The notes under the pieces are model-generated. The model made no database searches. It was not told the DNA's origin and saw nothing but the letters and a program-made list of their open reading frames with translations. This document shows, one piece after another, positions 1 through 64,000 of a DNA stretch of 64,000 nucleotides. Origin of the DNA: Haladaptatus sp. DJG-WS-42 (GTDB lineage Archaea; Halobacteriota; Halobacteria; Halobacteriales; Halococcaceae); NCBI RefSeq assembly GCF_037198285.1, contig NZ_CP147243.1, positions 930,001 to 994,000 of the forward strand, written 5' to 3'. The first letter of the stretch is position 1, and each line of letters begins with the position of its first letter. The translations under genes and the position numbers were made by a program.

Positions 1-45
1 CCCCACACTCTTCGGCACCCCGAGCGAATACAGCGACCTACCCAT
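1..45 (-). CDS. Possible N-terminus of a gene running off the left edge
   Basis: An ATG on the minus strand opens a frame that stays open for 15 codons to the window edge (MGRSLYSLGVPKSVG). It would be divergent from nothing visible and co-directional with the RaSEA gene. No clear TATA box lies just upstream; a TATA-like stretch is seen nearer position 103-113. Too little is visible to name a family, and it could be chance. Confidence 0.25.
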   Translation of the reverse strand, partial: MGRSLYSLGVPKSVG

Positions 46-174
46 GTCAACACCGTACTCTGTTCGGCCGTGCCGTATGACAGTGGATGTCAATTAGTGC
101 CTTTGTTATAGGCTACCTGTAATGTGCTAACGACTGTTTACAAAAGTGGTAGGACTTCCTTACTGATGGTTCAT

Positions 175-1245
175 TCAGTTCGTGAGTGGCATGTTGAAAC
201 TCGTTTCGTGCGCCATGACGAGGTCCCACGTCTCCTCGCATTCACAGGCTACCTGGTCGAACACCGAGGGGTCCTGGCGCAGGTCGAAGTCTTTTATCGC
301 GAGTTGGACGCGGTCGTCACACTCCCCGCAGTTGTGCGCGCCGCGCTCTTGGCCGTGACCGACCGGGTCTGAGACGACGATGGCGTCTACGTCTGCGGTT
401 TCGCGCAGGATGTGTGCGACACTCCAGAGCCACGGCGGGCGGTAGCCCGAGTTGTGGAACAGCTCGTTGACCATCGTGTAGCGCTGGACGTTGGTCGGGT
501 TCATCGAGACGGTGTGGGCGTACTCCGCACAGCGCTCGATGGAGGAAATCATGTCGGAGACGGCTTCCGGTTCAGAGAGGAACGGGGGCTTGAACAGAAG
601 GTAGGCTTTGATACCTGCACCCGCGCGGTCGGCTTCTTCGCTCGCTGCGATGAAGTCGTCGAAGTCGAAGTACTTGTTCACGCAGTCGCGGCGCACGCGG
701 TCGGTGGCCGTTTCGAGGCCTACCGCGATGTCCGTGTTGAGGCCAACGTCCACGAAGTCTGCGACGCGGTCTTCTTTGACGAAGTCCGGGAGACTCTCGA
801 GGACGATTCGCTTTCGGTCCGAAAAGGTCTCTGCGATGGCCTGTCGGCTCTCTGCAGGGACTTCGCGCTCATCTAAGAAACTGCCGGAGGTGTAGATTTT
901 GATGAGGTCGGCTTTCTCGTCTGCGCGTTCTTCCTCGTGGTCGAGACAGACCTGAATCTGGTCCATCAACTGCTCGTGGGTGACGCTCCCGCCTTCGACA
1001 GATTCGGAGACGTAGCCACACATGGTGCAGCCACCGGCGCGTGCCCAGCGACAGCCACCGGTGTTCAGAATGATGGTCAACGACTGGTAGACGCCGTCTG
1101 GCGTGTTGTCCTCGTCCAGCCAGACGCGTGTTGGCTCGTGCGGGTCGTAGGTACGCTGTTTTTTCGCGCGAATCTCGCGCATCACCTTGTTGTGGGCGTC
1201 CATCCCGCGCCCCTGTTCGTACACGTCGGGGCCCTGCTTGCTCAT
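175..1245 (-). CDS. raSEA: Archaeosine biosynthesis radical SAM protein RaSEA
   Basis: This 356-residue protein matches the Elp3-like radical SAM enzyme that, with ArcS, turns the preQ0-lysine adduct at tRNA position 15 into archaeosine. The cluster cysteines appear as C65, C73 and C76 in the stretch GGCRWARAGGCTMCGY, an unusual CX7CX2C spacing. Further cysteines sit near the C-terminus (HNCGEC and ACECEE) and could bind metal. A later start at M15 (MDAHNKV) is possible, because the family core begins around there. It is divergent from an M20 peptidase. Its partners ArcS and TgtA lie about 6-9 kb away on the same strand, so the pathway is complete here. The family assignment rests on overall similarity as I recall it. 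Confidence 0.9.
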   Translation of the reverse strand: MSKQGPDVYEQGRGMDAHNKVMREIRAKKQRTYDPHEPTRVWLDEDNTPDGVYQSLTIILNTGGCRWARAGGCTMCGYVSESVEGGSVTHEQLMDQIQVCLDHEEERADEKADLIKIYTSGSFLDEREVPAESRQAIAETFSDRKRIVLESLPDFVKEDRVADFVDVGLNTDIAVGLETATDRVRRDCVNKYFDFDDFIAASEEADRAGAGIKAYLLFKPPFLSEPEAVSDMISSIERCAEYAHTVSMNPTNVQRYTMVNELFHNSGYRPPWLWSVAHILRETADVDAIVVSDPVGHGQERGAHNCGECDDRVQLAIKDFDLRQDPSVFDQVACECEETWDLVMAHETSFNMPLTN

Positions 1246-1336
1246 TACCCGGACTATCGGCCGTGGGGCTAAATCGGCTTCGTCTGCGAACGCACCGTCC
1301 GAACCTTTCTTTGAACGGCGACAAGTATGACGACCA

Positions 1337-2590
1337 ATGACCGCTCGGTTGGCTCTCGAATCTGACCTCCGCCAGTTCGTCTCCCGACTCCTGCGCTTCG
1401 ATACGACCGCACCGAACGAGAAGGCCGCCCAAGCGTGGGTCGAACAAACCCTTGTGTCGTGGGGCTTTGAAACCTACACGTGGACGGCAGACGCCGCCCG
1501 CCTCGCCACACACCCGTCGTTTCCGGACGACCCGGCAGCAATCGACGTGGCAGACCGCCCGAGCGTCGGCGGCGTCCTCGAATTCGGCGACCCAGAAGCA
1601 GGCCCGACGGTCGTCTTGAACGGCCACGTCGACGTGGTTCCCGCAGAAGGTGAGTGGTCCTCAGACCCGTTCGAGCCGACGTGGGACGGCGACAATCTCA
1701 CCGCGCGCGGTGCGGCAGACATGAAATCCGGCCTCTCTGCGTGTATCTTCGCCGCGCGAACGCTGGCCGAGAGCTCGGAAAATCTGAACGGCCGCGTCGT
1801 CGTCGAAAGCGTCGTTGGAGAGGAAGAAGGCGGCATCGGCGCGGCCGCGGCCGCCCTCGACAATCCCTACCCCTTCTCACGCGACATGGCGCTCATCGCA
1901 GAGCCGACCGAGTTGCGCCCCGTCCTCGCCGTCGAAGGGAGCGTTATGAAACGCCTCGAACTCGCGGGACGCTCGGCTCACGCCGCCCGCCGCTGGTGCG
2001 GTGAGTCCGTCCTCCCGCACTTCGAAGCCATCCGCCGTGCCTTCGAGGAACTCGAGGCTGAGCGTGCAGAGCGCATCCAACACCCACTCTACGACCGCTT
2101 CGAGAACCCGTGGCCGACCTCCTTCGGAACCGTCCACGCCGGGTCGTGGGCCTCGACGGTGCCCTCAGAACTCACCGCGGAGGTCAGAATCGGGGTCGCA
2201 CCCGGTGAAACCGTTGCCGCTGTCGAAGCCGAGTACGAAGCGCGCCTCGCAGACGTGGTCGCGGAAAACGAGTGGCTGAGCGAACACCCACCGTCGTTCG
2301 AGCGTTTCTCTATCCAGTTCGAAGCCGGTGAGATTAGCGAAGCCGAACCGATTCACCGCGCGCTGCAGGCGGCGATGGCCGAGGCTGGCCTGTCGAACCG
2401 CGAGCCAATCGGTGAAACCTACGGCGCAGACTCGCGCCACTACATCGAAGCCGGAATCCCGACTGTGGTGTTCGGCCCCGGAACCATCGACCAAGCGCAC
2501 TTCCCAGACGAGACAATCGACTTCCGCGAGGTCGTCACTGCGACGAGCGTGATTGCAGACACCGTCTCACGGCTACTGCAGACGGAGTAG
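1337..2590 (+). CDS. M20 family metallopeptidase / amidohydrolase (ArgE/DapE-like)
   Basis: A cytosolic di-zinc hydrolase of the M20 family, the group holding acetylornithine deacetylase and succinyl-diaminopimelate desuccinylase. At 417 residues it has the usual length. Metal and catalytic motifs are in order: GHVDVVP with the first His near residue 95, GAADMKSG with the bridging Asp, the GEEEGG pair of glutamates, and a late His in FGPGTIDQAHFPDE. A dimerisation insert lies between them. The substrate cannot be read from sequence, and no arginine or lysine synthesis gene adjoins it. Its 3' end overlaps the convergent VanZ-like gene by 18 bases. The start at 1337 is 91 bases from the divergent RaSEA start. 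Confidence 0.85.
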   Translation: MTARLALESDLRQFVSRLLRFDTTAPNEKAAQAWVEQTLVSWGFETYTWTADAARLATHPSFPDDPAAIDVADRPSVGGVLEFGDPEAGPTVVLNGHVDVVPAEGEWSSDPFEPTWDGDNLTARGAADMKSGLSACIFAARTLAESSENLNGRVVVESVVGEEEGGIGAAAAALDNPYPFSRDMALIAEPTELRPVLAVEGSVMKRLELAGRSAHAARRWCGESVLPHFEAIRRAFEELEAERAERIQHPLYDRFENPWPTSFGTVHAGSWASTVPSELTAEVRIGVAPGETVAAVEAEYEARLADVVAENEWLSEHPPSFERFSIQFEAGEISEAEPIHRALQAAMAEAGLSNREPIGETYGADSRHYIEAGIPTVVFGPGTIDQAHFPDETIDFREVVTATSVIADTVSRLLQTE

Positions 2591-2965
2591 TCTGCGCCCG
2601 ACGAGCACCCACGCGAGCACGCCAATCGCCGCGCCGACGGAGTTTGCGGCGATGTCTGCGAGGTCGAAGCTCCGTTCGGGAAGCGGATACTGGATGAACT
2701 CGATGGTGATGCCATAGCCAAGGGCGAGCACAAAGGCGGCGAGTCGTCCGTGGCGATACTTGTTGAGCACCATCGCAAGCACTCCGGCCTGTCCGGCATA
2801 CGCGAGGCTGTGGAGCCACTTATCGAGGTGGAACAGACCAAGTGGCCCCCACGAAGAGATGCCGGAGCTCGGCGGTTTTATCACCGACATGAAGAGGATG
2901 GCGCCGGCCACGGTCAGCGGAAGGGCGTAGCGGACGCGGCCGACTTCCAGACGGACTGGCTCCAT
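2573..2965 (-). CDS. VanZ-like family membrane protein
   Basis: A small integral membrane protein of about 130 residues. The family takes its name from a teicoplanin-resistance protein, but the role in archaea is unknown. Visible are an initial helix (YALPLTVAGAILFMSVI), a conserved-looking DKWLHSLAYAGQAGVLAMV stretch, a helix containing YGITIEFIQ, the DLADIAANSVGAAIG segment typical of VanZ-like proteins, and a basic C-terminus. I chose the start at 2965 (MEPVRLE), because the longer frame to 3052 adds a non-hydrophobic, low-quality leader. It converges on and overlaps the M20 gene. Confidence 0.75.
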   Translation of the reverse strand: MEPVRLEVGRVRYALPLTVAGAILFMSVIKPPSSGISSWGPLGLFHLDKWLHSLAYAGQAGVLAMVLNKYRHGRLAAFVLALGYGITIEFIQYPLPERSFDLADIAANSVGAAIGVLAWVLVGRRLLRLQ

Positions 2966-3118
2966 TGTCGCTGTCGAAGCGTCGCAATGACAAAATACTG
3001 GTGCCTTCAACGACCGCGACGGTTCAGCACAGCAATTTTTCGACGTAATCACATCCAGTTACGTTCTCGTAAAAACTACCAACACCTCTCAGTGCGTATG
3101 TAAGTGCGAGACGTTACC

Positions 3119-5056
3119 ATGAGTGATATTGGCGGCTTTCAAGACCATGTTGCGAGGATTGACCTGTCAGCTGGGTCAGTGGACTACGAGGGGATAGACG
3201 AGGAGGATGCGCGCAAGTATATCGGCGGTCGCGGCCTCGGCGTCAAGTACGTGTTCGAGCAGGGGCCGGACGTAGACCCGCTTGGCCCGGACAACCTGCT
3301 CGCGTTCATGAACGGCCCGCTTACGGGCACACAGACGGTGATGAGCGGTCGAATCGCGGTCGTCACCAAATCTCCGCTTACGAACACCGTGACCGACTCC
3401 CACCACGGTGGATGGAGCGGCGCACGCCTGAAATGGGCTGGCTTCGACGGTCTGCTGTTCACCGGGAAAGCAGATGCCCCAGTGTACGCCGTCATCGAAG
3501 ACGGTGAAGTCACGCTCAAAGACGCCTCCCACATGTGGGGCTGGGGCGTCCACGACACCATCAGCGAGCTCGAAGACGAGGTCGACGGCCAGCGCGGCAA
3601 GAACTTCAGCTGCATGGCCATCGGCCCCGGCGGCGAGAATCAGGTGCGCTACGCCTGCATCGTCAACGAAGACGACCGCGCGAGCGGCCGCGGTGGCACA
3701 GGCGCGGTCATGGGCTCGAAGAACCTGAAGGCAGTCGTCATCAAATCGACGACGAAGATGCCGAAGCCGAAAGACCCGGAGACGTTCAAGAAGGGCCACC
3801 AGCAGGCGATGCAGGTGATTCAGGAATCGGACGTGACCGCGCCGAACGAAGGCGGCCTGTCGCTGTACGGGACGAACGTCCTCATGAATCTCACCGAAGA
3901 GATGGACGGCCTCCCGACGCGCAATGGGAAGTACACGAGTACCGCGAGCGAGGCGCGCGAAAGCCCGAGCGACCCGAACATCGACTCGGAGAAAGTGTCC
4001 GGCGAGAACGTCCGCGAGAACATCCTCGTCGACGAACCGACCTGCCACTCCTGTCCGGTCGCGTGTAAGAAAGAAGTCGAGGTGCAGGTCATGCACAAGG
4101 GCGACGAGATGAACGTCCGCATGGAGTCGTTCGAGTACGAATCGGCGTTCACGCTCGGGCCGAACTCGATGAACGACGACCGCGACAAGGTTGCGGTCAT
4201 GATCGACCAGTGTAACAACCTCGGGCTTGACACCATCGAGACGGGCAACATGATTGCCATGGCGATGGAGATGACCGAGGAAGGCAAGTTCGACGGCAAC
4301 TTCGAGGGCATCGAATGGGGCGACGCAGACGAGATGATCGACCTCATCGAGGACATCGCGGTTCGTGAGGGCGAACTCGCAGACCTGCTCGCAGGCGGCG
4401 CAAACCACATCGCAGAGACGATGGACGCCCACGGCAACTCGCTCGCCGTGAAGGGCCAGACCATCCCGGCGTACGACCCACGCTGCATGAAGGGCATGGG
4501 CATCGCCTACGCCACCTCGAACCGCGGGGCGTGCCACCTGCGCGCCTACACGCCGTCGGCTGAAATTCTCGGCCTGCCCGAGAAGGTTGACCCGTACGCG
4601 TGGGAGGGCAAAGGCGAACTCACCATGGCGTTCCAAGACCTCCACGCCATCTCCGATTCGTTCGACATCTGCAAGTTCAACGCCTTCGCAGAGGGCATCG
4701 AAGAGTACGTCCTCCAGTACAGCGGTATGACCGGCTTCGACGTGACCGAAGACGAACTGCTCGAAACCGGCGAGCGCATCTACAACTTAGAGCGCTACTA
4801 CAACAACCTCGCCGGCTTCGAAGGCGAAGACGACTCGCTGCCCGGACGCTTCGTCGAAGGCCCAGACGCCATCCCCGGACAGGGTGCTTCTGAAGGCCAG
4901 CTCTGTGAACTCGACCAGATGAAAGCAGAGTACTACACGGCGCGTGGCTGGGTCGACGGCGTCGTCCCAGACGAGAAACTCGACGCACTCGGCATCGACA
5001 TCGGCCCCGGTACGGGCGTGAGTTCCGGAGGCGGCGCGGCACCCGCAGACGACTAA
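3119..5056 (+). CDS. aor: Aldehyde ferredoxin oxidoreductase (tungsten/molybdenum bis-pterin)
   Basis: A cytosolic oxidoreductase oxidising aldehydes to acids with ferredoxin as acceptor, using a tungstopterin or molybdopterin cofactor. At 645 residues it has full family length. The N-terminal region carries the pterin-binding GGRGLGVKYVFEQ and NGPLTGT segments. The 4Fe-4S cluster cysteines are C309, C312 and C316 in CHSCPVAC, with the distal ligand in DSFDICKF near the C-terminus. The start is taken as the ATG at 3119; an in-frame GTG at 3104 would add five residues. A MoaD/SAMP-like gene lies about 1.1 kb downstream on the opposite strand and may supply cofactor sulfur. The physiological substrate is unknown. 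Confidence 0.92.
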   Translation: MSDIGGFQDHVARIDLSAGSVDYEGIDEEDARKYIGGRGLGVKYVFEQGPDVDPLGPDNLLAFMNGPLTGTQTVMSGRIAVVTKSPLTNTVTDSHHGGWSGARLKWAGFDGLLFTGKADAPVYAVIEDGEVTLKDASHMWGWGVHDTISELEDEVDGQRGKNFSCMAIGPGGENQVRYACIVNEDDRASGRGGTGAVMGSKNLKAVVIKSTTKMPKPKDPETFKKGHQQAMQVIQESDVTAPNEGGLSLYGTNVLMNLTEEMDGLPTRNGKYTSTASEARESPSDPNIDSEKVSGENVRENILVDEPTCHSCPVACKKEVEVQVMHKGDEMNVRMESFEYESAFTLGPNSMNDDRDKVAVMIDQCNNLGLDTIETGNMIAMAMEMTEEGKFDGNFEGIEWGDADEMIDLIEDIAVREGELADLLAGGANHIAETMDAHGNSLAVKGQTIPAYDPRCMKGMGIAYATSNRGACHLRAYTPSAEILGLPEKVDPYAWEGKGELTMAFQDLHAISDSFDICKFNAFAEGIEEYVLQYSGMTGFDVTEDELLETGERIYNLERYYNNLAGFEGEDDSLPGRFVEGPDAIPGQGASEGQLCELDQMKAEYYTARGWVDGVVPDEKLDALGIDIGPGTGVSSGGGAAPADD

Positions 5057-5086
5057 CCCACTCGCTTTCTTTTGTTTCTCGCCGCG

Positions 5087-5494
5087 TCAGTAGATGATTC
5101 GCTGGCGCATGTCTCGACGGATTGCACCGAGCGCCGTAGCCGTGCCGATGAGTGCGATGAGCGACGGGCCGAACGTTGACGGATTCAACCAGTCGAACGA
5201 CGAGAAGTACGAGAGGTAGTAGTACTGTCCCTGATATTTCACCACCTCGGGGTAGTCGATGTCGTCTTCGACCGTCACGACACCACCGCCTTTCACCTGC
5301 TCAAAAATCGCCTGTTCGGTTGGGCTCATCTCCGCAAAGTAGGCCGTCGGTTTGTGTGGCGAGGGCGCATCTCGCGTTTCGACGTACTCGACGTGATAAT
5401 CCATATCTGCAAACGGGAAGAACAGCGCCACACCAGCGAGTGCGACGCAGGCACCGACGAAGAGGAGGATGAAATTAATCGTCGATTGGTTCAT
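5087..5494 (-). CDS. Small two-helix membrane protein, unknown function
   Basis: A 135-residue protein I do not recognise. It has a hydrophobic helix at about residues 7-29 and a second near 109-126, with roughly 80 polar residues between them, so it is probably a membrane-anchored protein with an outward domain. The middle holds a Tyr-rich stretch (KYQGQYYYLSYF) and the C-terminus is basic. A good TATA-like box sits at 5515-5522, 21-28 bases before the ATG, suggesting its own leaderless transcript. It is last in a run of minus-strand small genes and converges on the aldehyde oxidoreductase gene. Confidence 0.7.
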   Translation of the reverse strand: MNQSTINFILLFVGACVALAGVALFFPFADMDYHVEYVETRDAPSPHKPTAYFAEMSPTEQAIFEQVKGGGVVTVEDDIDYPEVVKYQGQYYYLSYFSSFDWLNPSTFGPSLIALIGTATALGAIRRDMRQRIIY

Positions 5495-5514
5495 ACTCGC
5501 AGGTCAAACAACCA

Positions 5515-5522
5515 CGATAAAA
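5515..5522 (-). promoter_or_regulatory. TATA-like box for the two-helix membrane protein
   Basis: On the minus strand the bases read CTTTTATC, ending 21 bases before the ATG at 5494. That spacing fits an archaeal TATA box of a leaderless transcript. Confidence 0.45.
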
Positions 5523-5537
5523 GCTTTCTGCCGGGTG

Positions 5538-5906
5538 TTAGGCTTCTGCTTTTCCGATGACGATGCAGTCGCGGATGTCGAGGGCAGCGTCGAACTCGAA
5601 TCGTCGGTCCTCTCTGCGCCCCACACGCAGGAGTTGTTCGTTGTGCGCCCGGCGGACGGCGTTCATCTCGCGGTCGTTCATGTCCACACGGTGGGCGATG
5701 ACCGCCCACTGCTCGTGGCCGACGAAGAAAAAACAGGCCGCCTCCGTTTCGAAGACGAGTTCGAAGCGGTCACGAAATTCGTCGAGTTTCGGCCCAATCT
5801 GTTCTTGGACACGGTCTACGAGGGGGGCGAGGTCGTGGGCGGGAACGCTCGCTTTCGCCCCGGCGATGAGCAACACCTGTCCTTCGATTGGGTCGCCGTT
5901 TGCCAT
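5538..5906 (-). CDS. Conserved-looking hypothetical protein, SAMP-operon third gene
   Basis: A 122-residue acidic soluble protein with no family I can name. It contains long amphipathic stretches (LVDRVQEQIGPKLDEFRDRF) and a short hydrophobic segment with an aromatic run (ACFFFVGHEQWAVIAHRV). Its ATG follows the TAG of the preceding 85-residue gene with no gap, and that gene in turn overlaps the MoaD/SAMP-like gene, so the three are almost certainly co-transcribed. The context suggests a link with pterin cofactor or sulfur chemistry, but nothing in the protein itself shows it. Confidence 0.65.
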   Translation of the reverse strand: MANGDPIEGQVLLIAGAKASVPAHDLAPLVDRVQEQIGPKLDEFRDRFELVFETEAACFFFVGHEQWAVIAHRVDMNDREMNAVRRAHNEQLLRVGRREDRRFEFDAALDIRDCIVIGKAEA

Positions 5907-6164
5907 CTACCCACCTGCGCGCATCGCTTTCTGTGAGAATCGCTCGACCAGTTCGTCGAGTATCGATTCGTCGCCAGAGAAAACGACGGTCACCTCGGTC
6001 AGTTCGAGCGACGGGCCGATACTGACTTTCTCACTGGAAACGTGTGCCGTCCAGTCGGAGGCGACAATCGTCGCTTCGTCGCCACCGGGTTCGCCGCCGA
6101 GATTCTGCAGATAGTGTTTGGCGAGGCGTTCTGAGATACCGCGAAACGATTTTTCTATCTGCAT
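5907..6164 (-). CDS. 85-residue protein coupled to the MoaD/SAMP gene, ends in Gly-Gly
   Basis: A small soluble protein of unknown function. Its predicted pattern is helix, strand, strand, helix, with SVSSEKVSIG-like and TEVTVVFSG strands and a final helix (ESILDELVERFSQKAM). It ends in RAGG, so like its upstream neighbour it has a C-terminal di-glycine. Its ATG shares one base with the TGA stop of the MoaD/SAMP-like gene (TGATG), which points to translational coupling and joint function. A ferredoxin-like accessory fold seems as likely as a second ubiquitin-like fold. I could not tell which from sequence alone. Confidence 0.7.
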   Translation of the reverse strand: MQIEKSFRGISERLAKHYLQNLGGEPGGDEATIVASDWTAHVSSEKVSIGPSLELTEVTVVFSGDESILDELVERFSQKAMRAGG

Positions 6165-6445
6165 CAGCCACCTGCGACCGGCGGGAAGACGCTCAGTCGG
6201 TCGCCAGCTTCGAGTTCGGTGTCGACGCCTTTCATGTGGAGGACTTCCCGGCCGTTTTTGAGGACGCTGAGCTGTGGGAGGATGTTGCCGTCGCCGTCTA
6301 AGAGACTGCCGGAGAGGCCGTCAAACTCGGCTTCGATCGAGTCGAGCACTTCGCCGACGGTCACGTCGTCGTCGAAGTCGCGTTCGATGGTTTTTGACCC
6401 GACGGCTTCTCTGAAAGTGGCGAAGAATCGGAGTTCGACCTGCAT
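6164..6445 (-). CDS. samp1: MoaD / SAMP-type ubiquitin-like small modifier protein
   Basis: A 93-residue beta-grasp protein that ends in PPVAGG, the di-glycine needed for adenylation by UbaA/MoeB-type E1 enzymes. Members of this family act as sulfur carriers for molybdopterin synthase (MoaD) and, in haloarchaea, as SAMP protein modifiers. Visible are the first strand (MQVELRFFATFREAV), the GEVLDSIEAEF helix, NGREVLHMKGVDTELEAGDRL-type strands and the tail. I take the start at 6445; a longer frame to 7120 overlaps two other genes and has no coding character. Proximity to an aldehyde ferredoxin oxidoreductase favours a role in pterin cofactor synthesis. The choice between SAMP1 and a plain MoaD is uncertain. 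Confidence 0.88.
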   Translation of the reverse strand: MQVELRFFATFREAVGSKTIERDFDDDVTVGEVLDSIEAEFDGLSGSLLDGDGNILPQLSVLKNGREVLHMKGVDTELEAGDRLSVFPPVAGG

Positions 6446-6483
6446 TACCCACAGACAGAGGCGCAAGCAGTATAAATATGGGC

Positions 6484-6885
6484 CTACCGGCCACCGAAAC
6501 GAATGCCGTCTTCGACAATGCGGGCATTTCGTTCTCGGTCGAGTTCGGCGGCGAGGGCGTCGTGGTCGTACAGTTGCGTGATGAGCGACGCCTGCAGGTT
6601 GCGCCACGCGATGGCGTAGATGGGCGACTGCCCCCACGCACGAAGCTCGGGAACGAACTCGTCGTATTTCTCCAGTCGGGCCTCCATGCGGTCGATTGCT
6701 TCGAGGACAAAGCGCGCGGCTTCTGCGTCGTCTTCTGCCTCGGCTATCGCGCGGTTGATGCTCGACTCCCAGCCCTCGACGGCGCGCTCCATGTCTTTGG
6801 CCGCGTTCTGGCCGTCTTCGGGAAGCGACTCGACAATCTGTGCTGGCAGTGCGAGTGACACGTCGTCCATGTACGAAGGTGACAT
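6484..6885 (-). CDS. Conserved-looking acidic helical protein, unknown function
   Basis: A 133-residue, strongly acidic, mostly helical soluble protein that I do not recognise. It has a long helical stretch (AAKDMERAVEGWESSINRAIAEAEDDAEAARF in outline), a WGQSPIYAIAWRNLQASLITQLY segment, and an Arg-rich C-terminus ending FGGR. An internal ATG at 6870 (MDDVSLAL) is an alternative start. It precedes the MoaD/SAMP-like gene by 38 bases on the same strand and may share its transcript. No catalytic motif is seen. Confidence 0.65.
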   Translation of the reverse strand: MSPSYMDDVSLALPAQIVESLPEDGQNAAKDMERAVEGWESSINRAIAEAEDDAEAARFVLEAIDRMEARLEKYDEFVPELRAWGQSPIYAIAWRNLQASLITQLYDHDALAAELDRERNARIVEDGIRFGGR

Positions 6886-6906
6886 GGCGCGTGTAAAATG
6901 GTTGTG

Positions 6907-7362
6907 CTACACGTGTGTCGGAGCGGGAGCACCCGTCCGGAACGTCGCAAATGCTGCGCCAGCAAAGACGAACAGCGTGAAGGTCATTGCGCGGAGGATG
7001 GCGGTGTAGGCACTCCCCAAAATGGGGAACGTGACTTGGAGACCCCCCTGTCCGTCGAGTGCGACGAACGTTACAATCGCTGTGCCGAGCAGTAAGCCGA
7101 CGAGTGCGCCCCCGAAACACGAAGTGAGCACGTTCTTGTATGCGACAGCCACGTCGACGCGCTTGCCCGTCACGTAGCCGAGGACAACTGCGAGGACTGG
7201 ACTGACGAGAAACCCGAGAACGGAGACGACGAAGGCTGCACCACCGAGTTGCGAAAATGGTTGATTGAGAAGAATCTGGAGGTACTGTGAAACCGTCATT
7301 ATCGCGCCAGCGAGACCAGCCAAGGCGAAGGCCGAAACCGCAAGCCGTCTATCGAGAGCCAT
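6907..7362 (-). CDS. Four-helix membrane protein, unknown function
   Basis: A 151-residue protein with about four hydrophobic helices: an N-terminal one (FALAGLAGAIMTVSQYL), one around VVSVLGFLVSPVLAVVLGYV, one around GGALVGLLLGTAIVTFV, and a final one (MTFTLFVFAGAAFATF). The loops are short, so it is an integral membrane protein with no visible enzymatic motif. It follows the end of arcS by 36 bases on the same strand and precedes the acidic helical protein by 21 bases. Similar small four-helix proteins are common in haloarchaea, but I know no function. Confidence 0.65.
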   Translation of the reverse strand: MALDRRLAVSAFALAGLAGAIMTVSQYLQILLNQPFSQLGGAAFVVSVLGFLVSPVLAVVLGYVTGKRVDVAVAYKNVLTSCFGGALVGLLLGTAIVTFVALDGQGGLQVTFPILGSAYTAILRAMTFTLFVFAGAAFATFRTGAPAPTHV

Positions 7363-7398
7363 AGCGGCACCACTCAGCCCCCGGTAATAACAATTCGC

Positions 7399-9150
7399 CT
7401 ATACTTCTTCGACGTGGCGAATCTGCACCGCGATGCCGCGCGTGCTCGTCGCCATCTCGCGGCCGCTCATCTGCGCGACCCCGACGGCGAACGCTTGTGG
7501 GCCTTGCACGACCACGTCGTCGCCGACGCGGATGTCCTCGCTCGCAGTAACGACGCCGGGGGCGAGCACCGACCCTTGTGGAACGAAGTTGTCGATTTCG
7601 ACGGTTTTCGTGGGCACGTCGCTTTCGAGCCAGTGACGTGCACCATCGAGCGTAAAGGAGAGCGTTCCGTAAAGCGGCACCATCGCGGCCAACTGCGTGC
7701 CGTCGGACGTGTGGGCCCGGAGTTTCGGATATCGCCCCTGAATCGAGAGGTCGGGGAACAGCTCGTCGCCCGCACCGTCACCGAACTGGTAGTCCGCGAG
7801 CGCGCGAAGCGTGTTGTGCTGGCGCTCGCTTTTGAGATACTTTGATTCGCCGTCGAGCGTCTGCATGAGGTTGCCGATGGATTCGGGCGTCGTCGGGTGG
7901 TCTTCCACCGTGTATTCGATGTCCAAGTCGAGTGCTTCCTCGACGCGTTCGACGATGTCGCGGTAGCCCTTCTCCGGGACGTGGGCGATGATACGCGGAT
8001 ACTCGTTGCGTTCGAGATAGCGTTTCAGCACTTCCGCGACGAACTGCTTTTCGTCCTCAGACCAGTGGCCGGTGACAACCGAATCGTAGTGCTGGGCCGG
8101 ATAGGTCGTTTCGAGTTCCTGTGGCACCACGCCAATCGGCGAGGTCATCGAGACGAGGTGGGCGCGGAACTGAATCGCGTCGTGGTACTGCCCGTGGCTC
8201 TGGGACTCGCTGTAGGGCTTGCGCGCAGAACACGGCACGAGCACGAGCGGGTTGTCGAAGCGGTTTGTATAGCGGCTGGTCACGCGGTCTGCAAACCGCT
8301 GGATTTCGACGCGTTTCAGCGAATCTTCGGTCGCCGCGAGCAGTTCGGTGCGGCGAAACAGCGGCGTGTGCTCCTCCATGTAGGCGTACTCCTGGTCGAA
8401 CCGGCGAAAGGCAGACGTGAGCCACGCCTCGTGGCGTGCTTGCCCTTCGATGTAGTCGCGCAGGCGACCGCGGCGAATGCGCTGGCGGACGATGCCCAAC
8501 TGGGCGCGAAGCGCGTTCACGTTGTGTTCTGCACAGTCGGCACGGGTGAACTCGGAGAGCGGTTTCTGACAGGCTGAACACGCACACGGAAGTTCTGCTA
8601 AGTCCTCAAGGAAGTGCTGGCCGTCGGTGGTGAGGTAGAACCCTTGGGTGCCCTTGATGCGCGCTTGGGTGGCGTCCACGAGGTCAACCCCGGCGTAGAC
8701 GAGTGTGGCGACGTTCGCGGGCGTGGCGACGCCAGAGAGCATGAGCGCGGTGTCTGCGGGCGTGGCTTCTTTCATCGCGATGATGGCGTCCACGAAGGCG
8801 GCGGCATGGCCGATGACGCGTTGGGCCTCAGAGAGCACGTACACGTCAGCGCCGAAGTCGTCTACCGAGTACTGGGAGACGACGGCCGCGCTCGGGAACT
8901 CCACGTCCGGGTAGTCGGGGCCAAAGGAGTCTGCGACTTCCGGCGCGGTGCCGCCGGGAAGCCCGCGATACGGGAGAATCGTCACCTTCTCCGGGTCGCC
9001 CTCGGGGAGGTCGCGCTCTTTTGGCCAGCGACTCCCGGCATCGACGACCACGTCGTCTGCGAGCGTCGGCGTCGTCACCGACTCAGCGAGGCGAAGTTCA
9101 CCGACGCGGGCGGCCCCATCCCGGTGGTGCACCTCGAAGTACTCAGTCAT
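7399..9150 (-). CDS. arcS: Archaeosine synthase ArcS (TgtA2)
   Basis: ArcS attaches lysine to preQ0 at tRNA position 15, the step between TgtA and RaSEA. The 583-residue protein shows a TGT-like N-terminal domain, a zinc-type cluster ([11 protein letters not shown]), a central segment with [15 protein letters not shown], and a C-terminal PUA domain ([19 protein letters not shown] and following). The PCSARKPY motif belongs to the ArcS-specific core that separates it from the glycosylase TgtA. Its start overlaps the end of tgtA by 8 bases, so the two are translationally linked. The transglycosylase-type catalytic Asp region seen in TgtA is not preserved here, as expected for ArcS. Confidence 0.93.
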
Positions 9151-10648
9151 GGTTCTCCTCTGGCGCGTCGTCGTTTTTGTCCATCGATTCTAAGTCCACG
9201 ACGTCGATGTCGTCTGGAAGTCCCGCGACGATGGCTGCGGGCCAGCCCTTGTGGGCGACCGTGAACTCGGTGTCGGGATTCGCCGCGATGAGTGCTTGAA
9301 TACCGGCGATGGCTTGGCGATACGCTTCGTCGTCGATGCGTTCTGGCACCTCCGCGGTGAGCGGGTACGTCTCGCGCAATGCCCTTGGGAACGGGCCAAA
9401 CGGCGGGAGCAGTCGCCACGACTCGTCGTAGTTGTCTGAGGAGCCTGCCTCGGTGAGGAGGACGTGGCCCTCCGGTGACAGCCGCGTGAGTCGCTTGTGG
9501 TGGCGGACGACTTCGGGGCGGTATGCGCTCTCAGAAGAGAGATAGAAGAAGGCGTCTTTGCTCGATGGGTCGGCTTCTTCGAGCAGGGCTGCGTGTTCGA
9601 GCATGGCCCGGTAGCCGTCCAACATGGCCGGGTGCGAACGGGCGCGCGTTTCGACGAGTTCCATGAGCGTCCCGCGACGGATGGCCTGCTTGATGGTGCG
9701 AATCTCCTCGAAGGAAACGTGGAGGTTATGTTCTGCGAGCAGGCGTTCTCGCTCCTTGTTCGAGACCTGTTCTAAGTCCGCAGGCGTGTGCTCGGCACAG
9801 ACTGGGCACGAACATGGGAAGTAGTCGAGTTCGTCGAAGTGCTTGGTTCCCCGCACAGTGAGATAGCGCCCGTCGCGGGCGTAGAGCGCGTAGGCCGCAG
9901 AGTCAAAGAGGTCACAGCCAAGCGCGACGGCGAGGGCGAACATCATCGGGTGGCCTGCGCCGAACAGATGGACCGGCGCGTCCGCGCCGAGGCCGTCTTT
10001 CGCGGCGGCGACGGCGTCCACCATATCGTCGAAGCGATAGCCGTTCATGAGGGGAACGACCGCGCCGACCGGGAACACGTCGAGTGAGGTGCTGTAGGCG
10101 TGTGCTGCGGCCGCTTTCCGGAGGTCAGGGTAGGTCGAACCTTGGACGGGAGCGTTCACGAGCATCTCGCCGACGTCCACGGTTTCCGCGAATTCGAGTC
10201 GCTCTTGGGTGGTGGCGAGTTCCGCCTCTGCCTGTTCGCGAGACACGTCCGGGGGCGTTGGAATGTCAACCGGCGTCCCGATGTCCGAACCGATGTCGTG
10301 TTGGAACTGGAGGATTTCCTCGGTATCCACGCTGATTTCGCCGTATTCTGCGAGTTGGAAGGAACCAGAATCCGTCATGATCGCGCCGTCGAAGTCGAGC
10401 ATCTCGTGAAGACCCACGTCTAAGGCTTGCTCGCGCACGTCGTCGCTCTGGTAGATGATGTAGCTGTTCGTGATGAGAATCTCCGCGCCGAACTCAGAAG
10501 CGAGTCGGGACGGAGCCACCGTCTGGCGGTTCGGATTCACGACGGGGAGGAGCGCCGGTGTCTCCACCGTGACGCCCGCCCGCGGAACCGAAAGTCGCCC
10601 GATGCGGCCCGCGGCGTCTGAATCGCGGACCTCGAAGCTGTCGCGCAT
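9143..10648 (-). CDS. tgtA: tRNA-guanine(15) transglycosylase TgtA
   Basis: TgtA exchanges guanine for preQ0 at position 15 in the D-loop of archaeal tRNAs. The catalytic aspartate lies in [13 protein letters not shown] (D93 from the chosen start). Other family marks are [25 protein letters not shown], the [22 protein letters not shown] segment in outline, and zinc ligands in CSCPVCAEH. At 501 residues it resembles the haloarchaeal form, which leaves the PUA domain to ArcS. I chose the start at 10648 (MRDSFEV), the family-like N-terminus; the longer frame to 10681 adds eleven residues. It overlaps arcS by 8 bases. Confidence 0.94.
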
Positions 10649-10702
10649 TGTCCGAAACTTCGACGGAACAGGGATACACATTCCGTTCTCAGAGCGCGCC
10701 CC

Positions 10703-11248
10703 TCAAGCGAAGCGTTCGTAGTAGAGCGTCCCGAGCACCGCCCGCCCATCTCGAATCTCGCCCGCTTCGATGGCCGCGAGCAGGTCGTCGTAAGAGTCGG
10801 TTACGACGCGAATCGACTCGTTGAAATCGAGGTTCTGCTCGCTCGCGGGGTGGCAGTCGTAGGCGACGAAGTAGTGATGCACCGCGTTCGCGATGCCGTT
10901 TGCCGGTTCGACGGTGGTGAGGTGCTCGACTCGACTTGCTTCGTGACCCGTCTCCTCTTCGAGTTCGCGGTGGGCGGCGGCCGCCGGGTCGTCGTCTTCG
11001 GACTCCATCGTTCCTGCTGGAAGCCCGCGATTCACGCGTTTTACCGCCTGTCGCCACTCCTCGATGAGCACCACGTCACCGTCCGGGGTGAACGGGAGAA
11101 TAACGACAGCAGGCGGCTCTGAGAGAAAGTCGAAATCCGTCTCCGTGCCGTCGGGCAGGCGCACGTCTTCGTGGGTCACGTCGAAGCCGGGGCAGGTGTA
11201 GGCCGTCTCCGTGGCGAGCGTTTCCCACTCCAAGGGGTCTGCGGTCAT
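10703..11248 (-). CDS. Nudix hydrolase (ADP-ribose pyrophosphatase-like)
   Basis: A 181-residue Nudix protein hydrolysing nucleoside diphosphates linked to another moiety. The Nudix box is clear: a Gly in LPAGTMESEDDDP followed by AAHRELEEETG, supplying the magnesium-binding glutamates. The preceding strand (DGDVVLIEEWRQAVKRV) is typical of ADP-ribose pyrophosphatases, so NDP-sugar or ADP-ribose is the likeliest substrate, though not proven. It ends 54 bases before tgtA on the same strand and starts 30 bases after the inositol-monophosphatase-family gene ends. Confidence 0.85.
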   Translation of the reverse strand: MTADPLEWETLATETAYTCPGFDVTHEDVRLPDGTETDFDFLSEPPAVVILPFTPDGDVVLIEEWRQAVKRVNRGLPAGTMESEDDDPAAAAHRELEEETGHEASRVEHLTTVEPANGIANAVHHYFVAYDCHPASEQNLDFNESIRVVTDSYDDLLAAIEAGEIRDGRAVLGTLYYERFA

Positions 11249-11278
11249 TGCCTGCCTTTTGGCGAGCGCGGTGAAAAA

Positions 11279-12070
11279 TCAGGGGATAATCGAGAGCAAG
11301 TCGTCGTGGATATTCCCGTTCGAGGCGACAACGCCCTCTGCGTCCCATCTCCACGGGTTGCCGTCGATGTCGGTCACGGTGCCCCCGGCTTGCCGGACGA
11401 GGTGGACGCCCGCGACGGTGTCCCACGGCGAGAGCGTGACCGCGGAGACCGCACCGTCGAGTTCGCCCGCCGCAACCATCGCAAGCGAGACTTGGCCGGT
11501 GCCAAAGCGTCGGAGGTCACCAAAGGATTCGAGCAGGTTGCGGGACACTTCTGCGAACAGCGGGCGGTGTTGGGACTGGAGGCCGAAGGTGAGCGAGACG
11601 GTACACAGCTCGGGGTCGTCTCGGTCGCTCACCGTCACCGGTTCGTTGTCGCGGAGAGTTGTCGTGCTCGCAACGTACTCGTCGCCGAGGGCGGGCAGGC
11701 GCGTGACCGCGGCCTGTGGTTCGCCGTCGACGACGTAGGCGATGCACGTCGCCCAGACACGGTTGCCGTGGGTGAAGTTGTTCGTCCCGTCGATGGGGTC
11801 TATCACCCACGCATGGCCCGTGTCTGGAACGTCTTTGAGTTGGTCGCCCTCCTCACCGACAATCGTGTGGTCGGGAAACGAGTTGCGGATGACTTCGACG
11901 ACGCGATTCTGGGCGTCTACGTCGGCTTGCGTCACGGGGTCCATCTTGCTCGCTTTCGCGGTGATAGAAAGGGGCGTCCGAAACGCAGAGAGGGCGACGT
12001 TGCCGCCTGCGGTCGCGGCGTCGCGGGCGACGGAGAGCGCGCGGTCTACATCGGATGGCGTAGCTGTCAC
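11279..12070 (-). CDS. Inositol monophosphatase family protein
   Basis: A magnesium-dependent sugar-phosphatase of 263 residues. The three signature motifs are present: GEEGD (first metal glutamates), DPIDGTNNFTHG (WVIDPIDGTNN signature) and SPWDTVAGVHLVRQAGG (C-terminal signature with the catalytic Asp). In archaea this family often doubles as fructose-1,6-bisphosphatase, so either activity is possible. It lies between a GT-C-like membrane protein and a Nudix hydrolase, all on the minus strand with short gaps, and could belong to that transcript. Confidence 0.88.
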   Translation of the reverse strand: MTATPSDVDRALSVARDAATAGGNVALSAFRTPLSITAKASKMDPVTQADVDAQNRVVEVIRNSFPDHTIVGEEGDQLKDVPDTGHAWVIDPIDGTNNFTHGNRVWATCIAYVVDGEPQAAVTRLPALGDEYVASTTTLRDNEPVTVSDRDDPELCTVSLTFGLQSQHRPLFAEVSRNLLESFGDLRRFGTGQVSLAMVAAGELDGAVSAVTLSPWDTVAGVHLVRQAGGTVTDIDGNPWRWDAEGVVASNGNIHDDLLSIIP

Positions 12071-12108
12071 GTCATGCAGGAGAACAGCAATCGGTAAAAA
12101 CGCACGCC

Positions 12109-13770
12109 CTACGCGTTGGTTCCCGAGTCCGTGGTATCTGCGGTCTGGGTCGGGGATTTTGCAACCTTGTAGATGAGCACGCCGTCGTTCTCGTAGACGA
12201 GGTCGTAACGCGGGGCCTCGTACAACGAGTCTTGCATCCCGAGTCCCGCCTCGCGTTCTTTCCCGCGAACCGTGTAGCCGTCTTTCGGGACGTAGAGGTA
12301 GTCGGGGTGACGGTCACCGAAGGCGAGCAGTTGGGTCACACAGTTTGCACTACCACAGTTCGAGATGGCCTTGTAGTACTCGACCTCCCAGTAGTAGGTG
12401 TGTGAGGTCGTCCACTCGACCCCCCACGGCCCGACGATGATGGTTCGCTCCGAGAACAGGGGCACCCACTCTGCGGTGTCGCCCATCACGACAAACGTGG
12501 CATCGTGGGGCGTGTTCGACTGCATCCACTGCATCGCCTCGCGGTCGTAGTCGTCCATCGTGGCCGGTTGGGCGGCGCTATGGTCGTACTCCGTCTGGAG
12601 TGTACTCGTGGCGAAGGCGACACCCGTGCCGACGGCGGTGAGCATGACGAGGCCAACGAGGGCTACCGACGCGACACGATAGACGTCGCCGCGCGACGTG
12701 CGCTCTGCGAGGAACGTTTTGAGCGCGGGCAACACGCCGTCGAACACGAGGAAGGCAACGAGCATCGCGCCGCCGACGAACAGGAAGCGGTCTTTCCCGA
12801 TGAGGTAGCTCGCGCCAATCGCCCAGATGACGAGGAAATACCGCTTTTTCCAGAGTCCATAGCCCGCGGCGACGAACACCGCGAGGTAGAACACCGAGAT
12901 GATGTCTTTCTCCTTGAGCGGGATGATGAACTGCCGGTAGATGCGGGACCACCCGCCGCCGAGGCCGTGGTGGGTGCCAGAGGCCTGCAGGAAGATTTCG
13001 GGGCCGTGGGTGGCGAAAATCTGGAGCCACCACGGCGCGGCGAGCAGGATGCCACCTCCGGCGACGATGGCACCGTAAACCAGTCCATAAAACGACCGGT
13101 CGAACACGGCGTAGGCAAGCAGGTAGCTAAAGGCGAAAAACACGGTGTACGTCGGGTGGGTGAGCACCTCGATGCCGAACAGCGCCATCCCGGGCACGAT
13201 CCAGCGGCGGTCGCCAGTCTGGAACAGCCGAATCCCGGTGTAGGCTCCGAGCAAGGCGATCGTGACTGCCGGGGCGCGGACGATGCCACCGGCCGAGAGG
13301 TGCCACCGAAGCACCGCCGGTGCGCCCGCGAAGATGATGGCCGCGAGGCCTGCCTGCCGTTTCGAGTCGAGGAGGTGACGCGCGAGGAAGTAATACGGCA
13401 CCATCATGAGCGTCAGCACTGCGCCGGGGATGAAGCGCGTGAGCGTGATGGCATCGACGCCGAACAGGTCGCGAATCACCGCGTAGACGTAGAACATGAA
13501 CGGCGGGTACGCGAATGGGACGCCCGCTTCGGTGTAACCCGGAATCCGCTCGGGGAGCGCGTAGCCGTTCTGGACAATCGCATCGGAGATGGCGATGTAC
13601 AACCCTCCGACGTAGGCCGGGTACTGGTGGGTTGCGAGGTAGGACACGTAGACGGTAGCGGCGGCGAGGATGGCGAGGCAGAGCCACGTCACGTCGGTCA
13701 ACGTCACCGTATGGTTCCGCCAGTCTGGGAGCAGCGAGTGGCGGGTGCGCGAGCGGGGTGGTGTGGACAT
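12109..13770 (-). CDS. GT-C-like polytopic membrane protein (ArnT/PMT-type glycosyltransferase candidate)
   Basis: A 553-residue integral membrane protein with roughly ten or more hydrophobic helices and a soluble C-terminal part. The layout resembles GT-C enzymes that transfer sugars from polyprenyl-phosphate donors outside the membrane. The first outward loop (HQYPAYVGGLYIAISDAIVQ region) carries possible acidic catalytic residues and is followed by PFAYPPFMFYVYAVIRDLF. The C-terminal soluble part holds EAMQWMQSNTPHDATFVV, a pattern common in haloarchaeal STT3-like proteins. I take the start at 13770 (MSTPPRSRT), because the longer frame's leader is not protein-like. Substrate unknown. Confidence 0.7.
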   Translation of the reverse strand: MSTPPRSRTRHSLLPDWRNHTVTLTDVTWLCLAILAAATVYVSYLATHQYPAYVGGLYIAISDAIVQNGYALPERIPGYTEAGVPFAYPPFMFYVYAVIRDLFGVDAITLTRFIPGAVLTLMMVPYYFLARHLLDSKRQAGLAAIIFAGAPAVLRWHLSAGGIVRAPAVTIALLGAYTGIRLFQTGDRRWIVPGMALFGIEVLTHPTYTVFFAFSYLLAYAVFDRSFYGLVYGAIVAGGGILLAAPWWLQIFATHGPEIFLQASGTHHGLGGGWSRIYRQFIIPLKEKDIISVFYLAVFVAAGYGLWKKRYFLVIWAIGASYLIGKDRFLFVGGAMLVAFLVFDGVLPALKTFLAERTSRGDVYRVASVALVGLVMLTAVGTGVAFATSTLQTEYDHSAAQPATMDDYDREAMQWMQSNTPHDATFVVMGDTAEWVPLFSERTIIVGPWGVEWTTSHTYYWEVEYYKAISNCGSANCVTQLLAFGDRHPDYLYVPKDGYTVRGKEREAGLGMQDSLYEAPRYDLVYENDGVLIYKVAKSPTQTADTTDSGTNA

Positions 13771-13959
13771 GGCTAGCTCGTCACCCCACTGGAGCGTGCG
13801 AAGAGGGGGGAGGTGCGGGGGCGACGAAGACCACTCTGGGCGAACAGAGTCATTGCAAGAATGCAAATCAGAGAACGGCCATTATTATGGGCGACGTAAG
13901 GACAGAAACGTGAGTGGTCACCTCGGTGTTAGCTTGCGATTTTCACCGCGAGTTGTGCG

Positions 13960-14676
13960 TTATAACTCAACGTGCGACAGGTTCGCATCAAGCTCGTCTA
14001 CGTGTTCGTTGAACGCCTCGATAAAGCCACGAAAGCCCTCTGCATGGCGCTTTACGTCCGGAGCCGACGGCGGCTCGTACTGCGAGACGAGGTATACTCC
14101 GCCCTCGCCACCGACCCGAAGGTACGACGCCCGGTCGCCCTCCCACTTCAACTCCCAGCGCTTGCCTGAAACCGTGGTTTTCCACGCGCCGTAGTCAGTT
14201 CCATTAAACCGGTGGAGTTGGGCGGAAATCGCGTCCGCAGTCTCTCGAATCGTCCGCACGAGGCGGTCGCGCTCTTCGACGACCGACGCCGTGGACGCAA
14301 CCTCGGGGAAGTCAGTCGGAACGTCGTCTAAAATCCCCTCGAACGACGCGACATGGTCGTTAAACGCCCGGACGAACGCCCCGTAATCCTCCATCGCCAG
14401 CGCGAGGTCGTCCGGTGCGGGTGGCTGTTTGGTCGAAACCACGTAGATGTCGCCCTTTTTGCCCGAGTATCTGAGATAGTCGAGGTTGCCTGCTTCGTAC
14501 TTAACCGTCCAATCACCCTTGCTCGTCGAGAACGTCTCTTGGCCGTAGTCGCCGCCTTTCAGCAAGGCGAGTTCGCGCGCAATCGTCCCCGCGTGTTCGT
14601 ACACCGCAGACACGACCGCATCTCGCTCCGTCGCCACGTCTTCCGTTTCCGCGATTTCCTCATCGAGTCCGTCCAT
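13960..14676 (-). CDS. Protein made of two tandem copies of an unnamed domain
   Basis: A 238-residue soluble protein of unknown function. It is an internal duplication: residues about 19-119 and 136-236 align, sharing a helix that ends near a DYG motif, a W.(V/L)K(Y/W)E strand, YLR..G, a Y(V/L)VS strand, a PP.(A)PD turn, and a helix with F..AFN.HV. The pattern suggests an alpha-beta fold used as a pseudo-dimer. The start at 14676 (MDGLDEE) is preferred; the frame extends to 14790 only through tRNA-derived sequence. It lies downstream of the tRNA-Pro gene on the same strand, so it might have arrived with an integration event. Confidence 0.7.
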   Translation of the reverse strand: MDGLDEEIAETEDVATERDAVVSAVYEHAGTIARELALLKGGDYGQETFSTSKGDWTVKYEAGNLDYLRYSGKKGDIYVVSTKQPPAPDDLALAMEDYGAFVRAFNDHVASFEGILDDVPTDFPEVASTASVVEERDRLVRTIRETADAISAQLHRFNGTDYGAWKTTVSGKRWELKWEGDRASYLRVGGEGGVYLVSQYEPPSAPDVKRHAEGFRGFIEAFNEHVDELDANLSHVEL

Positions 14677-14734
14677 TACCGTTGGTTGGGCGGTTTCGCG
14701 TAAAAGGCGTTGGTAAGGGTGGAGTGGAAGTGAA

Positions 14735-14753
14735 GGCCAGTGCAGATTCGAAC
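14735..14753 (-). repeat. Partial copy of the tRNA-Pro 3' end (outer fragment)
   Basis: Nineteen bases match the T-arm and acceptor 3' half of the nearby tRNA-Pro with one change (GGCCAGTGCAGATTCGAAC, T in place of C). It is in the same orientation as the gene and 27 bases from a second copy. No D-arm or anticodon arm follows, so this is not a gene. Confidence 0.75.
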
Positions 14754-14760
14754 TCGCTAC

Positions 14761-14780
14761 TGGCCAGCGCAGATTCGAAC
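14761..14780 (-). repeat. Partial copy of the tRNA-Pro 3' end (inner fragment)
   Basis: Twenty bases match the 3' end of the intact tRNA-Pro exactly (TGGCCAGCGCAGATTCGAAC), apart from the lost outermost acceptor base. Such tRNA-end duplications are typical of attachment sites left by tyrosine-integrase elements. No integrase gene is visible nearby. Confidence 0.75.
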
Positions 14781-14883
14781 ATACTCGCAACGAATTGCTC
14801 GCTGCTCGGAATCCACGGATTCCGAACCCCGGTCGCTCGCTTCGTTCGCTCCCTGGTTCGAACTGCTCGGCGTCATTTCAACA

Positions 14884-14908
14884 CGCGCCGCTCAAAGTGA
14901 GCGGCGCG
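14884..14908. terminator. Perfect 11-bp inverted repeat downstream of tRNA-Pro
   Basis: The arms CGCGCCGCTCA and TGAGCGGCGCG flank a three-base loop. It begins 10 bases after the 3' end of the tRNA, which is followed on the minus strand by TTTTCC. A role in ending or processing the tRNA transcript is likely, but it could also be a mobile-element end. Confidence 0.45.
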
Positions 14909-14917
14909 GTTGGAAAA

Positions 14918-14990
14918 TGGGCCAGCGCAGATTCGAACTGCGGTTACGGCCACCCGAAGGCCGAAGGATACCAGGCTACCCCACTGGCCC
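14918..14990 (-). tRNA. tRNA-Pro (anticodon CGG)
   Basis: A 73-base cloverleaf reads on the minus strand. The acceptor stem GGGCCAG pairs with CTGGCCC, the D-arm starts GGGGTAGCCTGGTATCC, the anticodon stem CGGCC/GGCCG encloses loop TTCGGGT with anticodon CGG at positions 34-36, and the T-arm is CGCAG-TTCGAAT-CTGCG. The discriminator is A and CCA is not encoded. No intron is seen. It would read CCG proline codons. Confidence 0.93.
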
Positions 14991-15033
14991 GTATGTATTT
15001 TCTTGCTCTCCCACCTGTTAATCGTTGCGCACG

Positions 15034-15630
15034 TTAGTATTTCTCATACCCTTCGGTGTCGAGGAAATTGTGCGCGACGGTGATGGTGTGGTCTGCGTGA
15101 AGAATTTCTGGCCCAATCCGCACACGCAGTTCTGCTGCCTCAGAGAGCAAGGCTGCCTCTTCGTCGGTGAAATCGTGATGGTCGGAGAGGACGAACACGG
15201 GGTTATCGGGCACGTCCACAGACGCAATCGGGTCGCCGTCTTCGTGGAGTTCGACGACCGTGCCGTCGCGGGCGGCGGTCTCGAGAATCGGCTCGAAGCC
15301 GCGCCGTGAGAGGTAGACGCCGGGAGAGGCTTCGGCTTCCATGTGCCCGATGGCGTTTTCTTTTTCTTCGAGTGCGTTGCGAATCAGAGCGGCCGTCGAG
15401 CGTTCGTCCGGGTTCAGGCGGCGGAGTTCGCTCCCCTCGAAGCGAATCGTCAGGTCGTCCTGCAAGATGAGGTAGACGCGAACGTCTTTGCGGATGTCGT
15501 GGGAGAGGAAGAAGGCGGAGTTGACACACCGACAGAGCACGTCTAAGCGGCCCGCACCGCCCGCGAGGTCGTCGAGCGAGAAGTCGGGCGTCGTCGGCGC
15601 GTCGTGGCCGAGGATGATGAACTGGCGCAT
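15034..15630 (-). CDS. trmY: tRNA (pseudouridine(54)-N1)-methyltransferase TrmY
   Basis: TrmY is an archaeal SPOUT methyltransferase that makes N1-methylpseudouridine at tRNA position 54. The 198-residue length is typical. The N-terminus [13 protein letters not shown], the [24 protein letters not shown] segment in outline, the central [26 protein letters not shown] knot region and the C-terminal [15 protein letters not shown] are characteristic. The start at 15630 is the family start; the longer frame to 15879 overlaps the divergent gene. It lies next to the tRNA-Pro gene and within 5-15 kb of the archaeosine genes. Divergent from the STT3-like gene with 85 bases between starts. Confidence 0.93.
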
Positions 15631-15683
15631 TGGGAACACAAACGACGCGGAGCCGTCATACATCCGTCGAACGCACCCGGCAC

Positions 15684-15690
15684 ATTTATT
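15684..15690 (+). promoter_or_regulatory. TATA-like box of the STT3-like gene
   Basis: ATTTATT ends 25 bases before the ATG at 15716, a spacing that fits a leaderless haloarchaeal promoter and supports that start over the longer upstream frame. Confidence 0.5.
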
Positions 15691-15715
15691 CGAGTTTGTC
15701 AGTATCTCCGTGATA

Positions 15716-18028
15716 ATGACCGACGTGCGCGAGGAGACCGCGGCGCTGCTCGAAAAACGGCCCGAAATGGCCGACTCACTGGAGCAGGTGCTCGCGGTCG
15801 ATGCACAGCAGGCGACGTGGACGTTCGGCGACATCCCGCTCGACTCCGGTGCGTTCGGCGAAGTCGTCTCCCGCAACATCGTCGAAAAACACGACGACGG
15901 CTATCGCGTGGCAGACCGAAAAGCGGTCAAAGCCGCTCTCACTGGCGAGACCACAACCGAGCGAGCGACGCCGTCAGTTTCGTTCTCGCTCCCCGCCTTC
16001 GACAGACGCGCAGCCGCCCTCCTCGCCGGTGCGCTCGTCTTTCTCGGAGCCGTTCGTTCGCTATTTTTGACCACGGTGTTCCGCGACGGCCACGTCGTCC
16101 TCGGCGCGAACGACCCCTACTACTACCGCTACTGGGTCGAACAAATTGTGACGAACACCAACGGCGTGTTCGACTTCTCCGGGCTCTCTGCGTTCCCCGA
16201 CGCGGTCGCCAAGGGTGAACCTCTCCTCGTCGCCACCCTCTGGTGGGTTTCCTCGTTGTTCGGCGGGATGGACGCGACCGGCCCCGTCCTCGCGCTGTAT
16301 CCCGTCGTTACCGCCGTCATCACGGGCGCGCTTGTCTACCTGCTCGCCACGGAACTGACTGATGACCGGCGCGTGGGCCTCGCAAGCGTCCTCCTGCTCG
16401 CGCTCATCCCCGGCCACGCCCTCCGTACCAGCCTCGGCTTCGCAGACCACCACGCCTTCGACTACCCATGGCTGGCGCTCACGATGCTCGCCGTCGTCAT
16501 TCTCGCACGCCACGGCGCGTTCAATGACCTCAAAACCCGCTCAAAAACGTGGCTCGCAACCGTCGCACTCGGCGTTGGTGTTGCCGGGCAAACCCTCGCG
16601 TGGGAGGCCGGACCGCTCCTCATCGTCCCGATTGGCTGCTACGTTGCTTTCCGCGTGGTCTCAGACGTTCGGGCAGGCCAGTCACCGCTTGCGTCGAACC
16701 TTGCCCTCATCCCGGGATTGGCACTCGGGACACTCCTCACGGGCTTTTTCCACACAAGCTTCGGCTGGCACACGGCACAAGTTGCGTCTGCTCCCGCGTT
16801 TCTCCTCGTCGCCGTCGGTGGCGTGCTCGTCATTGGTGAAGTGGGCTACAGGGCCGGTTTCTCGACTGCGGTACTCGGCACGCTTGAAGCGGTCGGTGCA
16901 GTGGGTGGCGTTCTTGCCTTCCGCGCGCTGCTTCCCGAGTACTGGGCACGCCTCTTGAGTCAGGTTGACCGCCTCATCACCCCACAAAGCATCGTCGAGA
17001 CGGAATCGCTGTTCAACGGCGACTCGATGGGCTTTCTGCTCCTGTTCGGCTTCATCCTCGCGCTCGCGCTCCCGTATATCGGGTGGGCAACGCTCGCGAG
17101 TTACCGCAAGCACCAACCGCAGTGGATTGTCGGCGGAGTGTTCGCGTGGTACTTCTTCGTACTCGCGGGCTTCCAGATTCGCTTCGTCGGCGAGATGGCG
17201 GCGATGACCGCGGTGTTCGCCGGACTCGGCTTCGTCCACGTCGCAGAGCGCGTCGAACTCGCACGCAGGCCAGTACCGTTCCGAGAAACGGTTTCTGCGA
17301 CGCGCGAATCGGTCGAGATTCCCGACACGAAAGCGATTGCCTCGCTCTGTGTGCTGTTTCTCATCATCGCAAGCCTGAGCCTCGTTCAAGTTCCCGTGAA
17401 AATGAATCAGGTGACGACCGACGGCGAACTGTTTGAGACAGCACAGGCCATCGACACCTACGCGGAGGAAGAAGAAATGGCGTACCCCGAGAACTTCGTC
17501 CTGAGTCGCTGGGGGAAAAACCGGATGTTCAACTACTTCGTGAACGGCGAGTCACAGTCCTACGGCTACGCCCAATCGACCTACACGCCGTTCATGCGCG
17601 CGAGCAACAGCAGTGAGTGGTACGGACGGTTGTCGAACCGCGTCGGCTTCGTCGTGACCGAAGATTTAGACTACCCGCCGGGAACGATGCAAAACCGACT
17701 CCACGAACACTTTGGCAGTGAGAGCGAGACTGCGCCCGGCGTCGCCCACTACCAAGCGATTTACAGCACCGAAAGCGGCGCGACGAAGGCGTTCAGACTC
17801 GTCCCCGGCGCAACGATTACCGGCCAAGCCGCGCCAAATGCCACCGTTTCGCTCTCGACGCCGGTAACAATCGACGGCGCATCGTTCGAGTACGAACGAA
17901 CCGTCACCGCGAACGCGAACGGAACCTACCGCGTCACCGTCCCGTATGCGGGGGAGTATTCGGTAAATGGTCAATCGGTCAGCGTGAACGAGACGGCCGT
18001 CGAAACCGGTGAGACGGTTGCTGTGTAA
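15716..18028 (+). CDS. STT3/AglB-like membrane oligosaccharyltransferase paralogue
   Basis: A 770-residue polytopic membrane protein of the STT3/AglB type, which transfers lipid-linked glycans to Asn or other acceptors outside the membrane. Residues 1-85 form a soluble, possibly winged-helix domain before the first helix near 98. DPYYYRY (133-139) looks like the first acidic catalytic motif and ADHHAFDY (243-250) like the second. About ten helices follow. The C-terminal region has [16 protein letters not shown] where canonical AglB carries WWDYG, so acceptor recognition may differ. It ends one base before the convergent aglM gene. It may be a specialised paralogue rather than the general N-glycosylation enzyme. 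Confidence 0.8.
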
Positions 18029-19321
18029 CTACCAGGTCAACCCTTCGTACGTGATGCCCTCGCGCGGGGTGACGATGCGCCGCCCATCGACCACGACGGG
18101 GGTTTCCATTGCGTCGAACTCAGAGTCGAGCGCCGCAAACTCGTCCCAGTCGGTGACGACGAGCGCGCCGTGTGCACCGTCGAGAGCAGCCGCCGCGGAG
18201 GGTGCGTACTCGATGTCGGGAAAGCGAGTGCGCATGTTCTCGGTTGCGACGGGGTCGTAGGCCACCACCGTCGCGCCCCGTTCGAGCAGGCCTTCGATAG
18301 TTGGAATCGCACGCGACTCGCGGATGTCGTCGGTGCCCGGCTTGAACGCAAGTCCGAGGACGGCAACACGCTTGCCGCTGACATCGACATGGTCGTCGAG
18401 CAGCGAGAGCAGTCGGTCGGGTTGGCGGTCGTTTACGTCAACCGCGGCCTGCAACAGTTGGGGTTCGTAGCCCGTGTCACGGGCAGCAGCGATGAGCGCG
18501 GCCACGTCTTTTGGGAAACACGACCCACCCCAGCCAACGCCGCTCCGGAGGAAATGTGGGCCGATGCGCTCGTCTAAGCCAATCGCCTCTGCGACTTCGT
18601 AGGCGTCTACGTCGTAGGCTTTGCAGATGTTTCCGAGTTCGTTGATGAGGCTGATTTTCGCCGCGAGAAAGGCGTTGTTCGCGTACTTTATCATCTCCGC
18701 CTCACGCAGACCCGTTTTCACGACCGGGGCGTCGGTTCGGTCGATGAGCGGCCGGTAGAGCGTTTCGAGAAGGTCGTAGTCCCGAGCTGACTCCGCGCCG
18801 AAGACGAGTTTATCTGGCGTGAGAAAGTCTTCGACCGCAGTCCCTTCCCGAAGGAACTCCGGGTTCATCGCAACGCCAAAGTCCTCGCCTGCGACCTTCC
18901 CCGAGACTTCTTCGAGCAGCGGACGGACGACATCGCCCGTCGTCCCTGGTGTGACCGTGCTTTTGACGACGACGAGGTGGTAGTCGTCTTTTTCGGCGAG
19001 AGCGTCACCGAGCGAGCGCGTCCCGGCTTTCATAATCGAGAGGTCGATAGAGCCGTCGGGGTTCGACGGCGTGGTGAGCGCGAGAAACGTCACGTCTGTC
19101 TCGCGGACTGCGCTGTAGTCGGTCGTCGCGCGAAGCGAGGTTCCCGCGTGTGTTTTGACGAGGTCAGCCAGCCCCGGTTCGTGGATGGGTGCCTCGCCGT
19201 CGTTGAGTTTCGAGACGACTGTCTCGTCGATGTCGATGGCCGTCACGTCGTGGCCAAGGTCTGCGAAGCATGCGGCGATGGTGGTCCCCACGTACCCGCT
19301 CCCCACGATGCTGATGTTCAT
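18029..19321 (-). CDS. aglM: UDP-glucose 6-dehydrogenase (AglM type)
   Basis: An NAD-dependent four-electron dehydrogenase making UDP-glucuronate from UDP-glucose. AglM does this in Haloferax N-glycan synthesis. At 430 residues it has normal length: the Rossmann start [39 protein letters not shown], the catalytic cysteine in [10 protein letters not shown], and [16 protein letters not shown] related UDP-ManNAc dehydrogenase is an alternative, but the pairing with aglF favours UDP-glucose. It is divergent from aglF with 89 bases between starts, so the intergenic space may hold a shared control region. Confidence 0.9.
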
Positions 19322-19380
19322 TACAGATACTTGTCCGTAATCTGTCTTGAGGATTTGGAATAGTCAGTGCAGTGAGAGGG

Positions 19381-19389
19381 TTTTTAATG
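19381..19389 (+). promoter_or_regulatory. TATA-like box of aglF
   Basis: TTTTTAATG ends 21 bases before the ATG at 19411, placing transcription start at or near the start codon. It lies in the 89-base gap between divergent aglM and aglF. Confidence 0.5.
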
Positions 19390-19410
19390 TAAGAGAACCC
19401 ACCCGATGGT

Positions 19411-20148
19411 ATGCAAGCAGTCGTGCTCGCGGCGGGGAAAGGTACCCGACTGCGACCACTCACGGACGATAAGCCAAAGGGGATGGTCGAGGTTGCAGGA
19501 AAACCAATCTTGACCCATTGTTTCGAGCAATTGAAGAGTCTCGGAGCCACCGAGTTCCACGTCGTCGTCGGCTACAAGAAAGAAGCCATCATCAGCTACT
19601 ACGGCGACGAGTTCGAAGACATTCCAATCACCTACTCCCACCAGCGCGAACAGAACGGCCTCGCCCACGCGCTGTTGACCGTCGAAGAACACATCGACGA
19701 CGACTTCATGCTCATCCTCGGCGACAACATCTTCCGGGCAAACCTTGGGGATGTCGTGAATCGCCAGCGCGAAGAGCGCGCAGACGCGGCCTTCCTCGTC
19801 GAAGAAGTTCCCTGGGAAGAGGCCTCTCGCTACGGGGTCTGTCGGACGAACGCCTACGGCGAGATTATCTCCGTGGTCGAAAAGCCCGCAGAGCCGGAAT
19901 CGAATCTGGTCATGACCGGCTTCTATACGTTCACGCCAGCGATTTTCCACGCCTGTCACCTCGTCCAGCCGTCGAATCGCGGCGAGTACGAACTGAGTGA
20001 GGCAATCGACCTGCTCATCCACTCGGGACGCACCATTGACGCGATTCGAATGGAAGGCTGGCGCGCGGACATTGGCTACCCCGAGGACAGAGAGGCCACG
20101 GAAGCGCGAATTCTCGAAGAAGAAGGCGAGAAAGCGAAAACGGAGTAG
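19411..20148 (+). CDS. aglF: Glucose-1-phosphate uridylyltransferase (AglF type)
   Basis: A sugar nucleotidyltransferase making UDP-glucose from UTP and glucose-1-phosphate, the substrate for AglM. The 245-residue protein has the N-terminal signature MQAVVLAAGKGTRLRPLT, KPKGMVEVAGKPI with the sugar-phosphate lysine, LILGDNIF with the metal Asp, VEKPAEPESN, and GWRADIGYPED. A thymidylyltransferase reading is possible by family, but haloarchaeal AglF proteins look like this and pair with aglM. It converges with the Thr-rich surface protein, with nine bases between stops. Confidence 0.9.
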   Translation: MQAVVLAAGKGTRLRPLTDDKPKGMVEVAGKPILTHCFEQLKSLGATEFHVVVGYKKEAIISYYGDEFEDIPITYSHQREQNGLAHALLTVEEHIDDDFMLILGDNIFRANLGDVVNRQREERADAAFLVEEVPWEEASRYGVCRTNAYGEIISVVEKPAEPESNLVMTGFYTFTPAIFHACHLVQPSNRGEYELSEAIDLLIHSGRTIDAIRMEGWRADIGYPEDREATEARILEEEGEKAKTE

Positions 20149-20157
20149 GCGAGTCGC

Positions 20158-21042
20158 TTAGTTTTCTGGCAGGTCAACGACGATGTAGTGGTGCCCAGCG
20201 CTGAAGTAGCGCGCCTTCGCCCAGATAATCTTCATTTCGGGGTGTTCAGGGGCGGCGTACTCGCCGTCTGGCATCTCGTAGAGCGCCAGTGAGTACCAGC
20301 TGTGGTCTGGGTCACAGCCCTCGTGGACGTAGAAGTCCATGCGAATCGCAGTGTCGTTCACCTCGACACTCTTGAAGTCAACGCACTCGCGGATGAACTC
20401 GCTTTGCCACCCGGTGTTGTGAACGGCTTCGGTGTCGCCGGTGACGATGTTGCCGTTAAACATGTAGATGACTTGGTCGTTGTCGATGTACGACCAGTCA
20501 CGCGTCTTGTTGAAGTACTGGTACGGCCGTCCCGTGACGAGGTAGGCATGGTAGTGGCCAGATTCCGTATCAGTTGAGTACGTCGGCTCTTCTGGCGTTG
20601 GGGTTGGCGTCGGCGTTGGTTCTGCCGTCGTGGTTGGTTGTGCAGTGGTGGTTGGCGTCTGCGTCGTGGTCACCGGCGCGTCAGTCGTCGTCGCGGGCGT
20701 TTCAGTGGTCGTCTCTGAATCATCATCATCAGACGAGCGCCGCGAGCGCTTTCGTTCGGTCGTTGTCACCGGCTCTTCGGTCGTCGTCGGTGTATCTGGC
20801 GACGCGCTGCGCTCGGTCGTCGGCTCCGCCTCAGTCGTGGTCACGGGCGGCGTCGTCGTTGGGGGTGCGCTCGTCGTCGGGTCAGGGGTGACAGGGTCGT
20901 GTGTCACAACGTCATCGAACACGAGGTCTTGGTCGGACGTATCCGGGCCACCAAAGCCCGACAATCCGACGGTGAAACTCACGATGATGAGGAGAACGAA
21001 TGCTCCAACAACAACGCTCGTTGTTCGAAATGGGATCGCCAT
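20158..21042 (-). CDS. Membrane-anchored Thr-rich surface protein
   Basis: A 294-residue protein of unknown function. It begins with a single hydrophobic helix (VVVGAFVLLIIVSFTVGL) and then a long Thr/Pro/Glu-rich linker, probably O-glycosylated, with a short basic-acidic patch (KRSRRSSDDDD). A folded C-terminal domain of about 130 residues follows, rich in Tyr and Trp (SGHYHAYLVTGRPYQYF, DPDHSWYSLALYEMPDGEY). The domain presumably acts at the cell surface. It shares the anchor-plus-Thr-linker plan with the protein at 23500-24243 on the far side of the malic enzyme. I chose the start at 21042 (MAIPFRTT). Confidence 0.7.
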   Translation of the reverse strand: MAIPFRTTSVVVGAFVLLIIVSFTVGLSGFGGPDTSDQDLVFDDVVTHDPVTPDPTTSAPPTTTPPVTTTEAEPTTERSASPDTPTTTEEPVTTTERKRSRRSSDDDDSETTTETPATTTDAPVTTTQTPTTTAQPTTTAEPTPTPTPTPEEPTYSTDTESGHYHAYLVTGRPYQYFNKTRDWSYIDNDQVIYMFNGNIVTGDTEAVHNTGWQSEFIRECVDFKSVEVNDTAIRMDFYVHEGCDPDHSWYSLALYEMPDGEYAAPEHPEMKIIWAKARYFSAGHHYIVVDLPEN

Positions 21043-21219
21043 ACTCTGACTGTCGGGAGTGAAAGATATTGTTACAGGCAGGATACACACCCTGACATGA
21101 CTGTTAGTTGGATATTACAGTCATTCCGGAAAGACCATTTTTCAGAGGAGATTTCGAGTGACGGCGGCGGGCCAGTCAGTGCCTACTTACGTGAAAGACG
21201 TGAAACTGTTCGTCAGTTT

Positions 21220-23475
21220 TCAGGAGGCGTCTTGGGCGTCCACAACTGCGACGGATGCCAGATTGACCACGTCTTTGACTTCGTCGCCGCGCTGGAGGAC
21301 GTGGACGGGTTTGTCCATGCCCACGAGCATTGGGCCAATGGCTTCTGCGCCGCCGAGGCGCTGAAGGAGTTTGTACGCGATGTTCCCCGCCTCCAGATTC
21401 GGGAACACGAGGATGTTGGCGGGTTTGTCTAACGCTGCGAACTCGTAGGTGCCGTGGAGCATCTCCTCGACGACGGCAGTGTCCGCCTGCATTTCCCCAT
21501 CGACGGGGAAATCAACCGTCGGATCAGCACGGAGGAGTTGCGCCGCCCGGCGTGGCTTTCGCGTGCCGTCGTTGTCCACCGAGCCGAAATCAGAGTACGA
21601 CAGGAGTGCCGCGCGCGGTTCGACGTTGAACTTCCGAGCAAGTGTCGCGGTATGTTTCGTAATCTCTGCGAGCACTTCCTCGGTCGGGTCGAGATTGACC
21701 GTCGTGTCCACGCAGAACACCACTCTGTCTTTGAAAGTGAGCATGTACACACCCGCGGCGTACTCGGCGTTTTCTGCAGTGCCGATGACTTGTAGCGGCG
21801 GGCGCAGGGCCGAGGGATAGTGGTGGGTGAGGCCGGTGAGCATTGCGTCTGCATCGCCCATTTCGACCATCACGCTGCTCAGGAAATTGCCGTCAGTGAT
21901 GAGTTCTGCCGCCTCGCGGCGGGTGACGCCTTTGCGCCGCCGGAGTTCGTACAGCCGGTCTGCGTAGGCGTCGAGCGAGTCGCTATCGGGGTCAACGATT
22001 TCCACCTCGTAGTCGAGACCGAGTTCGGCCATCCGCGCCCAGATTTTTCGCCGGTCGCCAATCAGCACTGGCTCTGCGATGCCCTGTTCTTTGAGCTGGG
22101 CGGCGGCACGAATCACCTTGTCGTCGTCGCCTTCTGCAAACACGACGCGTTTTGGGTCGCTCTGGGCTTTGTTGAGGACGACGCGCATCATCTCGCGGGA
22201 TTTCCCGAGACGCGCTTCGAGGCGCTCGCGGTAGGCGTCGAGGTCGATGTGTTGGCGGGCGACGCCGCTTTCCATCGCCGCCTCTGCGACGGCCGAAGAC
22301 ACATCGAACAGTACGCGTGAATCGAGCGGTTTCGGGATGATGTAATCGGGGCCAAACTGGAGTGGGGCGTCGCCGTAGGCTTTCACGACGGCGTCTGGAA
22401 CGTCCTCTTTGGCGAGGTCGGCGAGTGCCTCCGCGGCCGCGACTTTCATCGCCTCGTTGATCTCGCTTGCGCGCACGTCGAGCGCGCCACGGAAGATGAA
22501 CGGGAAGCCGAGAACGTTATTCACCTGATTCGGGTAGTCAGAGCGTCCCGTCGCCATAATCACGTGGTCGTCGCGGGCGGCTTTGGCGTCCTCGTAGGTA
22601 ATTTCGGGGTCAGGGTTTGCCATCGCGAAGATGATGGGGTCTGACGCCATCGAACGCACCATCGATTGGCTTACGATGCCGCCGACAGAGAGCCCAACAA
22701 ACACGTCTGCACCCTCGATGGCGTCTTCGAGGTCTCCCTCGGGGAGGGCTTTTGCGAACGGCTCGTTGTGGGGGTTCAACTCGCCCGCATCGGCACGTTT
22801 TTCGGTGAGGATGCCCCCAATATCGACCATCGTGATGTTCTCGCGTTTCGCGCCGAGTGAGACGTAGAACTTCGCCGTCGCGGTGGCCGCCGCACCCGCT
22901 CCCGAGAACACGATGGTCACGTCTTCGATGGCTTTCTCGGCGATTTCGAGGGCATTGAGGAGGGCGGCCCCGGAGATGATGGCGGTGCCGTGTTGGTCGT
23001 CGTGGAACACGGGAATCGACATGCGCTCGCGAAGTTTCTCCTCGATTTCGAAGCACTCGGGCGCCTTGATATCCTCTAAATTAATGCCTCCAAAGGTGGG
23101 TTCCATCATGGCAACTGACTCGATCATCTTCGCTGGGTCGTCGGTGTCGAGTTCGATGTCGAACACGTCGATGTCGGCGAAGCGTTTGAACAGGACGCCC
23201 TTGCCTTCCATGACGGGTTTCGAGGCCTGTGCGCCGATGTCGCCGAGGCCGAGTACGGCAGAGCCGTTCGAGATGACGCCGACCATGTTGCCTTTCGCGG
23301 TGTAGGTGTAGGCGTCGTCCGGATTTTTCTCGATTTCGAGACACGGCGCGGCCACACCCGGCGAGTACGCCAGACTCAGGTCGCGCTGGGTGTTCGTTGG
23401 TTTTGTCGTCGAAATTTCGAGTTTACCGGGTGGGTCGGTCTGATGATACTCAAGTGCGTCCTCGTCCAGTCCCAT
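21220..23475 (-). CDS. maeB: NADP-dependent malic enzyme with phosphotransacetylase-like domain
   Basis: Converts malate to pyruvate and CO2, giving NADPH. The 751-residue protein joins an N-terminal malic domain ([26 protein letters not shown] with metal ligands), a Rossmann domain ([16 protein letters not shown]) and a C-terminal phosphate-acetyltransferase-like domain from about residue 430 ([17 protein letters not shown] to the end). That fusion is the MaeB architecture, where the last domain is usually regulatory and binds acetyl-CoA rather than acting as an enzyme. Start taken at 23475 (MGLDEDAL). Neighbours are unrelated surface proteins, so it seems to be its own unit. Confidence 0.93.
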
Positions 23476-23499
23476 ACGACGTATGGGGTAGGCACACAA

Positions 23500-24243
23500 T
23501 TATAAGATGTCCGTCAGCGGGATGTTTTGTGCTGGGGTGGCATTCCACAGCGCGAGGGAGAACAGAATGCCGCCGTCATCGCCATCTTCTCTGTTCTCGT
23601 GGGCATCTTCTTGGGCGTCGTGTTCGTCTTCTAACTGGCTGTGTGCAGCCTCGCGGTCTTCGTGGTGTTGGATGTCGGCTTGGTGGGCGTCGTAGTCGCC
23701 GTACTCTTCGAGGTGGTTTCTGAACTCGAGGCGGTGGTCTCTGAACTTCTCGCGGTGGTCATAGTACGCCTTTACGTGTTCCTCGTGGGCTTTCTCATGT
23801 TTCTTCCACTCGCCCTCTGAGGCGTTCGTTTGGATCAGATACTCGTGTTCTTGTTTCAGTTGCTCGTGGCGCTCTACGAGTTCGTCGTGCTCTGCATCGA
23901 GTTCCGCACGCACCGTTTCGAACTCCTCGTGTTCTTCCTGGGCGTCTTCATCCACCGCTGTGGTCGTCGCCGTGGCTGTGGTCGTAGTCGTCGTGTCGAA
24001 CGGGTCTTCGGTCGTTGTCGTGGTCGTACTCGTCGGCGTTGCGGTTGTCGTTGCCGTCGTGGTCACCGCCTCGGTCGTCGTCTCATTCGAGACGGGCGTG
24101 TCAACCGGAGCGGACGGGCCAAGCGAGGCGAGGACGACGGTGGCCGTCGCACCAAACATGGCCGCGCCTAACAGCATGAGCATCAGATTTGCTTTGCCTC
24201 GCTTGCCGGTCACGAGGGACTTTACAGACGAGAGGCCGCGCAT
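23500..24243 (-). CDS. Membrane-anchored Thr-rich protein with His/Glu-rich coiled coil
   Basis: A 247-residue protein of unknown function. An N-terminal helix (LMLMLLGAAMFGATATVVL) follows a basic stretch and anchors it. A Thr-only linker of about 50 residues is followed by about 120 residues very rich in Glu, His, Asp and Lys with heptad-like helices (DELVERHEQLKQEHEYL, HHEDREAAHSQLEDEHD). The His/Glu density could allow metal or proton binding. The tail (ILFSLALWNATPAQN) is hydrophobic. Starts at 24243 or 24270 are both possible. It shares its general plan with the protein at 20158-21042. Confidence 0.65.
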   Translation of the reverse strand: MRGLSSVKSLVTGKRGKANLMLMLLGAAMFGATATVVLASLGPSAPVDTPVSNETTTEAVTTTATTTATPTSTTTTTTEDPFDTTTTTTATATTTAVDEDAQEEHEEFETVRAELDAEHDELVERHEQLKQEHEYLIQTNASEGEWKKHEKAHEEHVKAYYDHREKFRDHRLEFRNHLEEYGDYDAHQADIQHHEDREAAHSQLEDEHDAQEDAHENREDGDDGGILFSLALWNATPAQNIPLTDIL

Positions 24244-24379
24244 AGTCGGTCCTTTTTGCCTGACCACCATTATTACGCGGCGGGTAAGCGAGTCAAGGCT
24301 CTGACGTGTACGAGCCGTCCTCTCTGTGTGGTGACTGGTTGCTTTCCAAGCGAGGAAACGCACGTTGGTACTGGTCGTA

Positions 24380-25552
24380 TCAGAGGCCGATATTGAACAC
24401 TCGGTTTATGAGAACGCCACCCACGCCAATGGCCATCACTCCGGCGAGGAGCGCGAACGCGACCGACCACCCGGCGACGTCAGAGAGGGTGCCAACGACG
24501 ACGCTTCCGAGCGCGCCAAGGAGAACGTAGATCGTCCGCATGAAACCAAAGCCTGCACCCTGCTCTGCGGTGGTGAGCGCGTCCATCAATCGCGCCTGGA
24601 GTGGCGCACCCCAGCTCATCGCAAGTCCGATACAGACGATGGCTCCGCCGAGGGTGAGCCACGAGTCACCGACGACGAGCAGGCTATAGCCCACGACGCC
24701 CGCACCCATGCACACCGCGACGGCGATGTCGCGGGGGATGCGGTCTGAGATGGTTCCCATGAGCGGCTGTGAGACGCCTTGGACCACGAAATACGCGGAG
24801 AACACGAGTCCGGCCGTCGTCCGAGAGGTTCCCTGATACTGCTCGAAAAACGCCGAGAGAAACGACGCCGTTGCCTGCCACGCGAACGCTCCGAGCACCG
24901 CGAGCGCCACCATGAACGCAATATCCGGGCGGGCAAGCAACGAGAGTAAGGGGCCGGGAGCGAGCCGCTGTCGAATCGAGGTCTCGGGCTGTGAAGGGGC
25001 CGTTGGGCGAACCTGCCACGCGAACACGACGAGGACCGGAAGTGCGACGACGGCACCGAGACCGAGGGCGTAGCGCCAGCCGTACACCGACCCGACGTAG
25101 GCGGCGGCGACAGGTGCGAGGAGTCCGGCGACGGGCGCACCGACACCATGGACGCCGATTGCCCGCCCAATGTTGTCGAACTGGCGAGTGAGCAACATCG
25201 TTGCAGGGCTGTAGTGGAGACCCGCGCCCGCGCCGAGGACGATGGCGAAGACGACGAACGTGAGAAACGAGGGAGCTGCCGCGAGCAGGAGGCTTGCGAC
25301 GGCTGTGAGGCCAACGGCCGTGAGAATTACGCGGCGCTCGCCGTAGCGGTCTGCGACGATGCCGCTCGGAAACTGCGAGAGGGCGTAGGCCATCCACATC
25401 CCCGTGAGCGCCCCGCCAACGGCGCTGTTGGTCACGTCGAAACTCGCCGTAATCGCCGGGACGACGGGGCTGATGACGAGGCGAGCCACCATGGTGCCGA
25501 AAAAGGCGAGCGTACAGAGGAGCAGCACCGAGCGGCGGTATGGCCAGCGCAT
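24380..25552 (-). CDS. Major facilitator superfamily transporter
   Basis: A 390-residue transporter with about twelve membrane helices. The loop 2-3 signature is present as SGIVADRYGERRVIL, and the second-half counterpart as MGTISDRIPRDIA. The symmetric two-bundle layout with a central hydrophilic loop (RPTAPSQPETSIRQ) fits the family. Substrate cannot be predicted, although drug or metabolite efflux members look alike. Upstream lies an AT-rich gene-poor stretch and downstream, on the same strand, the Thr-rich coiled-coil protein after 136 bases. Confidence 0.85.
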   Translation of the reverse strand: MRWPYRRSVLLLCTLAFFGTMVARLVISPVVPAITASFDVTNSAVGGALTGMWMAYALSQFPSGIVADRYGERRVILTAVGLTAVASLLLAAAPSFLTFVVFAIVLGAGAGLHYSPATMLLTRQFDNIGRAIGVHGVGAPVAGLLAPVAAAYVGSVYGWRYALGLGAVVALPVLVVFAWQVRPTAPSQPETSIRQRLAPGPLLSLLARPDIAFMVALAVLGAFAWQATASFLSAFFEQYQGTSRTTAGLVFSAYFVVQGVSQPLMGTISDRIPRDIAVAVCMGAGVVGYSLLVVGDSWLTLGGAIVCIGLAMSWGAPLQARLMDALTTAEQGAGFGFMRTIYVLLGALGSVVVGTLSDVAGWSVAFALLAGVMAIGVGGVLINRVFNIGL

Positions 25553-26157
25553 CTACTGGTGGTTCAGCGATGGCGAGGTTTACTCGTTCTGTTCGCGAGC
25601 GAGACCTCGTCTCCTGCGCCCAGGTTATTTATTCTGTGCTTTACGTGATGAAATGTAGTTATGTTCGATTTGATTACGTTGACCGTGTTCGGAGGCGAGT
25701 CGGCTGCTCGCAGGTCGTGTTTGTGACGAGGACTGATAGCTATCCAGACTGGTCTAGGCAGCTAAACTATCGATACGGAGTTTTAGGCTCGACCGGTGCA
25801 GCGCACTGAGAGGGTCAGTGAAACGCGCAAAAGAAAGCCGTGCAGTCACTGTGTTTGTCCCACCACAAGAAACACCAGTCGAGGGAAAAGAGCCGGCGAG
25901 ATTGGAGGAGATTGTGACCGAGTGTGGTACGATGCTACAGAAATCCAAATCGAAGAAGTTGTGAGAGCTACAGAGTTACACGAGTTACCAAACAAAAAAT
26001 AAATAAATGAATTCGATTTAATCGCATCATTTCTGGTCAAACGCACTCAAAAATATCCTGTCAAGCCCATTTATTTGATATTCAGATACAAAATTCAGCG
26101 AATGTCCGTTTTAGTGAGCGGATAATAAACACCGACAGGAGTGAAGGAACCGATGGA
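25553..26157. other. AT-rich intergenic stretch without a clear gene
   Basis: About 600 bases between the divergent MFS and aspartoacylase-like genes. Composition drops to AT-rich after about 25620. The only coding-like signal is a broken frame at 25818-26002 (listed separately). Near the right end, AT-rich blocks at about 26000-26095 may hold the promoter of the plus-strand gene. Confidence 0.6.
25818..26002 (+). pseudogene. Possible frameshifted small gene remnant
   Basis: Two overlapping frames each look protein-like for part of their length. The first starts at a GTG at 25818 (VKRAKESRAVTVFVPPQET, then PARLEEIVTECG) and turns poor after that point. The next frame carries on with YDATEIQIEEVVRATELHEL and ends at a TAA at 26002. 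A single-base shift near 25928 would join them. No family was recognised; chance is a serious alternative. Confidence 0.2.
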
Positions 26158-27258
26158 ATGTCAGATACGACCTATCCTCGGAGAGCAGTTCTTGCGATGG
26201 CTGGGGTTGCGCTTGGTGGCGCCAGCCTCATCCGGGCAACCGGAAGTGCGACCGCGGCGACCCGTGAATCATTTTTACTCCTCGAAGGCACCGACCACGA
26301 GACTGAAGTGTTCGTCACCCATGGCGAGGCAGACGGCCCGACCGTTCTCGTGATTGGTGGTATCCACGGAAACGAGACGGCAGGCTACGAAGCAGCAGCC
26401 GAAATCAAAGAGTGGGAAATCGAATCTGGGACGCTCGTGACGATACCACGCGCGAACGAGGTTGCAATCAGCAACGACACGCGAATCGGTGACGGCGGCG
26501 ACCTGAACCGACAGTTCCCAACCGGCGAGGAGCCGGAGACAGCCCTCGCTCGCGCACTCTGGAGCGTCGTCGAAGAGTACGAACCGGGCACGGTTCTCGA
26601 CCTCCACGAATCACAAGAAGTCTACGACGGCAGTGACTTAGATGGCGTCGGCCAGACCGTGTTCCACTCGGATGGCGAGAAAGCGACGACCGACGCAGAG
26701 GACGCCGTCAACTTCGTGAACAACACCTACATCGGCGACAGCACGTACAACTTCAAACTCGGCGGTTTCTCCAGCCCCGATACCGACCCAAGCGACCTGT
26801 TCGTCCACAAAGCCTCGCGCGACGCCGGTGCGGACGCTTTCCTCGTCGAGACGGTTTCGACGGACATCGCTCTCGACACACGCGTCGAGTGGCACAACGT
26901 GATTACCCGTCGGGTGGCCGGTGAAGAGCTGTTCGCCGGCGAAGAAGAGACGCCAACACCGACTCCAGAACCAGAACCAGAGCCGCCAACGGCGACGATT
27001 GCGACCACGCCCGAGAACGCAACTGACGTGACGCTCGAAAAGGGCACGACCGTCGAACTCGACGCGACTTCGTCTGAAGCCGGAAGCAGTGACATCGTCA
27101 AGTTCGCATGGGACCTCACCGGCGACGGCGCAACCGACGCGACGGGCGCACAGACGAGCGTCACGCTCGATGAGTGTCAGCAGTACCCCATCGTCCTCAC
27201 CGCGACCGATGCAGAGGGGATGACCGACACGACCGAGATTTCACTCTCGACGCTGTAA
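26158..27258 (+). CDS. Tat-exported aspartoacylase/succinylglutamate-desuccinylase-like protein with PKD-like tail
   Basis: A 366-residue secreted zinc carboxypeptidase-fold protein. The twin-arginine signal (YPRRAVLAMAGVALGG) is followed by an AxA-type cleavage region. The zinc site is visible as GGIHGNETAGYEA (His and Glu) with a later DLHESQE (His), and a possible catalytic Glu lies in FLVETVS. After a Pro/Glu/Thr linker (TPTPEPEPEPP) comes a PKD/Ig-like domain of about 90 residues (TTVELDATSS to the end). It probably trims amide-linked groups outside the cell; the substrate is unknown. It is divergent from the MFS gene. Confidence 0.8.
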   Translation: MSDTTYPRRAVLAMAGVALGGASLIRATGSATAATRESFLLLEGTDHETEVFVTHGEADGPTVLVIGGIHGNETAGYEAAAEIKEWEIESGTLVTIPRANEVAISNDTRIGDGGDLNRQFPTGEEPETALARALWSVVEEYEPGTVLDLHESQEVYDGSDLDGVGQTVFHSDGEKATTDAEDAVNFVNNTYIGDSTYNFKLGGFSSPDTDPSDLFVHKASRDAGADAFLVETVSTDIALDTRVEWHNVITRRVAGEELFAGEEETPTPTPEPEPEPPTATIATTPENATDVTLEKGTTVELDATSSEAGSSDIVKFAWDLTGDGATDATGAQTSVTLDECQQYPIVLTATDAEGMTDTTEISLSTL

Positions 27259-27291
27259 ACGCCTCGGTGGGTGTTTCCTAGCGCGGCGGGA

Positions 27292-27591
27292 CTACGCGAG
27301 TCCCTTCGAGTCGATAACGTCCCAGAGCTTCTCGCCCTCTTCGGTGATGCCGTAGACACGTCCCTTTCGCTGTTGCTCTGAAACCAGTAACTCGACGAGC
27401 GAGCGGCGACGAAGCTGCCCAAGCGCCCGCGAGATGTGCGAGATCGCGTTGTCAGAGTCACTTGCGAGCCGAGACGGTGTCGAAGGACCGTCTGCGAGTT
27501 GTGCGAGAACGATTACCCGGTACTGTGAGCTGATTATGTAGCTGACTTCATCCCAGTCATCTACCGATTGTGTCTCCTGCGTCCAGCTCAT
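27292..27591 (-). CDS. Winged-helix DNA-binding protein
   Basis: A 99-residue winged-helix protein of a type frequent in haloarchaea (ArsR/MarR-like). The helix-turn-helix spans SRLASDSDNAISHISRALGQL and is followed by the wing (SLVELLVSEQQRKGRVYGITEEG) and a last helix. It contains no ligand domain. It lies at the left border of the polysaccharide locus, convergent with the aspartoacylase-like gene, and might control nearby genes, though no target site is evident. Confidence 0.8.
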   Translation of the reverse strand: MSWTQETQSVDDWDEVSYIISSQYRVIVLAQLADGPSTPSRLASDSDNAISHISRALGQLRRRSLVELLVSEQQRKGRVYGITEEGEKLWDVIDSKGLA

Positions 27592-27922
27592 TGGTTAAAC
27601 TCGGAGCGTCCATCGCACTGCGCTGCACGTCGGGGTGACTCCGGTGCGCAGGCGAGCCAGCTACTTCTCCGCGGGTACCCATGAGCGCCAGACGAGGCCG
27701 TCCTCGGTGGCGCTGCTTCGTGTATAAGTCGGTCACTTCCCAGTTCGCGTGCCATTACGTGTGGGGTAAGCCCCCGAAAATTACATAAATCTTCCGCCCG
27801 CAAATATTACAGATTATGTGAATGTCTTTCGTGAGTGGAAGTGAAAGTACGATATAACCGCCAACGAGCACCCAATGCGACCGATTATAAGAAAGTCAAA
27901 GTAGTCAGGAAAATCATGTATT
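27592..27922. other. Intergenic gap, nothing firm seen
   Basis: This 331-base gap separates the winged-helix gene from the GT2 gene; both are on the minus strand. The right half is AT-rich (around 27777-27920) and a short open frame at 27588-27803 has no coding character. I see no RNA gene. Confidence 0.5.
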
Positions 27923-28960
27923 CTATGGTGTTTGTGACCGTGTCACAGAGGTCGCATCAACCCGGGTGTCATCGACTGGCAGCAAGGCCGTATCGAGGTG
28001 GTCGTTCGCGCGCTTGTCGAGCAGCATACCAAGCGCCATGAACGTCGAGATGAGGACGAGCCCCCCAACGACTTCGACTAGACGCGAGATGCCAGTGTTG
28101 CCAAGAAGCACCGAGACGAGCGCAAACACACCGAATACGACGGCGAGCGTGTAGCAGCCAACGACCGAGTAGTCGCCGTTTTTCAGATACCGAGCGCGGA
28201 GCCGCCAGAGGAAGTTGCGAAACAGCATCTTAGAAACGTTTGGAATGTACGTCGAGTAGCGGATGTGGCTCACCTCGTCGCCGTAGATGGCGGGCATCGG
28301 CACGTCCACGACACGGAGTTTGTAGACGTTGAGTCTGACGAGCAGGTCGTTGCAGTAGCCGTAGAACTCGTACATGTTCTCTATGTCCACCGTCTCAAGG
28401 GCGGTGAGCGAGATGGCGGTGTAGCCGCTCTGTGGGTCGCCAATACCCCAGTAGCCGCTCGCGATGCGCGTAAGGTACGTGAGGATGACGTTCCCGACGT
28501 AGCGGAACGTCGGCATCGACTGGCGGTGGTCAGCCCGCAACAGTCGGTTTGTTTTGACGTACTCGGCTTCGCCCTTTGCAATCGGGTCGATGACGAGCGT
28601 GAGCAAGTCGGGGTCCATCTGCCCGTCGCCGCCGAGGACGGTGACGATGTCCACCTTGTCGTCTCTGGCGCGGAGATAACCCGTCTTGATGGCCGCACCG
28701 ACGCCGCGGTTCTGGTCGTGCTGGATGGCGATGACGCGTTCTACGTTCGACCCACCGTCTGTGATCGGGTGGACGAGCGACGTTCGCGCTCGACTCGCCG
28801 ACACCGCGGCTTGAATCTCTTCCCACGTCTCGTCAGTAGAGCCGTCGTCGATAACGTAGATGTGATCGACGAACGATGGCACTGATTCGATGACGTTCCC
28901 AACAAACCCCTGTTCGTTGTACGCCGGTATGACGACGCCAACTGAGTTTCCGTTATACAT
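27923..28960 (-). CDS. Family 2 glycosyltransferase (dolichyl-phosphate sugar synthase-like)
   Basis: A membrane-bound GT-A enzyme that probably moves a sugar from a nucleotide donor to a polyprenyl-phosphate or to a lipid-linked glycan. The 345 residues show GVVIPAYNEQGFVGNVI, YVIDDGSTDETW, NRGVGAAIKTGYL and the DxD-like VLGGDGQMDPD. Two hydrophobic helices close the protein (VVGCYTLAVVFGVFALVSVLL and VVGGLVLISTFMALGMLL in outline), as in the DPM/AglJ-like group. The start at 28960 is 46 bases after the stop of the co-directional epimerase gene, so the two are likely one operon. Confidence 0.88.
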   Translation of the reverse strand: MYNGNSVGVVIPAYNEQGFVGNVIESVPSFVDHIYVIDDGSTDETWEEIQAAVSASRARTSLVHPITDGGSNVERVIAIQHDQNRGVGAAIKTGYLRARDDKVDIVTVLGGDGQMDPDLLTLVIDPIAKGEAEYVKTNRLLRADHRQSMPTFRYVGNVILTYLTRIASGYWGIGDPQSGYTAISLTALETVDIENMYEFYGYCNDLLVRLNVYKLRVVDVPMPAIYGDEVSHIRYSTYIPNVSKMLFRNFLWRLRARYLKNGDYSVVGCYTLAVVFGVFALVSVLLGNTGISRLVEVVGGLVLISTFMALGMLLDKRANDHLDTALLPVDDTRVDATSVTRSQTP

Positions 28961-29006
28961 TTTCTTCTCCCCCTTGTGTGGTGTCTCCCCGGACACCGGT
29001 CGTGTG

Positions 29007-29951
29007 TTAGTTAGCTGGCTGTTCGCGCTGTGTCGTTGCGACGAGGCGTCGCAGCCCGTCTTCGAGCGAGACGTGCGGGTCGAATCCGAGTCGGTCCCGG
29101 GCCCGCGAGATGTCGGCACAGCTGTGTTGAATGTCGCCCGTGCGTGGTTCGGTGAACTGAATCTCCGCCCGCAGGCCAGTGACCTCACGAATCAGCGTCG
29201 CAAGGTCGAGAATCGAGAGCGCCCTGCCCGTCCCGACGTTGAACGCCTCGCCGGTGTGGTCGGTGGTCGCCGCGAGCAGATTCGCCTGCACCACGTCATC
29301 GACGTGGACGAAGTCGCGGGTCTGCGAGCCGTCGCCGTGGACGGTGAGCGGCGTGCCGTTCGTGGCACGGTCGACGAAGGTGCTGATGACGCCGCTGTAG
29401 TCGCCCGCGGTCTGTCGCGGGCCGTAGACGTTGAAGTAGCGCAGCGCGACCGTGTCCAGCCCGTAGAGCCGGTTGTAGGCGCGGGCGTAGTGGTCGCCTG
29501 CGAGCTTGTCGATGCCGTAGGGCGAGTCGGGCGCGGTGGGCGCGTCTTCCGAGATAGGCACCGTTTCTGGCGCACCGTAGATGGCCGCGCTCGATGCCGT
29601 CACGACGCGGGCGTCGTTCTCGCGGGCCGCTTCGAGGACGGCGACGGTCGCGTTGGCGTTCACGAGATTGCTGAAATACGGCGCTTCGACGGAGCCTTTG
29701 ACGCTCACGAAGCCCGCCTCGTGGAACACGAGGTCAACGCCCGCCATCGCCGCGGTGAGCGCGGCCGAGTCACAGACGTCGCCCTCGATGACGGTGATGC
29801 CTGTGGGCAGGTTTGCGCGGGTTCCCGTCGAAAAGTCGTCGAAGACGCGCACCGTGTTTTCCGGTACGAGGGCGTCTACGAGGTGGCTCCCGATGAACCC
29901 GGCCCCACCCGTCACGAGGACGGTCTGGTCAGCAATCGGTGGGTCACGCAT
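29007..29951 (-). CDS. NAD-dependent sugar-nucleotide epimerase/dehydratase
   Basis: An extended short-chain dehydrogenase acting on a nucleotide sugar, most like UDP-glucose 4-epimerases. The 314-residue protein has the NAD motif VTGGAGFIGSHL, the catalytic Ser region ASSAAIYG, the YGIDK catalytic pair, ALRYFNVYGPRQ and the substrate-side DGSQTRDFVHVDDVV. I chose the start at 29951 (MRDPPIADQ). It heads a two-gene unit with the GT2 gene. Substrate may be UDP-glucose, UDP-GlcNAc or UDP-glucuronate. A second epimerase of the same class lies at 54448-55434. Confidence 0.88.
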   Translation of the reverse strand: MRDPPIADQTVLVTGGAGFIGSHLVDALVPENTVRVFDDFSTGTRANLPTGITVIEGDVCDSAALTAAMAGVDLVFHEAGFVSVKGSVEAPYFSNLVNANATVAVLEAARENDARVVTASSAAIYGAPETVPISEDAPTAPDSPYGIDKLAGDHYARAYNRLYGLDTVALRYFNVYGPRQTAGDYSGVISTFVDRATNGTPLTVHGDGSQTRDFVHVDDVVQANLLAATTDHTGEAFNVGTGRALSILDLATLIREVTGLRAEIQFTEPRTGDIQHSCADISRARDRLGFDPHVSLEDGLRRLVATTQREQPAN

Positions 29952-30275
29952 TGTGGCCTCCCGACGAAGGTTCGGCAAGCGCGGCTAGCTGCGGAGCCAC
30001 GCGGAGTGCATTGCCTCTCATCATAGCAATACAGCGAATAGTAGCGTGATTGTTATATTCGGGCTATAATGCAGCAGCCTCAGCTTGAAATTGAAAACCA
30101 TACCTAATCGGACACGTCTGTCCAGTGAACGCATGACCGCCGTGTGGAACGATGCACGCACAGTCTCATACGGGCGCGAGGAGCCGATTGGAGTGTTATG
30201 AACGAACCGGGTAATCGGGCATTATCGGCCGGTAAACGCCGATTTCCCGTCTCGAATCGAGGGGTGAAAAGAGAG
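29952..30275. other. Intergenic gap with probable promoter of the epimerase unit
   Basis: The 324 bases between two minus-strand genes contain an AT-rich patch at about 30030-30070 that could hold a promoter. I see no gene or RNA structure in the rest. Confidence 0.45.
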
Positions 30276-31280
30276 TTACCGCTTTACGACGTTGTACGCC
30301 GTCTTCGCCACGTCCATCAGCGGGTTGTTGGTCTCGACGACGTAGTACGGCACGAGGTGTGCGCCGAATTTCGACTTGTAATCACAGAGGCGTTTGGTGT
30401 TCGCACCGACCATGTCGTAGGTGGTGATAGCGGAGAGCGCTGGGTCTTCTGCCACGTCTTTGAGGATGGCCCAGTGCAACAGCGTGTTGACGCTCACGTT
30501 CTCGTAGGAGGCGCGCATCCCGCCAAGCCAGTAGTACACCGTATCGTTCGAATAGAGTGTGATGATGCCGTTCAGATACGCACCCGTGCCGTCGCGGGCG
30601 ACGTAGACGCGACACCGGTCGCCAAGCGAGAGCAACAGGTCGCGGACGTACTCCCACGAGAGAGTGAACGTCTCGCCTTGCTCTGCGTAGCGCGCCACTT
30701 GGTCGTCGTAGATGATTTTGGCCGACTCGATGCCTTCGACGCTGAAGGTCAAATCGAGGTCGTCGAGACGCCGAATTTCGGTGCGTAGGCTCCGGCTGAA
30801 GGAGCTCATCACCGCGTCGAGTGGCCCGTCACCGACGGTGAGGTGGTAGGTGAAATCCGAGGACACCCGAAAGTCGTCCCAGCGATACGGCCGTGGGTCG
30901 TGATACGACGGCGAACACACCATCCGCAACAGCGTCCGTGGGCTGTTCGCGTCGAGTGCTTCTAACACGCCTTCGGTGAACTGTTGGTTCAGCTGTTCGT
31001 GTTTCCGGCGTTTCGGGCTGTTTGGCATCAACACCGGCCCGAGGTGGGGAATCCCCATCGCGGGAGGTGGCGACATAATCGTCCGCCCGACCGAGCGGTC
31101 TTTGACGAACGTCGGCAACAGCGCGACCGGCTCTTGGCCGTTGAAGCCGCCGAACAGCTGCATCTCCGCTGCGGTGTGGTCGTCGATGACCCGGAGTGCC
31201 TCTGGTGTGTGAAATACCTCAAAGCCTGCCGCGGGGAGGGCTGCCTCCCACTCCGACAGGTCAAGTTGCTCTATACGCAT
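30276..31280 (-). CDS. FemAB/GNAT-type acyltransferase
   Basis: A 334-residue cytosolic protein with the double-GNAT layout of FemAB-like and BioF2-like acyltransferases. In bacteria these add amino acids or acyl groups to cell-wall precursors. Visible are WEAALPAAGFEVFHTPEALRV at the N-terminus, a central basic helix (SFSRSLRTEIRRLDD), YARDGTGAYLNGII-like strands and the YYWLGGMRASYENVSVNTLLHW segment common in the family's second half. It probably modifies a sugar or lipid carrier intermediate of this locus. It stands alone, divergent from the methyltransferase gene. Confidence 0.8.
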   Translation of the reverse strand: MRIEQLDLSEWEAALPAAGFEVFHTPEALRVIDDHTAAEMQLFGGFNGQEPVALLPTFVKDRSVGRTIMSPPPAMGIPHLGPVLMPNSPKRRKHEQLNQQFTEGVLEALDANSPRTLLRMVCSPSYHDPRPYRWDDFRVSSDFTYHLTVGDGPLDAVMSSFSRSLRTEIRRLDDLDLTFSVEGIESAKIIYDDQVARYAEQGETFTLSWEYVRDLLLSLGDRCRVYVARDGTGAYLNGIITLYSNDTVYYWLGGMRASYENVSVNTLLHWAILKDVAEDPALSAITTYDMVGANTKRLCDYKSKFGAHLVPYYVVETNNPLMDVAKTAYNVVKR

Positions 31281-31527
31281 GTGAGTTCAGCCTGTGTATG
31301 CGTGAGGGATACTCTTTGTAACGCAGAACCTACCGGTAGAAGGAACCGATTACAGACACCAGTTGTGCGATATGGTCACAAGAGCCCGACGTCGGGAAAT
31401 CGCCGGTAGGAACGGCCATCAGCGCATAGTGAGTCCGTAACTATACTCGTGGTTTTCGAACATACAGGTGATTCAAACTGACTGCTGTGTCGGGTAGTTC
31501 GTCGTCACAGCGAGAGAGTGATTCCAC

Positions 31528-32499
31528 GTGTTCCAAGAAACAATCAATAAGGTGTATTTACAGACACCAGAAGGCTATCGGGAATTCCTCCGCAAGTGGT
31601 ACTACGTTCTCAATCCGAAGATGTCGTGGCGCGACCGAAAGAAGACGCTCAAGACGACAGCGCAGTTCTCCGGTCGCTTTTTCGACTGCGAAGAGACGAT
31701 GCAAACGTACGAAGATGAGTTCAACGAAAGCATCATCGGCCCTGCCATCTACGACGGGATAAAAGACCTCCCCGAGGGAATCTCGCTGTTCGATGCACAC
31801 AAAGACGAGTGCATTCGGTTGTACGCGCTCATCCGGGAGTACAAACCAGCGGTCATCGTCGAAACTGGCGTGTACAGCGGCGTCTCGACACTCTCAATCC
31901 TCGCCGCACTCGAAGCAAATGAGGCGGGACGGCTCTACTCGATTGATTACTCACACGTCCTGAGCGACGAGGCGACAGACATCGACGCGAATACAGAACA
32001 GAGCTACTTCCGTGGTCGCCCATCGTGCGCAGAGGAGGGAACACACGTGCTCCCGAGAGGGAAACAGCCGGGCTGGCTGATTCCGGCGTCCATGCGCGAC
32101 CGCTGGGAACTCATCCCCGGCAAGCCACAGCTGGAGCTGCCACGCTTGCTCGACCGGCTCGGTGAAATCGACCTGTTCCACCACGACTCCTCACACGCCG
32201 CCTCGAGCATGATATTCGAGTTTGAACTCGCCTGGCAGTACCTGCGGCCGGGCGGCCTCATGGTCTCGAACCACATCGGCTGGAACGACGCCTTCGAAAC
32301 GTTCGTCGCAGAACACTCAGACGACTACGGCCTCATGACGTGGCACTACAACCCCGGTGCGGACTACCCGTGCCCGGGGAGCAGCGGCTACATCGTCAAA
32401 TCGATAGCCGACGCGCACACCAACGACGACACGGGAGTCGTCCATTCGGTGATACACGTCCAATCCCCCGAGCAGGCCCCAGAGCCAACAACTGACTGA
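31528..32499 (+). CDS. Class I SAM-dependent methyltransferase (Methyltransf_24/CmcI-like)
   Basis: A 323-residue protein with a Rossmann core. The SAM motif is IVETGVYSGVSTLSIL and is followed by an acidic strand (RLYSIDYSH). A later LFHHDSSHAASSMIFEFELAW and YLRPGGLMVSNHI resemble the metal-binding CmcI/cephalosporin-hydroxylase-like methyltransferases often found in polysaccharide loci. The frame uses a GTG start (MFQETINK); no ATG precedes it. Its TGA is directly followed by the ATG of the Kelch lipoprotein gene, so they are one unit. Confidence 0.78.
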   Translation: MFQETINKVYLQTPEGYREFLRKWYYVLNPKMSWRDRKKTLKTTAQFSGRFFDCEETMQTYEDEFNESIIGPAIYDGIKDLPEGISLFDAHKDECIRLYALIREYKPAVIVETGVYSGVSTLSILAALEANEAGRLYSIDYSHVLSDEATDIDANTEQSYFRGRPSCAEEGTHVLPRGKQPGWLIPASMRDRWELIPGKPQLELPRLLDRLGEIDLFHHDSSHAASSMIFEFELAWQYLRPGGLMVSNHIGWNDAFETFVAEHSDDYGLMTWHYNPGADYPCPGSSGYIVKSIADAHTNDDTGVVHSVIHVQSPEQAPEPTTD

Positions 32500-33576
32500 A
32501 TGACCACCGAACCACGATTTTCGCACCCGACTCGCCGCTCGTTTCTGACCACGACGGGCCTCGTCTTTGGGACGCTCTCGGTCGCGGGCTGTTCCTCGCT
32601 CGTCTCGCCGCCATCGCTCGACGCAGAGACATCGTGGGAGACCGGCCCGTCGCTCTCGCTCGACCGAACCGAAGTCGCCGCCGCCACGCTTGGTACGTCG
32701 CTCTACGTCATCGGCGGCATTGAACCTGGACGGGAAGCAAGTCGAGCGGTCGAACGCTTCGACCCCGAACGCGGCTCGTGGGAGCGCGCACCCCCGCTCC
32801 CCGTTGGACTCCACCACACCGCGGCCGTCAGTGTCGGCGACGCCATCTATGTCATCGGCGGCTATCAGAACCAGTGGGACCCCGTGAACACGGTCTACCG
32901 CTTCGACGGGACGGCGTGGAGCGAGCGAGCAGCGATGCCGACCGTCCGTGGCGCGCTTTCGGCAGCCGTCCACGACGGCACCATCTACGTCGCCGGGGGC
33001 GCGGGTATCGACGGTATCCTCGCCACGTTCGAACGATACGACACCGCGAGCGATTCGTGGGCGCGCGGCCCGCCCATGCCCTCCGCGCGCGAACACCTCG
33101 CCTCGGCCGTCGTCGCCGGGAAGTTCTACGCCATTGGTGGGCGGACCGGCGGGTTGCGCACGAATCAAGGCACGACCGAAGTGTACGACCCAGCGACGAA
33201 CGAGTGGCGTGCAGTGGCGGGCATGCCAACCGCACGCAGCGGGTTCGGGGCAACCGTGTTCGACGGCGCCATCGTTGTCGCGGGCGGCGAAGGGGCTGGA
33301 GGAACAATCGCTGAAGTCGAACTCTACATCCCAGAAACAGACGAATGGTTCAGGCTCCCCGACCTACCAACGCCGCGCCACGGCCTCGGCGTGACCGCGC
33401 TCGGAAATCGGATTTTTACGACCGCAGGCGGTCCGGAGCCAGGCTTTTTCTACGCGAACACGGTGGAGGTGTTGACCTTCGAAGCCGGGAGTCTGCGTCC
33501 GGTCGTGAAATCGTCACAGTCGCTCGTGTGTGGCCTGCCGCTGCTCGGCGAGTTGCTTCGCGGAACGCTGTGTTAA
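32500..33576 (+). CDS. Tat-exported Kelch-repeat lipoprotein
   Basis: A 358-residue extracytoplasmic protein. TRRSFLTTTG and the lipobox VAGC (C31) mark a Tat lipoprotein. Six Kelch repeats follow, each with a GG pair and a conserved Tyr/Trp, for example YVIGGIEPG, YVIGGYQNQWD, YVAGGAGID, YAIGGRTGG and VVAGGEGAGG, with W in GSWERAPPLP, DSWARGPPMP and NEWRAVAGMP. They should close into a beta propeller. The fold is known from galactose oxidase and sialate mutarotases, but copper ligands are not evident. A binding or sugar-handling role at the surface is likely. It follows the methyltransferase gene with no gap. Confidence 0.82.
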   Translation: MTTEPRFSHPTRRSFLTTTGLVFGTLSVAGCSSLVSPPSLDAETSWETGPSLSLDRTEVAAATLGTSLYVIGGIEPGREASRAVERFDPERGSWERAPPLPVGLHHTAAVSVGDAIYVIGGYQNQWDPVNTVYRFDGTAWSERAAMPTVRGALSAAVHDGTIYVAGGAGIDGILATFERYDTASDSWARGPPMPSAREHLASAVVAGKFYAIGGRTGGLRTNQGTTEVYDPATNEWRAVAGMPTARSGFGATVFDGAIVVAGGEGAGGTIAEVELYIPETDEWFRLPDLPTPRHGLGVTALGNRIFTTAGGPEPGFFYANTVEVLTFEAGSLRPVVKSSQSLVCGLPLLGELLRGTLC

Positions 33577-33579
33577 AAC

Positions 33580-34629
33580 TTAGTTGGCTTCTGAGACGGT
33601 CACCCAGAGATAGAGGTGCCGGTAGGCGTTTTCTTCCGTCGGGTCTGCTGGAACGTCGCCCTTATACAGCATGTAGCTGAGGCGGAGGTTCTCACCGGTC
33701 ATGGTTGGTGTGAGTTCGTGTGACTCCAACCACGTACCCTTGTCCTGAACGGTTGCACTGTAGCGGTTCAATTCTTCACGCTCAACAACAGTGAGTGTGC
33801 CATCAACGGTTTCGACACGTTGGAGTTCGACGACTACGTTGTACGTGGTCAGTCTCCCCTCTTGATTCTCGACGACCAAGAGGAGCTCTTGGGGAACCCC
33901 TTGCTGGAACTCTGATGGATATCCAGAGAAGACGAAATCGCCTGCCTCGTTCTGCGAGACCAGAGAGAACTCGGTGTACTCCTCTGCATAGTTGGGAACG
34001 AACAGTGCGTAACCGAACCCGGTCGTCGCCACGACGACAGTACAGATGAGAGCAACGTTCAACACGAGATCGATGTTCGACTCTGTGTCTAAGACCGCGA
34101 CCGACAGCTCAGAGAACCACTGCTTGACTGGGATGTCGAACCGTTGTTCAGGTGCAAGTGCTTTCCGTCGTTGTGAGCCGATGAACATCAACAAGATGAT
34201 AAATACACTGAGGCTCCCGATAACGGTGCGAATAGTGAGTCCGAAGCCTGCAAGTGAGAGTGCAATCGCAAGGGGTGGCATAAGCGCGATGCTGAGACCA
34301 AATGAGAGGGCGATTCGTTCACCGAACGTAACTCCGCGCTCCCGTCTGTGGATGAATGCTGGCAGTGGCCCCTCGATAGAATCGTTCTGAATCCATCCAT
34401 CAACGTCCGCTTCGAGGCTGAAACGGTGTGGGTATAGTGCTAACAGCAGAACGAACCCGGGGACGAACAGCACTAACGGAAGACCGATAATCGTTCTCAT
34501 AACGGCGTTTTCCGTATAGAGAACAAGTGAGAGACTCAACAGAAGATACACAAGTCCTACGGCTAGGTCCATCCCCGGGACGTGAACCTGCGAAAGAACT
34601 CTTCGCCAAACCGTTTCGTCAGTCATCAT
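33580..34629 (-). CDS. DUF1616 family membrane protein
   Basis: A 349-residue protein of the DUF1616 family, found in archaeal surface-glycan loci; its function is not known. Four or so helices in the first half (LAVGLVYLLLSLSLVLY, IGLPLVLFVPGFVLLLALYP, GERIALSFGLSIALMPPLAIALSLAG region, VFIILLMFIG) are followed by another helix near residue 190 and an outward C-terminal beta domain (VVVELQRVETVDGTLTVVERE, RHLYLWVTVSEAN). The LVLFVPGF motif is typical of the family. It converges with the Kelch gene, with three bases between stops. Confidence 0.85.
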   Translation of the reverse strand: MMTDETVWRRVLSQVHVPGMDLAVGLVYLLLSLSLVLYTENAVMRTIIGLPLVLFVPGFVLLLALYPHRFSLEADVDGWIQNDSIEGPLPAFIHRRERGVTFGERIALSFGLSIALMPPLAIALSLAGFGLTIRTVIGSLSVFIILLMFIGSQRRKALAPEQRFDIPVKQWFSELSVAVLDTESNIDLVLNVALICTVVVATTGFGYALFVPNYAEEYTEFSLVSQNEAGDFVFSGYPSEFQQGVPQELLLVVENQEGRLTTYNVVVELQRVETVDGTLTVVEREELNRYSATVQDKGTWLESHELTPTMTGENLRLSYMLYKGDVPADPTEENAYRHLYLWVTVSEAN

Positions 34630-34808
34630 AGTACATCAGCCAGACGGGTACCCAAGCGGGACACTACCGTTTGCTAATGTAGAGATAGGTGGATTCACAC
34701 ATTGTTATCCTGCTACTTCTAACCGAAATCGCGCGCTCGCCGGTTTGGTACGTTCCAAAAGAATAGAACCACCGCAGGGGAATCGAATTAACGGTATGTT
34801 AACCCGAC

Positions 34809-36776
34809 CTAGAAGTCGCGTTCGTCGACTTTTTGGCGATTGAGAACGACGCTCACGTTTCGTTCCCTGGTGAAGTCAACGACCTCGCCAGTGAATTCGT
34901 AGCTGTCGGTGCCGCCCGCCACGGTCCCCGTTGCAGTCGACCCTGAGATGCTGTCTTCAGAGTCGATAGTTGCTCCTGCTGCATCGCTCTTACTCAGGGA
35001 ACCAGTGACGCTGAACGCATAGTCAATGGGGTTGTTCCGGCTTCCGCCAGAGATACTGAGGACGTTCGTCTCCTCTTCTGCGTAATCTGCCGGGTCAAGC
35101 TCCTCACCGTTCACCGTTACCGTTGCGTCGCCGCTGAGACCGAGATCGGTAACCGAACCGCTGAATCGATAGCTATCGACGCCGCCGCCGAGGGTTCCCG
35201 TCGCGGTAGAGCCCGAAATCGAATCGCCGGGGTCGATGCTTGCGCCATTTGCTGAACTCTTCTTTAAGTCGCCATCGACGGTGAAGGTGTATTCGACGAT
35301 ATTCGAACCACTTCCACCGGTAAGGCTGATGACGTTGGCGAATTCGTAGTCTGCTAGGTTAATTTCCTCGCCGTTTACCGTAACTCTCGCCTCTCCGTCG
35401 ATCGAGATGTGGGCGAGGTCGCCTTCGAATCCGTAACTGTCGATGCCGCCCGCGACGGTGCCGGTCGCTGAGGAGCCATCGATTACGTCTTCTGAATCGA
35501 TGCTCGCACCGTTTGCATCAGTCTTTTCGAGTGCTCCGGTGACACTGAACTCGTAGTTTGCAACCGCCCCATCCGTTCCGTAGATGGAGATGATGTTTTC
35601 GTAGTCTGTTTCGACCGTGTCTTCCTGCGTAGCAGTTTCGGTCGTGGTTTCTTCGGTCGTCGTCTCCTCAGTCGTGGTTTCTTCGGTCGTGGTCGTACTG
35701 TCGCTGGTTGTCGTCGTGGTCGTGGTCGTCGTCTCCTCGGTCGTACTGTCCGAGGTTTGCGCACTCCCACTTGCAGCTTCTTCTGGAGTCTGTGGAACGC
35801 CCGCTGGGACGCGAATGTCAGGATTATTGCCAATGTTCTGGGTTTCGGTGTGCTCACCGCGAATTTCACCGACGACTTCAGAATCGACGATGCGAATCGT
35901 ACTACAATCACCGTAGGTACTATGCTCACCGGAGTAGGCGACGCTCGCTCCTCCGTTGGTATTGTCGTCGGTGATGCGGATATCACAGTTCTCAACCATG
36001 ACGACCTGCGATGGATCACCGTATCCCGTATAGAAGCCGCGTGAGTTCACAACACCACTGTCCCCACCCGACGTGGATGGGTGGGGTGGCACGTCGCTCG
36101 TGTTGTGAATGACAGAGTCTCTGACGAACGAACCGTCCGAGGCTATGCGGAGGTGTGCGATGTTGTTATCAGAGAAGTAACAGTTCGTGAAGCCGGTCGA
36201 ACCACCTTCACCGTCGGTTTTACCAGGATCAATGAGGCGTGCCGGGCCAGCGACGTAACACGCGTTTGCCGTCCACCGCGAAACGTACATATTCTGGACG
36301 TCAATGTGTCCTGCGTGGTCTGGTGGAACGATGAGTGCACCCTTGCGAATGCCATCTTCGTGCCCGTCACCCATGTACACGTTTTCGATGAGGCCGTTAC
36401 CTTCGACGCCGAAAACGTACTTGATGCCACCAGTGTCGCCACCGATGTCAAAGACACCTCTAATGCCGATGTTGCGAATCGTCCAATCGTCGCCGCTCGC
36501 GGAGAAGCTGACGTCTGCTTCGGAAGCACTGACGTCGATGAGGAGGTTCTCGAGCGTTTCCCCGCTGCCAACGTGGAATGAGCGCCGCTCACCAGGGTCT
36601 AAGACGATTTCCGTATACTCTGCTGCTGCCGCCGAACCGCTTACTGCAGTCCCCGCACCAAGGGCTGCAGCAGACACACCAAGCGCCTTGAGGTAGGTGC
36701 GTCTGTTGAATAATTTATCATTAACACCGAGTTTCTCACCACTGCGTCGTTCCATGTTTGGGGAATCTACGTTCAA
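34809..36776 (-). CDS. Tat-exported right-handed beta-helix-like surface protein with three C-terminal repeats
   Basis: A 655-residue secreted protein. NRRTYLKALGVSAAALGAG is a Tat signal, followed by an Ala-rich cleavage region. Residues of about 50-330 look like a parallel beta-helix as in pectate lyases and polysaccharide-binding proteins (short repeated strands such as GLIENVYMGDG, DIRITDDN, TIRIVDSEVVG). A Thr/Ser/Glu linker of about 50 residues leads to three repeats of about 86-91 residues each. It has no lipobox and no clear C-terminal anchor. It probably binds or cleaves glycan, but no catalytic set is proven. An ATG at 36755 is an alternative start. Confidence 0.8.
   Translation of the reverse strand: MNVDSPNMERRSGEKLGVNDKLFNRRTYLKALGVSAAALGAGTAVSGSAAAAEYTEIVLDPGERRSFHVGSGETLENLLIDVSASEADVSFSASGDDWTIRNIGIRGVFDIGGDTGGIKYVFGVEGNGLIENVYMGDGHEDGIRKGALIVPPDHAGHIDVQNMYVSRWTANACYVAGPARLIDPGKTDGEGGSTGFTNCYFSDNNIAHLRIASDGSFVRDSVIHNTSDVPPHPSTSGGDSGVVNSRGFYTGYGDPSQVVMVENCDIRITDDNTNGGASVAYSGEHSTYGDCSTIRIVDSEVVGEIRGEHTETQNIGNNPDIRVPAGVPQTPEEAASGSAQTSDSTTEETTTTTTTTTSDSTTTTEETTTEETTTEETTTETATQEDTVETDYENIISIYGTDGAVANYEFSVTGALEKTDANGASIDSEDVIDGSSATGTVAGGIDSYGFEGDLAHISIDGEARVTVNGEEINLADYEFANVISLTGGSGSNIVEYTFTVDGDLKKSSANGASIDPGDSISGSTATGTLGGGVDSYRFSGSVTDLGLSGDATVTVNGEELDPADYAEEETNVLSISGGSRNNPIDYAFSVTGSLSKSDAAGATIDSEDSISGSTATGTVAGGTDSYEFTGEVVDFTRERNVSVVLNRQKVDERDF
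34812..35604 (-). repeat. Three tandem protein repeats at the C-terminus of the beta-helix protein
   Basis: The three units start near 35604, 35345 and 35072 on the minus strand. Each has N(V/I)(I/L)SI, a Y.F(S/T)V.G.L strand, an A.GA(S/T)ID(S/P) turn, GS.ATGT(V/L)(A/G)GG.DSY.F.G, and in the first two VTVNGEE. The third unit is the most worn, ending in VVLNRQKVDERDF. Confidence 0.85.
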
Positions 36777-37109
36777 CTAAAGATATTTCCGGCTACTTTA
36801 TTGCCAGATTATTGAAGGTTAGTAGCAAGTGCCTTTTTTTAAGTTCCAGATACATGGATAATTAGTAGATGTACTCCCATTCACGCGTTCAGTACGAGAA
36901 AATCTCAGAACAAGCTGTGTTTGTGAAGAGAAAAATTACGTGAGATTAACACCGTCCTAACGGGGTTTTTGCGCGTTAACTGGTTGACTGAATATCCCGA
37001 AAGCATGGATTCGCGCCCGGTAACCGGGCGGTGAGTGGAGCAGGCTCCATCCGTCTTTCCAGAGTATGCGGCCTATTACAAAGTCAATGTTTGCACAAAT
37101 GAGAGTAGA
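36777..37109. other. Divergent intergenic region of 333 bases
   Basis: AT-rich DNA between divergent genes. A TATA-like ACTTTATTG lies near 36795 on the plus strand, and T-rich runs occur around 36833-36842. These could serve the beta-helix gene on the minus strand. No RNA or ORF is supported. The first 75 bases of the long frame beginning at 37035 probably do not code. Confidence 0.5.
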
Positions 37110-38894
37110 ATGCCTGGGATCAGTTTGGTTCTCGGAAGTACGAACGAAGACGCCATGGAGTCAGCAGTAGACTCTGTTCGCTTCTTCGAGGACTACGACG
37201 TACGGATTGAGTGGATGAACGAGGAGACGGCCATTGGTTATTCTGGCTTTGCAGACTATCCCCTTACGCGTGTCGAAACCGACTCTGAGAGTGTCGTTCT
37301 TGAAGGGGATCTCTATGGGCAAGCAGATATCGAGTCCGTGCTCTCATACGTAGGACGCCTCGCTACAAATAATCGACACGAAGAACTTTCAGAGTGGGTG
37401 CGCGAGATCGACGGCGATTTTCTCATCATCGTCTACGACAAAACCCGCGAAGAGATTCACGTTATCAATGATGTATTCGCGCGTCTCCCAGTCTTTTACG
37501 CGACAGTCGGCGACGCACTCGTCGTCTCCCGCGAATTGAAGTTTGTCCGGACGTTTGCCGCCGAGTCTGGGACGCCTCTCGTGCTGAACCAGCTTGGTGC
37601 AGCCCAGCAACTTGCCTTTGGGTACTGCCTTGGCGACCAGACGCTCTTCGCTGGCGTCCGCTGTCTGCCTCCGGGAAGTCACCTCTCGATAGCCGACAGC
37701 TTCCATCTAGACCGCACCTACCAGCACAATTTCGACGGGCGAAACCACGCAGACAAGACAGTCGAAGAAAATGGTGCTACGCTCGCGTCGCTGTTCAAAA
37801 CGGCTGTGAGAAATCGCCATCGACCCGACGCAACGACCGTCCTCTCGCTCAGTGGTGGTCTCGACTCACGGGCGGTGGCGGGTGCCTGCATCGCCACACG
37901 GACGCCGTTCACCACGGCCACGTTCGACACCGGTAGCGATACCGAAAGCGACGACGCCCGTGTAGCGAGAATGATTACAGACAGCCTCGGCGTGGATTGG
38001 CACAGCTACAAGACGCAGACGACCGACGACGCGCGAGACAGGCTGCTTGACATGAAACAGGGCATGAACTACCTCGGAATGGCGTTCATCCTCAGCTTCT
38101 TTGACCAACTCCGCGAAGACTTCCCGCAGGCAACATACCTCACCGGCGATGGGGGGGACAAGGTGTTAGTTGATCTCACACCCGTCAAATCACTTTCCTC
38201 TACGGAAGCCCTCGTCGAGTACATCATCGAAGCGAACAGTCGCATCCCACTCGATGAGGCCGCTGCTATTGCCAATGTCACGCCGGCGTCGATCGTCGAA
38301 AGCGTCGAAGACCGGCTTGCTAGCTACCCAGAACAACAGTTCGCGCAGAAATACGTCCATTTCCTCATTCGGGAGCGAGGCATCAATTTCCTCAACCACG
38401 GTGAAGACCGAAATCGGTACTTCTTCTGGAGCGTTTCGCCGTTCTACGCACTGCCCGTGTTCGAGTACGCGATGAACTGTCCAGACGAACAAAAACAGGG
38501 ACAAGCGCTCTACAAGGCCTTCCTCGGGGAGTTCGCGCCCGAACTCATCGACATCGAATATCCGAACTTCGGCGCACCGATTACGTCACTTGAATATCGG
38601 GCAAAGCGATTCGTGTTCGACGTCCTCTCGCGGTACCCATCGCTCCGTCACACGGTCGTCAAACAGATGAAAGACAATGCGATCGCGAACAGCGCAGTTA
38701 CAGCGAAGATAGACGCGCAGCGTTCGACGGCCAACCTCGACCCGCTCGACACCGATGCGATTGGAGCGGTTACAGCTAATCCCGGTGCCTACCGACTAAT
38801 AGAGCTGAACTTCCTACTCACGCTAACCACCATTGTTTCCGAGATGCGAACTGTCACGAAACCCTCAGTGACGGGTTCACCAGCAGACGACTGA
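37110..38894 (+). CDS. Asparagine-synthase-like protein (amide formation on a polysaccharide precursor?)
   Basis: A 594-residue member of the asparagine synthase family. The N-terminal domain resembles the class II glutamine amidotransferase fold, but the chosen start (MPGISLV) lacks the catalytic Cys at position 2. The ATP-binding loop SGGLDS (248-253) and LTGDGGDK of the synthase domain are present. Genes like this in polysaccharide clusters amidate uronic acids, as proposed for WbpS in Pseudomonas. Because the Cys is missing, ammonia may come from another source, or the substrate may be another amine. The start at 37110 gives a family-like N-terminus; an alternative GTG-type start lies at 37035. 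It stands alone on the plus strand. Confidence 0.8.
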   Translation: MPGISLVLGSTNEDAMESAVDSVRFFEDYDVRIEWMNEETAIGYSGFADYPLTRVETDSESVVLEGDLYGQADIESVLSYVGRLATNNRHEELSEWVREIDGDFLIIVYDKTREEIHVINDVFARLPVFYATVGDALVVSRELKFVRTFAAESGTPLVLNQLGAAQQLAFGYCLGDQTLFAGVRCLPPGSHLSIADSFHLDRTYQHNFDGRNHADKTVEENGATLASLFKTAVRNRHRPDATTVLSLSGGLDSRAVAGACIATRTPFTTATFDTGSDTESDDARVARMITDSLGVDWHSYKTQTTDDARDRLLDMKQGMNYLGMAFILSFFDQLREDFPQATYLTGDGGDKVLVDLTPVKSLSSTEALVEYIIEANSRIPLDEAAAIANVTPASIVESVEDRLASYPEQQFAQKYVHFLIRERGINFLNHGEDRNRYFFWSVSPFYALPVFEYAMNCPDEQKQGQALYKAFLGEFAPELIDIEYPNFGAPITSLEYRAKRFVFDVLSRYPSLRHTVVKQMKDNAIANSAVTAKIDAQRSTANLDPLDTDAIGAVTANPGAYRLIELNFLLTLTTIVSEMRTVTKPSVTGSPADD

Positions 38895-39082
38895 GTTACG
38901 CGAAGTATTTTACGACGAAACCGGTTCAAACACAACGAAGAGCACCACTCGTTGAGCAGTGTTAGCCCAGACGTGACCGTCGCAGGGAATCAATAACAAA
39001 AGGCGAGGGCTGCGTCTGAACGACAAATGAACTGTATACACAACCACTGGAGCCAGCCTCGTCATCCAGTGTGGGGAGCACG

Positions 39083-40189
39083 ATGAAAGTCCTTTTCGAC
39101 GTGAACCACCCAGCGCACGTCCACCTGTTCAAACACGCCATCTGGGAACTCGAAGCGGACGGCGTGGAAGTGCTCGTCACCTCGCGGCACAAAGAGATGA
39201 CCACCGAGTTGTTAGACGCCTACGGCATCGACCACGTCCCGCTCTCAGGGCGACGACCCGGCACGCTTGGGCTGTTCGCAGAGTGGGCCATCCGCGAAGC
39301 TCGGATGCTGAACGTCGCCCGCAAGTTCAAGCCAGACGTGGTCGTTGGCCGACTCAATCCGCCGCTCGTCCACGTCTCGAAACTCCTCGGTGCGCGGAAC
39401 GTCATCGTCATGGACACGGAGATCAAGTCCGCGGCAATCGACCGTGCGTACTCAGTGTTGACACATCCGTTCATCGACGTCTACTGCACGCCACCGAGCA
39501 TCGAGCCGCCGACCGACCGCATCGACCACCACCTGATGGACTTCCAAGAGCTTGCGTACCTCCACCCGAACTACTTCACGCCCGACCCAAGCGTGCTCGA
39601 ACGCTACGGCGTGGCAGCGGACGATACCTACTTCGTCCTCCGATTTGCGGGCTGGGACGCCTTCCACGACGTGGGCTTTAACGGCATCTCACCTGCGGGA
39701 AAACGCGAACTCGTCGAGTATCTCGCCGCCCACGGCAACGTCTACATCACGAGCGAGGGGGACCTCCCCGACGAGTTCGCAGAGTACGCACTCCCGCTTC
39801 CGTCACACCTCGTCCACCACCTGCTCGCGTTCGCAGACCTCTATGTGGGCGACTCGGGCACGATGTCCTCTGAGGCCGCCATCCTCGGGACGCCCGCCAT
39901 TCGCGCAAGTTCAATGGTGAGCCACGACACAGAGAGCATCTTCTATGAACTCGAACACGAGTACGGTTTGATGTTCGCGTACGCAGACGAACAAGCGGCA
40001 CTCGAAAAGGCAAAAGCGCTGGTCGAATCGCCCGCGACCGAAGCCGAGTGGCACGCAAAACGCGAACGCCTCCTCGCAGAGAAGGGCGACGTGACGACAC
40101 AACTCGTAGACATCATCTGGGAGGCGGGAAACGCCGCGCGCCCCGCACCCGCAGACGCCACGCAGTCTACACCGGAGGCGCAGCTATGA
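39083..40189 (+). CDS. DUF354 GT-B-like protein
   Basis: A 368-residue protein of the DUF354 family, which has the GT-B fold of UDP-GlcNAc 2-epimerases and glycosyltransferases. Visible are MKVLFDVNHPAHVHLFKHA, VVVGRLNPPLVHVSKLLGARNVIVMDTE, FAGWDAFHD and the donor-site segment ADLYVGDSGTMSSEAAILGTPAIRAS. Many such genes occur in archaeal polysaccharide loci. Start taken at the ATG 39083; a GTG at 39071 adds four residues. Its end overlaps the start of the GT4 gene by four bases (ATGA), so the two are translationally coupled. Confidence 0.85.
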   Translation: MKVLFDVNHPAHVHLFKHAIWELEADGVEVLVTSRHKEMTTELLDAYGIDHVPLSGRRPGTLGLFAEWAIREARMLNVARKFKPDVVVGRLNPPLVHVSKLLGARNVIVMDTEIKSAAIDRAYSVLTHPFIDVYCTPPSIEPPTDRIDHHLMDFQELAYLHPNYFTPDPSVLERYGVAADDTYFVLRFAGWDAFHDVGFNGISPAGKRELVEYLAAHGNVYITSEGDLPDEFAEYALPLPSHLVHHLLAFADLYVGDSGTMSSEAAILGTPAIRASSMVSHDTESIFYELEHEYGLMFAYADEQAALEKAKALVESPATEAEWHAKRERLLAEKGDVTTQLVDIIWEAGNAARPAPADATQSTPEAQL

Positions 40190-41181
40190 CACAACAACTG
40201 CTCATGCCAGAAGACGACGCCGTACAGGACGACGAACAGCTCCGGGTACTGAATCTGGTGACGAGCCGCGAATCGACGTTCTTCAGACAACAGGTCCGCT
40301 CGCTCGAAGACCTCGGTGTCTCGTGTACGAACCTCGCCGTCTCCGCAAAGCGCCCAAAGACGAACGAGAAGACCGAAAACCGACCGGTCACCGACTACAT
40401 CCGATTTTTCGGAACCGCGACCAAGGAGTCGTTCGGCGAGTACGACCTCATCCACGCGAACTCTGGGCTGATTGCGCCTGCGGCGGTGTTCCAACCGAAC
40501 CTTCCCGTGGTCCTCTCGCTGTGGGGGTCCGACCTGATGGGGCGATTCGGCCCGATGAGCAAGTTCTGTGCCCGGCGCGCAGACGAGGTCATCGTCATGT
40601 CTGAAGAGATGGCTGAACTGCTCGACCAGGACTGCCACATCATCCCCCACGGCGTTGACACAGAGCGGTTCAAACCCATGGACAAAGCCGCCGCACGCGC
40701 CGAACTCGGCTGGAACCAAGACGAGACGTACGTGCTGTTCCCGTACGCGGCCTCGAAAGGCGTGAAAAACTACCCGCGCGCAGAGCGCGTGGTGGACGCC
40801 GTCCGCGACCAGTTCGACGGCACGCTCAACCTCCAGACGGTGTTTCGGGTGCCCCACGAGCAGATGCCCCTCTATATGAACGCCGCAGACGTGCTGTTGC
40901 TCACCTCACACAGAGAGGGGTCGCCAAACGCGACCAAAGAGGCGCTCTCGTGTAACACGCCCGTCGTCTCCGCGGCGGTTGGTGACGTGCGCGACCAGCT
41001 TCGCGGCGTCTCGCCATCCGCGGTGGGTGAAACCGACGAAGAACTCGTAGACGGCTTGCTCTCGGTGCTCGAATCGAAGCAAGAACCAAACGCCCGCGAG
41101 AAGGTGCTTCGGGAGATGAGCGCAGACCGAATGGGTGAACGTATCCACGACGTGTACGAACTCGCACTGGCGAAGCGATAA
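40186..41181 (+). CDS. Family 4 glycosyltransferase
   Basis: A cytosolic GT-B glycosyltransferase of 331 residues. The donor-binding C-terminal half has VFRVPHEQMPLYMNAADVLLLTSHREGSPNATKEALSCNTPVV in outline, with the E-x7-E pair. The acceptor half has DLIHANSGLIAPAAVF and IPHGVDTERF. Start at 40186 overlaps the DUF354 stop (ATGA). It converges with the polysaccharide deacetylase gene, with ten bases between. Sugar specificity unknown. Confidence 0.9.
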   Translation: MTQQLLMPEDDAVQDDEQLRVLNLVTSRESTFFRQQVRSLEDLGVSCTNLAVSAKRPKTNEKTENRPVTDYIRFFGTATKESFGEYDLIHANSGLIAPAAVFQPNLPVVLSLWGSDLMGRFGPMSKFCARRADEVIVMSEEMAELLDQDCHIIPHGVDTERFKPMDKAAARAELGWNQDETYVLFPYAASKGVKNYPRAERVVDAVRDQFDGTLNLQTVFRVPHEQMPLYMNAADVLLLTSHREGSPNATKEALSCNTPVVSAAVGDVRDQLRGVSPSAVGETDEELVDGLLSVLESKQEPNAREKVLREMSADRMGERIHDVYELALAKR

Positions 41182-41191
41182 CGACGGAAAA

Positions 41192-42136
41192 TCAGGAGGA
41201 CGTGACCGCACGGCTCGCGTCAGGCAACGTTTCTATCTGTTCATACAGGTCGCGTGGCGGGCCAATCCACGCGCCGAGTTCCTGTGCGTACTCGATGATG
41301 CGTTTGTAGAGTTCACCTTGCCCGGGGAAATCGCGGGCTGCAAACTTCATCGGGTGCCACAGAATCGTCATCACAGCCTTGTTTGCTGCGGCTTCGTCAA
41401 GCACGGCTTTGCACTCGCTCCACGCGTATTCGAAGTCCACGCCGGGGTCAGGAATGGCGTTCTCCATGAACGTAAGCGGGAACACCACGAAATCGTCGTC
41501 GAACGGGCGGACGATGTGGTAGCCGTGCTGGAAGCCGTACTCGCTGCTCGACCCGAGCGAAGCGTCGTATTTGAGGCCGAGGGCGGCGTGGTACTCCCAC
41601 GTCGTTGGAAGTTCGAGATTCAGGTAGTGCTGGCGGCCGCCCGTGATCTCGTGGCCGAGGATGGCTTCGAGCGTCTCTTTCTCGTAGGTGAGCCGCGCGA
41701 GGTCGGTCGGCGAGTCGTAGGAGCCGTGAATCCCGACCTCCCAGCCGCCGTCGTCTAAGCGGTGGATGACGTCCACGATGGCCGGGTCGGTAATCGCGTA
41801 GCGCCCGGCGTAGAGCTGCCAGCTTTTCGGTCTGAGCCACTCACGCGGGTGTTTGTCACCGAACAGGCGTTTTTCGTTGAGGAAGTAGAACGCAGAGCGC
41901 ACCCCAAGGTCGGCTTCGAGTTCCATGATGGTCTCGAACTGCCAGTAGGGGTTGTTCCCCGGCAACAGGGTCTTCAGGTGATACGGGTCACGGTTTTTGA
42001 GTGCGTAGTAGAGCGACTGGTAGCCTTTGTAGGGCCGGTCTACGTCGTGGGTGAGACAGAGCCAGAACGTCGGGTCGGTCGAGTTGCCGTCGGCACGCTC
42101 GGGGAGCGTCCGAGGTTGATGAGTCACGAACGTCAT
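41192..42136 (-). CDS. Polysaccharide deacetylase-like protein (NodB/CE4 fold)
   Basis: A 314-residue cytosolic protein with a CE4-type barrel. WLCLTHDVDRPY supplies the metal-binding and catalytic aspartates (motif 1), and VGIHGSYDS the His..Ser/Asp pair (motif 2). Late motifs are weaker but include ILWHPMKF, where the His is in the position of the catalytic base. No signal peptide is seen, so it would act on a cytosolic lipid-linked or nucleotide-linked sugar. Start chosen at 42136 (MTFVTHQP). A TATA-like GTATAACAA lies about 32-40 bases upstream. Confidence 0.8.
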   Translation of the reverse strand: MTFVTHQPRTLPERADGNSTDPTFWLCLTHDVDRPYKGYQSLYYALKNRDPYHLKTLLPGNNPYWQFETIMELEADLGVRSAFYFLNEKRLFGDKHPREWLRPKSWQLYAGRYAITDPAIVDVIHRLDDGGWEVGIHGSYDSPTDLARLTYEKETLEAILGHEITGGRQHYLNLELPTTWEYHAALGLKYDASLGSSSEYGFQHGYHIVRPFDDDFVVFPLTFMENAIPDPGVDFEYAWSECKAVLDEAAANKAVMTILWHPMKFAARDFPGQGELYKRIIEYAQELGAWIGPPRDLYEQIETLPDASRAVTSS

Positions 42137-42321
42137 TACACGTGTATATTCTGCGACACACACGCCTATTGTTATACGGTCAGTTCCCAGAGATCGGATT
42201 GAATTTAGGCGGCTGAGCGGTATCCGATCCGCAATTCAGCGCAGACTCGCGCTCGGATGATGCTGGTAAGAGACCCATAACAAAACGCGAAGGGAGATAA
42301 TCAAAACCAAGACAACCAGCT

Positions 42322-44214
42322 ATGAGCGTTATCACTCGAACGTTGCGAATACGAGGAACGATAGAGGCGTCTTCGACTCAGGTGCGCGCCAGTAAACTCG
42401 CCCTGGCTGTGGGATTTATCGCGTTCTGGGTTGCGGTCGTTGCAGCCTACAACGCACCTGCAACAGCCTACGAACTCTCGATTTACGCCGCAACACCTGA
42501 TCAATTCTGGGCTGGCATCGCTACTGCAGTCGTCCTCGGGCTGCTCGTTGCATGGTTTGTAGCGCCCGAAAATGGCTTACGAAACCTCGCAATTGCACTC
42601 GTCGTCGGATCCATCCTCGCGGTTGCTGCACTCCCTATCATACGTGGCTATTTCTTTCTCGGTGCAGGAGACTCGCTCACACACCTCGGCTGGATGAAAG
42701 ATATCGCAAATGGCGTTCTCAACCCGCTAAACTTCCTTTATCCGGGAATTCACACTTCCACGGTGTTCATCGAGCGCGTGACCGGGATGTCGCTAGAGCG
42801 GGCAACGCAGTTCCTCGTCCTCTCTTACCTCCTCGTGTACGTGACGTTCGTCGGACTCACGGTCCGGCTCATTGCGAAAACCAAGTATGCATTGCTTTTC
42901 GGGCTGTTATCAGGACTGCTCGTTTTGCCGATAAACAACATCAGTGTCCACCTGATGGCCCACCCCAGCACGGAAGGGATTTTCTTCCTGCCATTGGTGC
43001 TCTACGCGACGTTCCGCTATCTCACCAAACCAGCAGAACCATTCAGAGTCTGGCGACTTCCAATAACGTCCTCGGCGGTCGTGCTCGCAGTGGTTCTCAC
43101 TGCGATCTTACTGATTCACCCACAAGTGACGGGGAACGTCATTCTCATCTTTGGGTCGATTTCGTTCATGCAGCTTGCATTCCGTCAATTGCGCAGTGAA
43201 CACCCCCTCAGTCAGCACCGGGCGCTCTTTGGACACACCATCTACCTCATCACCATCTTCTTGCTGTGGGCGCCACGAAACCCCCGCACGACGAATACAA
43301 TCGACACGTTAACGAACGCCATCCTCTACGGCGTGTCCTCAGGGAGTGCAATCGCGCAGCGTGGCTCAACGCTCACCGAGCTTGGTGGCAGTCTCCCAGA
43401 ACTGTTCTTCAAGCTGTTCTTGCTCAGCCTCGCGTTCGGGATTCTCTCTGGGATGGTCATGCTACTGAGCCTCGGTCGAAAGTTCGCGCGGGAGTATCCC
43501 GTCGGCGATGGGATTGTCAAATACCTCACTATTTCGATGGTGCCACTGTTCGGGATGTTCCTGCTGTTCTCGATTCTGCAGGGATCCACCCAACGTTTCC
43601 GCTACATCGGTTTCGTCATGGTGTTGCTCACGATTCTCGGCGCAGTCATGCTCTCGTGGGGCTTCGACTGGCTCTCACAGCGGACGACGGGTACTCGTGT
43701 GTTGCGAGCAGGCGTCGTCATCGCGTTCCTGTTGATGTTACCGCTCAGCACGATGACGATATTCTCTTCGCCGTTCATCTATCAGCCCACACAGCACGTG
43801 AGCGAGGCAACATTCAACGGCTACGAGACTGCCTTTGAGTACCAAGATTCGTCGATTCCGTTTACGGGCATTCACAGCGGGCCATCGCGATACGTCCACG
43901 CAATCTACGGCTCTCCATTCACCAACGAAGAGGAAATCGTTCCAGGAGCAAAAGCGGAAGTGCCAAACGCTGGATTCGCAGTAGGCAATCTGACGACATA
44001 CTATTCGTCTGATCGGTACATCATCTACTCAGATTCGACGGAGCAACGAGAGTTAGAACTCTACGAAGGCCTCCGCTATCCTGCGGTCGGTTTCACTGCC
44101 CTTGAGACGACCTCGAGAATCGACCAAGTCCACTCCAATGGAGAGGTTCGCGTCTACCTACTGCACCCGAATACAGCGCCTAACGTGACCGAGAATTCGA
44201 CGGTGACAACGTAA
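42322..44214 (+). CDS. GT-C-like polytopic membrane protein of lower GC
   Basis: A 630-residue membrane protein with about twelve helices and a soluble C-terminal part of about 130 residues. A short acidic motif after the second to third helices (FFLGAGDSLTHLGWMKDI) could be the GT-C catalytic loop, and YPGIHTSTVFIERVTGMSL follows. Similar haloarchaeal proteins are listed as membrane proteins of unknown function in surface loci. Codon usage shows more A/T in third positions than in the genes to its left, and the next two genes share this. It is probably a glycosyltransferase or ligase using a polyprenyl-linked donor. Confidence 0.72.
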   Translation: MSVITRTLRIRGTIEASSTQVRASKLALAVGFIAFWVAVVAAYNAPATAYELSIYAATPDQFWAGIATAVVLGLLVAWFVAPENGLRNLAIALVVGSILAVAALPIIRGYFFLGAGDSLTHLGWMKDIANGVLNPLNFLYPGIHTSTVFIERVTGMSLERATQFLVLSYLLVYVTFVGLTVRLIAKTKYALLFGLLSGLLVLPINNISVHLMAHPSTEGIFFLPLVLYATFRYLTKPAEPFRVWRLPITSSAVVLAVVLTAILLIHPQVTGNVILIFGSISFMQLAFRQLRSEHPLSQHRALFGHTIYLITIFLLWAPRNPRTTNTIDTLTNAILYGVSSGSAIAQRGSTLTELGGSLPELFFKLFLLSLAFGILSGMVMLLSLGRKFAREYPVGDGIVKYLTISMVPLFGMFLLFSILQGSTQRFRYIGFVMVLLTILGAVMLSWGFDWLSQRTTGTRVLRAGVVIAFLLMLPLSTMTIFSSPFIYQPTQHVSEATFNGYETAFEYQDSSIPFTGIHSGPSRYVHAIYGSPFTNEEEIVPGAKAEVPNAGFAVGNLTTYYSSDRYIIYSDSTEQRELELYEGLRYPAVGFTALETTSRIDQVHSNGEVRVYLLHPNTAPNVTENSTVTT

Positions 44215-44243
44215 CTTCTGCATAACAATATGACACACCACGG

Positions 44244-44251
44244 TATAAAAA
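44244..44251 (+). promoter_or_regulatory. TATA box of the alkaline-phosphatase-superfamily gene
   Basis: TATAAAAA ends 27 bases before the ATG at 44279. This is one of the clearest TATA boxes in the window and supports that start and a leaderless transcript separate from the GT-C-like gene upstream. Confidence 0.6.
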
Positions 44252-44278
44252 TCAAGAACACGCGAAAATGCGGTTCCG

Positions 44279-45907
44279 ATGTTCCACAAACAGAGTCAGA
44301 ACCCAACGCAGTCACTCATCATGAAAACAAATACTGAACTGAACTCGAGAGCATTCGTTCTCGGACTAGACGGGGTACCGTGGGATTTGCTAGAAGAATG
44401 GGTTGGAGCGGGGGAGCTCAAGCACTTTGGAACGGTGATGCGAGAAGGGACGGCAGGTCCGCTCACGAGCACAGTTCCAGCAACGACACCACTCGCGTGG
44501 CCCTCGATTGCAACGGGCGTCAGACCCGATAAACACGGTATCTACGGGTTCCGCCGGCTCACGGAAAACTACACGCATCAGGTGTACACTGGCAACGACG
44601 TGAAACAGCCTGCACTCTGGGAGATGCTCTCACCGGCTATCGTTGGGAATGTGCCGATGACCTACCCGGCGCGTGAAATCAACGGAACCATGGTCGCCGG
44701 GATGATGACGCCACAGATTGGTGAGGGGTTCACCTACCCTCAGTCTCTCAGCGACGAGATTACGACCCGGATTCCAGATTACCAAATCGCTCTCGATTGG
44801 AGCCAGTATCTGAACTCGAAAGATGAATTCCTGCCAGATTTGAACGCTCTCGTCCAGAATCGCAGAGAGTTGATGCGTCTGCTCATGGCAGACGATGACT
44901 GGCGGCTGTTCTTCTTCGTGTACACGGCCCCAGACCGCCTCCAACACATCATCTGGGAAGAGGACATCCTCCTCGAACACTACCGGTACTTAGACGATAT
45001 CCTCGGTGAGGTCATGGCGTACGTCGAGGATCACGATGCGACGCTATACATCGTCTCCGACCACGGCTTTGGCCCCATCGAGAAGAAAGTCGCAGTCAAT
45101 CGCGTACTCGCAAACGAGGGGCTGCTCACCCAGCGAAAGCAAAAGGGTGTCCGTGGAACACTCTCGAAGCTTGGAATCACCAAAGACGGCGTGATGGGTG
45201 TGCTATCCCGGCTTGGCATCGACGACGAGATGGTCGTCGATCACCTCCCGCAATCGGTGACGGCGCAGGTTGCAAAACAAATCCCCGGTGCACACTTCCT
45301 GTTCGATGTCGACCACGCGAACACGACGGCCTTCGTCTACTCGTTCGGTCACGTCTATGTAAACGACACGCGGAGATTCGAACAGGGAATCGTCGATCCG
45401 ACAGAAATTCCGGCGGTCAAGCGCCAGCTCAGGTCGGTGTTCGAAGGGCTCACCGACCCTGAGACTGGCGAACATGTCTTGCGAGTGACCGATGGTACAG
45501 TGGAGTACCCCACGGATCCGACTGCACCAGATCTCATCGTCGAGCCACTCCCGCGGTACGATATCGCAACGGCACTCTCAGAGGAGGTCTTCACGCCGAC
45601 ACCAATGGCAGGAAACCACCTACCAGAAGGAATCTTCCTCGCGTGGGGTTCCGACATCGCTGCCGGCAGTCAGCCAACCGACGCAACTGTCTACGACGTT
45701 GCACCGACCGTCCTCCACGGGCTCGGCGAAGCGATTCCCGATAATACCGATGGACGAGTCCTCCGTGAAATCTTCACGCTCAAATCCATTCCCGCAACGG
45801 CCGAAATACGCGAAAAAGCGTACGCCAAAGGAGAGGTCATTGCGACCGTAGATGAGGATTTCTCCGATGTGGAGAATCGTCTCCGTGGGCTCGGCTACAT
45901 TGAGTAA
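44279..45907 (+). CDS. Alkaline-phosphatase-superfamily phosphodiesterase/phosphotransferase
   Basis: A 542-residue metalloenzyme of the nucleotide pyrophosphatase/phosphodiesterase group. The first metal Asp is in FVLGLDGVPWDLL, the nucleophile Thr lies in STVPATTPLAWPSIATG, the HGIYGF segment follows, and the second metal site shows as YIVSDHGFGPIEKKVAVN; a final His is in TPMAGNHLPEG. No signal peptide is visible in the first 40 residues. Such proteins accompany archaeal surface glycan genes and may act on phospho-sugar or phospho-lipid intermediates. Lower GC links it to the neighbours at 42.3-47.3 kb. An in-frame ATG at 44321 is an alternative start. Confidence 0.85.
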   Translation: MFHKQSQNPTQSLIMKTNTELNSRAFVLGLDGVPWDLLEEWVGAGELKHFGTVMREGTAGPLTSTVPATTPLAWPSIATGVRPDKHGIYGFRRLTENYTHQVYTGNDVKQPALWEMLSPAIVGNVPMTYPAREINGTMVAGMMTPQIGEGFTYPQSLSDEITTRIPDYQIALDWSQYLNSKDEFLPDLNALVQNRRELMRLLMADDDWRLFFFVYTAPDRLQHIIWEEDILLEHYRYLDDILGEVMAYVEDHDATLYIVSDHGFGPIEKKVAVNRVLANEGLLTQRKQKGVRGTLSKLGITKDGVMGVLSRLGIDDEMVVDHLPQSVTAQVAKQIPGAHFLFDVDHANTTAFVYSFGHVYVNDTRRFEQGIVDPTEIPAVKRQLRSVFEGLTDPETGEHVLRVTDGTVEYPTDPTAPDLIVEPLPRYDIATALSEEVFTPTPMAGNHLPEGIFLAWGSDIAAGSQPTDATVYDVAPTVLHGLGEAIPDNTDGRVLREIFTLKSIPATAEIREKAYAKGEVIATVDEDFSDVENRLRGLGYIE

Positions 45908-45991
45908 CGCTTCCGAGCCCTAAATGACCGCAGTCTTTCACTTTTCGGTTAGCTTCGCAATAACAATACGAGCACTCACGCTAGTAACGCT

Positions 45992-47344
45992 ATGACCTCG
46001 AGAGCGGGGTATCGACCGAGTCGACGCGATGTGCTTCGGCTTGGCTCTGCAGCACTGGCAGGTGCACTTGCCGGGTGCTCTCTTTCTAACACCAATAGCG
46101 GCGAAACGACAACTCCGTCTGGAAAGCAATCAGACGCGCCCCTTTCACCTGATGGGGCAATGGCGTATACGAACGACCAGTTCGAGACGGTCATCAATAT
46201 GGTTTCAGATGCCGGTGCAGACCCATCTGGACAAACCTCGATTCTACCGCTCCTCAAGGAGTATGCAGGCGATGACACTGTGTTGTACTTCCCGAGTGGA
46301 AGATATCTGATGGATGACTTATGGGCGTTCCCAGCGTTCTCGAATTTCGGTATCGTTGGCGAGCCGGCGACGATCGTTCCCCCCAAAGGGTACAACAGGT
46401 ACTTGTTCAATATCGGGTCGGTAGAGGATGCATCGGGAACCGGTTTTTTGTTTGAAAATATACATTTCGACTTTCGTGCGAAAGCTACTGCACCGCGACC
46501 GATTCAGGTCGCGGTCACGGACGGTCTCGTCGTTCGTGACGTAATCGTAATGGGATTATCCGGAACGGTTCGCTTCGATGTGACCACTGAAACGGGAGCA
46601 GGTGTCATAGAGCGCTTGCGAGTTCCCGATGGTGGAAAAGAGCCCAATCCAACAGGGCTTCTTATCAGTCCAGAAAACCGTGGTGAGTTGACGATTACCG
46701 ACTGCCACATCGCTGGGTTCCCGGGAAACGGACTCTATGCCTCCGGTTCGGTTGGGCCAATAAACGTGATTGGGGGATCCTATTTCAACAACGGCATTGC
46801 CAACGTTCGCGTTAGTAGCCCCGCCGTCGTTCGTGGCGTCCATGTTCGCTGTGATCGCGCCCCTGAAGGGTTTCGGAATATGCGGGGGATTCGACTCCGT
46901 GATGGTGATTCCGTGCTGGTCGAAGACTGTACCATCGAGATGATTGACGTTACCTACAGCGAGGGCGCCATTGTCATCGAACCGCTGATGAAATCAGCAA
47001 TCATACGGAATACGGACATCCTCACGACAGCGGATAACGTTCTCGGAATCAACGCAAAAACGCTCGAAACGCCGGATGAAACAGCACGTATTCTGTGCGA
47101 GAACGTCAAGATTTTCGGGTCGGCACAAAACGATGCCGCGATTCGGATTGTCGACCGAGATAATTGCGTCTTCGAGAACCTCAGTATCGTCCAGTCCGGT
47201 GCCAACAGAGACGGTGTCCAATTGCTTCGTTCGAATAATGCGATTATTCACGACGCGACGATTTCGGTGACGCGAACTCCAATCCTCGTCGAGGAATCGA
47301 CTGGGCTCAACGTCAAGAACGTGACCACTTCTCCCCCGAGATGA
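45992..47344 (+). CDS. Tat lipoprotein with right-handed beta-helix
   Basis: A 450-residue surface lipoprotein. SRRDVLRLGSAALAGALAGC gives a Tat motif and a lipobox (C29). A Thr/Ser-rich spacer leads to a parallel beta-helix domain whose rungs are seen as repeated short strands: GLVVRDVIVMG, GELTITDCHIAG, SVLVEDCTIEM, SAIIRNTDIL, NCVFENLSIVQ and NAIIHDATISV. The GADPSGQTSILPLLKEYAGDDTVLYFPSG stretch in outline is the cap typical of pectate-lyase-3-like proteins. It should bind or depolymerise surface glycan. Same strand and composition as the two preceding genes. Confidence 0.85.
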   Translation: MTSRAGYRPSRRDVLRLGSAALAGALAGCSLSNTNSGETTTPSGKQSDAPLSPDGAMAYTNDQFETVINMVSDAGADPSGQTSILPLLKEYAGDDTVLYFPSGRYLMDDLWAFPAFSNFGIVGEPATIVPPKGYNRYLFNIGSVEDASGTGFLFENIHFDFRAKATAPRPIQVAVTDGLVVRDVIVMGLSGTVRFDVTTETGAGVIERLRVPDGGKEPNPTGLLISPENRGELTITDCHIAGFPGNGLYASGSVGPINVIGGSYFNNGIANVRVSSPAVVRGVHVRCDRAPEGFRNMRGIRLRDGDSVLVEDCTIEMIDVTYSEGAIVIEPLMKSAIIRNTDILTTADNVLGINAKTLETPDETARILCENVKIFGSAQNDAAIRIVDRDNCVFENLSIVQSGANRDGVQLLRSNNAIIHDATISVTRTPILVEESTGLNVKNVTTSPPR

Positions 47345-47401
47345 CGCGTGGAGACTCGTTTTTCGAGGCGGTCTATGGTTCCGTGTTGCGGCGCTGAGAC
47401 G

Positions 47402-48931
47402 CTACTCTTCTACGGACGCTGGCAAGTAGTTTCTGAGGAAGGTGAGTTCCTTCCCAATCGACTTCTCGATGAATTCTAAGAACACGGCGTCCTCGGGCTG
47501 GAGGCAGCCAGCGAGCGTGATGACGACGAGTTCTGCGAGGCCGATGCCGATGACGAAGGCGACGAACGTGAGCGGCGTGAGCGTCATCACCGTCGAGAGC
47601 AGGTAGGCAATCGGTCCGAGGACGAGCGGCACCACGAGATAGGTAGTGACGGTGATACGCGAGAACGGCGTGATGCCGAATTTCACGTGTAAAATGATGG
47701 AGACGACGGTGTTGCGGGCGACGTAGGCGGCCGTGGTGGCGACTGCTGCGCCCACGAAGCCGTAGCGCGGAATCAGGTAGACGTTCAACAGCAAGTTGAG
47801 CGTGAGCGTGATGATGTCCGCGAACAGCATGTGGGTCGTGTAGCCGAGTGCGGCGAGCGTCGTACGGTTGTGGCCCATCGCGGCGTCCGTGAGGAAGCCA
47901 AGCGAGAGGATGGTGAGCGCGAGGCCTGCAGGGGCGTATTCGGGCGAGAAGAACATCGTGAGCAGCTCACTTGAGAAGATGAACACGGCAGCGAACGCCG
48001 GGAAGGAGGCGATAAAGCCCCACTTGGTCGTCACCCGGTAGATCGAGGAGATGTCCTCGTAATTGCCCTCAGAGTCGAGCCGCGAGACGATTGGCAAGTA
48101 GAGGTAGCCAAACGCGGAGACGAACAGCATGAGGCTGCTCGCAAGCGGGTAAGCGGCGTTGTAGAGCCCAACCTCCGCAGAGCTGCGGAAGAAGCCGACC
48201 ATGAGCGTGTCCATCTGCGTGAGCAACACGGTCAGGAACATCGCAAGCGTGAGCGGAATCGAGTAGGCGACGATTTCGCGGGTGTGGGTTTTCACCGGGC
48301 CGAACAGCGGGACGAGCCGGTTTGCGAAGTAGTGGACGACGAACAGCCCAAGCACCGAGGCGATGGCGTAGGCGTAGCCAACGGCGATGATGGAGAAGCC
48401 AGCAGCGAGAATCCCGATGAGTAAGAGTAGCCGGACACCGGGGCGGATGAGGTCTTCTGCGTAGAATTTGTACTTCGTGTTCTCCATGCCTCGGAGGAAG
48501 CCAACCCCGATGTTGACGCCGACGTTCACCGGGATGAGGAGGATAAAGATGGTGAGAAGGTCTGTTGAGACGGCGTCGTCGAACAGGTACGTCGTGAGGA
48601 GGTCCATGTTCAAAATGAGCGCCACTGCCATGAGCACGCTCGTCACCATCGACGCGAGCAAGCCAACGAGCCACACGCCCCTAATTTCCTTGGGGTCGTC
48701 GTAGCGCGAGACGAACCGTGGCATCCCGTGGTTGAGGCCGATAAGCGAGATGGTCAGCCCAACCGAGAGGATTGCGAGCCCGAGGGTCACCTCGCCGTAG
48801 ACGGCAGGTGTGAACGTTCGGGCGATGACGATGCGCTCTGCGAATCGGGATATCGAAGAGAGTCCGACTCCGAGGAAGATGAGCGCCGAACTCGCGAGGA
48901 GCGCTAAGAGGTTATCATTCTTTGCAGACAT
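47402..48931 (-). CDS. Wzx-like polysaccharide/oligosaccharide flippase
   Basis: A 509-residue MOP-superfamily protein with about fourteen membrane helices, expected to move polyprenyl-linked glycans across the membrane. The N-terminus (LLALLASSALIFLGVGLSSISRF) is followed by FTPAVYGEVTLGLAILSVG, typical of the PF01943/polysaccharide synthase group, and by GLNHGMPRFVSRY. Start at 48931 (MSAKNDN). Haloarchaeal AglR-type flippases look alike, but identity is not shown. High GC again, unlike the three genes to its left. Another candidate flippase, an ABC protein, lies at 62404. Confidence 0.88.
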   Translation of the reverse strand: MSAKNDNLLALLASSALIFLGVGLSSISRFAERIVIARTFTPAVYGEVTLGLAILSVGLTISLIGLNHGMPRFVSRYDDPKEIRGVWLVGLLASMVTSVLMAVALILNMDLLTTYLFDDAVSTDLLTIFILLIPVNVGVNIGVGFLRGMENTKYKFYAEDLIRPGVRLLLLIGILAAGFSIIAVGYAYAIASVLGLFVVHYFANRLVPLFGPVKTHTREIVAYSIPLTLAMFLTVLLTQMDTLMVGFFRSSAEVGLYNAAYPLASSLMLFVSAFGYLYLPIVSRLDSEGNYEDISSIYRVTTKWGFIASFPAFAAVFIFSSELLTMFFSPEYAPAGLALTILSLGFLTDAAMGHNRTTLAALGYTTHMLFADIITLTLNLLLNVYLIPRYGFVGAAVATTAAYVARNTVVSIILHVKFGITPFSRITVTTYLVVPLVLGPIAYLLSTVMTLTPLTFVAFVIGIGLAELVVITLAGCLQPEDAVFLEFIEKSIGKELTFLRNYLPASVEE

Positions 48932-49122
48932 ATTCTGACAGCTGACACCGGTTTCTCGCGGGACCATCGGTCGCACGCGACAGCTGGTGTGGGCACTGTA
49001 TGGCTAGATACACTCCGATTCCACATTTCGTTATTCGTCGGCTACCAGCGACAGTCAGGATTGTTTCAGCCGTTACCGGCCGCCAAACGGTCGAAGAAGG
49101 CGGTGTCGAGCAAAACAGGCGC

Positions 49123-50268
49123 TCAGCCGAACAGCCGTTCGCAATACGACATGTTCCAGCCGAGTGGGTTCACGAGCGCCGCCTCGATGCCCGGCCGTGT
49201 GGGGTCAAGCCCGCCGAGCGGGCAGACGAGGAACGACGACGCTTCGACGAACTTCGAAAGCGGGTAGGAGTTCCAACGGGCGAAGCCGTGGGCTGCGAGG
49301 ATGCGGTGGGGGATGACGTTCCCCGTTGCGCTGATGTGGTCGACGAAGTCGAACTCCGAGGTGAGCCGCGAGAGAAGACACGAGAACGCCGCTCCGAGTT
49401 CGAAGCCGCCTGCGAGCGGCAGGATTTCAGTTAGGTGTGCGGTTGTTGGTCCAGCAGTGGTCGGTTTGAAGCCAACGACGATGGCCGCCTCTCGCACGCC
49501 ATTGCGACTCGCAGAGTACATGACGAACTCTGTATCCGGCTCTGCAAACCGCCAGTTGTAGAACGTTGCATCGCGGCAGATGTGTGGCTGGTCTGTGTGA
49601 ACCGTCGCACAGATTTCGAGGAGGATGTCCGTCCGAACCGAGTCGTGGCGCGTGACGATGATGTCCTTGTCCGTGAGCTTGAGCATGTCCTGTACCCGGT
49701 TTTTGAGCATGCCAACTGGGTTTGCCACCTTCGCACCGAACTGGAGGGCTGGCGGATGGTCGTCGGTCGTAAACGCCGTGAAATCGTGAATCCGCTCGTA
49801 CTTGTCGAACTGGCCGAGGTTGTGGTGGGTCCACCGCTCGTCGTTCATCTTCATCATGCCCCGGCGAGAGGGCTCGTTCGCGTAGGTAAACGTCGCGGCG
49901 TAGTCGTCCCAACACTCGTCTCGCATCCACTCGTACATCTTCGTCATCAGCCCTTGGCGGCGGTGGTCTGGGTGGACCATCAGGTCGATGAGCTGGAGCG
50001 CCATGACGGTCTGGTCGCCGACCTGAATCGGGAGGGGTAACACCGGCCGAAAGCCACCTATCTCGCCGTCTTTCTCCGCAACGATGATGGGAACGAAATC
50101 GACGTATGGAAGCTGTTTGTACTTCCACGCGAACCACTCTGGCGTACAGCCGCTGAACGCGAGGTCATACAGGTCGAGAAACGCCTCCCGGTCTGTGTCT
50201 TCGTACCATCTAATTGAATAATCGCCGCTCGTGGAGTCGAGACTCGATGCCGTACGTGGGACGGACAT
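49123..50268 (-). CDS. GNAT family N-acetyltransferase, paralogue A
   Basis: A 381-residue acetyl- or acyl-transferase. The acetyl-CoA loop is DLMVHPDHRRQGLMTKMYEW. Other marked segments are IRWYEDTDREAFLDLYDLAFSG, EWFAWKYKQLPY, PIIVAEKDGEIGGFRP, FYNWRFAEPDTEF and the tail WNMSYCERLFG. A second GNAT-like half seems to follow, so it is longer than a simple GNAT. It probably N-acylates an amino sugar. It is clearly paralogous to the gene at 52745-53887, with which it also shares an upstream motif. Confidence 0.85.
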   Translation of the reverse strand: MSVPRTASSLDSTSGDYSIRWYEDTDREAFLDLYDLAFSGCTPEWFAWKYKQLPYVDFVPIIVAEKDGEIGGFRPVLPLPIQVGDQTVMALQLIDLMVHPDHRRQGLMTKMYEWMRDECWDDYAATFTYANEPSRRGMMKMNDERWTHHNLGQFDKYERIHDFTAFTTDDHPPALQFGAKVANPVGMLKNRVQDMLKLTDKDIIVTRHDSVRTDILLEICATVHTDQPHICRDATFYNWRFAEPDTEFVMYSASRNGVREAAIVVGFKPTTAGPTTAHLTEILPLAGGFELGAAFSCLLSRLTSEFDFVDHISATGNVIPHRILAAHGFARWNSYPLSKFVEASSFLVCPLGGLDPTRPGIEAALVNPLGWNMSYCERLFG

Positions 50269-50296
50269 ATAGGGGAACGTTCTGTTGGAACCGGAA

Positions 50297-50315
50297 TAAG
50301 AATGAATTTCCTAAC
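50297..50315 (-). promoter_or_regulatory. Conserved inverted-repeat element upstream of GNAT A
   Basis: On the plus strand TAAGAA-TGAAT-TTCCTAA(C) forms an inverted repeat with one mismatch. It begins 29 bases before the ATG and resembles the element in front of the second GNAT gene. Confidence 0.5.
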
Positions 50316-50431
50316 GAATGAGGGGTTGAATGGGAAAGAAGAGCTTAATCGACCGCAGTAACCCGCGTGTCGAGAATCGGGTACCGGACAGACACGACGG
50401 GCACTCCGTCGTTCGTTTTGTCAGCCGACAT

Positions 50432-51235
50432 TCACGAGTGGCGACCCGCCCGCACGTAGTAAACGCCCTCTCGACTCCCCGCGGGCGTTCCAAGGTTCGT
50501 GAGGGTGAATCCGGCGTCCGTGAGGAACTGTTCGACCTCCTCGACCGTCGTCCCGTAGCGTTGTGGGCACTTTTCGGTGTGGAGTTCTGCGTAGATGAGG
50601 GAAACGTCTGCGAGCGCCGCGCCCATTCCTTCGAGCACTTTCAACTCCGCGCCTTGGACGTCGATTTTCAAGACGGTGGGTGCTGGAATCCCCTCGGCGA
50701 TGGCCGTCTCGCCGCGGCGACACTCGACTGACAGCCAGCCGTCGGGAGCGAGATAGTGGTGGCCAGCCCCCGCCTCTGTGCCCTTCGCACGGTCGTCTGC
50801 GGACGCCAGCCGTCCGGGCCCGTCTTCGTCTGAGAGCGCAACCGACGTGGTTTGCCATCGCTCTGCGGGGGCGTTTGCTTCGAGGTTGGCGCGCAGTCGG
50901 GCTTCGTTCACTGGCTCCGGTTCGAAGCCGACGACGACGCCGGAGGTGAGTTTGTTCGCGATGAAACAGGCGTAGATGCCAACGTTTGCCCCAACGTCCC
51001 AGACGACTTCGTCGCCGTCGAGTTCGGCAAGGAGTGCCGAGAGAATTTCTTCTTCACCAAACAGCGTCGTCACCCGCTGGTATTCGAGCAGCGATGTGGT
51101 CGCAAACTCGGCGGTGACGTCGCCAACCTGACCGCGATGGCGCCACCCCTTCGGGGCAGCCCGCACCAGCAGGTAGCTTTTTCGGGCGAGCGGGGCGAGA
51201 CCCGCGGCCTCGACGAACTGCCAGACCCGGCTCAT
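50432..51235 (-). CDS. FkbM family methyltransferase
   Basis: A 267-residue SAM-dependent O-methyltransferase. The SAM motif is VVWDVGANVGIYAC (DVGANVG at 80-86), then GFEPEPVNEARLRANLEAN, and TVLKIDVQGAELKVLEGM carries the second conserved acid. FkbM proteins often methylate sugars in surface glycans. Its ATG overlaps the TGA of the ATP-grasp gene by four bases, so the two are coupled and may act one after the other on the same glycan. Confidence 0.9.
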   Translation of the reverse strand: MSRVWQFVEAAGLAPLARKSYLLVRAAPKGWRHRGQVGDVTAEFATTSLLEYQRVTTLFGEEEILSALLAELDGDEVVWDVGANVGIYACFIANKLTSGVVVGFEPEPVNEARLRANLEANAPAERWQTTSVALSDEDGPGRLASADDRAKGTEAGAGHHYLAPDGWLSVECRRGETAIAEGIPAPTVLKIDVQGAELKVLEGMGAALADVSLIYAELHTEKCPQRYGTTVEEVEQFLTDAGFTLTNLGTPAGSREGVYYVRAGRHS

Positions 51236-52521
51236 CGGTCGTAGACGGAGATACCTTTCTTCCGGTTCGACCGCACTTTAAGCGAGCGCGGGATGAGCCC
51301 GAAGAAGGGCAGCGGGTCATCGAGGTTGAGGAACACATCGCGCGTCGTGAAAAACGACGTAGTGAACGGGATGAGTGCTTGATATTGGTTGCGCGAGAGT
51401 TGCTCTCGCAGCCACATGATGTCCGTGTAAAACAGCTTTCGCTGTTTGACGTCAGTTCGGTAGTCTGGCTCCGGAAGCGTCTGCCAGTTGGCGACATTGA
51501 CGCCGCCGCTCGTTGCCATGATGGGTTGTTCGATGGAGGGGGGCTCGAAGGGGAACTGGCCGGTCAACTGCTTGTAATGGAGCCATGGCACGTCAACACC
51601 GCTGTTTATCGTGAGCGCGAGCGACCCCCAGTAGCGGCCGTTGACCTCAAGCAGGTAGAAGTCGCCGTCGGGCATCTTCATGAACTCGACGTGTACTGGC
51701 CCGTTCCAGTCGAGCGCCCGGACGATTTCGTCTGCGTAGACTTTCATCCGTGGCTCCCACGTCCCCTGTCTGACCGCGCCGATACCGCCAGAGGGCGGAT
51801 AGACGCGATATTTCTTGTGCTGGAAGAACGTCACCAACTTGCCTTCGTGCGCGAGGCCGACCGTCGCCATCGTCTCCACACCGTCTACGAACTCTTGGAC
51901 AAGTGGGTACTCGAACTGGCGTCCCGACCACTTGCCGATAATCTCCTCGAAGCGTTCGACGAGGTCTTCGTCGGGGCCGACGTAGTTGACCCCCGACATC
52001 CGATTGGTCGTAGACTGGCCGCTGTCGGTGGTGAACGTCGTCCGGCGGGGTTTGATAACGACCGTGTAGTCGCGTTCGTCGTCTATTTTCGCCACCTCTT
52101 CGAGCGACTGGGGCGAGAACGTCTTCGGGCTCGGGATTGGGAGCCCTTCTGCCAGCTCGAACAACCGCTTTTTGTCGTTCGCGTTGAGGTGGGTTTCCCA
52201 GTCCTCAGCGCCGACTTTCGTCCCCGTCGATTCGAGTCGCTCCTTGTGTCGCGACAGAACCGTGGTCATCACGTCCGTTACGGGGAACACAGCCGCGTAG
52301 TCATTCGTGGCTAAATGGTCGTACAGATGGTCAACAAATGCAGTTTGGTCTGCTGAAACGTCTGGATAAATGTACGACCCCTCAGTGTACTTAGAAAGCA
52401 TGCCGGGCAGGTATTTTGTGTAGCCACCCGAAACCACTGAAACCCCCTTCTCCCCAAGCGTCCGACACAACGCCAGTGAATTCGGCCCTTGTCCATCAAG
52501 GACGAGAACTTTGTGTCCCAT
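51232..52521 (-). CDS. ATP-grasp carboxylate-amine ligase
   Basis: A 429-residue ATP-grasp enzyme joining a carboxylate to an amine (or a related nucleophile) with ATP. The N-terminal KVLVLDGQGPNSLALCRTLGEKG is the pre-ATP domain; DYTVVIKPRRTTF supplies the ATP-binding lysine; YPLVQEFVDG, and the metal-binding LLEVNGRYWGSLALTI lie in the C-terminal half. Similar genes sit in haloarchaeal and actinobacterial polysaccharide loci, but no substrate is known. It precedes the FkbM gene (four-base overlap), so the two form an operon. A uronic acid carboxylate is a reasonable but unproved substrate. Confidence 0.88.
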   Translation of the reverse strand: MGHKVLVLDGQGPNSLALCRTLGEKGVSVVSGGYTKYLPGMLSKYTEGSYIYPDVSADQTAFVDHLYDHLATNDYAAVFPVTDVMTTVLSRHKERLESTGTKVGAEDWETHLNANDKKRLFELAEGLPIPSPKTFSPQSLEEVAKIDDERDYTVVIKPRRTTFTTDSGQSTTNRMSGVNYVGPDEDLVERFEEIIGKWSGRQFEYPLVQEFVDGVETMATVGLAHEGKLVTFFQHKKYRVYPPSGGIGAVRQGTWEPRMKVYADEIVRALDWNGPVHVEFMKMPDGDFYLLEVNGRYWGSLALTINSGVDVPWLHYKQLTGQFPFEPPSIEQPIMATSGGVNVANWQTLPEPDYRTDVKQRKLFYTDIMWLREQLSRNQYQALIPFTTSFFTTRDVFLNLDDPLPFFGLIPRSLKVRSNRKKGISVYDR

Positions 52522-52744
52522 TACACCCGCATATACAGTGTAATATTGCTTAAGTAGTAATCACATATACATGAGTTTCATCGCGAAGCCAAACACTAAC
52601 ATCCTCGTGCCTGCTGTGAGTTTCGCAAAACCAAGCGACGAGGTTGGTATGGAACTATCAAAATGGCCGAGCAGTCCATGGCGGAGTAGGGGTTATTGGT
52701 TGGATAACCGGCGTGATTTCACGGTGTCGAGCGCCACACGGCAG

Positions 52745-53887
52745 TCAGCCCAACAGTCGGTCGCAGTAGGTTGTGTTCCAGCCGCTTTCACGTGTCAAGC
52801 CTTCGGTAACCGCGGAGCTGTCCGCTGACCCACCGAGAGGGCACACGAGGAGGTAGGCAGGTGCGACGAGCTTCGAGAGCGGGAACGAGTCGGTTGCCGT
52901 GAAACCGTGGGCTGAGAACACGGCTTTGGAAAGTGCCCCACCCGTCGCACAGAGGTGGTCAACCGCGGCATAGTCGCGCGTGATGTGTGAGAGGAGCGCA
53001 GAGAACACTGGGTCGAGCGCGTCGCCGCCGGTGAGCGGCAACACTTCGACGAGCTGTGCGGTCGATGGTGACCCGGTGATGTGGTCGGTACCGACGACGA
53101 TGGCAGCGACCGGCAGCGCATCGCGCATGGCGACGTAGGTCACGAACTCCCGGCCTGGTTCGGCAAACCGCCAGTTGTAGAACGCTTCGTCGCGCAGGAC
53201 GTGCGCGGTTTCTGGTACGCCAGTCTCGTAGAGGCTCGCGAGCAACGAGACCGGAACTGACTCGTGGCGAACGACGCGAATCCTCGGGTCGGTGCTGACG
53301 AGACGGTCGCCAAGACGGTGTTTGAGCCGGTAGGCAGGCGTGGCAAGGGTTGCACCGAGGCGAACCGAGAGCGAGTGGTCGTTTCCAACGAACGCAGCGA
53401 CGTTGTTCAAGCGTTCGTATTTGACGAACGTTCCGAGGTCGTGGTCGGTCCATCGCTCGTTTTGCATCTTGAGAACCCCGTCGCGCGCTGCTTGCGTGGC
53501 GTAGGTGAACGTCGAGGCATAGTCGTCCCAACACGTGGTTTTCAGCCAGCGCGAGAGCGTCGTCATCAGTCCCTGTCGGCGGTGGTCGGGATGGACCACG
53601 AGGTCAGCAAGTTGGATCACGGGGACGGCCGTGTCCGCCACCCGGAGCGAGAGCGGAATGAACGGTCGAACCGCGCCAATCTCGCCGTCTTTCTCCGCGA
53701 CGATGATGGGGACGCGCTCTGCGTAGGGGTTTTGTTCGTATTTCCACGTGAACCACTCTTCGCCCCGGCTGGCGAACGCGAGCTGGTAAAGGTCGATGAA
53801 TGCCGCCCTGTCTCGCGGTTCGTACCAACGAATCGTATACTCCCCCGTGTCCTCAAGAAAAGTGTGAACGTCCCCATTAACAGACAT
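52745..53887 (-). CDS. GNAT family N-acetyltransferase, paralogue B
   Basis: A 380-residue relative of the gene at 49123-50268, sharing IRWYE..DR.AF.DLY.LAF, EWF.WKY, PIIVAEKDGEIG, the acetyl-CoA loop VHPDHRRQGLMT, FYNWRFAEP and the tail W(N).TYC.RLLG. It lies on the same strand with the FkbM and ATP-grasp genes between the two copies, so the pair looks like a duplication with divergence. Start at 53887 (MSVNGDVH), the position matching paralogue A. Probably acylates an amino sugar or precursor; substrate unknown. Confidence 0.85.
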   Translation of the reverse strand: MSVNGDVHTFLEDTGEYTIRWYEPRDRAAFIDLYQLAFASRGEEWFTWKYEQNPYAERVPIIVAEKDGEIGAVRPFIPLSLRVADTAVPVIQLADLVVHPDHRRQGLMTTLSRWLKTTCWDDYASTFTYATQAARDGVLKMQNERWTDHDLGTFVKYERLNNVAAFVGNDHSLSVRLGATLATPAYRLKHRLGDRLVSTDPRIRVVRHESVPVSLLASLYETGVPETAHVLRDEAFYNWRFAEPGREFVTYVAMRDALPVAAIVVGTDHITGSPSTAQLVEVLPLTGGDALDPVFSALLSHITRDYAAVDHLCATGGALSKAVFSAHGFTATDSFPLSKLVAPAYLLVCPLGGSADSSAVTEGLTRESGWNTTYCDRLLG

Positions 53888-53912
53888 ACACAACTGATTC
53901 CGCTGGAAGTAG

Positions 53913-53933
53913 GTTAAGAATGAACTTCTTAAC
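53913..53933 (-). promoter_or_regulatory. Perfect inverted-repeat element upstream of GNAT B
   Basis: Arms GTTAAGAA and TTCTTAAC flank the five bases TGAAC. The near edge is 26 bases before the ATG. The same layout lies upstream of paralogue A, so it may be both TATA region and operator. Confidence 0.55.
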
Positions 53934-54133
53934 ACATTATTGAAGCGTCAGAAACGCCTGTCTGTCCCTGAAACTAAGGTGAAGAAAGTAACCTACGACG
54001 CGTTCGTCGCGTCTGGTTGTGTCTCCGTACCGACTGGCTCGTCTGCGTCGAAGGCACAACAGTACAGCGCAACAGAAAGGTCTGCTCGCCGGTGAGTCGG
54101 TCGAAGCGCGGAGAGAAGAGTGAACACGCCCAT

Positions 54134-54149
54134 TTTAGGTAAGCCTAAA
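54134..54149 (+). promoter_or_regulatory. DtxR/SirR-like operator candidate
   Basis: TTTAGG-TAAG-CCTAAA is a perfect six-base inverted repeat around a four-base centre, close to the iron-box half-site pattern TTAGG...CCTAA used by DtxR-family metal regulators. It sits 67 bases before the zinc-ribbon ATG and could overlap its TATA box (ATTTTAGG). Confidence 0.45.
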
Positions 54150-54215
54150 TCGCGGATGAGCAAAAAGCTGTTGGCGGCGATACGGAGATAAGAGCTGTCA
54201 TTCAAACAGATAGCA

Positions 54216-54341
54216 ATGGGTATTCTAACGAAACTTTTCGGCGCAAAGTGGGAGTGCATCAACTGCAAGAAGGGATATCGGAACGCACCGCGCAAGTGTT
54301 CGAAGTGCGGGCATACGGTGTACACTCGCCTCCGCGACTGA
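54216..54341 (+). CDS. 41-residue zinc-ribbon microprotein
   Basis: A very small protein with two cysteine pairs, CINC at residues 14-17 and CSKCG near 28-32, in a basic frame (MGILTKLFGAKWE at the front and HTVYTRLRD at the end). This CxxC-x10-CxxC spacing fits a single zinc ribbon. Haloarchaea make many such microproteins, a few of which affect biofilm or lipid traits, but I do not know this one. The ATG at 54216 is the only plausible start. An iron-box-like repeat lies upstream, so metal-dependent control is possible. It precedes the epimerase gene by about 100 bases. Confidence 0.75.
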   Translation: MGILTKLFGAKWECINCKKGYRNAPRKCSKCGHTVYTRLRD

Positions 54342-54447
54342 GAGAAAGAGGACGCGACCCCACCAAATCGGCTGAATAACACTCCCCCTCAGCTGAGCGG
54401 TTGGATACTCGAAGCTTTTTAGCATACTTACAGGAGTGTGTGGTGTA

Positions 54448-55434
54448 ATGCAAATTCTCGTGACAGGTGGCGCTGGCTTCATCGGTGGTCACCTCGCAGA
54501 GCGGTTCGTGCGTCGTGGCCACGCGGTGACGGTACTCGATAATTTTGACCCGTACTACAATGTGGAAATCAAAGAGCACAACGTACAAGCAGGATGTGAC
54601 GCAGCAGAGGCAGGGAATGGCTCCTACGAACTCATCGAAGGCGATGTCCGCGACGACTCTCTCGTCGCTGAGCTCGTCTCCGACGTAGATTACGTCTACC
54701 ACCAAGCCGCACAGGCAGGTGTCAGGACGAGTGTGAAAAAACCAAAAAAGCCCAACAGCATCAACGTGGCTGGGACGATGAACGTGCTCGATGCGGCTCG
54801 TAACGCAGACATCGAACGCGTCGTTCTTGCGAGTTCGTCGTCGGTGTACGGCAAGCCAGAGTATCTCCCCTACGACGAAGGCCACCCAACAACGCCCGTG
54901 AGTCCCTACGGGGTTTCGAAACTTGCAGGTGAGCAGTACGCGCGGGTGTACAACGAAGTGTACGGGCTCCCAACAGTTTCACTTCGCTATTTCACCGTAT
55001 ACGGGCCGCGAATGCGCCCGAACATGGCCATCTCGAATTTCGTTTCTCGGTGTATCAACGGCAACCCACCGGTGATTTTTGGCGACGGCAGTCAAACGCG
55101 CGACTTCACCTATATCGACGACGTGTTCGCCGCAAACGAGGCGCTCTTAGAAACTGATGCTGCGGATGGCGAGATTCTCAACATCGGGAGTACGGACAAT
55201 ATCGACATCAAATCCCTCGCTGTCGCGGTGCGAGACCAACTCGCACCCGACCTCGACCTCCAGTTTGGCGAGCGCAACGACGCTGATGCAGAACACACGC
55301 ACGCTAACATCTCGAAGGCACACGACCTGATTGGCTACGAGCCAACAACGACGATTCGAGAGGGCGTCGAGCAGTTCATTGGCTGGTATCAAGACAACCG
55401 CGAGTGGTACGAACCGCTCGTGTTGTCGTCGTAA
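54448..55434 (+). CDS. NAD-dependent sugar-nucleotide epimerase (UDP-glucuronate/UDP-glucose 4-epimerase-like)
   Basis: A 328-residue extended SDR enzyme on a nucleotide sugar. It shows ILVTGGAGFIGGHLAERF, DNFDPYYNVEIKE, YHQAAQAGVRTSV, ASSSSVYG, the catalytic YGVSK, LRYFTVYGPRMRPNMAISNF and DGSQTRDFTYIDDVF. The QAGVR and RYFTVYGP(R)M(R)PNMA motifs are common in UDP-glucuronate 4-epimerases, which suggests UDP-galacturonate production, though UDP-glucose epimerases are close. Start at 54448; four residues more are possible from 54436. It converges with the TrmB-like regulator. Confidence 0.88.
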   Translation: MQILVTGGAGFIGGHLAERFVRRGHAVTVLDNFDPYYNVEIKEHNVQAGCDAAEAGNGSYELIEGDVRDDSLVAELVSDVDYVYHQAAQAGVRTSVKKPKKPNSINVAGTMNVLDAARNADIERVVLASSSSVYGKPEYLPYDEGHPTTPVSPYGVSKLAGEQYARVYNEVYGLPTVSLRYFTVYGPRMRPNMAISNFVSRCINGNPPVIFGDGSQTRDFTYIDDVFAANEALLETDAADGEILNIGSTDNIDIKSLAVAVRDQLAPDLDLQFGERNDADAEHTHANISKAHDLIGYEPTTTIREGVEQFIGWYQDNREWYEPLVLSS

Positions 55435-55453
55435 CGGCACAAAAACGGAATTT

Positions 55454-56311
55454 TCAGACGTCAGGTTGAGCGTCCTCGACGCTTTCGTAGTTCCAGATGA
55501 GGTCGAAATAGCGTTTGAGACCGGCGACGAACGAGCCGTTATCGGTGACGGCGGCTTGGCGCATGTAGAGTGGGACGTTTAGCTCCTCTACGAGCAAGAT
55601 AGCGCGCCCAGAATCGTAGGCCATACTCGGGTCGATGAACGTTCCGCGCCACGGCAGCTTTTCTTCGCTATAGCGAATCGAAACCTCGGGATACGCCGTT
55701 TGCAGCGTGTCAACCCGCGTCTGCTGGATGTCGCGATTCTGCTCAGTGAGGTGGTCTGGATGGAGAAAGAGCACGCGGAGGGTAATATCGCGGTCGAGCG
55801 CAGCAACGAGGGCGGGTTCGATGCTCGGGAGATACTCGAAACTCTTTGTGAGCACGTACACGGTGTCCGTGGCATCTTGGTAGAGTTGGCGGGTTTCGGT
55901 CTCGCTCGGGTCGCCCACGTCGACTGCCCAGAACAGCTCTTCGGTCGGGCGAATATCCTCGCTCGCGCGCTCGTAGCGCGGCTGGAATGTTTCGAGAAAG
56001 TCGTCTCGAATCTCATCGAGCGACAAGCGGTAGGATTCGAACTGTTGGCGTTCGTTTTCCTCCGCGCGGGCGAGGATTTCGGCGGGCGCTTTTGGCTGGT
56101 ACTGCTTTGGCCGACCGGGGATGATTTTGATGAACCCGCGGTCGCCAAGCGCATCGAGGACGCTATAGATGCGTGCCCGCGGGATGCCCGTCGCCTCGGC
56201 AAGATTCGGTGCCGTGGTGCGTCCGAGCGAGAGCAAGTGTTCGAGCGACTGCATCTCGTACTCCTTGAGATTGAGTCGTTCGAGCAGCCGTCGGGTGTCG
56301 TCGTCAGTCAT
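55454..56311 (-). CDS. TrmB family transcriptional regulator
   Basis: A 285-residue regulator. The N-terminal winged helix spans NLKEYEMQSLEHLLSLGRTTAPNLAEATGIPRARIYSVLDALGDRGFI in outline, the TrmB-type DNA-binding domain. The C-terminal domain (from about residue 100) has LFWAVDVGDPSETETRQLYQ and YVLTKSFEYLPSIEP, probably a PLD-like or sugar-sensing fold. TrmB proteins respond to sugars in archaea. It sits inside the polysaccharide locus and is divergent from a 40-residue acidic protein with 94 bases between, so it might control itself, that gene and the neighbouring ones. Start at 56311 (MTDDDTRR). Confidence 0.87.
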   Translation of the reverse strand: MTDDDTRRLLERLNLKEYEMQSLEHLLSLGRTTAPNLAEATGIPRARIYSVLDALGDRGFIKIIPGRPKQYQPKAPAEILARAEENERQQFESYRLSLDEIRDDFLETFQPRYERASEDIRPTEELFWAVDVGDPSETETRQLYQDATDTVYVLTKSFEYLPSIEPALVAALDRDITLRVLFLHPDHLTEQNRDIQQTRVDTLQTAYPEVSIRYSEEKLPWRGTFIDPSMAYDSGRAILLVEELNVPLYMRQAAVTDNGSFVAGLKRYFDLIWNYESVEDAQPDV

Positions 56312-56405
56312 GTCTTCAGTTCGGTATTCAAGGATAACAGCAATTCTGGTTTGAGAAACGTTTATCATGTATCACGATACAGTCGTTACTAAGATTGTGA
56401 GTAAC

Positions 56406-56528
56406 ATGACCGAATCCCAGAATGACGAACGAGCACACTTAGCCGATATCGAAGCAGGAGCCGGATGTGTCGAAATCTGGGAGAAGCTCAGCGAGCGACG
56501 GGCGGCAGCAGACGACACAGAAGAGTAA
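56406..56528 (+). CDS. 40-residue acidic small protein
   Basis: A short frame with an ATG and TAA encodes a Glu/Asp-rich peptide (MTESQNDERAHLADIEAGAG start; CVEIWEKLSERRAA in the middle; DDTEE end). It contains one Cys and a short amphipathic helix. I recall similar tiny acidic proteins in haloarchaea but no function. It is divergent from the TrmB regulator, which may control it. A coding role is supported by the start, composition and helix pattern, not by homology that I can name. Confidence 0.5.
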   Translation: MTESQNDERAHLADIEAGAGCVEIWEKLSERRAAADDTEE

Positions 56529-56706
56529 GTCACAGAGCCCACCGAAAGCGCATTTTCCAGCAGTTCTTGACCGGCCAACGTATGGTATATGCTATCAATA
56601 GGTGCGCAGGGTGAACCGCTAAATCTGTAGGCCACCTATGCTGGTACAGCGAACCGGTTGTAGACGGCATTCGCCGAGTGGTGCAACCGGGCGTGGGGTG
56701 TCTTAG

Positions 56707-58023
56707 GTGGAAACTGCGGATGGAAGCGACGCTGGGGACTCTCTGTTGAGTGACGATGAAACACAGCGACGGCTGTATCGTCGGACGTTCCTCGCAGCCG
56801 CGCTTGGGGCTGGTGTCGCGCTCGCGGGCTGTGGCCAGCAACCCAGCCAACAGCCAACCGAGGAGCCAACGACGCCACAGACAGGGGACGATCTCGAGCC
56901 GACAACTACGACGACGCCGACTGAGCCAACGCGCGTCACCTACGCGGGCTTTCTCGACGAAGATGAACTCAGGGCGATACAGCGAAAAGTTGCGGCGCGC
57001 GAAGACCCGTGGAACAGCGGCTTTCTCGCGCTCAGACGGAGTGCGAACCGGGCGCTTGGAACGCGCCCTACAAGCGTCGTGACCAACGGTGCGCCGGGAG
57101 AGTTGGCACCAAACCGGTTTGCGACCGACGCAGACCGCACCGACTACACGAACGCGCTGCAGATGAGCCACGCCATCCGCGACCTTGGGATCGCGTATGC
57201 GTTCACCGGCGACGACCGCTACGCGCAGAAGGCGATTTCGCTGCTCGACCACTGGTGTCTCGACCCCGAGACGGCGATGTATCCCTCCGGGCGAAATCAC
57301 GGCGAGGCGTACTTCTCGATTGAACTCTACATCACCATCCCTGCGATGATTTACGGCGCGTCGTTCCTCTCCGGCCACACGGCGTGGGAAGACACCAACG
57401 GCGGCGAACCGGCGTTTAGGGCCTGGGTTTCGGCGTTCCTCGCAGACCTCGAAGCCGGGCGTGGGAAGAACCGCTACACGGGGGTGCTCAAAAACAACAT
57501 CTACGCGTGGTGGATTCACTCGCGTGCGACCGCCGCCGCGTATCTGGACGACAGAGACGTGCTCGACGCGGCGTTCGACGACTGGCGAAGTGATGCGCTC
57601 GACCAGCTCACCGTTGAGGGGGTGCTTGAATACGAACGCCAGCGCGAAGACGGCCTGCAGTACTCGATGTACGGGTTAAAGGCGCTCACGATGACCGCCG
57701 AAATCGCACGACACTACGACGTAGACCTCTACGACTACCGCTCTGCAGACGTGCCCGAGACGAGCGCACTCAAGCGGGCGTTTACCTACTACGCGAAGTA
57801 CGTCGCGAGCAGCGATGGCTGGGAGTGGGGGATTGGCGACGAGGGCTACACCGACGCCGAACGAGAGGAGGCTGCGTCGGTGTACGAACTCGCCTACTCA
57901 CAGTGGGGCGATGAAATGTATTTAGAGGCGGTCAACTCGGTGGGAAGACCCGTGTTCGACCGCCGGATTTTGGGATGGACATCGCTCACGCACGCGAATC
58001 GATTTGCGCTGACAGACGAGTGA
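56707..58023 (+). CDS. Alginate-lyase-superfamily (PL5-like) Tat lipoprotein
   Basis: A 438-residue exported protein. RRTFLAAALGAGVALAGC is a Tat/lipobox signal (C42), then a Thr/Pro-rich spacer to about residue 75. The rest is an all-helical alpha/alpha-toroid of the alginate lyase superfamily (DYTNALQMSHAIRDLGIAYAFTGDDRYAQKA in outline, LLDHWCLDPE). KNNIYAWWIHSRAT, around residue 263, corresponds to the catalytic NN.. segment of PL5 enzymes, and EYERQREDGLQYSMYGLKAL to the second-site region. It probably cuts or processes a uronate-containing exopolysaccharide. The frame starts with GTG; no earlier ATG is seen. The next gene follows after 43 bases. Confidence 0.85.
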   Translation: METADGSDAGDSLLSDDETQRRLYRRTFLAAALGAGVALAGCGQQPSQQPTEEPTTPQTGDDLEPTTTTTPTEPTRVTYAGFLDEDELRAIQRKVAAREDPWNSGFLALRRSANRALGTRPTSVVTNGAPGELAPNRFATDADRTDYTNALQMSHAIRDLGIAYAFTGDDRYAQKAISLLDHWCLDPETAMYPSGRNHGEAYFSIELYITIPAMIYGASFLSGHTAWEDTNGGEPAFRAWVSAFLADLEAGRGKNRYTGVLKNNIYAWWIHSRATAAAYLDDRDVLDAAFDDWRSDALDQLTVEGVLEYERQREDGLQYSMYGLKALTMTAEIARHYDVDLYDYRSADVPETSALKRAFTYYAKYVASSDGWEWGIGDEGYTDAEREEAASVYELAYSQWGDEMYLEAVNSVGRPVFDRRILGWTSLTHANRFALTDE

Positions 58024-58066
58024 CCACACGAGCGATTATGCTGCTGAAGTGAGATGTATTGTCTGA

Positions 58067-58912
58067 ATGACTGATGTGGAACACCACTACACGACCGTCG
58101 ATGGCCACCGACTCCACTACCTGAAAGCGGGAACGAGCGGCCCGCCCGTTGTCTTGCTTCACGGTGGCATCATCGACGCCGCACACCTCTCGTGGGGAGC
58201 CGTCATCGAACCGCTCGCAGAGCGATTTCAGGTGTACGCGCTCGATTTGCTTGGCTACGGACGAAGCGATATTCCCGACGTGCAGTACACGACCAAGCGC
58301 CACATCGACGTACTCGAAGGCTTCTTAGATGGGGTCGACCTTGACGAGACAAGTCTCGTCGGCATCTCCCTCGGTGGGGGCATCGCGCTTGGGTTTGCGC
58401 TCCGAGCACCGAAACGCGTCTCTCGGCTCTGTCTTATCGACAGCTACGGCCTCGGGAGCGAATTGCCAAACGGTCGGCTCTCGTACGTGCTCTCCCAAAT
58501 ACCACAGTTCAACACGCTCTCGATTGGACTGCTGAAACGCAGTCGGAGTCTGGCGCGGGCGAGCCTCGGGTCGATTGTCTACGACCTCGACACCGTGAGC
58601 GAGGCTGTCGTCTCAGACTTCTACGACCAGTTGCAACGCCCCGGCGTGGCGACGGCGTTTCGAAGCTGGCGCAAACACGAGGTGACGCGGCCGGGGTACA
58701 GAACCGTGTTCACCGACCGGCTAGGCGACGTTGAGACAGAGACGCTCTTGCTTCACGGCGCAGCAGACGAGGTGTTTCCCCCAGCGTGGAGCGAACGAGC
58801 GGCCGTTCGAATGCCGAATGCGGAGTGTACCCTAGTGGAGGAATGTGCCCACTGGCTCCCGCAGGAAAAACCAGACCTGTGTGTAAAGCTGCTGACCAAC
58901 TTTCTGACGTGA
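58067..58912 (+). CDS. Alpha/beta hydrolase fold protein
   Basis: A 281-residue cytosolic alpha/beta hydrolase. VVLLHGGIIDAAHLSW is the oxyanion region, GISLGGGIALG the nucleophile elbow with its serine, LLHGAADEVFPP the acidic strand and VEECAHWLPQEKP the catalytic His. Such proteins hydrolyse esters, lactones or haloalkanes. The position right after the PL5-like gene hints at deacylation of glycan fragments, but no export signal is seen. It converges with the PPOX-family gene, 15 bases apart. Confidence 0.85.
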   Translation: MTDVEHHYTTVDGHRLHYLKAGTSGPPVVLLHGGIIDAAHLSWGAVIEPLAERFQVYALDLLGYGRSDIPDVQYTTKRHIDVLEGFLDGVDLDETSLVGISLGGGIALGFALRAPKRVSRLCLIDSYGLGSELPNGRLSYVLSQIPQFNTLSIGLLKRSRSLARASLGSIVYDLDTVSEAVVSDFYDQLQRPGVATAFRSWRKHEVTRPGYRTVFTDRLGDVETETLLLHGAADEVFPPAWSERAAVRMPNAECTLVEECAHWLPQEKPDLCVKLLTNFLT

Positions 58913-58927
58913 GGAAAATCGCGCCAC

Positions 58928-59416
58928 TCACACCGTGGGGTCGTCAGACTCGGCCGCTTCAAGTCCCGCCGGAAGTCCGAGATGCTTGATGCCCGTCTGT
59001 TCTGTAATGTCGAAGCGATAGAGCACCGTCTCCTCCGCGTCGATGGCTTCCTTGAACAGGTCGGGGCGCTGGGGCAGTGCCATGAGTTCATCGAGTGCGT
59101 GTTGGTCGTCTTCGACCTGCGAGATGGTTCCCGTGAGGAGAATGCTCCGCCAGTTGAACATGGTCTCGGCACGATAGACGAGGAATCGGGCGGTGTCCGC
59201 TTCGTCGCTCAAGAGTGCTTTTCGACCCGACTCGCCTCCTAAGTAGAGGAAGTAGAGACGATGTTTACCGTCGAACCAGAACGACAGCGGGCGCATGCTC
59301 GGTGCGCCATCCGTTGGCAGGGAGAGCACCCCCACGTGCTGGCTCGACAGGAATTTCGTCACTTCCTCGTCGTCCATTCGCACTACCCCATACTCCCCCA
59401 GGTCGTCAATTGTCAT
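58928..59416 (-). CDS. Pyridoxamine 5'-phosphate oxidase family protein
   Basis: A 162-residue split-barrel flavin-binding protein. The N-terminal VTKFLSSQHVGVLSLPTDGAPSMRPLSFWFDGKHRLYFLYL in outline is the FMN-binding split barrel; RFLVYRAETMFNWRSILLTGTISQV continues it. The haloarchaeal members are small FMN or F420 binders with unknown roles. I use the start at 59416 (MTIDDLGE), because the longer frame to 59569 is not protein-like. Convergent with the alpha/beta hydrolase gene and divergent from the sugar-transferase gene. Confidence 0.85.
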   Translation of the reverse strand: MTIDDLGEYGVVRMDDEEVTKFLSSQHVGVLSLPTDGAPSMRPLSFWFDGKHRLYFLYLGGESGRKALLSDEADTARFLVYRAETMFNWRSILLTGTISQVEDDQHALDELMALPQRPDLFKEAIDAEETVLYRFDITEQTGIKHLGLPAGLEAAESDDPTV

Positions 59417-59656
59417 CAGGTGAATAGACGATGATACGTTGGATAAAGCGGGTCGCTGAGTCTCAGCGAATGAGATTGGGAGCACGGCACAACGCGCGGG
59501 AATTGCCGTACGAAATCGCAAGAAAGCCAACCGAGTACAACATTCCGTGAAGGTCAGGAGCTGATTCAATATTAGGTAATTCGTGAAAATTAGAGCACCT
59601 GACCGGTCACGTCACATACACAGAATTTATGCTTTCTGAGTGCAGTTTAGTTGACA

Positions 59657-61099
59657 ATGGTATCAGGGTGGGCGTATCGAACCGCGAGCGTCGCAGGTAC
59701 ATTGCTCTTAACGGTTTTGGCCGTGCAGGTGGCGAACCATCCGTTCTCTCAGCAGGCGCTCACGATGCTTCCAGTACTGGGTCGGCTGCCCTCGACAACG
59801 CTCACTGGTGGGGCGCTCGTGTTGGCGATATTAACCGCGGTGGTCGTTGTTCTTGGCGTGATGTTTCCGCTGTTCAAACCCCAACCGCGTCGCATTCTCG
59901 ACGTGATTGCCGTCACGCACAAGCGCGTCTTGATTGCAGGGCTTGCCCTCGCCGCGATTGGCTACTTTGATTATACGTATCGCCTCCCCCGGTCGACGCT
60001 GTTGTTGGTCGTTGGCTTGCTGTTTGGGCTGCTCCCCGCGTGGTTCGTCGGCATTCGAAAGTCCCCGGACGTGGGCGAGCGCGCCATCTTAGTTGGAGAC
60101 GACCTCCGCGGGATGATGGAGCTGTTAGACGAGACGGAGTTGCCGGTGCTCGGATACGTTTCGCCGCCAATGCCCGACCGCGGCAGGGAGCACGCGCGAA
60201 AACAGTCTGTGTCGCCCGGTGCCGCGATGGCAGACGGTGGTGTGACCTTTGAACAGTTGCCGTGTCTCGGTGGGTTATCTCGGCTCGAAAGTATTCTGGT
60301 CGAGTACGACGTAGACACCGTCTTGTTGGCGTTTTCGAGTACGGACAGAGCGGAGTTCTTCGGGACGCTTGAGACGTGTCACGCAACGGGTGTGAACGCG
60401 CAGATCCACGAGCGACAGGCCGATGGCGTGTTGACTCGCGAAACGACCCGCGAGACGATTCGAACGATAGACATCGAGCCCTGGGACTGGCAGGACTACA
60501 TGGTCAAACGAGCGTTCGACGTGGTGTTTTCGCTGGTTGGGTTAGTGTTGTTAGCACCAGTGATGGTTCTGATTGCACTTGCAGTGAAATTGGATAGCAG
60601 GGGGCCCGTGTTCTACAGCCAAGAGCGGACTGCAGAGCGCGGTGAGACGTTTCGGGTGTATAAGTTCAGGAGTATGGTCGTTGACGCAGAGAGCGGTTCA
60701 GGAGCAAAAATTAGCGAGGAGGATGCTGGTGGTGTTGATCCTCGAGTGACTCGAGTTGGACGGATTTTACGGAAAACACATCTCGATGAGATTCCACAGC
60801 TTTGGTCGATTTTGAAGGGCGATATGAGCGTTGTCGGTCCTCGACCAGAACGACCGGAGCTTGACGTTGAGATGGAAATTGATACGGGGAGATGGAACTC
60901 TCGGTGGTTCGTCAAGCCTGGTTTGACGGGATTGGCTCAAGTGAGTGGTGCGACCGGAACCAATCCAAAAGAAAAATTACATCACGATATTGAGTATATC
61001 CAACAGCAATCGTTTTCATTTGATTTGAAAATCATTGCTCGCCAAATATGGAAGGTTGGAATGGATATTCTTGAGATGATACACATTCGGAGTGACTGA
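59657..61099 (+). CDS. Polyprenyl-phosphate sugar-1-phosphate transferase (WbaP/PglC-type)
   Basis: A 480-residue membrane enzyme that should start glycan assembly by moving a sugar-1-phosphate onto a polyprenyl phosphate. About four helices lie in the first 130 residues, then a Rossmann-like domain ([18 protein letters not shown]), then a membrane helix ([34 protein letters not shown] in outline) and the catalytic C-terminal domain ([48 protein letters not shown]). The start is an ATG at 59657; a TTG at 59651 is an option. GC falls markedly from about 60540 on, inside the gene. The GT4 gene follows with two bases between. Confidence 0.92.
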
Positions 61100-61101
61100 C
61101 T

Positions 61102-62196
61102 TTGCGAATTCTTCGAGTCGCACAAACGCTCTACCCCGATGTGAAAGGTGGTGGAGCGTATCATGTCCACGCAATGAGCCGTGATCAAGCCGCGAAGGGA
61201 CACGATGTGACTGTGGTGACGATCAGGAGGGCCTCCTCACTTCCGAAGCGAGAAGAGAAAGCTGGCTATACAATTCTTCGATTTGACCCGACGGTTGAGC
61301 TACTGGGAAATCCGATTTCAGTAGGCGTTGCTAGATTCCTACAAACTGCGGATAGTTTCGATGTTGTACACGCTCATTCTCATCTATATTTTTCAACAAA
61401 TCTTGCCGCACTCAAACGAGCGATGGGAGACATTCCGCTGGCGATTACGAATCATGGACTCTATTCACAAAACGCTCCCGAATGGCTGTTTGATGGGTAT
61501 CTCCGCACCATCGGTCGATGGACATTCAATCAAGCAGATGTCGTTTTTTGTTATACTGAGGGAGATAAAGAACGCGTTCAACGCTTTGGAGTAGATTCAG
61601 AGATAGCAGTGGTTTCGAACGGGATTGACCAAGAGAGATTTACGCCAGACGGTCCCGAAAGCGAATTGATTCCCACTGATGGGAAGGTGGTGTTGTTTGT
61701 GGGGAGATTAGTTGAAGGAAAGCGACCACTGGATGCGGTTGACGCAGTTGCCAAGTTGAGAGAGGCAGTACCAGATGTTGAACTGTATTTCTGTGGTGAT
61801 GGTCCACTTCGAGAATCGGTCGAACAACGAGCTATGGAACGAGGAATCACAGATTCAGTCACCTTTCTTGGTCACATACCATATGACAAGATGCCGGAGA
61901 TTTATCGCTCAGCAGACGTGCTGCTGTTGACGAGTCGAGCAGAGGGCCTGCCGCGTACAATTCTTGAAGCTTTTTCCTCCGACATTCCCGTTGTTGTTAG
62001 TGCGCTTGAGCAAATTACACCACTTGTCAAAGGCGGAGGAGAAGCAGTCGAAGTTGGGAATGTGGAAGCGTTCTCAGTAGCATTGGAAACTGTCATTGGT
62101 GGGGATTTCAACCCTCAAAAAAGAGTTCGACAAGAGTTCTCTTGGGACGATACCGTTGTTCAAACGACACAAATACTTGCAACACTAGTAGAGTGA
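61102..62196 (+). CDS. Family 4 glycosyltransferase of low GC
   Basis: A 364-residue GT-B glycosyltransferase. The acceptor half opens MRILRVAQTLYPDVKGGGAYHVHAM and DVVHAHSHLYFSTNLAALK; the donor half has VVLFVGRLVEGKRPLDAV and SADVLLLTSRAEGLPRTILEAFSSDIPVVVSAL with its E-x7-E motif. The start is TTG, two bases after the sugar transferase stop; an ATG at the family N-terminus is absent. Its A/T-rich codons are unlike most of the window, so it was probably acquired together with the 3' part of the sugar-transferase gene. Confidence 0.9.
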   Translation: MRILRVAQTLYPDVKGGGAYHVHAMSRDQAAKGHDVTVVTIRRASSLPKREEKAGYTILRFDPTVELLGNPISVGVARFLQTADSFDVVHAHSHLYFSTNLAALKRAMGDIPLAITNHGLYSQNAPEWLFDGYLRTIGRWTFNQADVVFCYTEGDKERVQRFGVDSEIAVVSNGIDQERFTPDGPESELIPTDGKVVLFVGRLVEGKRPLDAVDAVAKLREAVPDVELYFCGDGPLRESVEQRAMERGITDSVTFLGHIPYDKMPEIYRSADVLLLTSRAEGLPRTILEAFSSDIPVVVSALEQITPLVKGGGEAVEVGNVEAFSVALETVIGGDFNPQKRVRQEFSWDDTVVQTTQILATLVE

Positions 62197-62403
62197 ACCA
62201 CTAATTCGACCGACAAAGGAATGGTGGTGGGTTTAAACGAATTTTCCATTCCACACCAACACCCAAACTATGTGCTGCTGGCCAAACGGCAACGTTTACT
62301 TTCAATCGGTGGAGTTCCTCACCTTTGAATCACATCTATTTTATACTGCCAATACCGATTTTCGGACACTTACTTGCGACCCTAATAGGTCGCTCTGCTA
62401 CCA

Positions 62404-64000
62404 ATGAGTAACGATCTTTCACGACGTGACCAGGCCCGTGCACTTGCTCGAGTCGGACAGTTTCGACCGGCGTTGACTATCGGTATTATATGTCTCAGCG
62501 TGTTCGCGGCATTGCTGGAGGGTATCGGACTGAGCTTTTTGTTGCCGATTGTTGAGCTTGCACAGGGTTCTGGGAATATTGAGAATGCTGATGGGGTACT
62601 CGGTGTGTTTGTTTCCGTGTATCAGTTCGTCGGGGTTCCATTCTCACTTGAGACCGCAATTGTTGGCGTCGCAATTGCAATGGTTGTTCGCTACTCGTCG
62701 AGCTTTCTTGTGGCGTGGTTGAAGGCGGCGCTCCAGACCATATATGTCCGTGAATTGCAAACACGGGCATTCGACAATGCACTGAGTGCGAAAATCGGCT
62801 ACTTTGACGAGGAAGGATCCGACGATATCCTGAATGCAATCGTCACGCAGGCGACGTACGCTGGCCGCACGATCGAGTGGATCGTTAGAATTGTCGAGCA
62901 AGGATTCTTGAGTCTGATGTATCTAGCCGTTGCGCTATACTTTGCACCGTTGCTGACAGTCATTGCCGCCGTATTTCTCGGTGGCCTCACGGGTGTAGTT
63001 CGCGGCGTCCTTGAATCTGGATACGCTGTTGGTGATCGGGTTGCCGATGCGAATGAGCGACTCCAGCAGTCCGCCCAAGCGGGAACGCAGGGTATCCGCG
63101 ACGTGAAGCTGTTCGGTATGTCCGAAGAACTCTTCGCGGATTTCGAAGGTGCCGTCAATCAATTCGCGAACTCGACGATTGCGTTGCGTCGGAATCAGGC
63201 AGCAATCGATAATTTTTATCAGATGGTGACAGCGGTGACCGTCTTCGGACTTATCTACGTCGCAGTGGCAATTGCCTCAATGTCACTCGCTTCCTTGGGC
63301 GTGTTCTTGTTCGCCATGTTCCGGCTCGCCCCACGGGTGAGCACACTCAACAATCTCGTCTACAAACTTGAGGGAGACCTCCCACATCTCGTTCGTACAC
63401 AGGCGTTTATCGACGAACTGGATGACGAGGCGGAACCAGAAAGCGACGTCGAAAATCTCCCACAGAAAGTCGATCGGGTCGAGTTTTCAGATGTCTCCTT
63501 TTCATATACTGAAGACGAACGCGTCCTTCAGAACCTCTCATTCGACGTTGATAGCGGTGATTTCGTCGCGTTCGTTGGGTCATCAGGTGCTGGAAAATCA
63601 ACCATCGTTTCGTTGCTTACCAGGATGTACGAACCCAATTCAGGTGAGATTCGAGCGAACGGCATCCCTATTGATCGATTCGACATTGGCAAGTGGCGTT
63701 CTCGAATAGCGGTGGTTCGGCAGAATCCGTTCGTGTTTAACGACACACTGCGGTATAACGTGACGATTGGCAACCGCAATGCAACCCAGGAACAGATCGA
63801 ACGGGCGTGTGAAATCGCGCAGGTAACTGAATTCATCGAGAATCTCCCCAACGGGTATGATACCGTCCTCGGGGACAATGGGGTTCGACTGTCTGGCGGG
63901 CAGCGACAGCGAATCTCCATTGCCCGAGCCTTGTTAAAGGACGCCGACGTCCTTGTCCTTGACGAAGCGACGAGTGATCTCGACAGTACACTCGAAGAGC
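62404..64000 (+). CDS. ABC transporter, fused permease and ATPase (PglK/MsbA-like), cut by window edge
   Basis: At least 532 residues; the frame stays open at 64000. The N-terminal half holds about six membrane helices, starting with a PglK-like segment (CLSVFAALLEGIGLSFLLPIVELAQ in outline). The ATPase domain begins near residue 355 (VEFSDVSFSYTEDERVL), with Walker A GSSGAGKST, the Q-loop RQNPFVF, signature LSGGQRQR and Walker B VLVLDEATSDLDS. This fused layout fits flippases for lipid-linked oligosaccharides and MsbA-type exporters. It follows the low-GC GT4 gene after a 207-base gap, in which I see no gene. The final residues lie outside the window. Confidence 0.9.
   Translation, partial: MSNDLSRRDQARALARVGQFRPALTIGIICLSVFAALLEGIGLSFLLPIVELAQGSGNIENADGVLGVFVSVYQFVGVPFSLETAIVGVAIAMVVRYSSSFLVAWLKAALQTIYVRELQTRAFDNALSAKIGYFDEEGSDDILNAIVTQATYAGRTIEWIVRIVEQGFLSLMYLAVALYFAPLLTVIAAVFLGGLTGVVRGVLESGYAVGDRVADANERLQQSAQAGTQGIRDVKLFGMSEELFADFEGAVNQFANSTIALRRNQAAIDNFYQMVTAVTVFGLIYVAVAIASMSLASLGVFLFAMFRLAPRVSTLNNLVYKLEGDLPHLVRTQAFIDELDDEAEPESDVENLPQKVDRVEFSDVSFSYTEDERVLQNLSFDVDSGDFVAFVGSSGAGKSTIVSLLTRMYEPNSGEIRANGIPIDRFDIGKWRSRIAVVRQNPFVFNDTLRYNVTIGNRNATQEQIERACEIAQVTEFIENLPNGYDTVLGDNGVRLSGGQRQRISIARALLKDADVLVLDEATSDLDSTLEE

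Follow-up and report, generated by a model that had tools for sequence, protein, structure and literature searches.

The window analysed here is a stretch of 64,000 nt from Haladaptatus sp. DJG-WS-42 (NZ_CP147243.1, positions 930,001-994,000). That it holds a surface-polysaccharide locus, as a preliminary description of this DNA had proposed, is supported. On the reverse strand lie the genes for a GT2 glycosyltransferase (27923-29188), which is conserved in related AsnB loci, an NAD-dependent sugar epimerase/dehydratase (29007-29978; conserved with the locus, 80% in the same-genus genome G016), a GNAT of the FemAB/VimA type (30276-31280; PF13480 and a weak TIGR03019 match) and a secreted beta-helix-like repeat protein with a Tat-type signal (34809-36776). 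The gene of the AsnB-like ligase (37110-38894, forward strand) is followed by those for a DUF354-type glycosyltransferase-like protein (39071-40189, forward), a GT4 glycosyltransferase whose true start is probably downstream of 40048 (40048-41181, forward) and a deacetylase (41192-42163, reverse) with a weak VimE-like match (46 bits against a cut-off of 440). A multi-pass membrane protein that may be a Wzy-like polymerase and is conserved in the sister loci (42322-44214, forward), a type I phosphodiesterase that is a recurrent partner (44279-45907, forward; PF01663), a right-handed beta-helix protein of the epimerase/lyase-like fold class (45992-47344, forward) and a Wzx-type flippase (47402-48976, reverse) come next. 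Beyond an FkbM-family methyltransferase (50432-51235, reverse) and an ATP-grasp ligase (51232-52521, reverse), an alginate-lyase-domain protein (56707-58023, forward; PF05426) and an exopolysaccharide polyprenyl glycosylphosphotransferase (59651-61099, forward; TIGR03025, just above the cut-off) are encoded.

The preliminary description had also counted the UDP-glucuronate synthesis genes aglF and aglM and a UDP-glucuronate-type epimerase to the locus and its neighbourhood. Both agl genes exist, but they stand in a separate aglB cluster (aglB, 15488-18028, forward; aglM, 18029-19321, reverse; aglF, 19411-20148, forward). They adjoin aglB 17-19 kb upstream of the AsnB-like gene, with malic enzyme-PTA and MFS genes between them and the glycan locus, and were dropped as locus members. 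The epimerase is an NAD-epimerase/dehydratase at 54436-55434 (forward) that fell under every equivalog cut-off, TviC, LegB and GalE among them, so that its type could not be assigned. The syntenic loci of two same-genus genomes hold no ortholog of it (best matches there 41 and 38%), and it was likewise dropped. Inside the window's own polysaccharide locus no uronate-activating gene was found.

The AsnB-like protein was analysed with Pfam and NCBIfam profiles, the family alignments A1 and A2, an AlphaFold model, Foldseek and an alignment to E. coli AsnB. Since the M-P-G beginning is conserved among the relatives, the ATG at 37110 was taken as the start. In the same-genus genome G017 the AsnB-like and ATP-grasp reading frames are conserved at 87 and 93%, and are therefore not chance ORFs. 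The asparagine-synthase-like assignment made beforehand was borne out by matches to PF00733 (49 bits) and GATase_7 (26.5 bits). A class-II glutaminase domain, which is dead, covers about residues 1-200 and an ATP-PPi synthetase domain about 215-580. The AlphaFold model (pLDDT 93.7) predicts the two-domain AsnB fold over both halves, and profile and predicted fold agree in placing the protein in the AsnB-fold superfamily. The best Foldseek matches of the model were TsnB9, beta-lactam synthetase, carbapenam synthetase (CarA) and AsnB, at identities of 11-17%. The trichostatin hydroxyamidotransferase TsnB9 (7YLZ) was the top match over the full length (TM about 0.7), but is 14% identical and belongs to another pathway. 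When the single AsnB-like or ATP-grasp protein was used to search the PDB sequences, weak matches only were obtained until profile queries were used.

The glutaminase half was compared among 52 aligned members of what we call the MPG family. Residue 2 is Pro in 44 members, Val in 5 and Ala in 3, and the Cys nucleophile is present in none of the 52; the window protein itself begins with M-P-G. Pro was also found at position 2 in nearly all further readable N-termini of the family, archaeal and bacterial, where it is possibly exposed after removal of the Met. Alignment to E. coli AsnB with hhalign showed no counterparts in the family for the glutaminase residues Arg49, Asn74 and Asp98: Arg49 fell into a gap, Asn74 was matched by Glu and the segment of Asp98 is not conserved. 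Judged by these residues, the MPG family is glutaminase-dead in archaea and bacteria alike, and the window protein should therefore not be an amidotransferase of the WbpS/AsnB type. Against TIGR03108, the model of the XrtA-PEP-CTERM amidotransferase, it scored 61.7 bits, below the cut-off of 816.9.

AsnB-like enzymes amidate uronates in P. gingivalis (WbpS, PGN_1234) and in E. coli O121 (WbqG) (PMC7468200), and the first description had reasoned from this analogy. The window family resembles the WbpS/WbqG/TIGR03108 systems in having a two-domain AsnB-type protein as a non-essential decoration in a surface-glycan locus with a flippase and glycosyltransferases, and a VimE-like deacetylase and a FemAB-like transferase are also found in the locus. 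It differs in the missing Cys and other glutaminase residues and in staying far under the TIGR03108 cut-off. On these grounds the analogy was not supported and the WbpS-type identity was rejected.

In the synthetase half, the ATP pyrophosphatase loop SGGxDS is present as SGGLDS, and its S, G, G, D and S are invariant in alignment A2. Over the family, SGGLDSR varies little or not at all and GDGGDK is mostly retained, and the polar residues D433, R434, R436 and K462 are kept in 49-50 of the 52 members, archaeal as well as bacterial. Lys449 of AsnB aligns with K499, yet this residue occurs in only 25 of 52 members, whereas K462 occurs in 49 but is displaced. As Lys449 has no clear invariant counterpart, the ligase chemistry of the protein is uncertain. 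Its substrate could also be another carboxylate, such as a pyruvyl, lactyl or amino-acid substituent. Of the two carboxylate-capping enzymes proposed for the region, both carry amide-ligase folds or motifs, but the AsnB-like protein lacks the parts for amidation from glutamine.

The family is distinct, uncurated and spans the two domains: besides haloarchaea, its members occur in further archaea and in many bacteria, usually within polysaccharide loci. Neighbourhoods were counted over 77 family loci, 30 haloarchaeal and 47 non-haloarchaeal. Genes for GTs or Wzx occurred in 54 of the 77. A Wzx flippase gene directly adjoins the AsnB-like gene in 15 of the 47 non-haloarchaeal loci, and a gene of the secreted beta-helix cluster to which 34809-36776 belongs, the commonest immediate neighbour in haloarchaea, does so in 13 of 30. 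No uronate dehydrogenase was recognisable within about 10 kb in some 70 of the 77 loci. The AsnB-like gene is accessory, since it is missing from the genome G016, where the locus and the ATP-grasp gene are both present.

The link between the ATP-grasp ligase and the FkbM methyltransferase stood up to the analysis. Their genes overlap by 4 bp, the ligase matches PF15632 (PRK12767/PRK06849-like) and the methyltransferase TIGR01444 with 95 bits, above the cut-off. Each of the motif residues K157, E210, E279, E292 and N294 is shared by at least 90% of 34 relatives, and this Lys/Glu/Glu-x-Asn pattern is the one expected of an ATP-grasp carboxylate-amine ligase. The structurally solved relatives are carbamoyl-phosphate synthase-like proteins and biotin carboxylases. 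The pair, unlike the AsnB-like gene, is kept in all three same-genus genomes and in Halomarina rubra. Most ATP-grasp relatives are encoded away from comparable glycan loci, with other neighbours and without FkbM. Over 392 genomes, the two ligases co-occurred in 5, with 4.6 expected by chance, and this, together with G016, led us to reject that they form one functional pair. The concern that they might have unrelated partners in other genomes was thus partly justified, but in Halomarina both again share one locus.

WbpA-like NDP-sugar dehydrogenase genes occur in five sister AsnB loci. In Halomarina, two species of Halegenticoccus and the genome G114, this gene (58-60%) is accompanied by deacetylase and FemAB genes, and the Halomarina locus also has WbpB-, WbpE- and WbpD-like genes. 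A Wbp-type set with a WecB-like gene is found elsewhere in the Haladaptatus genome itself, at 2.084-2.090 Mb. In the sister loci, the WbpA-like dehydrogenase accompanies glycosyltransferases, a flippase, a deacetylase and a FemAB-type transferase that are shared with the locus described here, so that an (amino)uronic acid is a probable constituent of the polymer. The sister-locus genes and the 2.08 Mb set support such a glycan better than aglF and aglM do, and the alginate-lyase-domain and beta-helix genes are in line with it. The uronate glycan proposed earlier is plausible on this basis.

Taken together, we tentatively read the region, at somewhat less than an even chance, as a Wzx-type locus for a surface or exo-polysaccharide, in which the AsnB-like protein would be an optional, glutaminase-dead carboxylate ligase and the ATP-grasp/FkbM pair would provide a separate, likewise optional decoration. 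Most likely, the AsnB-like protein would use ATP to activate a carboxylate, which probably belongs to a glycan that is lipid-linked or being extended; the activated group would then be coupled to ammonia or an amine supplied by the solution or by a partner enzyme. Beta-lactam and carbapenam synthetases have the AsnB fold with an unused glutaminase site and join an ATP-activated carboxylate to an internal amine. By analogy, the window protein may work in this way and not by its own glutamine hydrolysis, although those enzymes act on small antibiotic precursors outside any polysaccharide setting and share 12-16% identity with it as fold matches. The uronate substrate, amide product and amine donor are inferred, and a sugar-acid amide in the glycan is possible. 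The full proposal goes further: enzymes of this Pro-for-Cys family would decorate surface polysaccharides by coupling ammonia or an amine, with no need of glutamine, to a uronate carboxylate on a glycan that is lipid-linked or still growing, and haloarchaea would thereby have their first known hexuronate amide. We regard it as rather doubtful.

Also doubtful is that the AsnB-like protein no longer forms amides and has a structural, regulatory or other action, for instance adenylation only or the organisation of flippase and transferases. The variable Lys449 position, the diverged synthetase half and the frequent place beside the Wzx flippase would fit this, but the near-invariant SGGLDSR and the four retained polar residues point to catalysis. 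A reading in which the amide is formed by the ATP-grasp/FkbM pair, with the AsnB-like gene unrelated to it, is unlikely; here an amino acid would be added to a uronate and a methyl group to a neighbouring sugar. The intact motifs and the steady retention of the pair speak for it, as do the N-glycans of Methanococcus, in which a uronate carries a threonine amide and the terminal sugar receives its methyl group from the methyltransferase MMP1085 (PMC2952790); the differing surroundings of most ATP-grasp relatives speak against it. The threonine-adding enzyme had not been identified at the time of that work. Least probable, and indeed improbable, is a WbpS/WbqG-type amidotransferase that converts a hexuronate to a hexuronamide with glutamine while the ATP-grasp ligase attaches an amino acid to that uronate or to a different one. 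The enzymes of P. gingivalis and E. coli O121, the parallel of deacetylase and FemAB-type genes to VimE/VimA and the shared Halomarina locus argue for it, and the missing glutaminase residues, the TIGR03108 score and the chance-level co-occurrence against.

An activity like that proposed for the window ligase is described for the C-terminal amidoligase of Cj1438 from the Campylobacter capsule, which forms an amide on the GlcA carboxylate with ATP after polymer incorporation, using an amine and not ammonia (PMC11800397); this is a bacterial capsule, and the comparison is one of described activity. The ManNAcA6Thr glycan of Methanococcus archaellin and S-layer is an archaeal uronate with an amino acid amide next to a methylated sugar, but is N-linked and from a methanogen. 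The acidic exopolysaccharides of Haloferax mediterranei and H. denitrificans contain amino-uronates (GlcNAcA; GlcNAc3NAcA), as Wbp-type genes would yield, but no amide is described in them. In the literature consulted we found no report of an amide in haloarchaeal polysaccharides. The preliminary description knew of no such modification in haloarchaea; we likewise found no report of an aminoacylated uronate glycan there, though such glycans are already known in Archaea. Amino-uronate glycans of Haloferax and aminoacyl-uronate glycans of Methanococcus being known, the new element here is the ligase family. If the proposal is true, many 'asparagine synthase' genes of archaeal and bacterial polysaccharide loci would not be glutamine-dependent, N-terminal M-P-G versus M-C-G would be a simple signature to separate such enzymes, and the beta-lactam-synthetase mode of action would extend to surface glycans. 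Neutralised or amine-capped uronates would then be predicted on haloarchaeal surfaces, with consequences for charge and salt balance, phage binding and biofilm. The same-genus sister locus, which naturally lacks the AsnB-like gene, makes the proposal testable.

We examined the asparagine-synthase-like (AsnB-like) gene and the gene content around it. The AsnB-like gene (37110-38894, + strand), the ATP-grasp gene (51232-52521, - strand) and the FkbM gene (50432-51235, - strand, with a 4 bp overlap with the ATP-grasp gene) named in the preliminary description are real and conserved. The aglF and aglM genes, which had been assigned to the locus and its neighbourhood, are present in the window, but both are part of the aglB cluster (15.5-20.1 kb), and genes for a malic enzyme-PTA and an MFS protein lie between this cluster and the glycan locus. 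The epimerase at 54436 had been taken as UDP-glucuronate-type. This assignment is not possible, and the gene is absent from the syntenic loci in the other genomes of the genus. The glycan locus encodes GT2, GT4 and DUF354 glycosyltransferases, a Wzx flippase, a Wzy-like membrane protein, a polyprenyl glycosylphosphotransferase, a deacetylase, a FemAB-type GNAT and a type I phosphodiesterase, as well as secreted beta-helix proteins and a protein with an alginate-lyase domain. This gene content marks it as a surface or exo-polysaccharide locus.

The active site of the AsnB-like protein was compared in 52 aligned family members. Position 2 is Pro in 44, Val in 5 and Ala in 3, and a Cys is found in none of the 52. 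Gly3, the SGGLDSR motif, D121, D433, R434, R436 and K462 are fully or almost fully conserved. When the family was aligned to E. coli AsnB (reference sequence from NC_000913.3), Cys1 was replaced by Pro and Asn74 by Glu, Arg49 and Asp98 had no counterpart in the window family, and the catalytic Lys449 had no clear one. The AlphaFold model is confident (pLDDT 93.7) and has the full AsnB fold, with TsnB9, beta-lactam synthetase, carbapenam synthetase and AsnB as the nearest fold matches. Since the glutaminase residues are missing while the fold is kept, the protein is, judged by sequence and model, an AsnB-fold ATP enzyme that is unable to hydrolyse glutamine by the known mechanism.

Further AsnB-like paralogs were observed in the same genome at G000:C1:877406-880940 and 2729558-2733207. 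The paralogs start with M-K-K-E-L-F-G, M-V-G or M-N-T-E-L-F-G, and position 2 is never Cys. The first of them adjoins a GlmS-like protein with an M-C-G start. Another AsnB-like protein, which starts with M-T-G, is encoded at 5933-7747 (- strand) of locus L142 (genome G190), a region that holds an ATP-grasp relative; genes of the FemAB and GlmS-like types are close by.

The formation of uronamides by AsnB-like enzymes is established for WbpS/WbqG (PMC7468200), and Cj1438 catalyses the ATP-dependent amidation of glucuronate in the Campylobacter capsule (PMC11800397). The analogy to uronate-amidating AsnB-like enzymes, on which the preliminary description had relied, fails at the active site, because the window protein does not pass the glutaminase test that defines WbpS/WbqG. 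If anything, it may work like beta-lactam or carbapenam synthetase, which likewise have the AsnB fold and make no use of glutamine. Unlike these enzymes, however, the window protein stands in a polysaccharide setting.

The family is present in 50 of the 392 genomes of the class. In a GTDB genome scan, archaeal carriers beyond the haloarchaea were found in Nitrososphaerales, Thermoplasmatales and Methanoculleus, and bacterial carriers in Cloacimonadota, Zixibacteria, Bacteroidota, Chlorobiota, Planctomycetota, Nitrospirota and Desulfobacterota-type genomes. A quick tree placed the Halomarina rubra protein as the sister of the window protein in a supported haloarchaeal group. Glycosyltransferase or Wzx genes occur in the analysed flanks of 54 of the 77 named AsnB-like loci. 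The direct neighbour of the AsnB-like gene encodes Wzx in 15 of the 47 loci from outside the haloarchaea; among the 30 haloarchaeal loci, it encodes a secreted beta-helix protein in 13. All three counts are lower bounds because the contigs are often short. What stands out is a cross-domain, glutaminase-dead and polysaccharide-linked AsnB-like family with an M-P-G signature.

Within the genus, the window block is syntenic in the genomes G017 and G016. Some parts of the block are duplicated in G016, which has all of the genes discussed except the AsnB-like gene and the 54436 epimerase. Since G016 keeps the block without the AsnB-like gene, the enzyme is, from this comparison, accessory to the locus.

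The earlier proposal of a uronate in the product stayed plausible. A WbpA-like NDP-sugar dehydrogenase is encoded in five AsnB loci that have most of the window genes (Halomarina rubra, Halegenticoccus soli, H. tardaugens, genome G114 and Natrarchaeobius), and the Halomarina rubra locus also has WbpB-, WbpE- and WbpD-like genes. In the window's own genome, a sister polysaccharide locus at 2.084-2.090 Mb contains WbpA, B, E, D and WecB-like genes and has no AsnB-like gene. The predicted product of this sister locus (G000:C1:2070001-2092000; L246, L247) is GlcNAc3NAcA or ManNAc3NAcA; phosphodiesterase and beta-helix genes lie beside its Wbp-type set. A third sister locus at 0.884 Mb (G000:C1:884122-899811; L248, L249) encodes a TviB-like UDP-GlcNAc 6-dehydrogenase, together with GT2, DUF354, GT4, Wzx and beta-helix genes. 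Haloferax mediterranei and H. denitrificans are known to produce exopolysaccharides with amino-uronates (PMC3191746). Because of the WbpA-like genes in the AsnB loci, the sets in the own genome and the Haloferax polymers, a uronate-containing product of the window locus is a reasonable expectation, and we infer that the AsnB-like enzyme would act on it. In several Natrialbaceae loci a class I/II aminotransferase gene is found close to the AsnB-like gene, as in L171 of Natronococcus jeotgali (12585-13820, - strand) and in L173, L198 and L222; it is possibly the source of an amine donor.

The ATP-grasp protein has intact ATP-grasp motifs, and its relatives with a solved structure comprise biotin carboxylases and proteins of the carbamoyl-phosphate synthase-like type. 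The two ligases, which the preliminary description had taken together, are not generally paired: the ATP-grasp protein occurs in 36 and the AsnB-like protein in 50 of the 392 genomes, with both in 5 versus 4.6 expected, and the neighbours of the other ATP-grasp relatives are varied. Besides the window genus, only Halomarina has the ATP-grasp/FkbM pair next to an AsnB-like locus. Since the N-glycans of Methanococcus contain a uronate with a threonine amide together with a methylated terminal sugar (PMC2952790), the pair may have an aminoacyl-uronate role.

Several other frames of the window were noted. The gene at 34809-36776 (- strand), which is duplicated in G016, encodes a secreted beta-helix-like protein that has a Thr-rich linker and, in its C-terminal part, about three repeated domains. 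Two frames overlap the conserved sugar epimerase gene at 29007-29978 (- strand), namely that of the GT2 and a long, spurious one on the opposite strand (28890-30026, + strand). In the 318-aa frame at 6164-7120 (- strand), a match to the ubiquitin-like SAMP1 is confined to the residues 228-318, and the start of this frame is probably over-extended.
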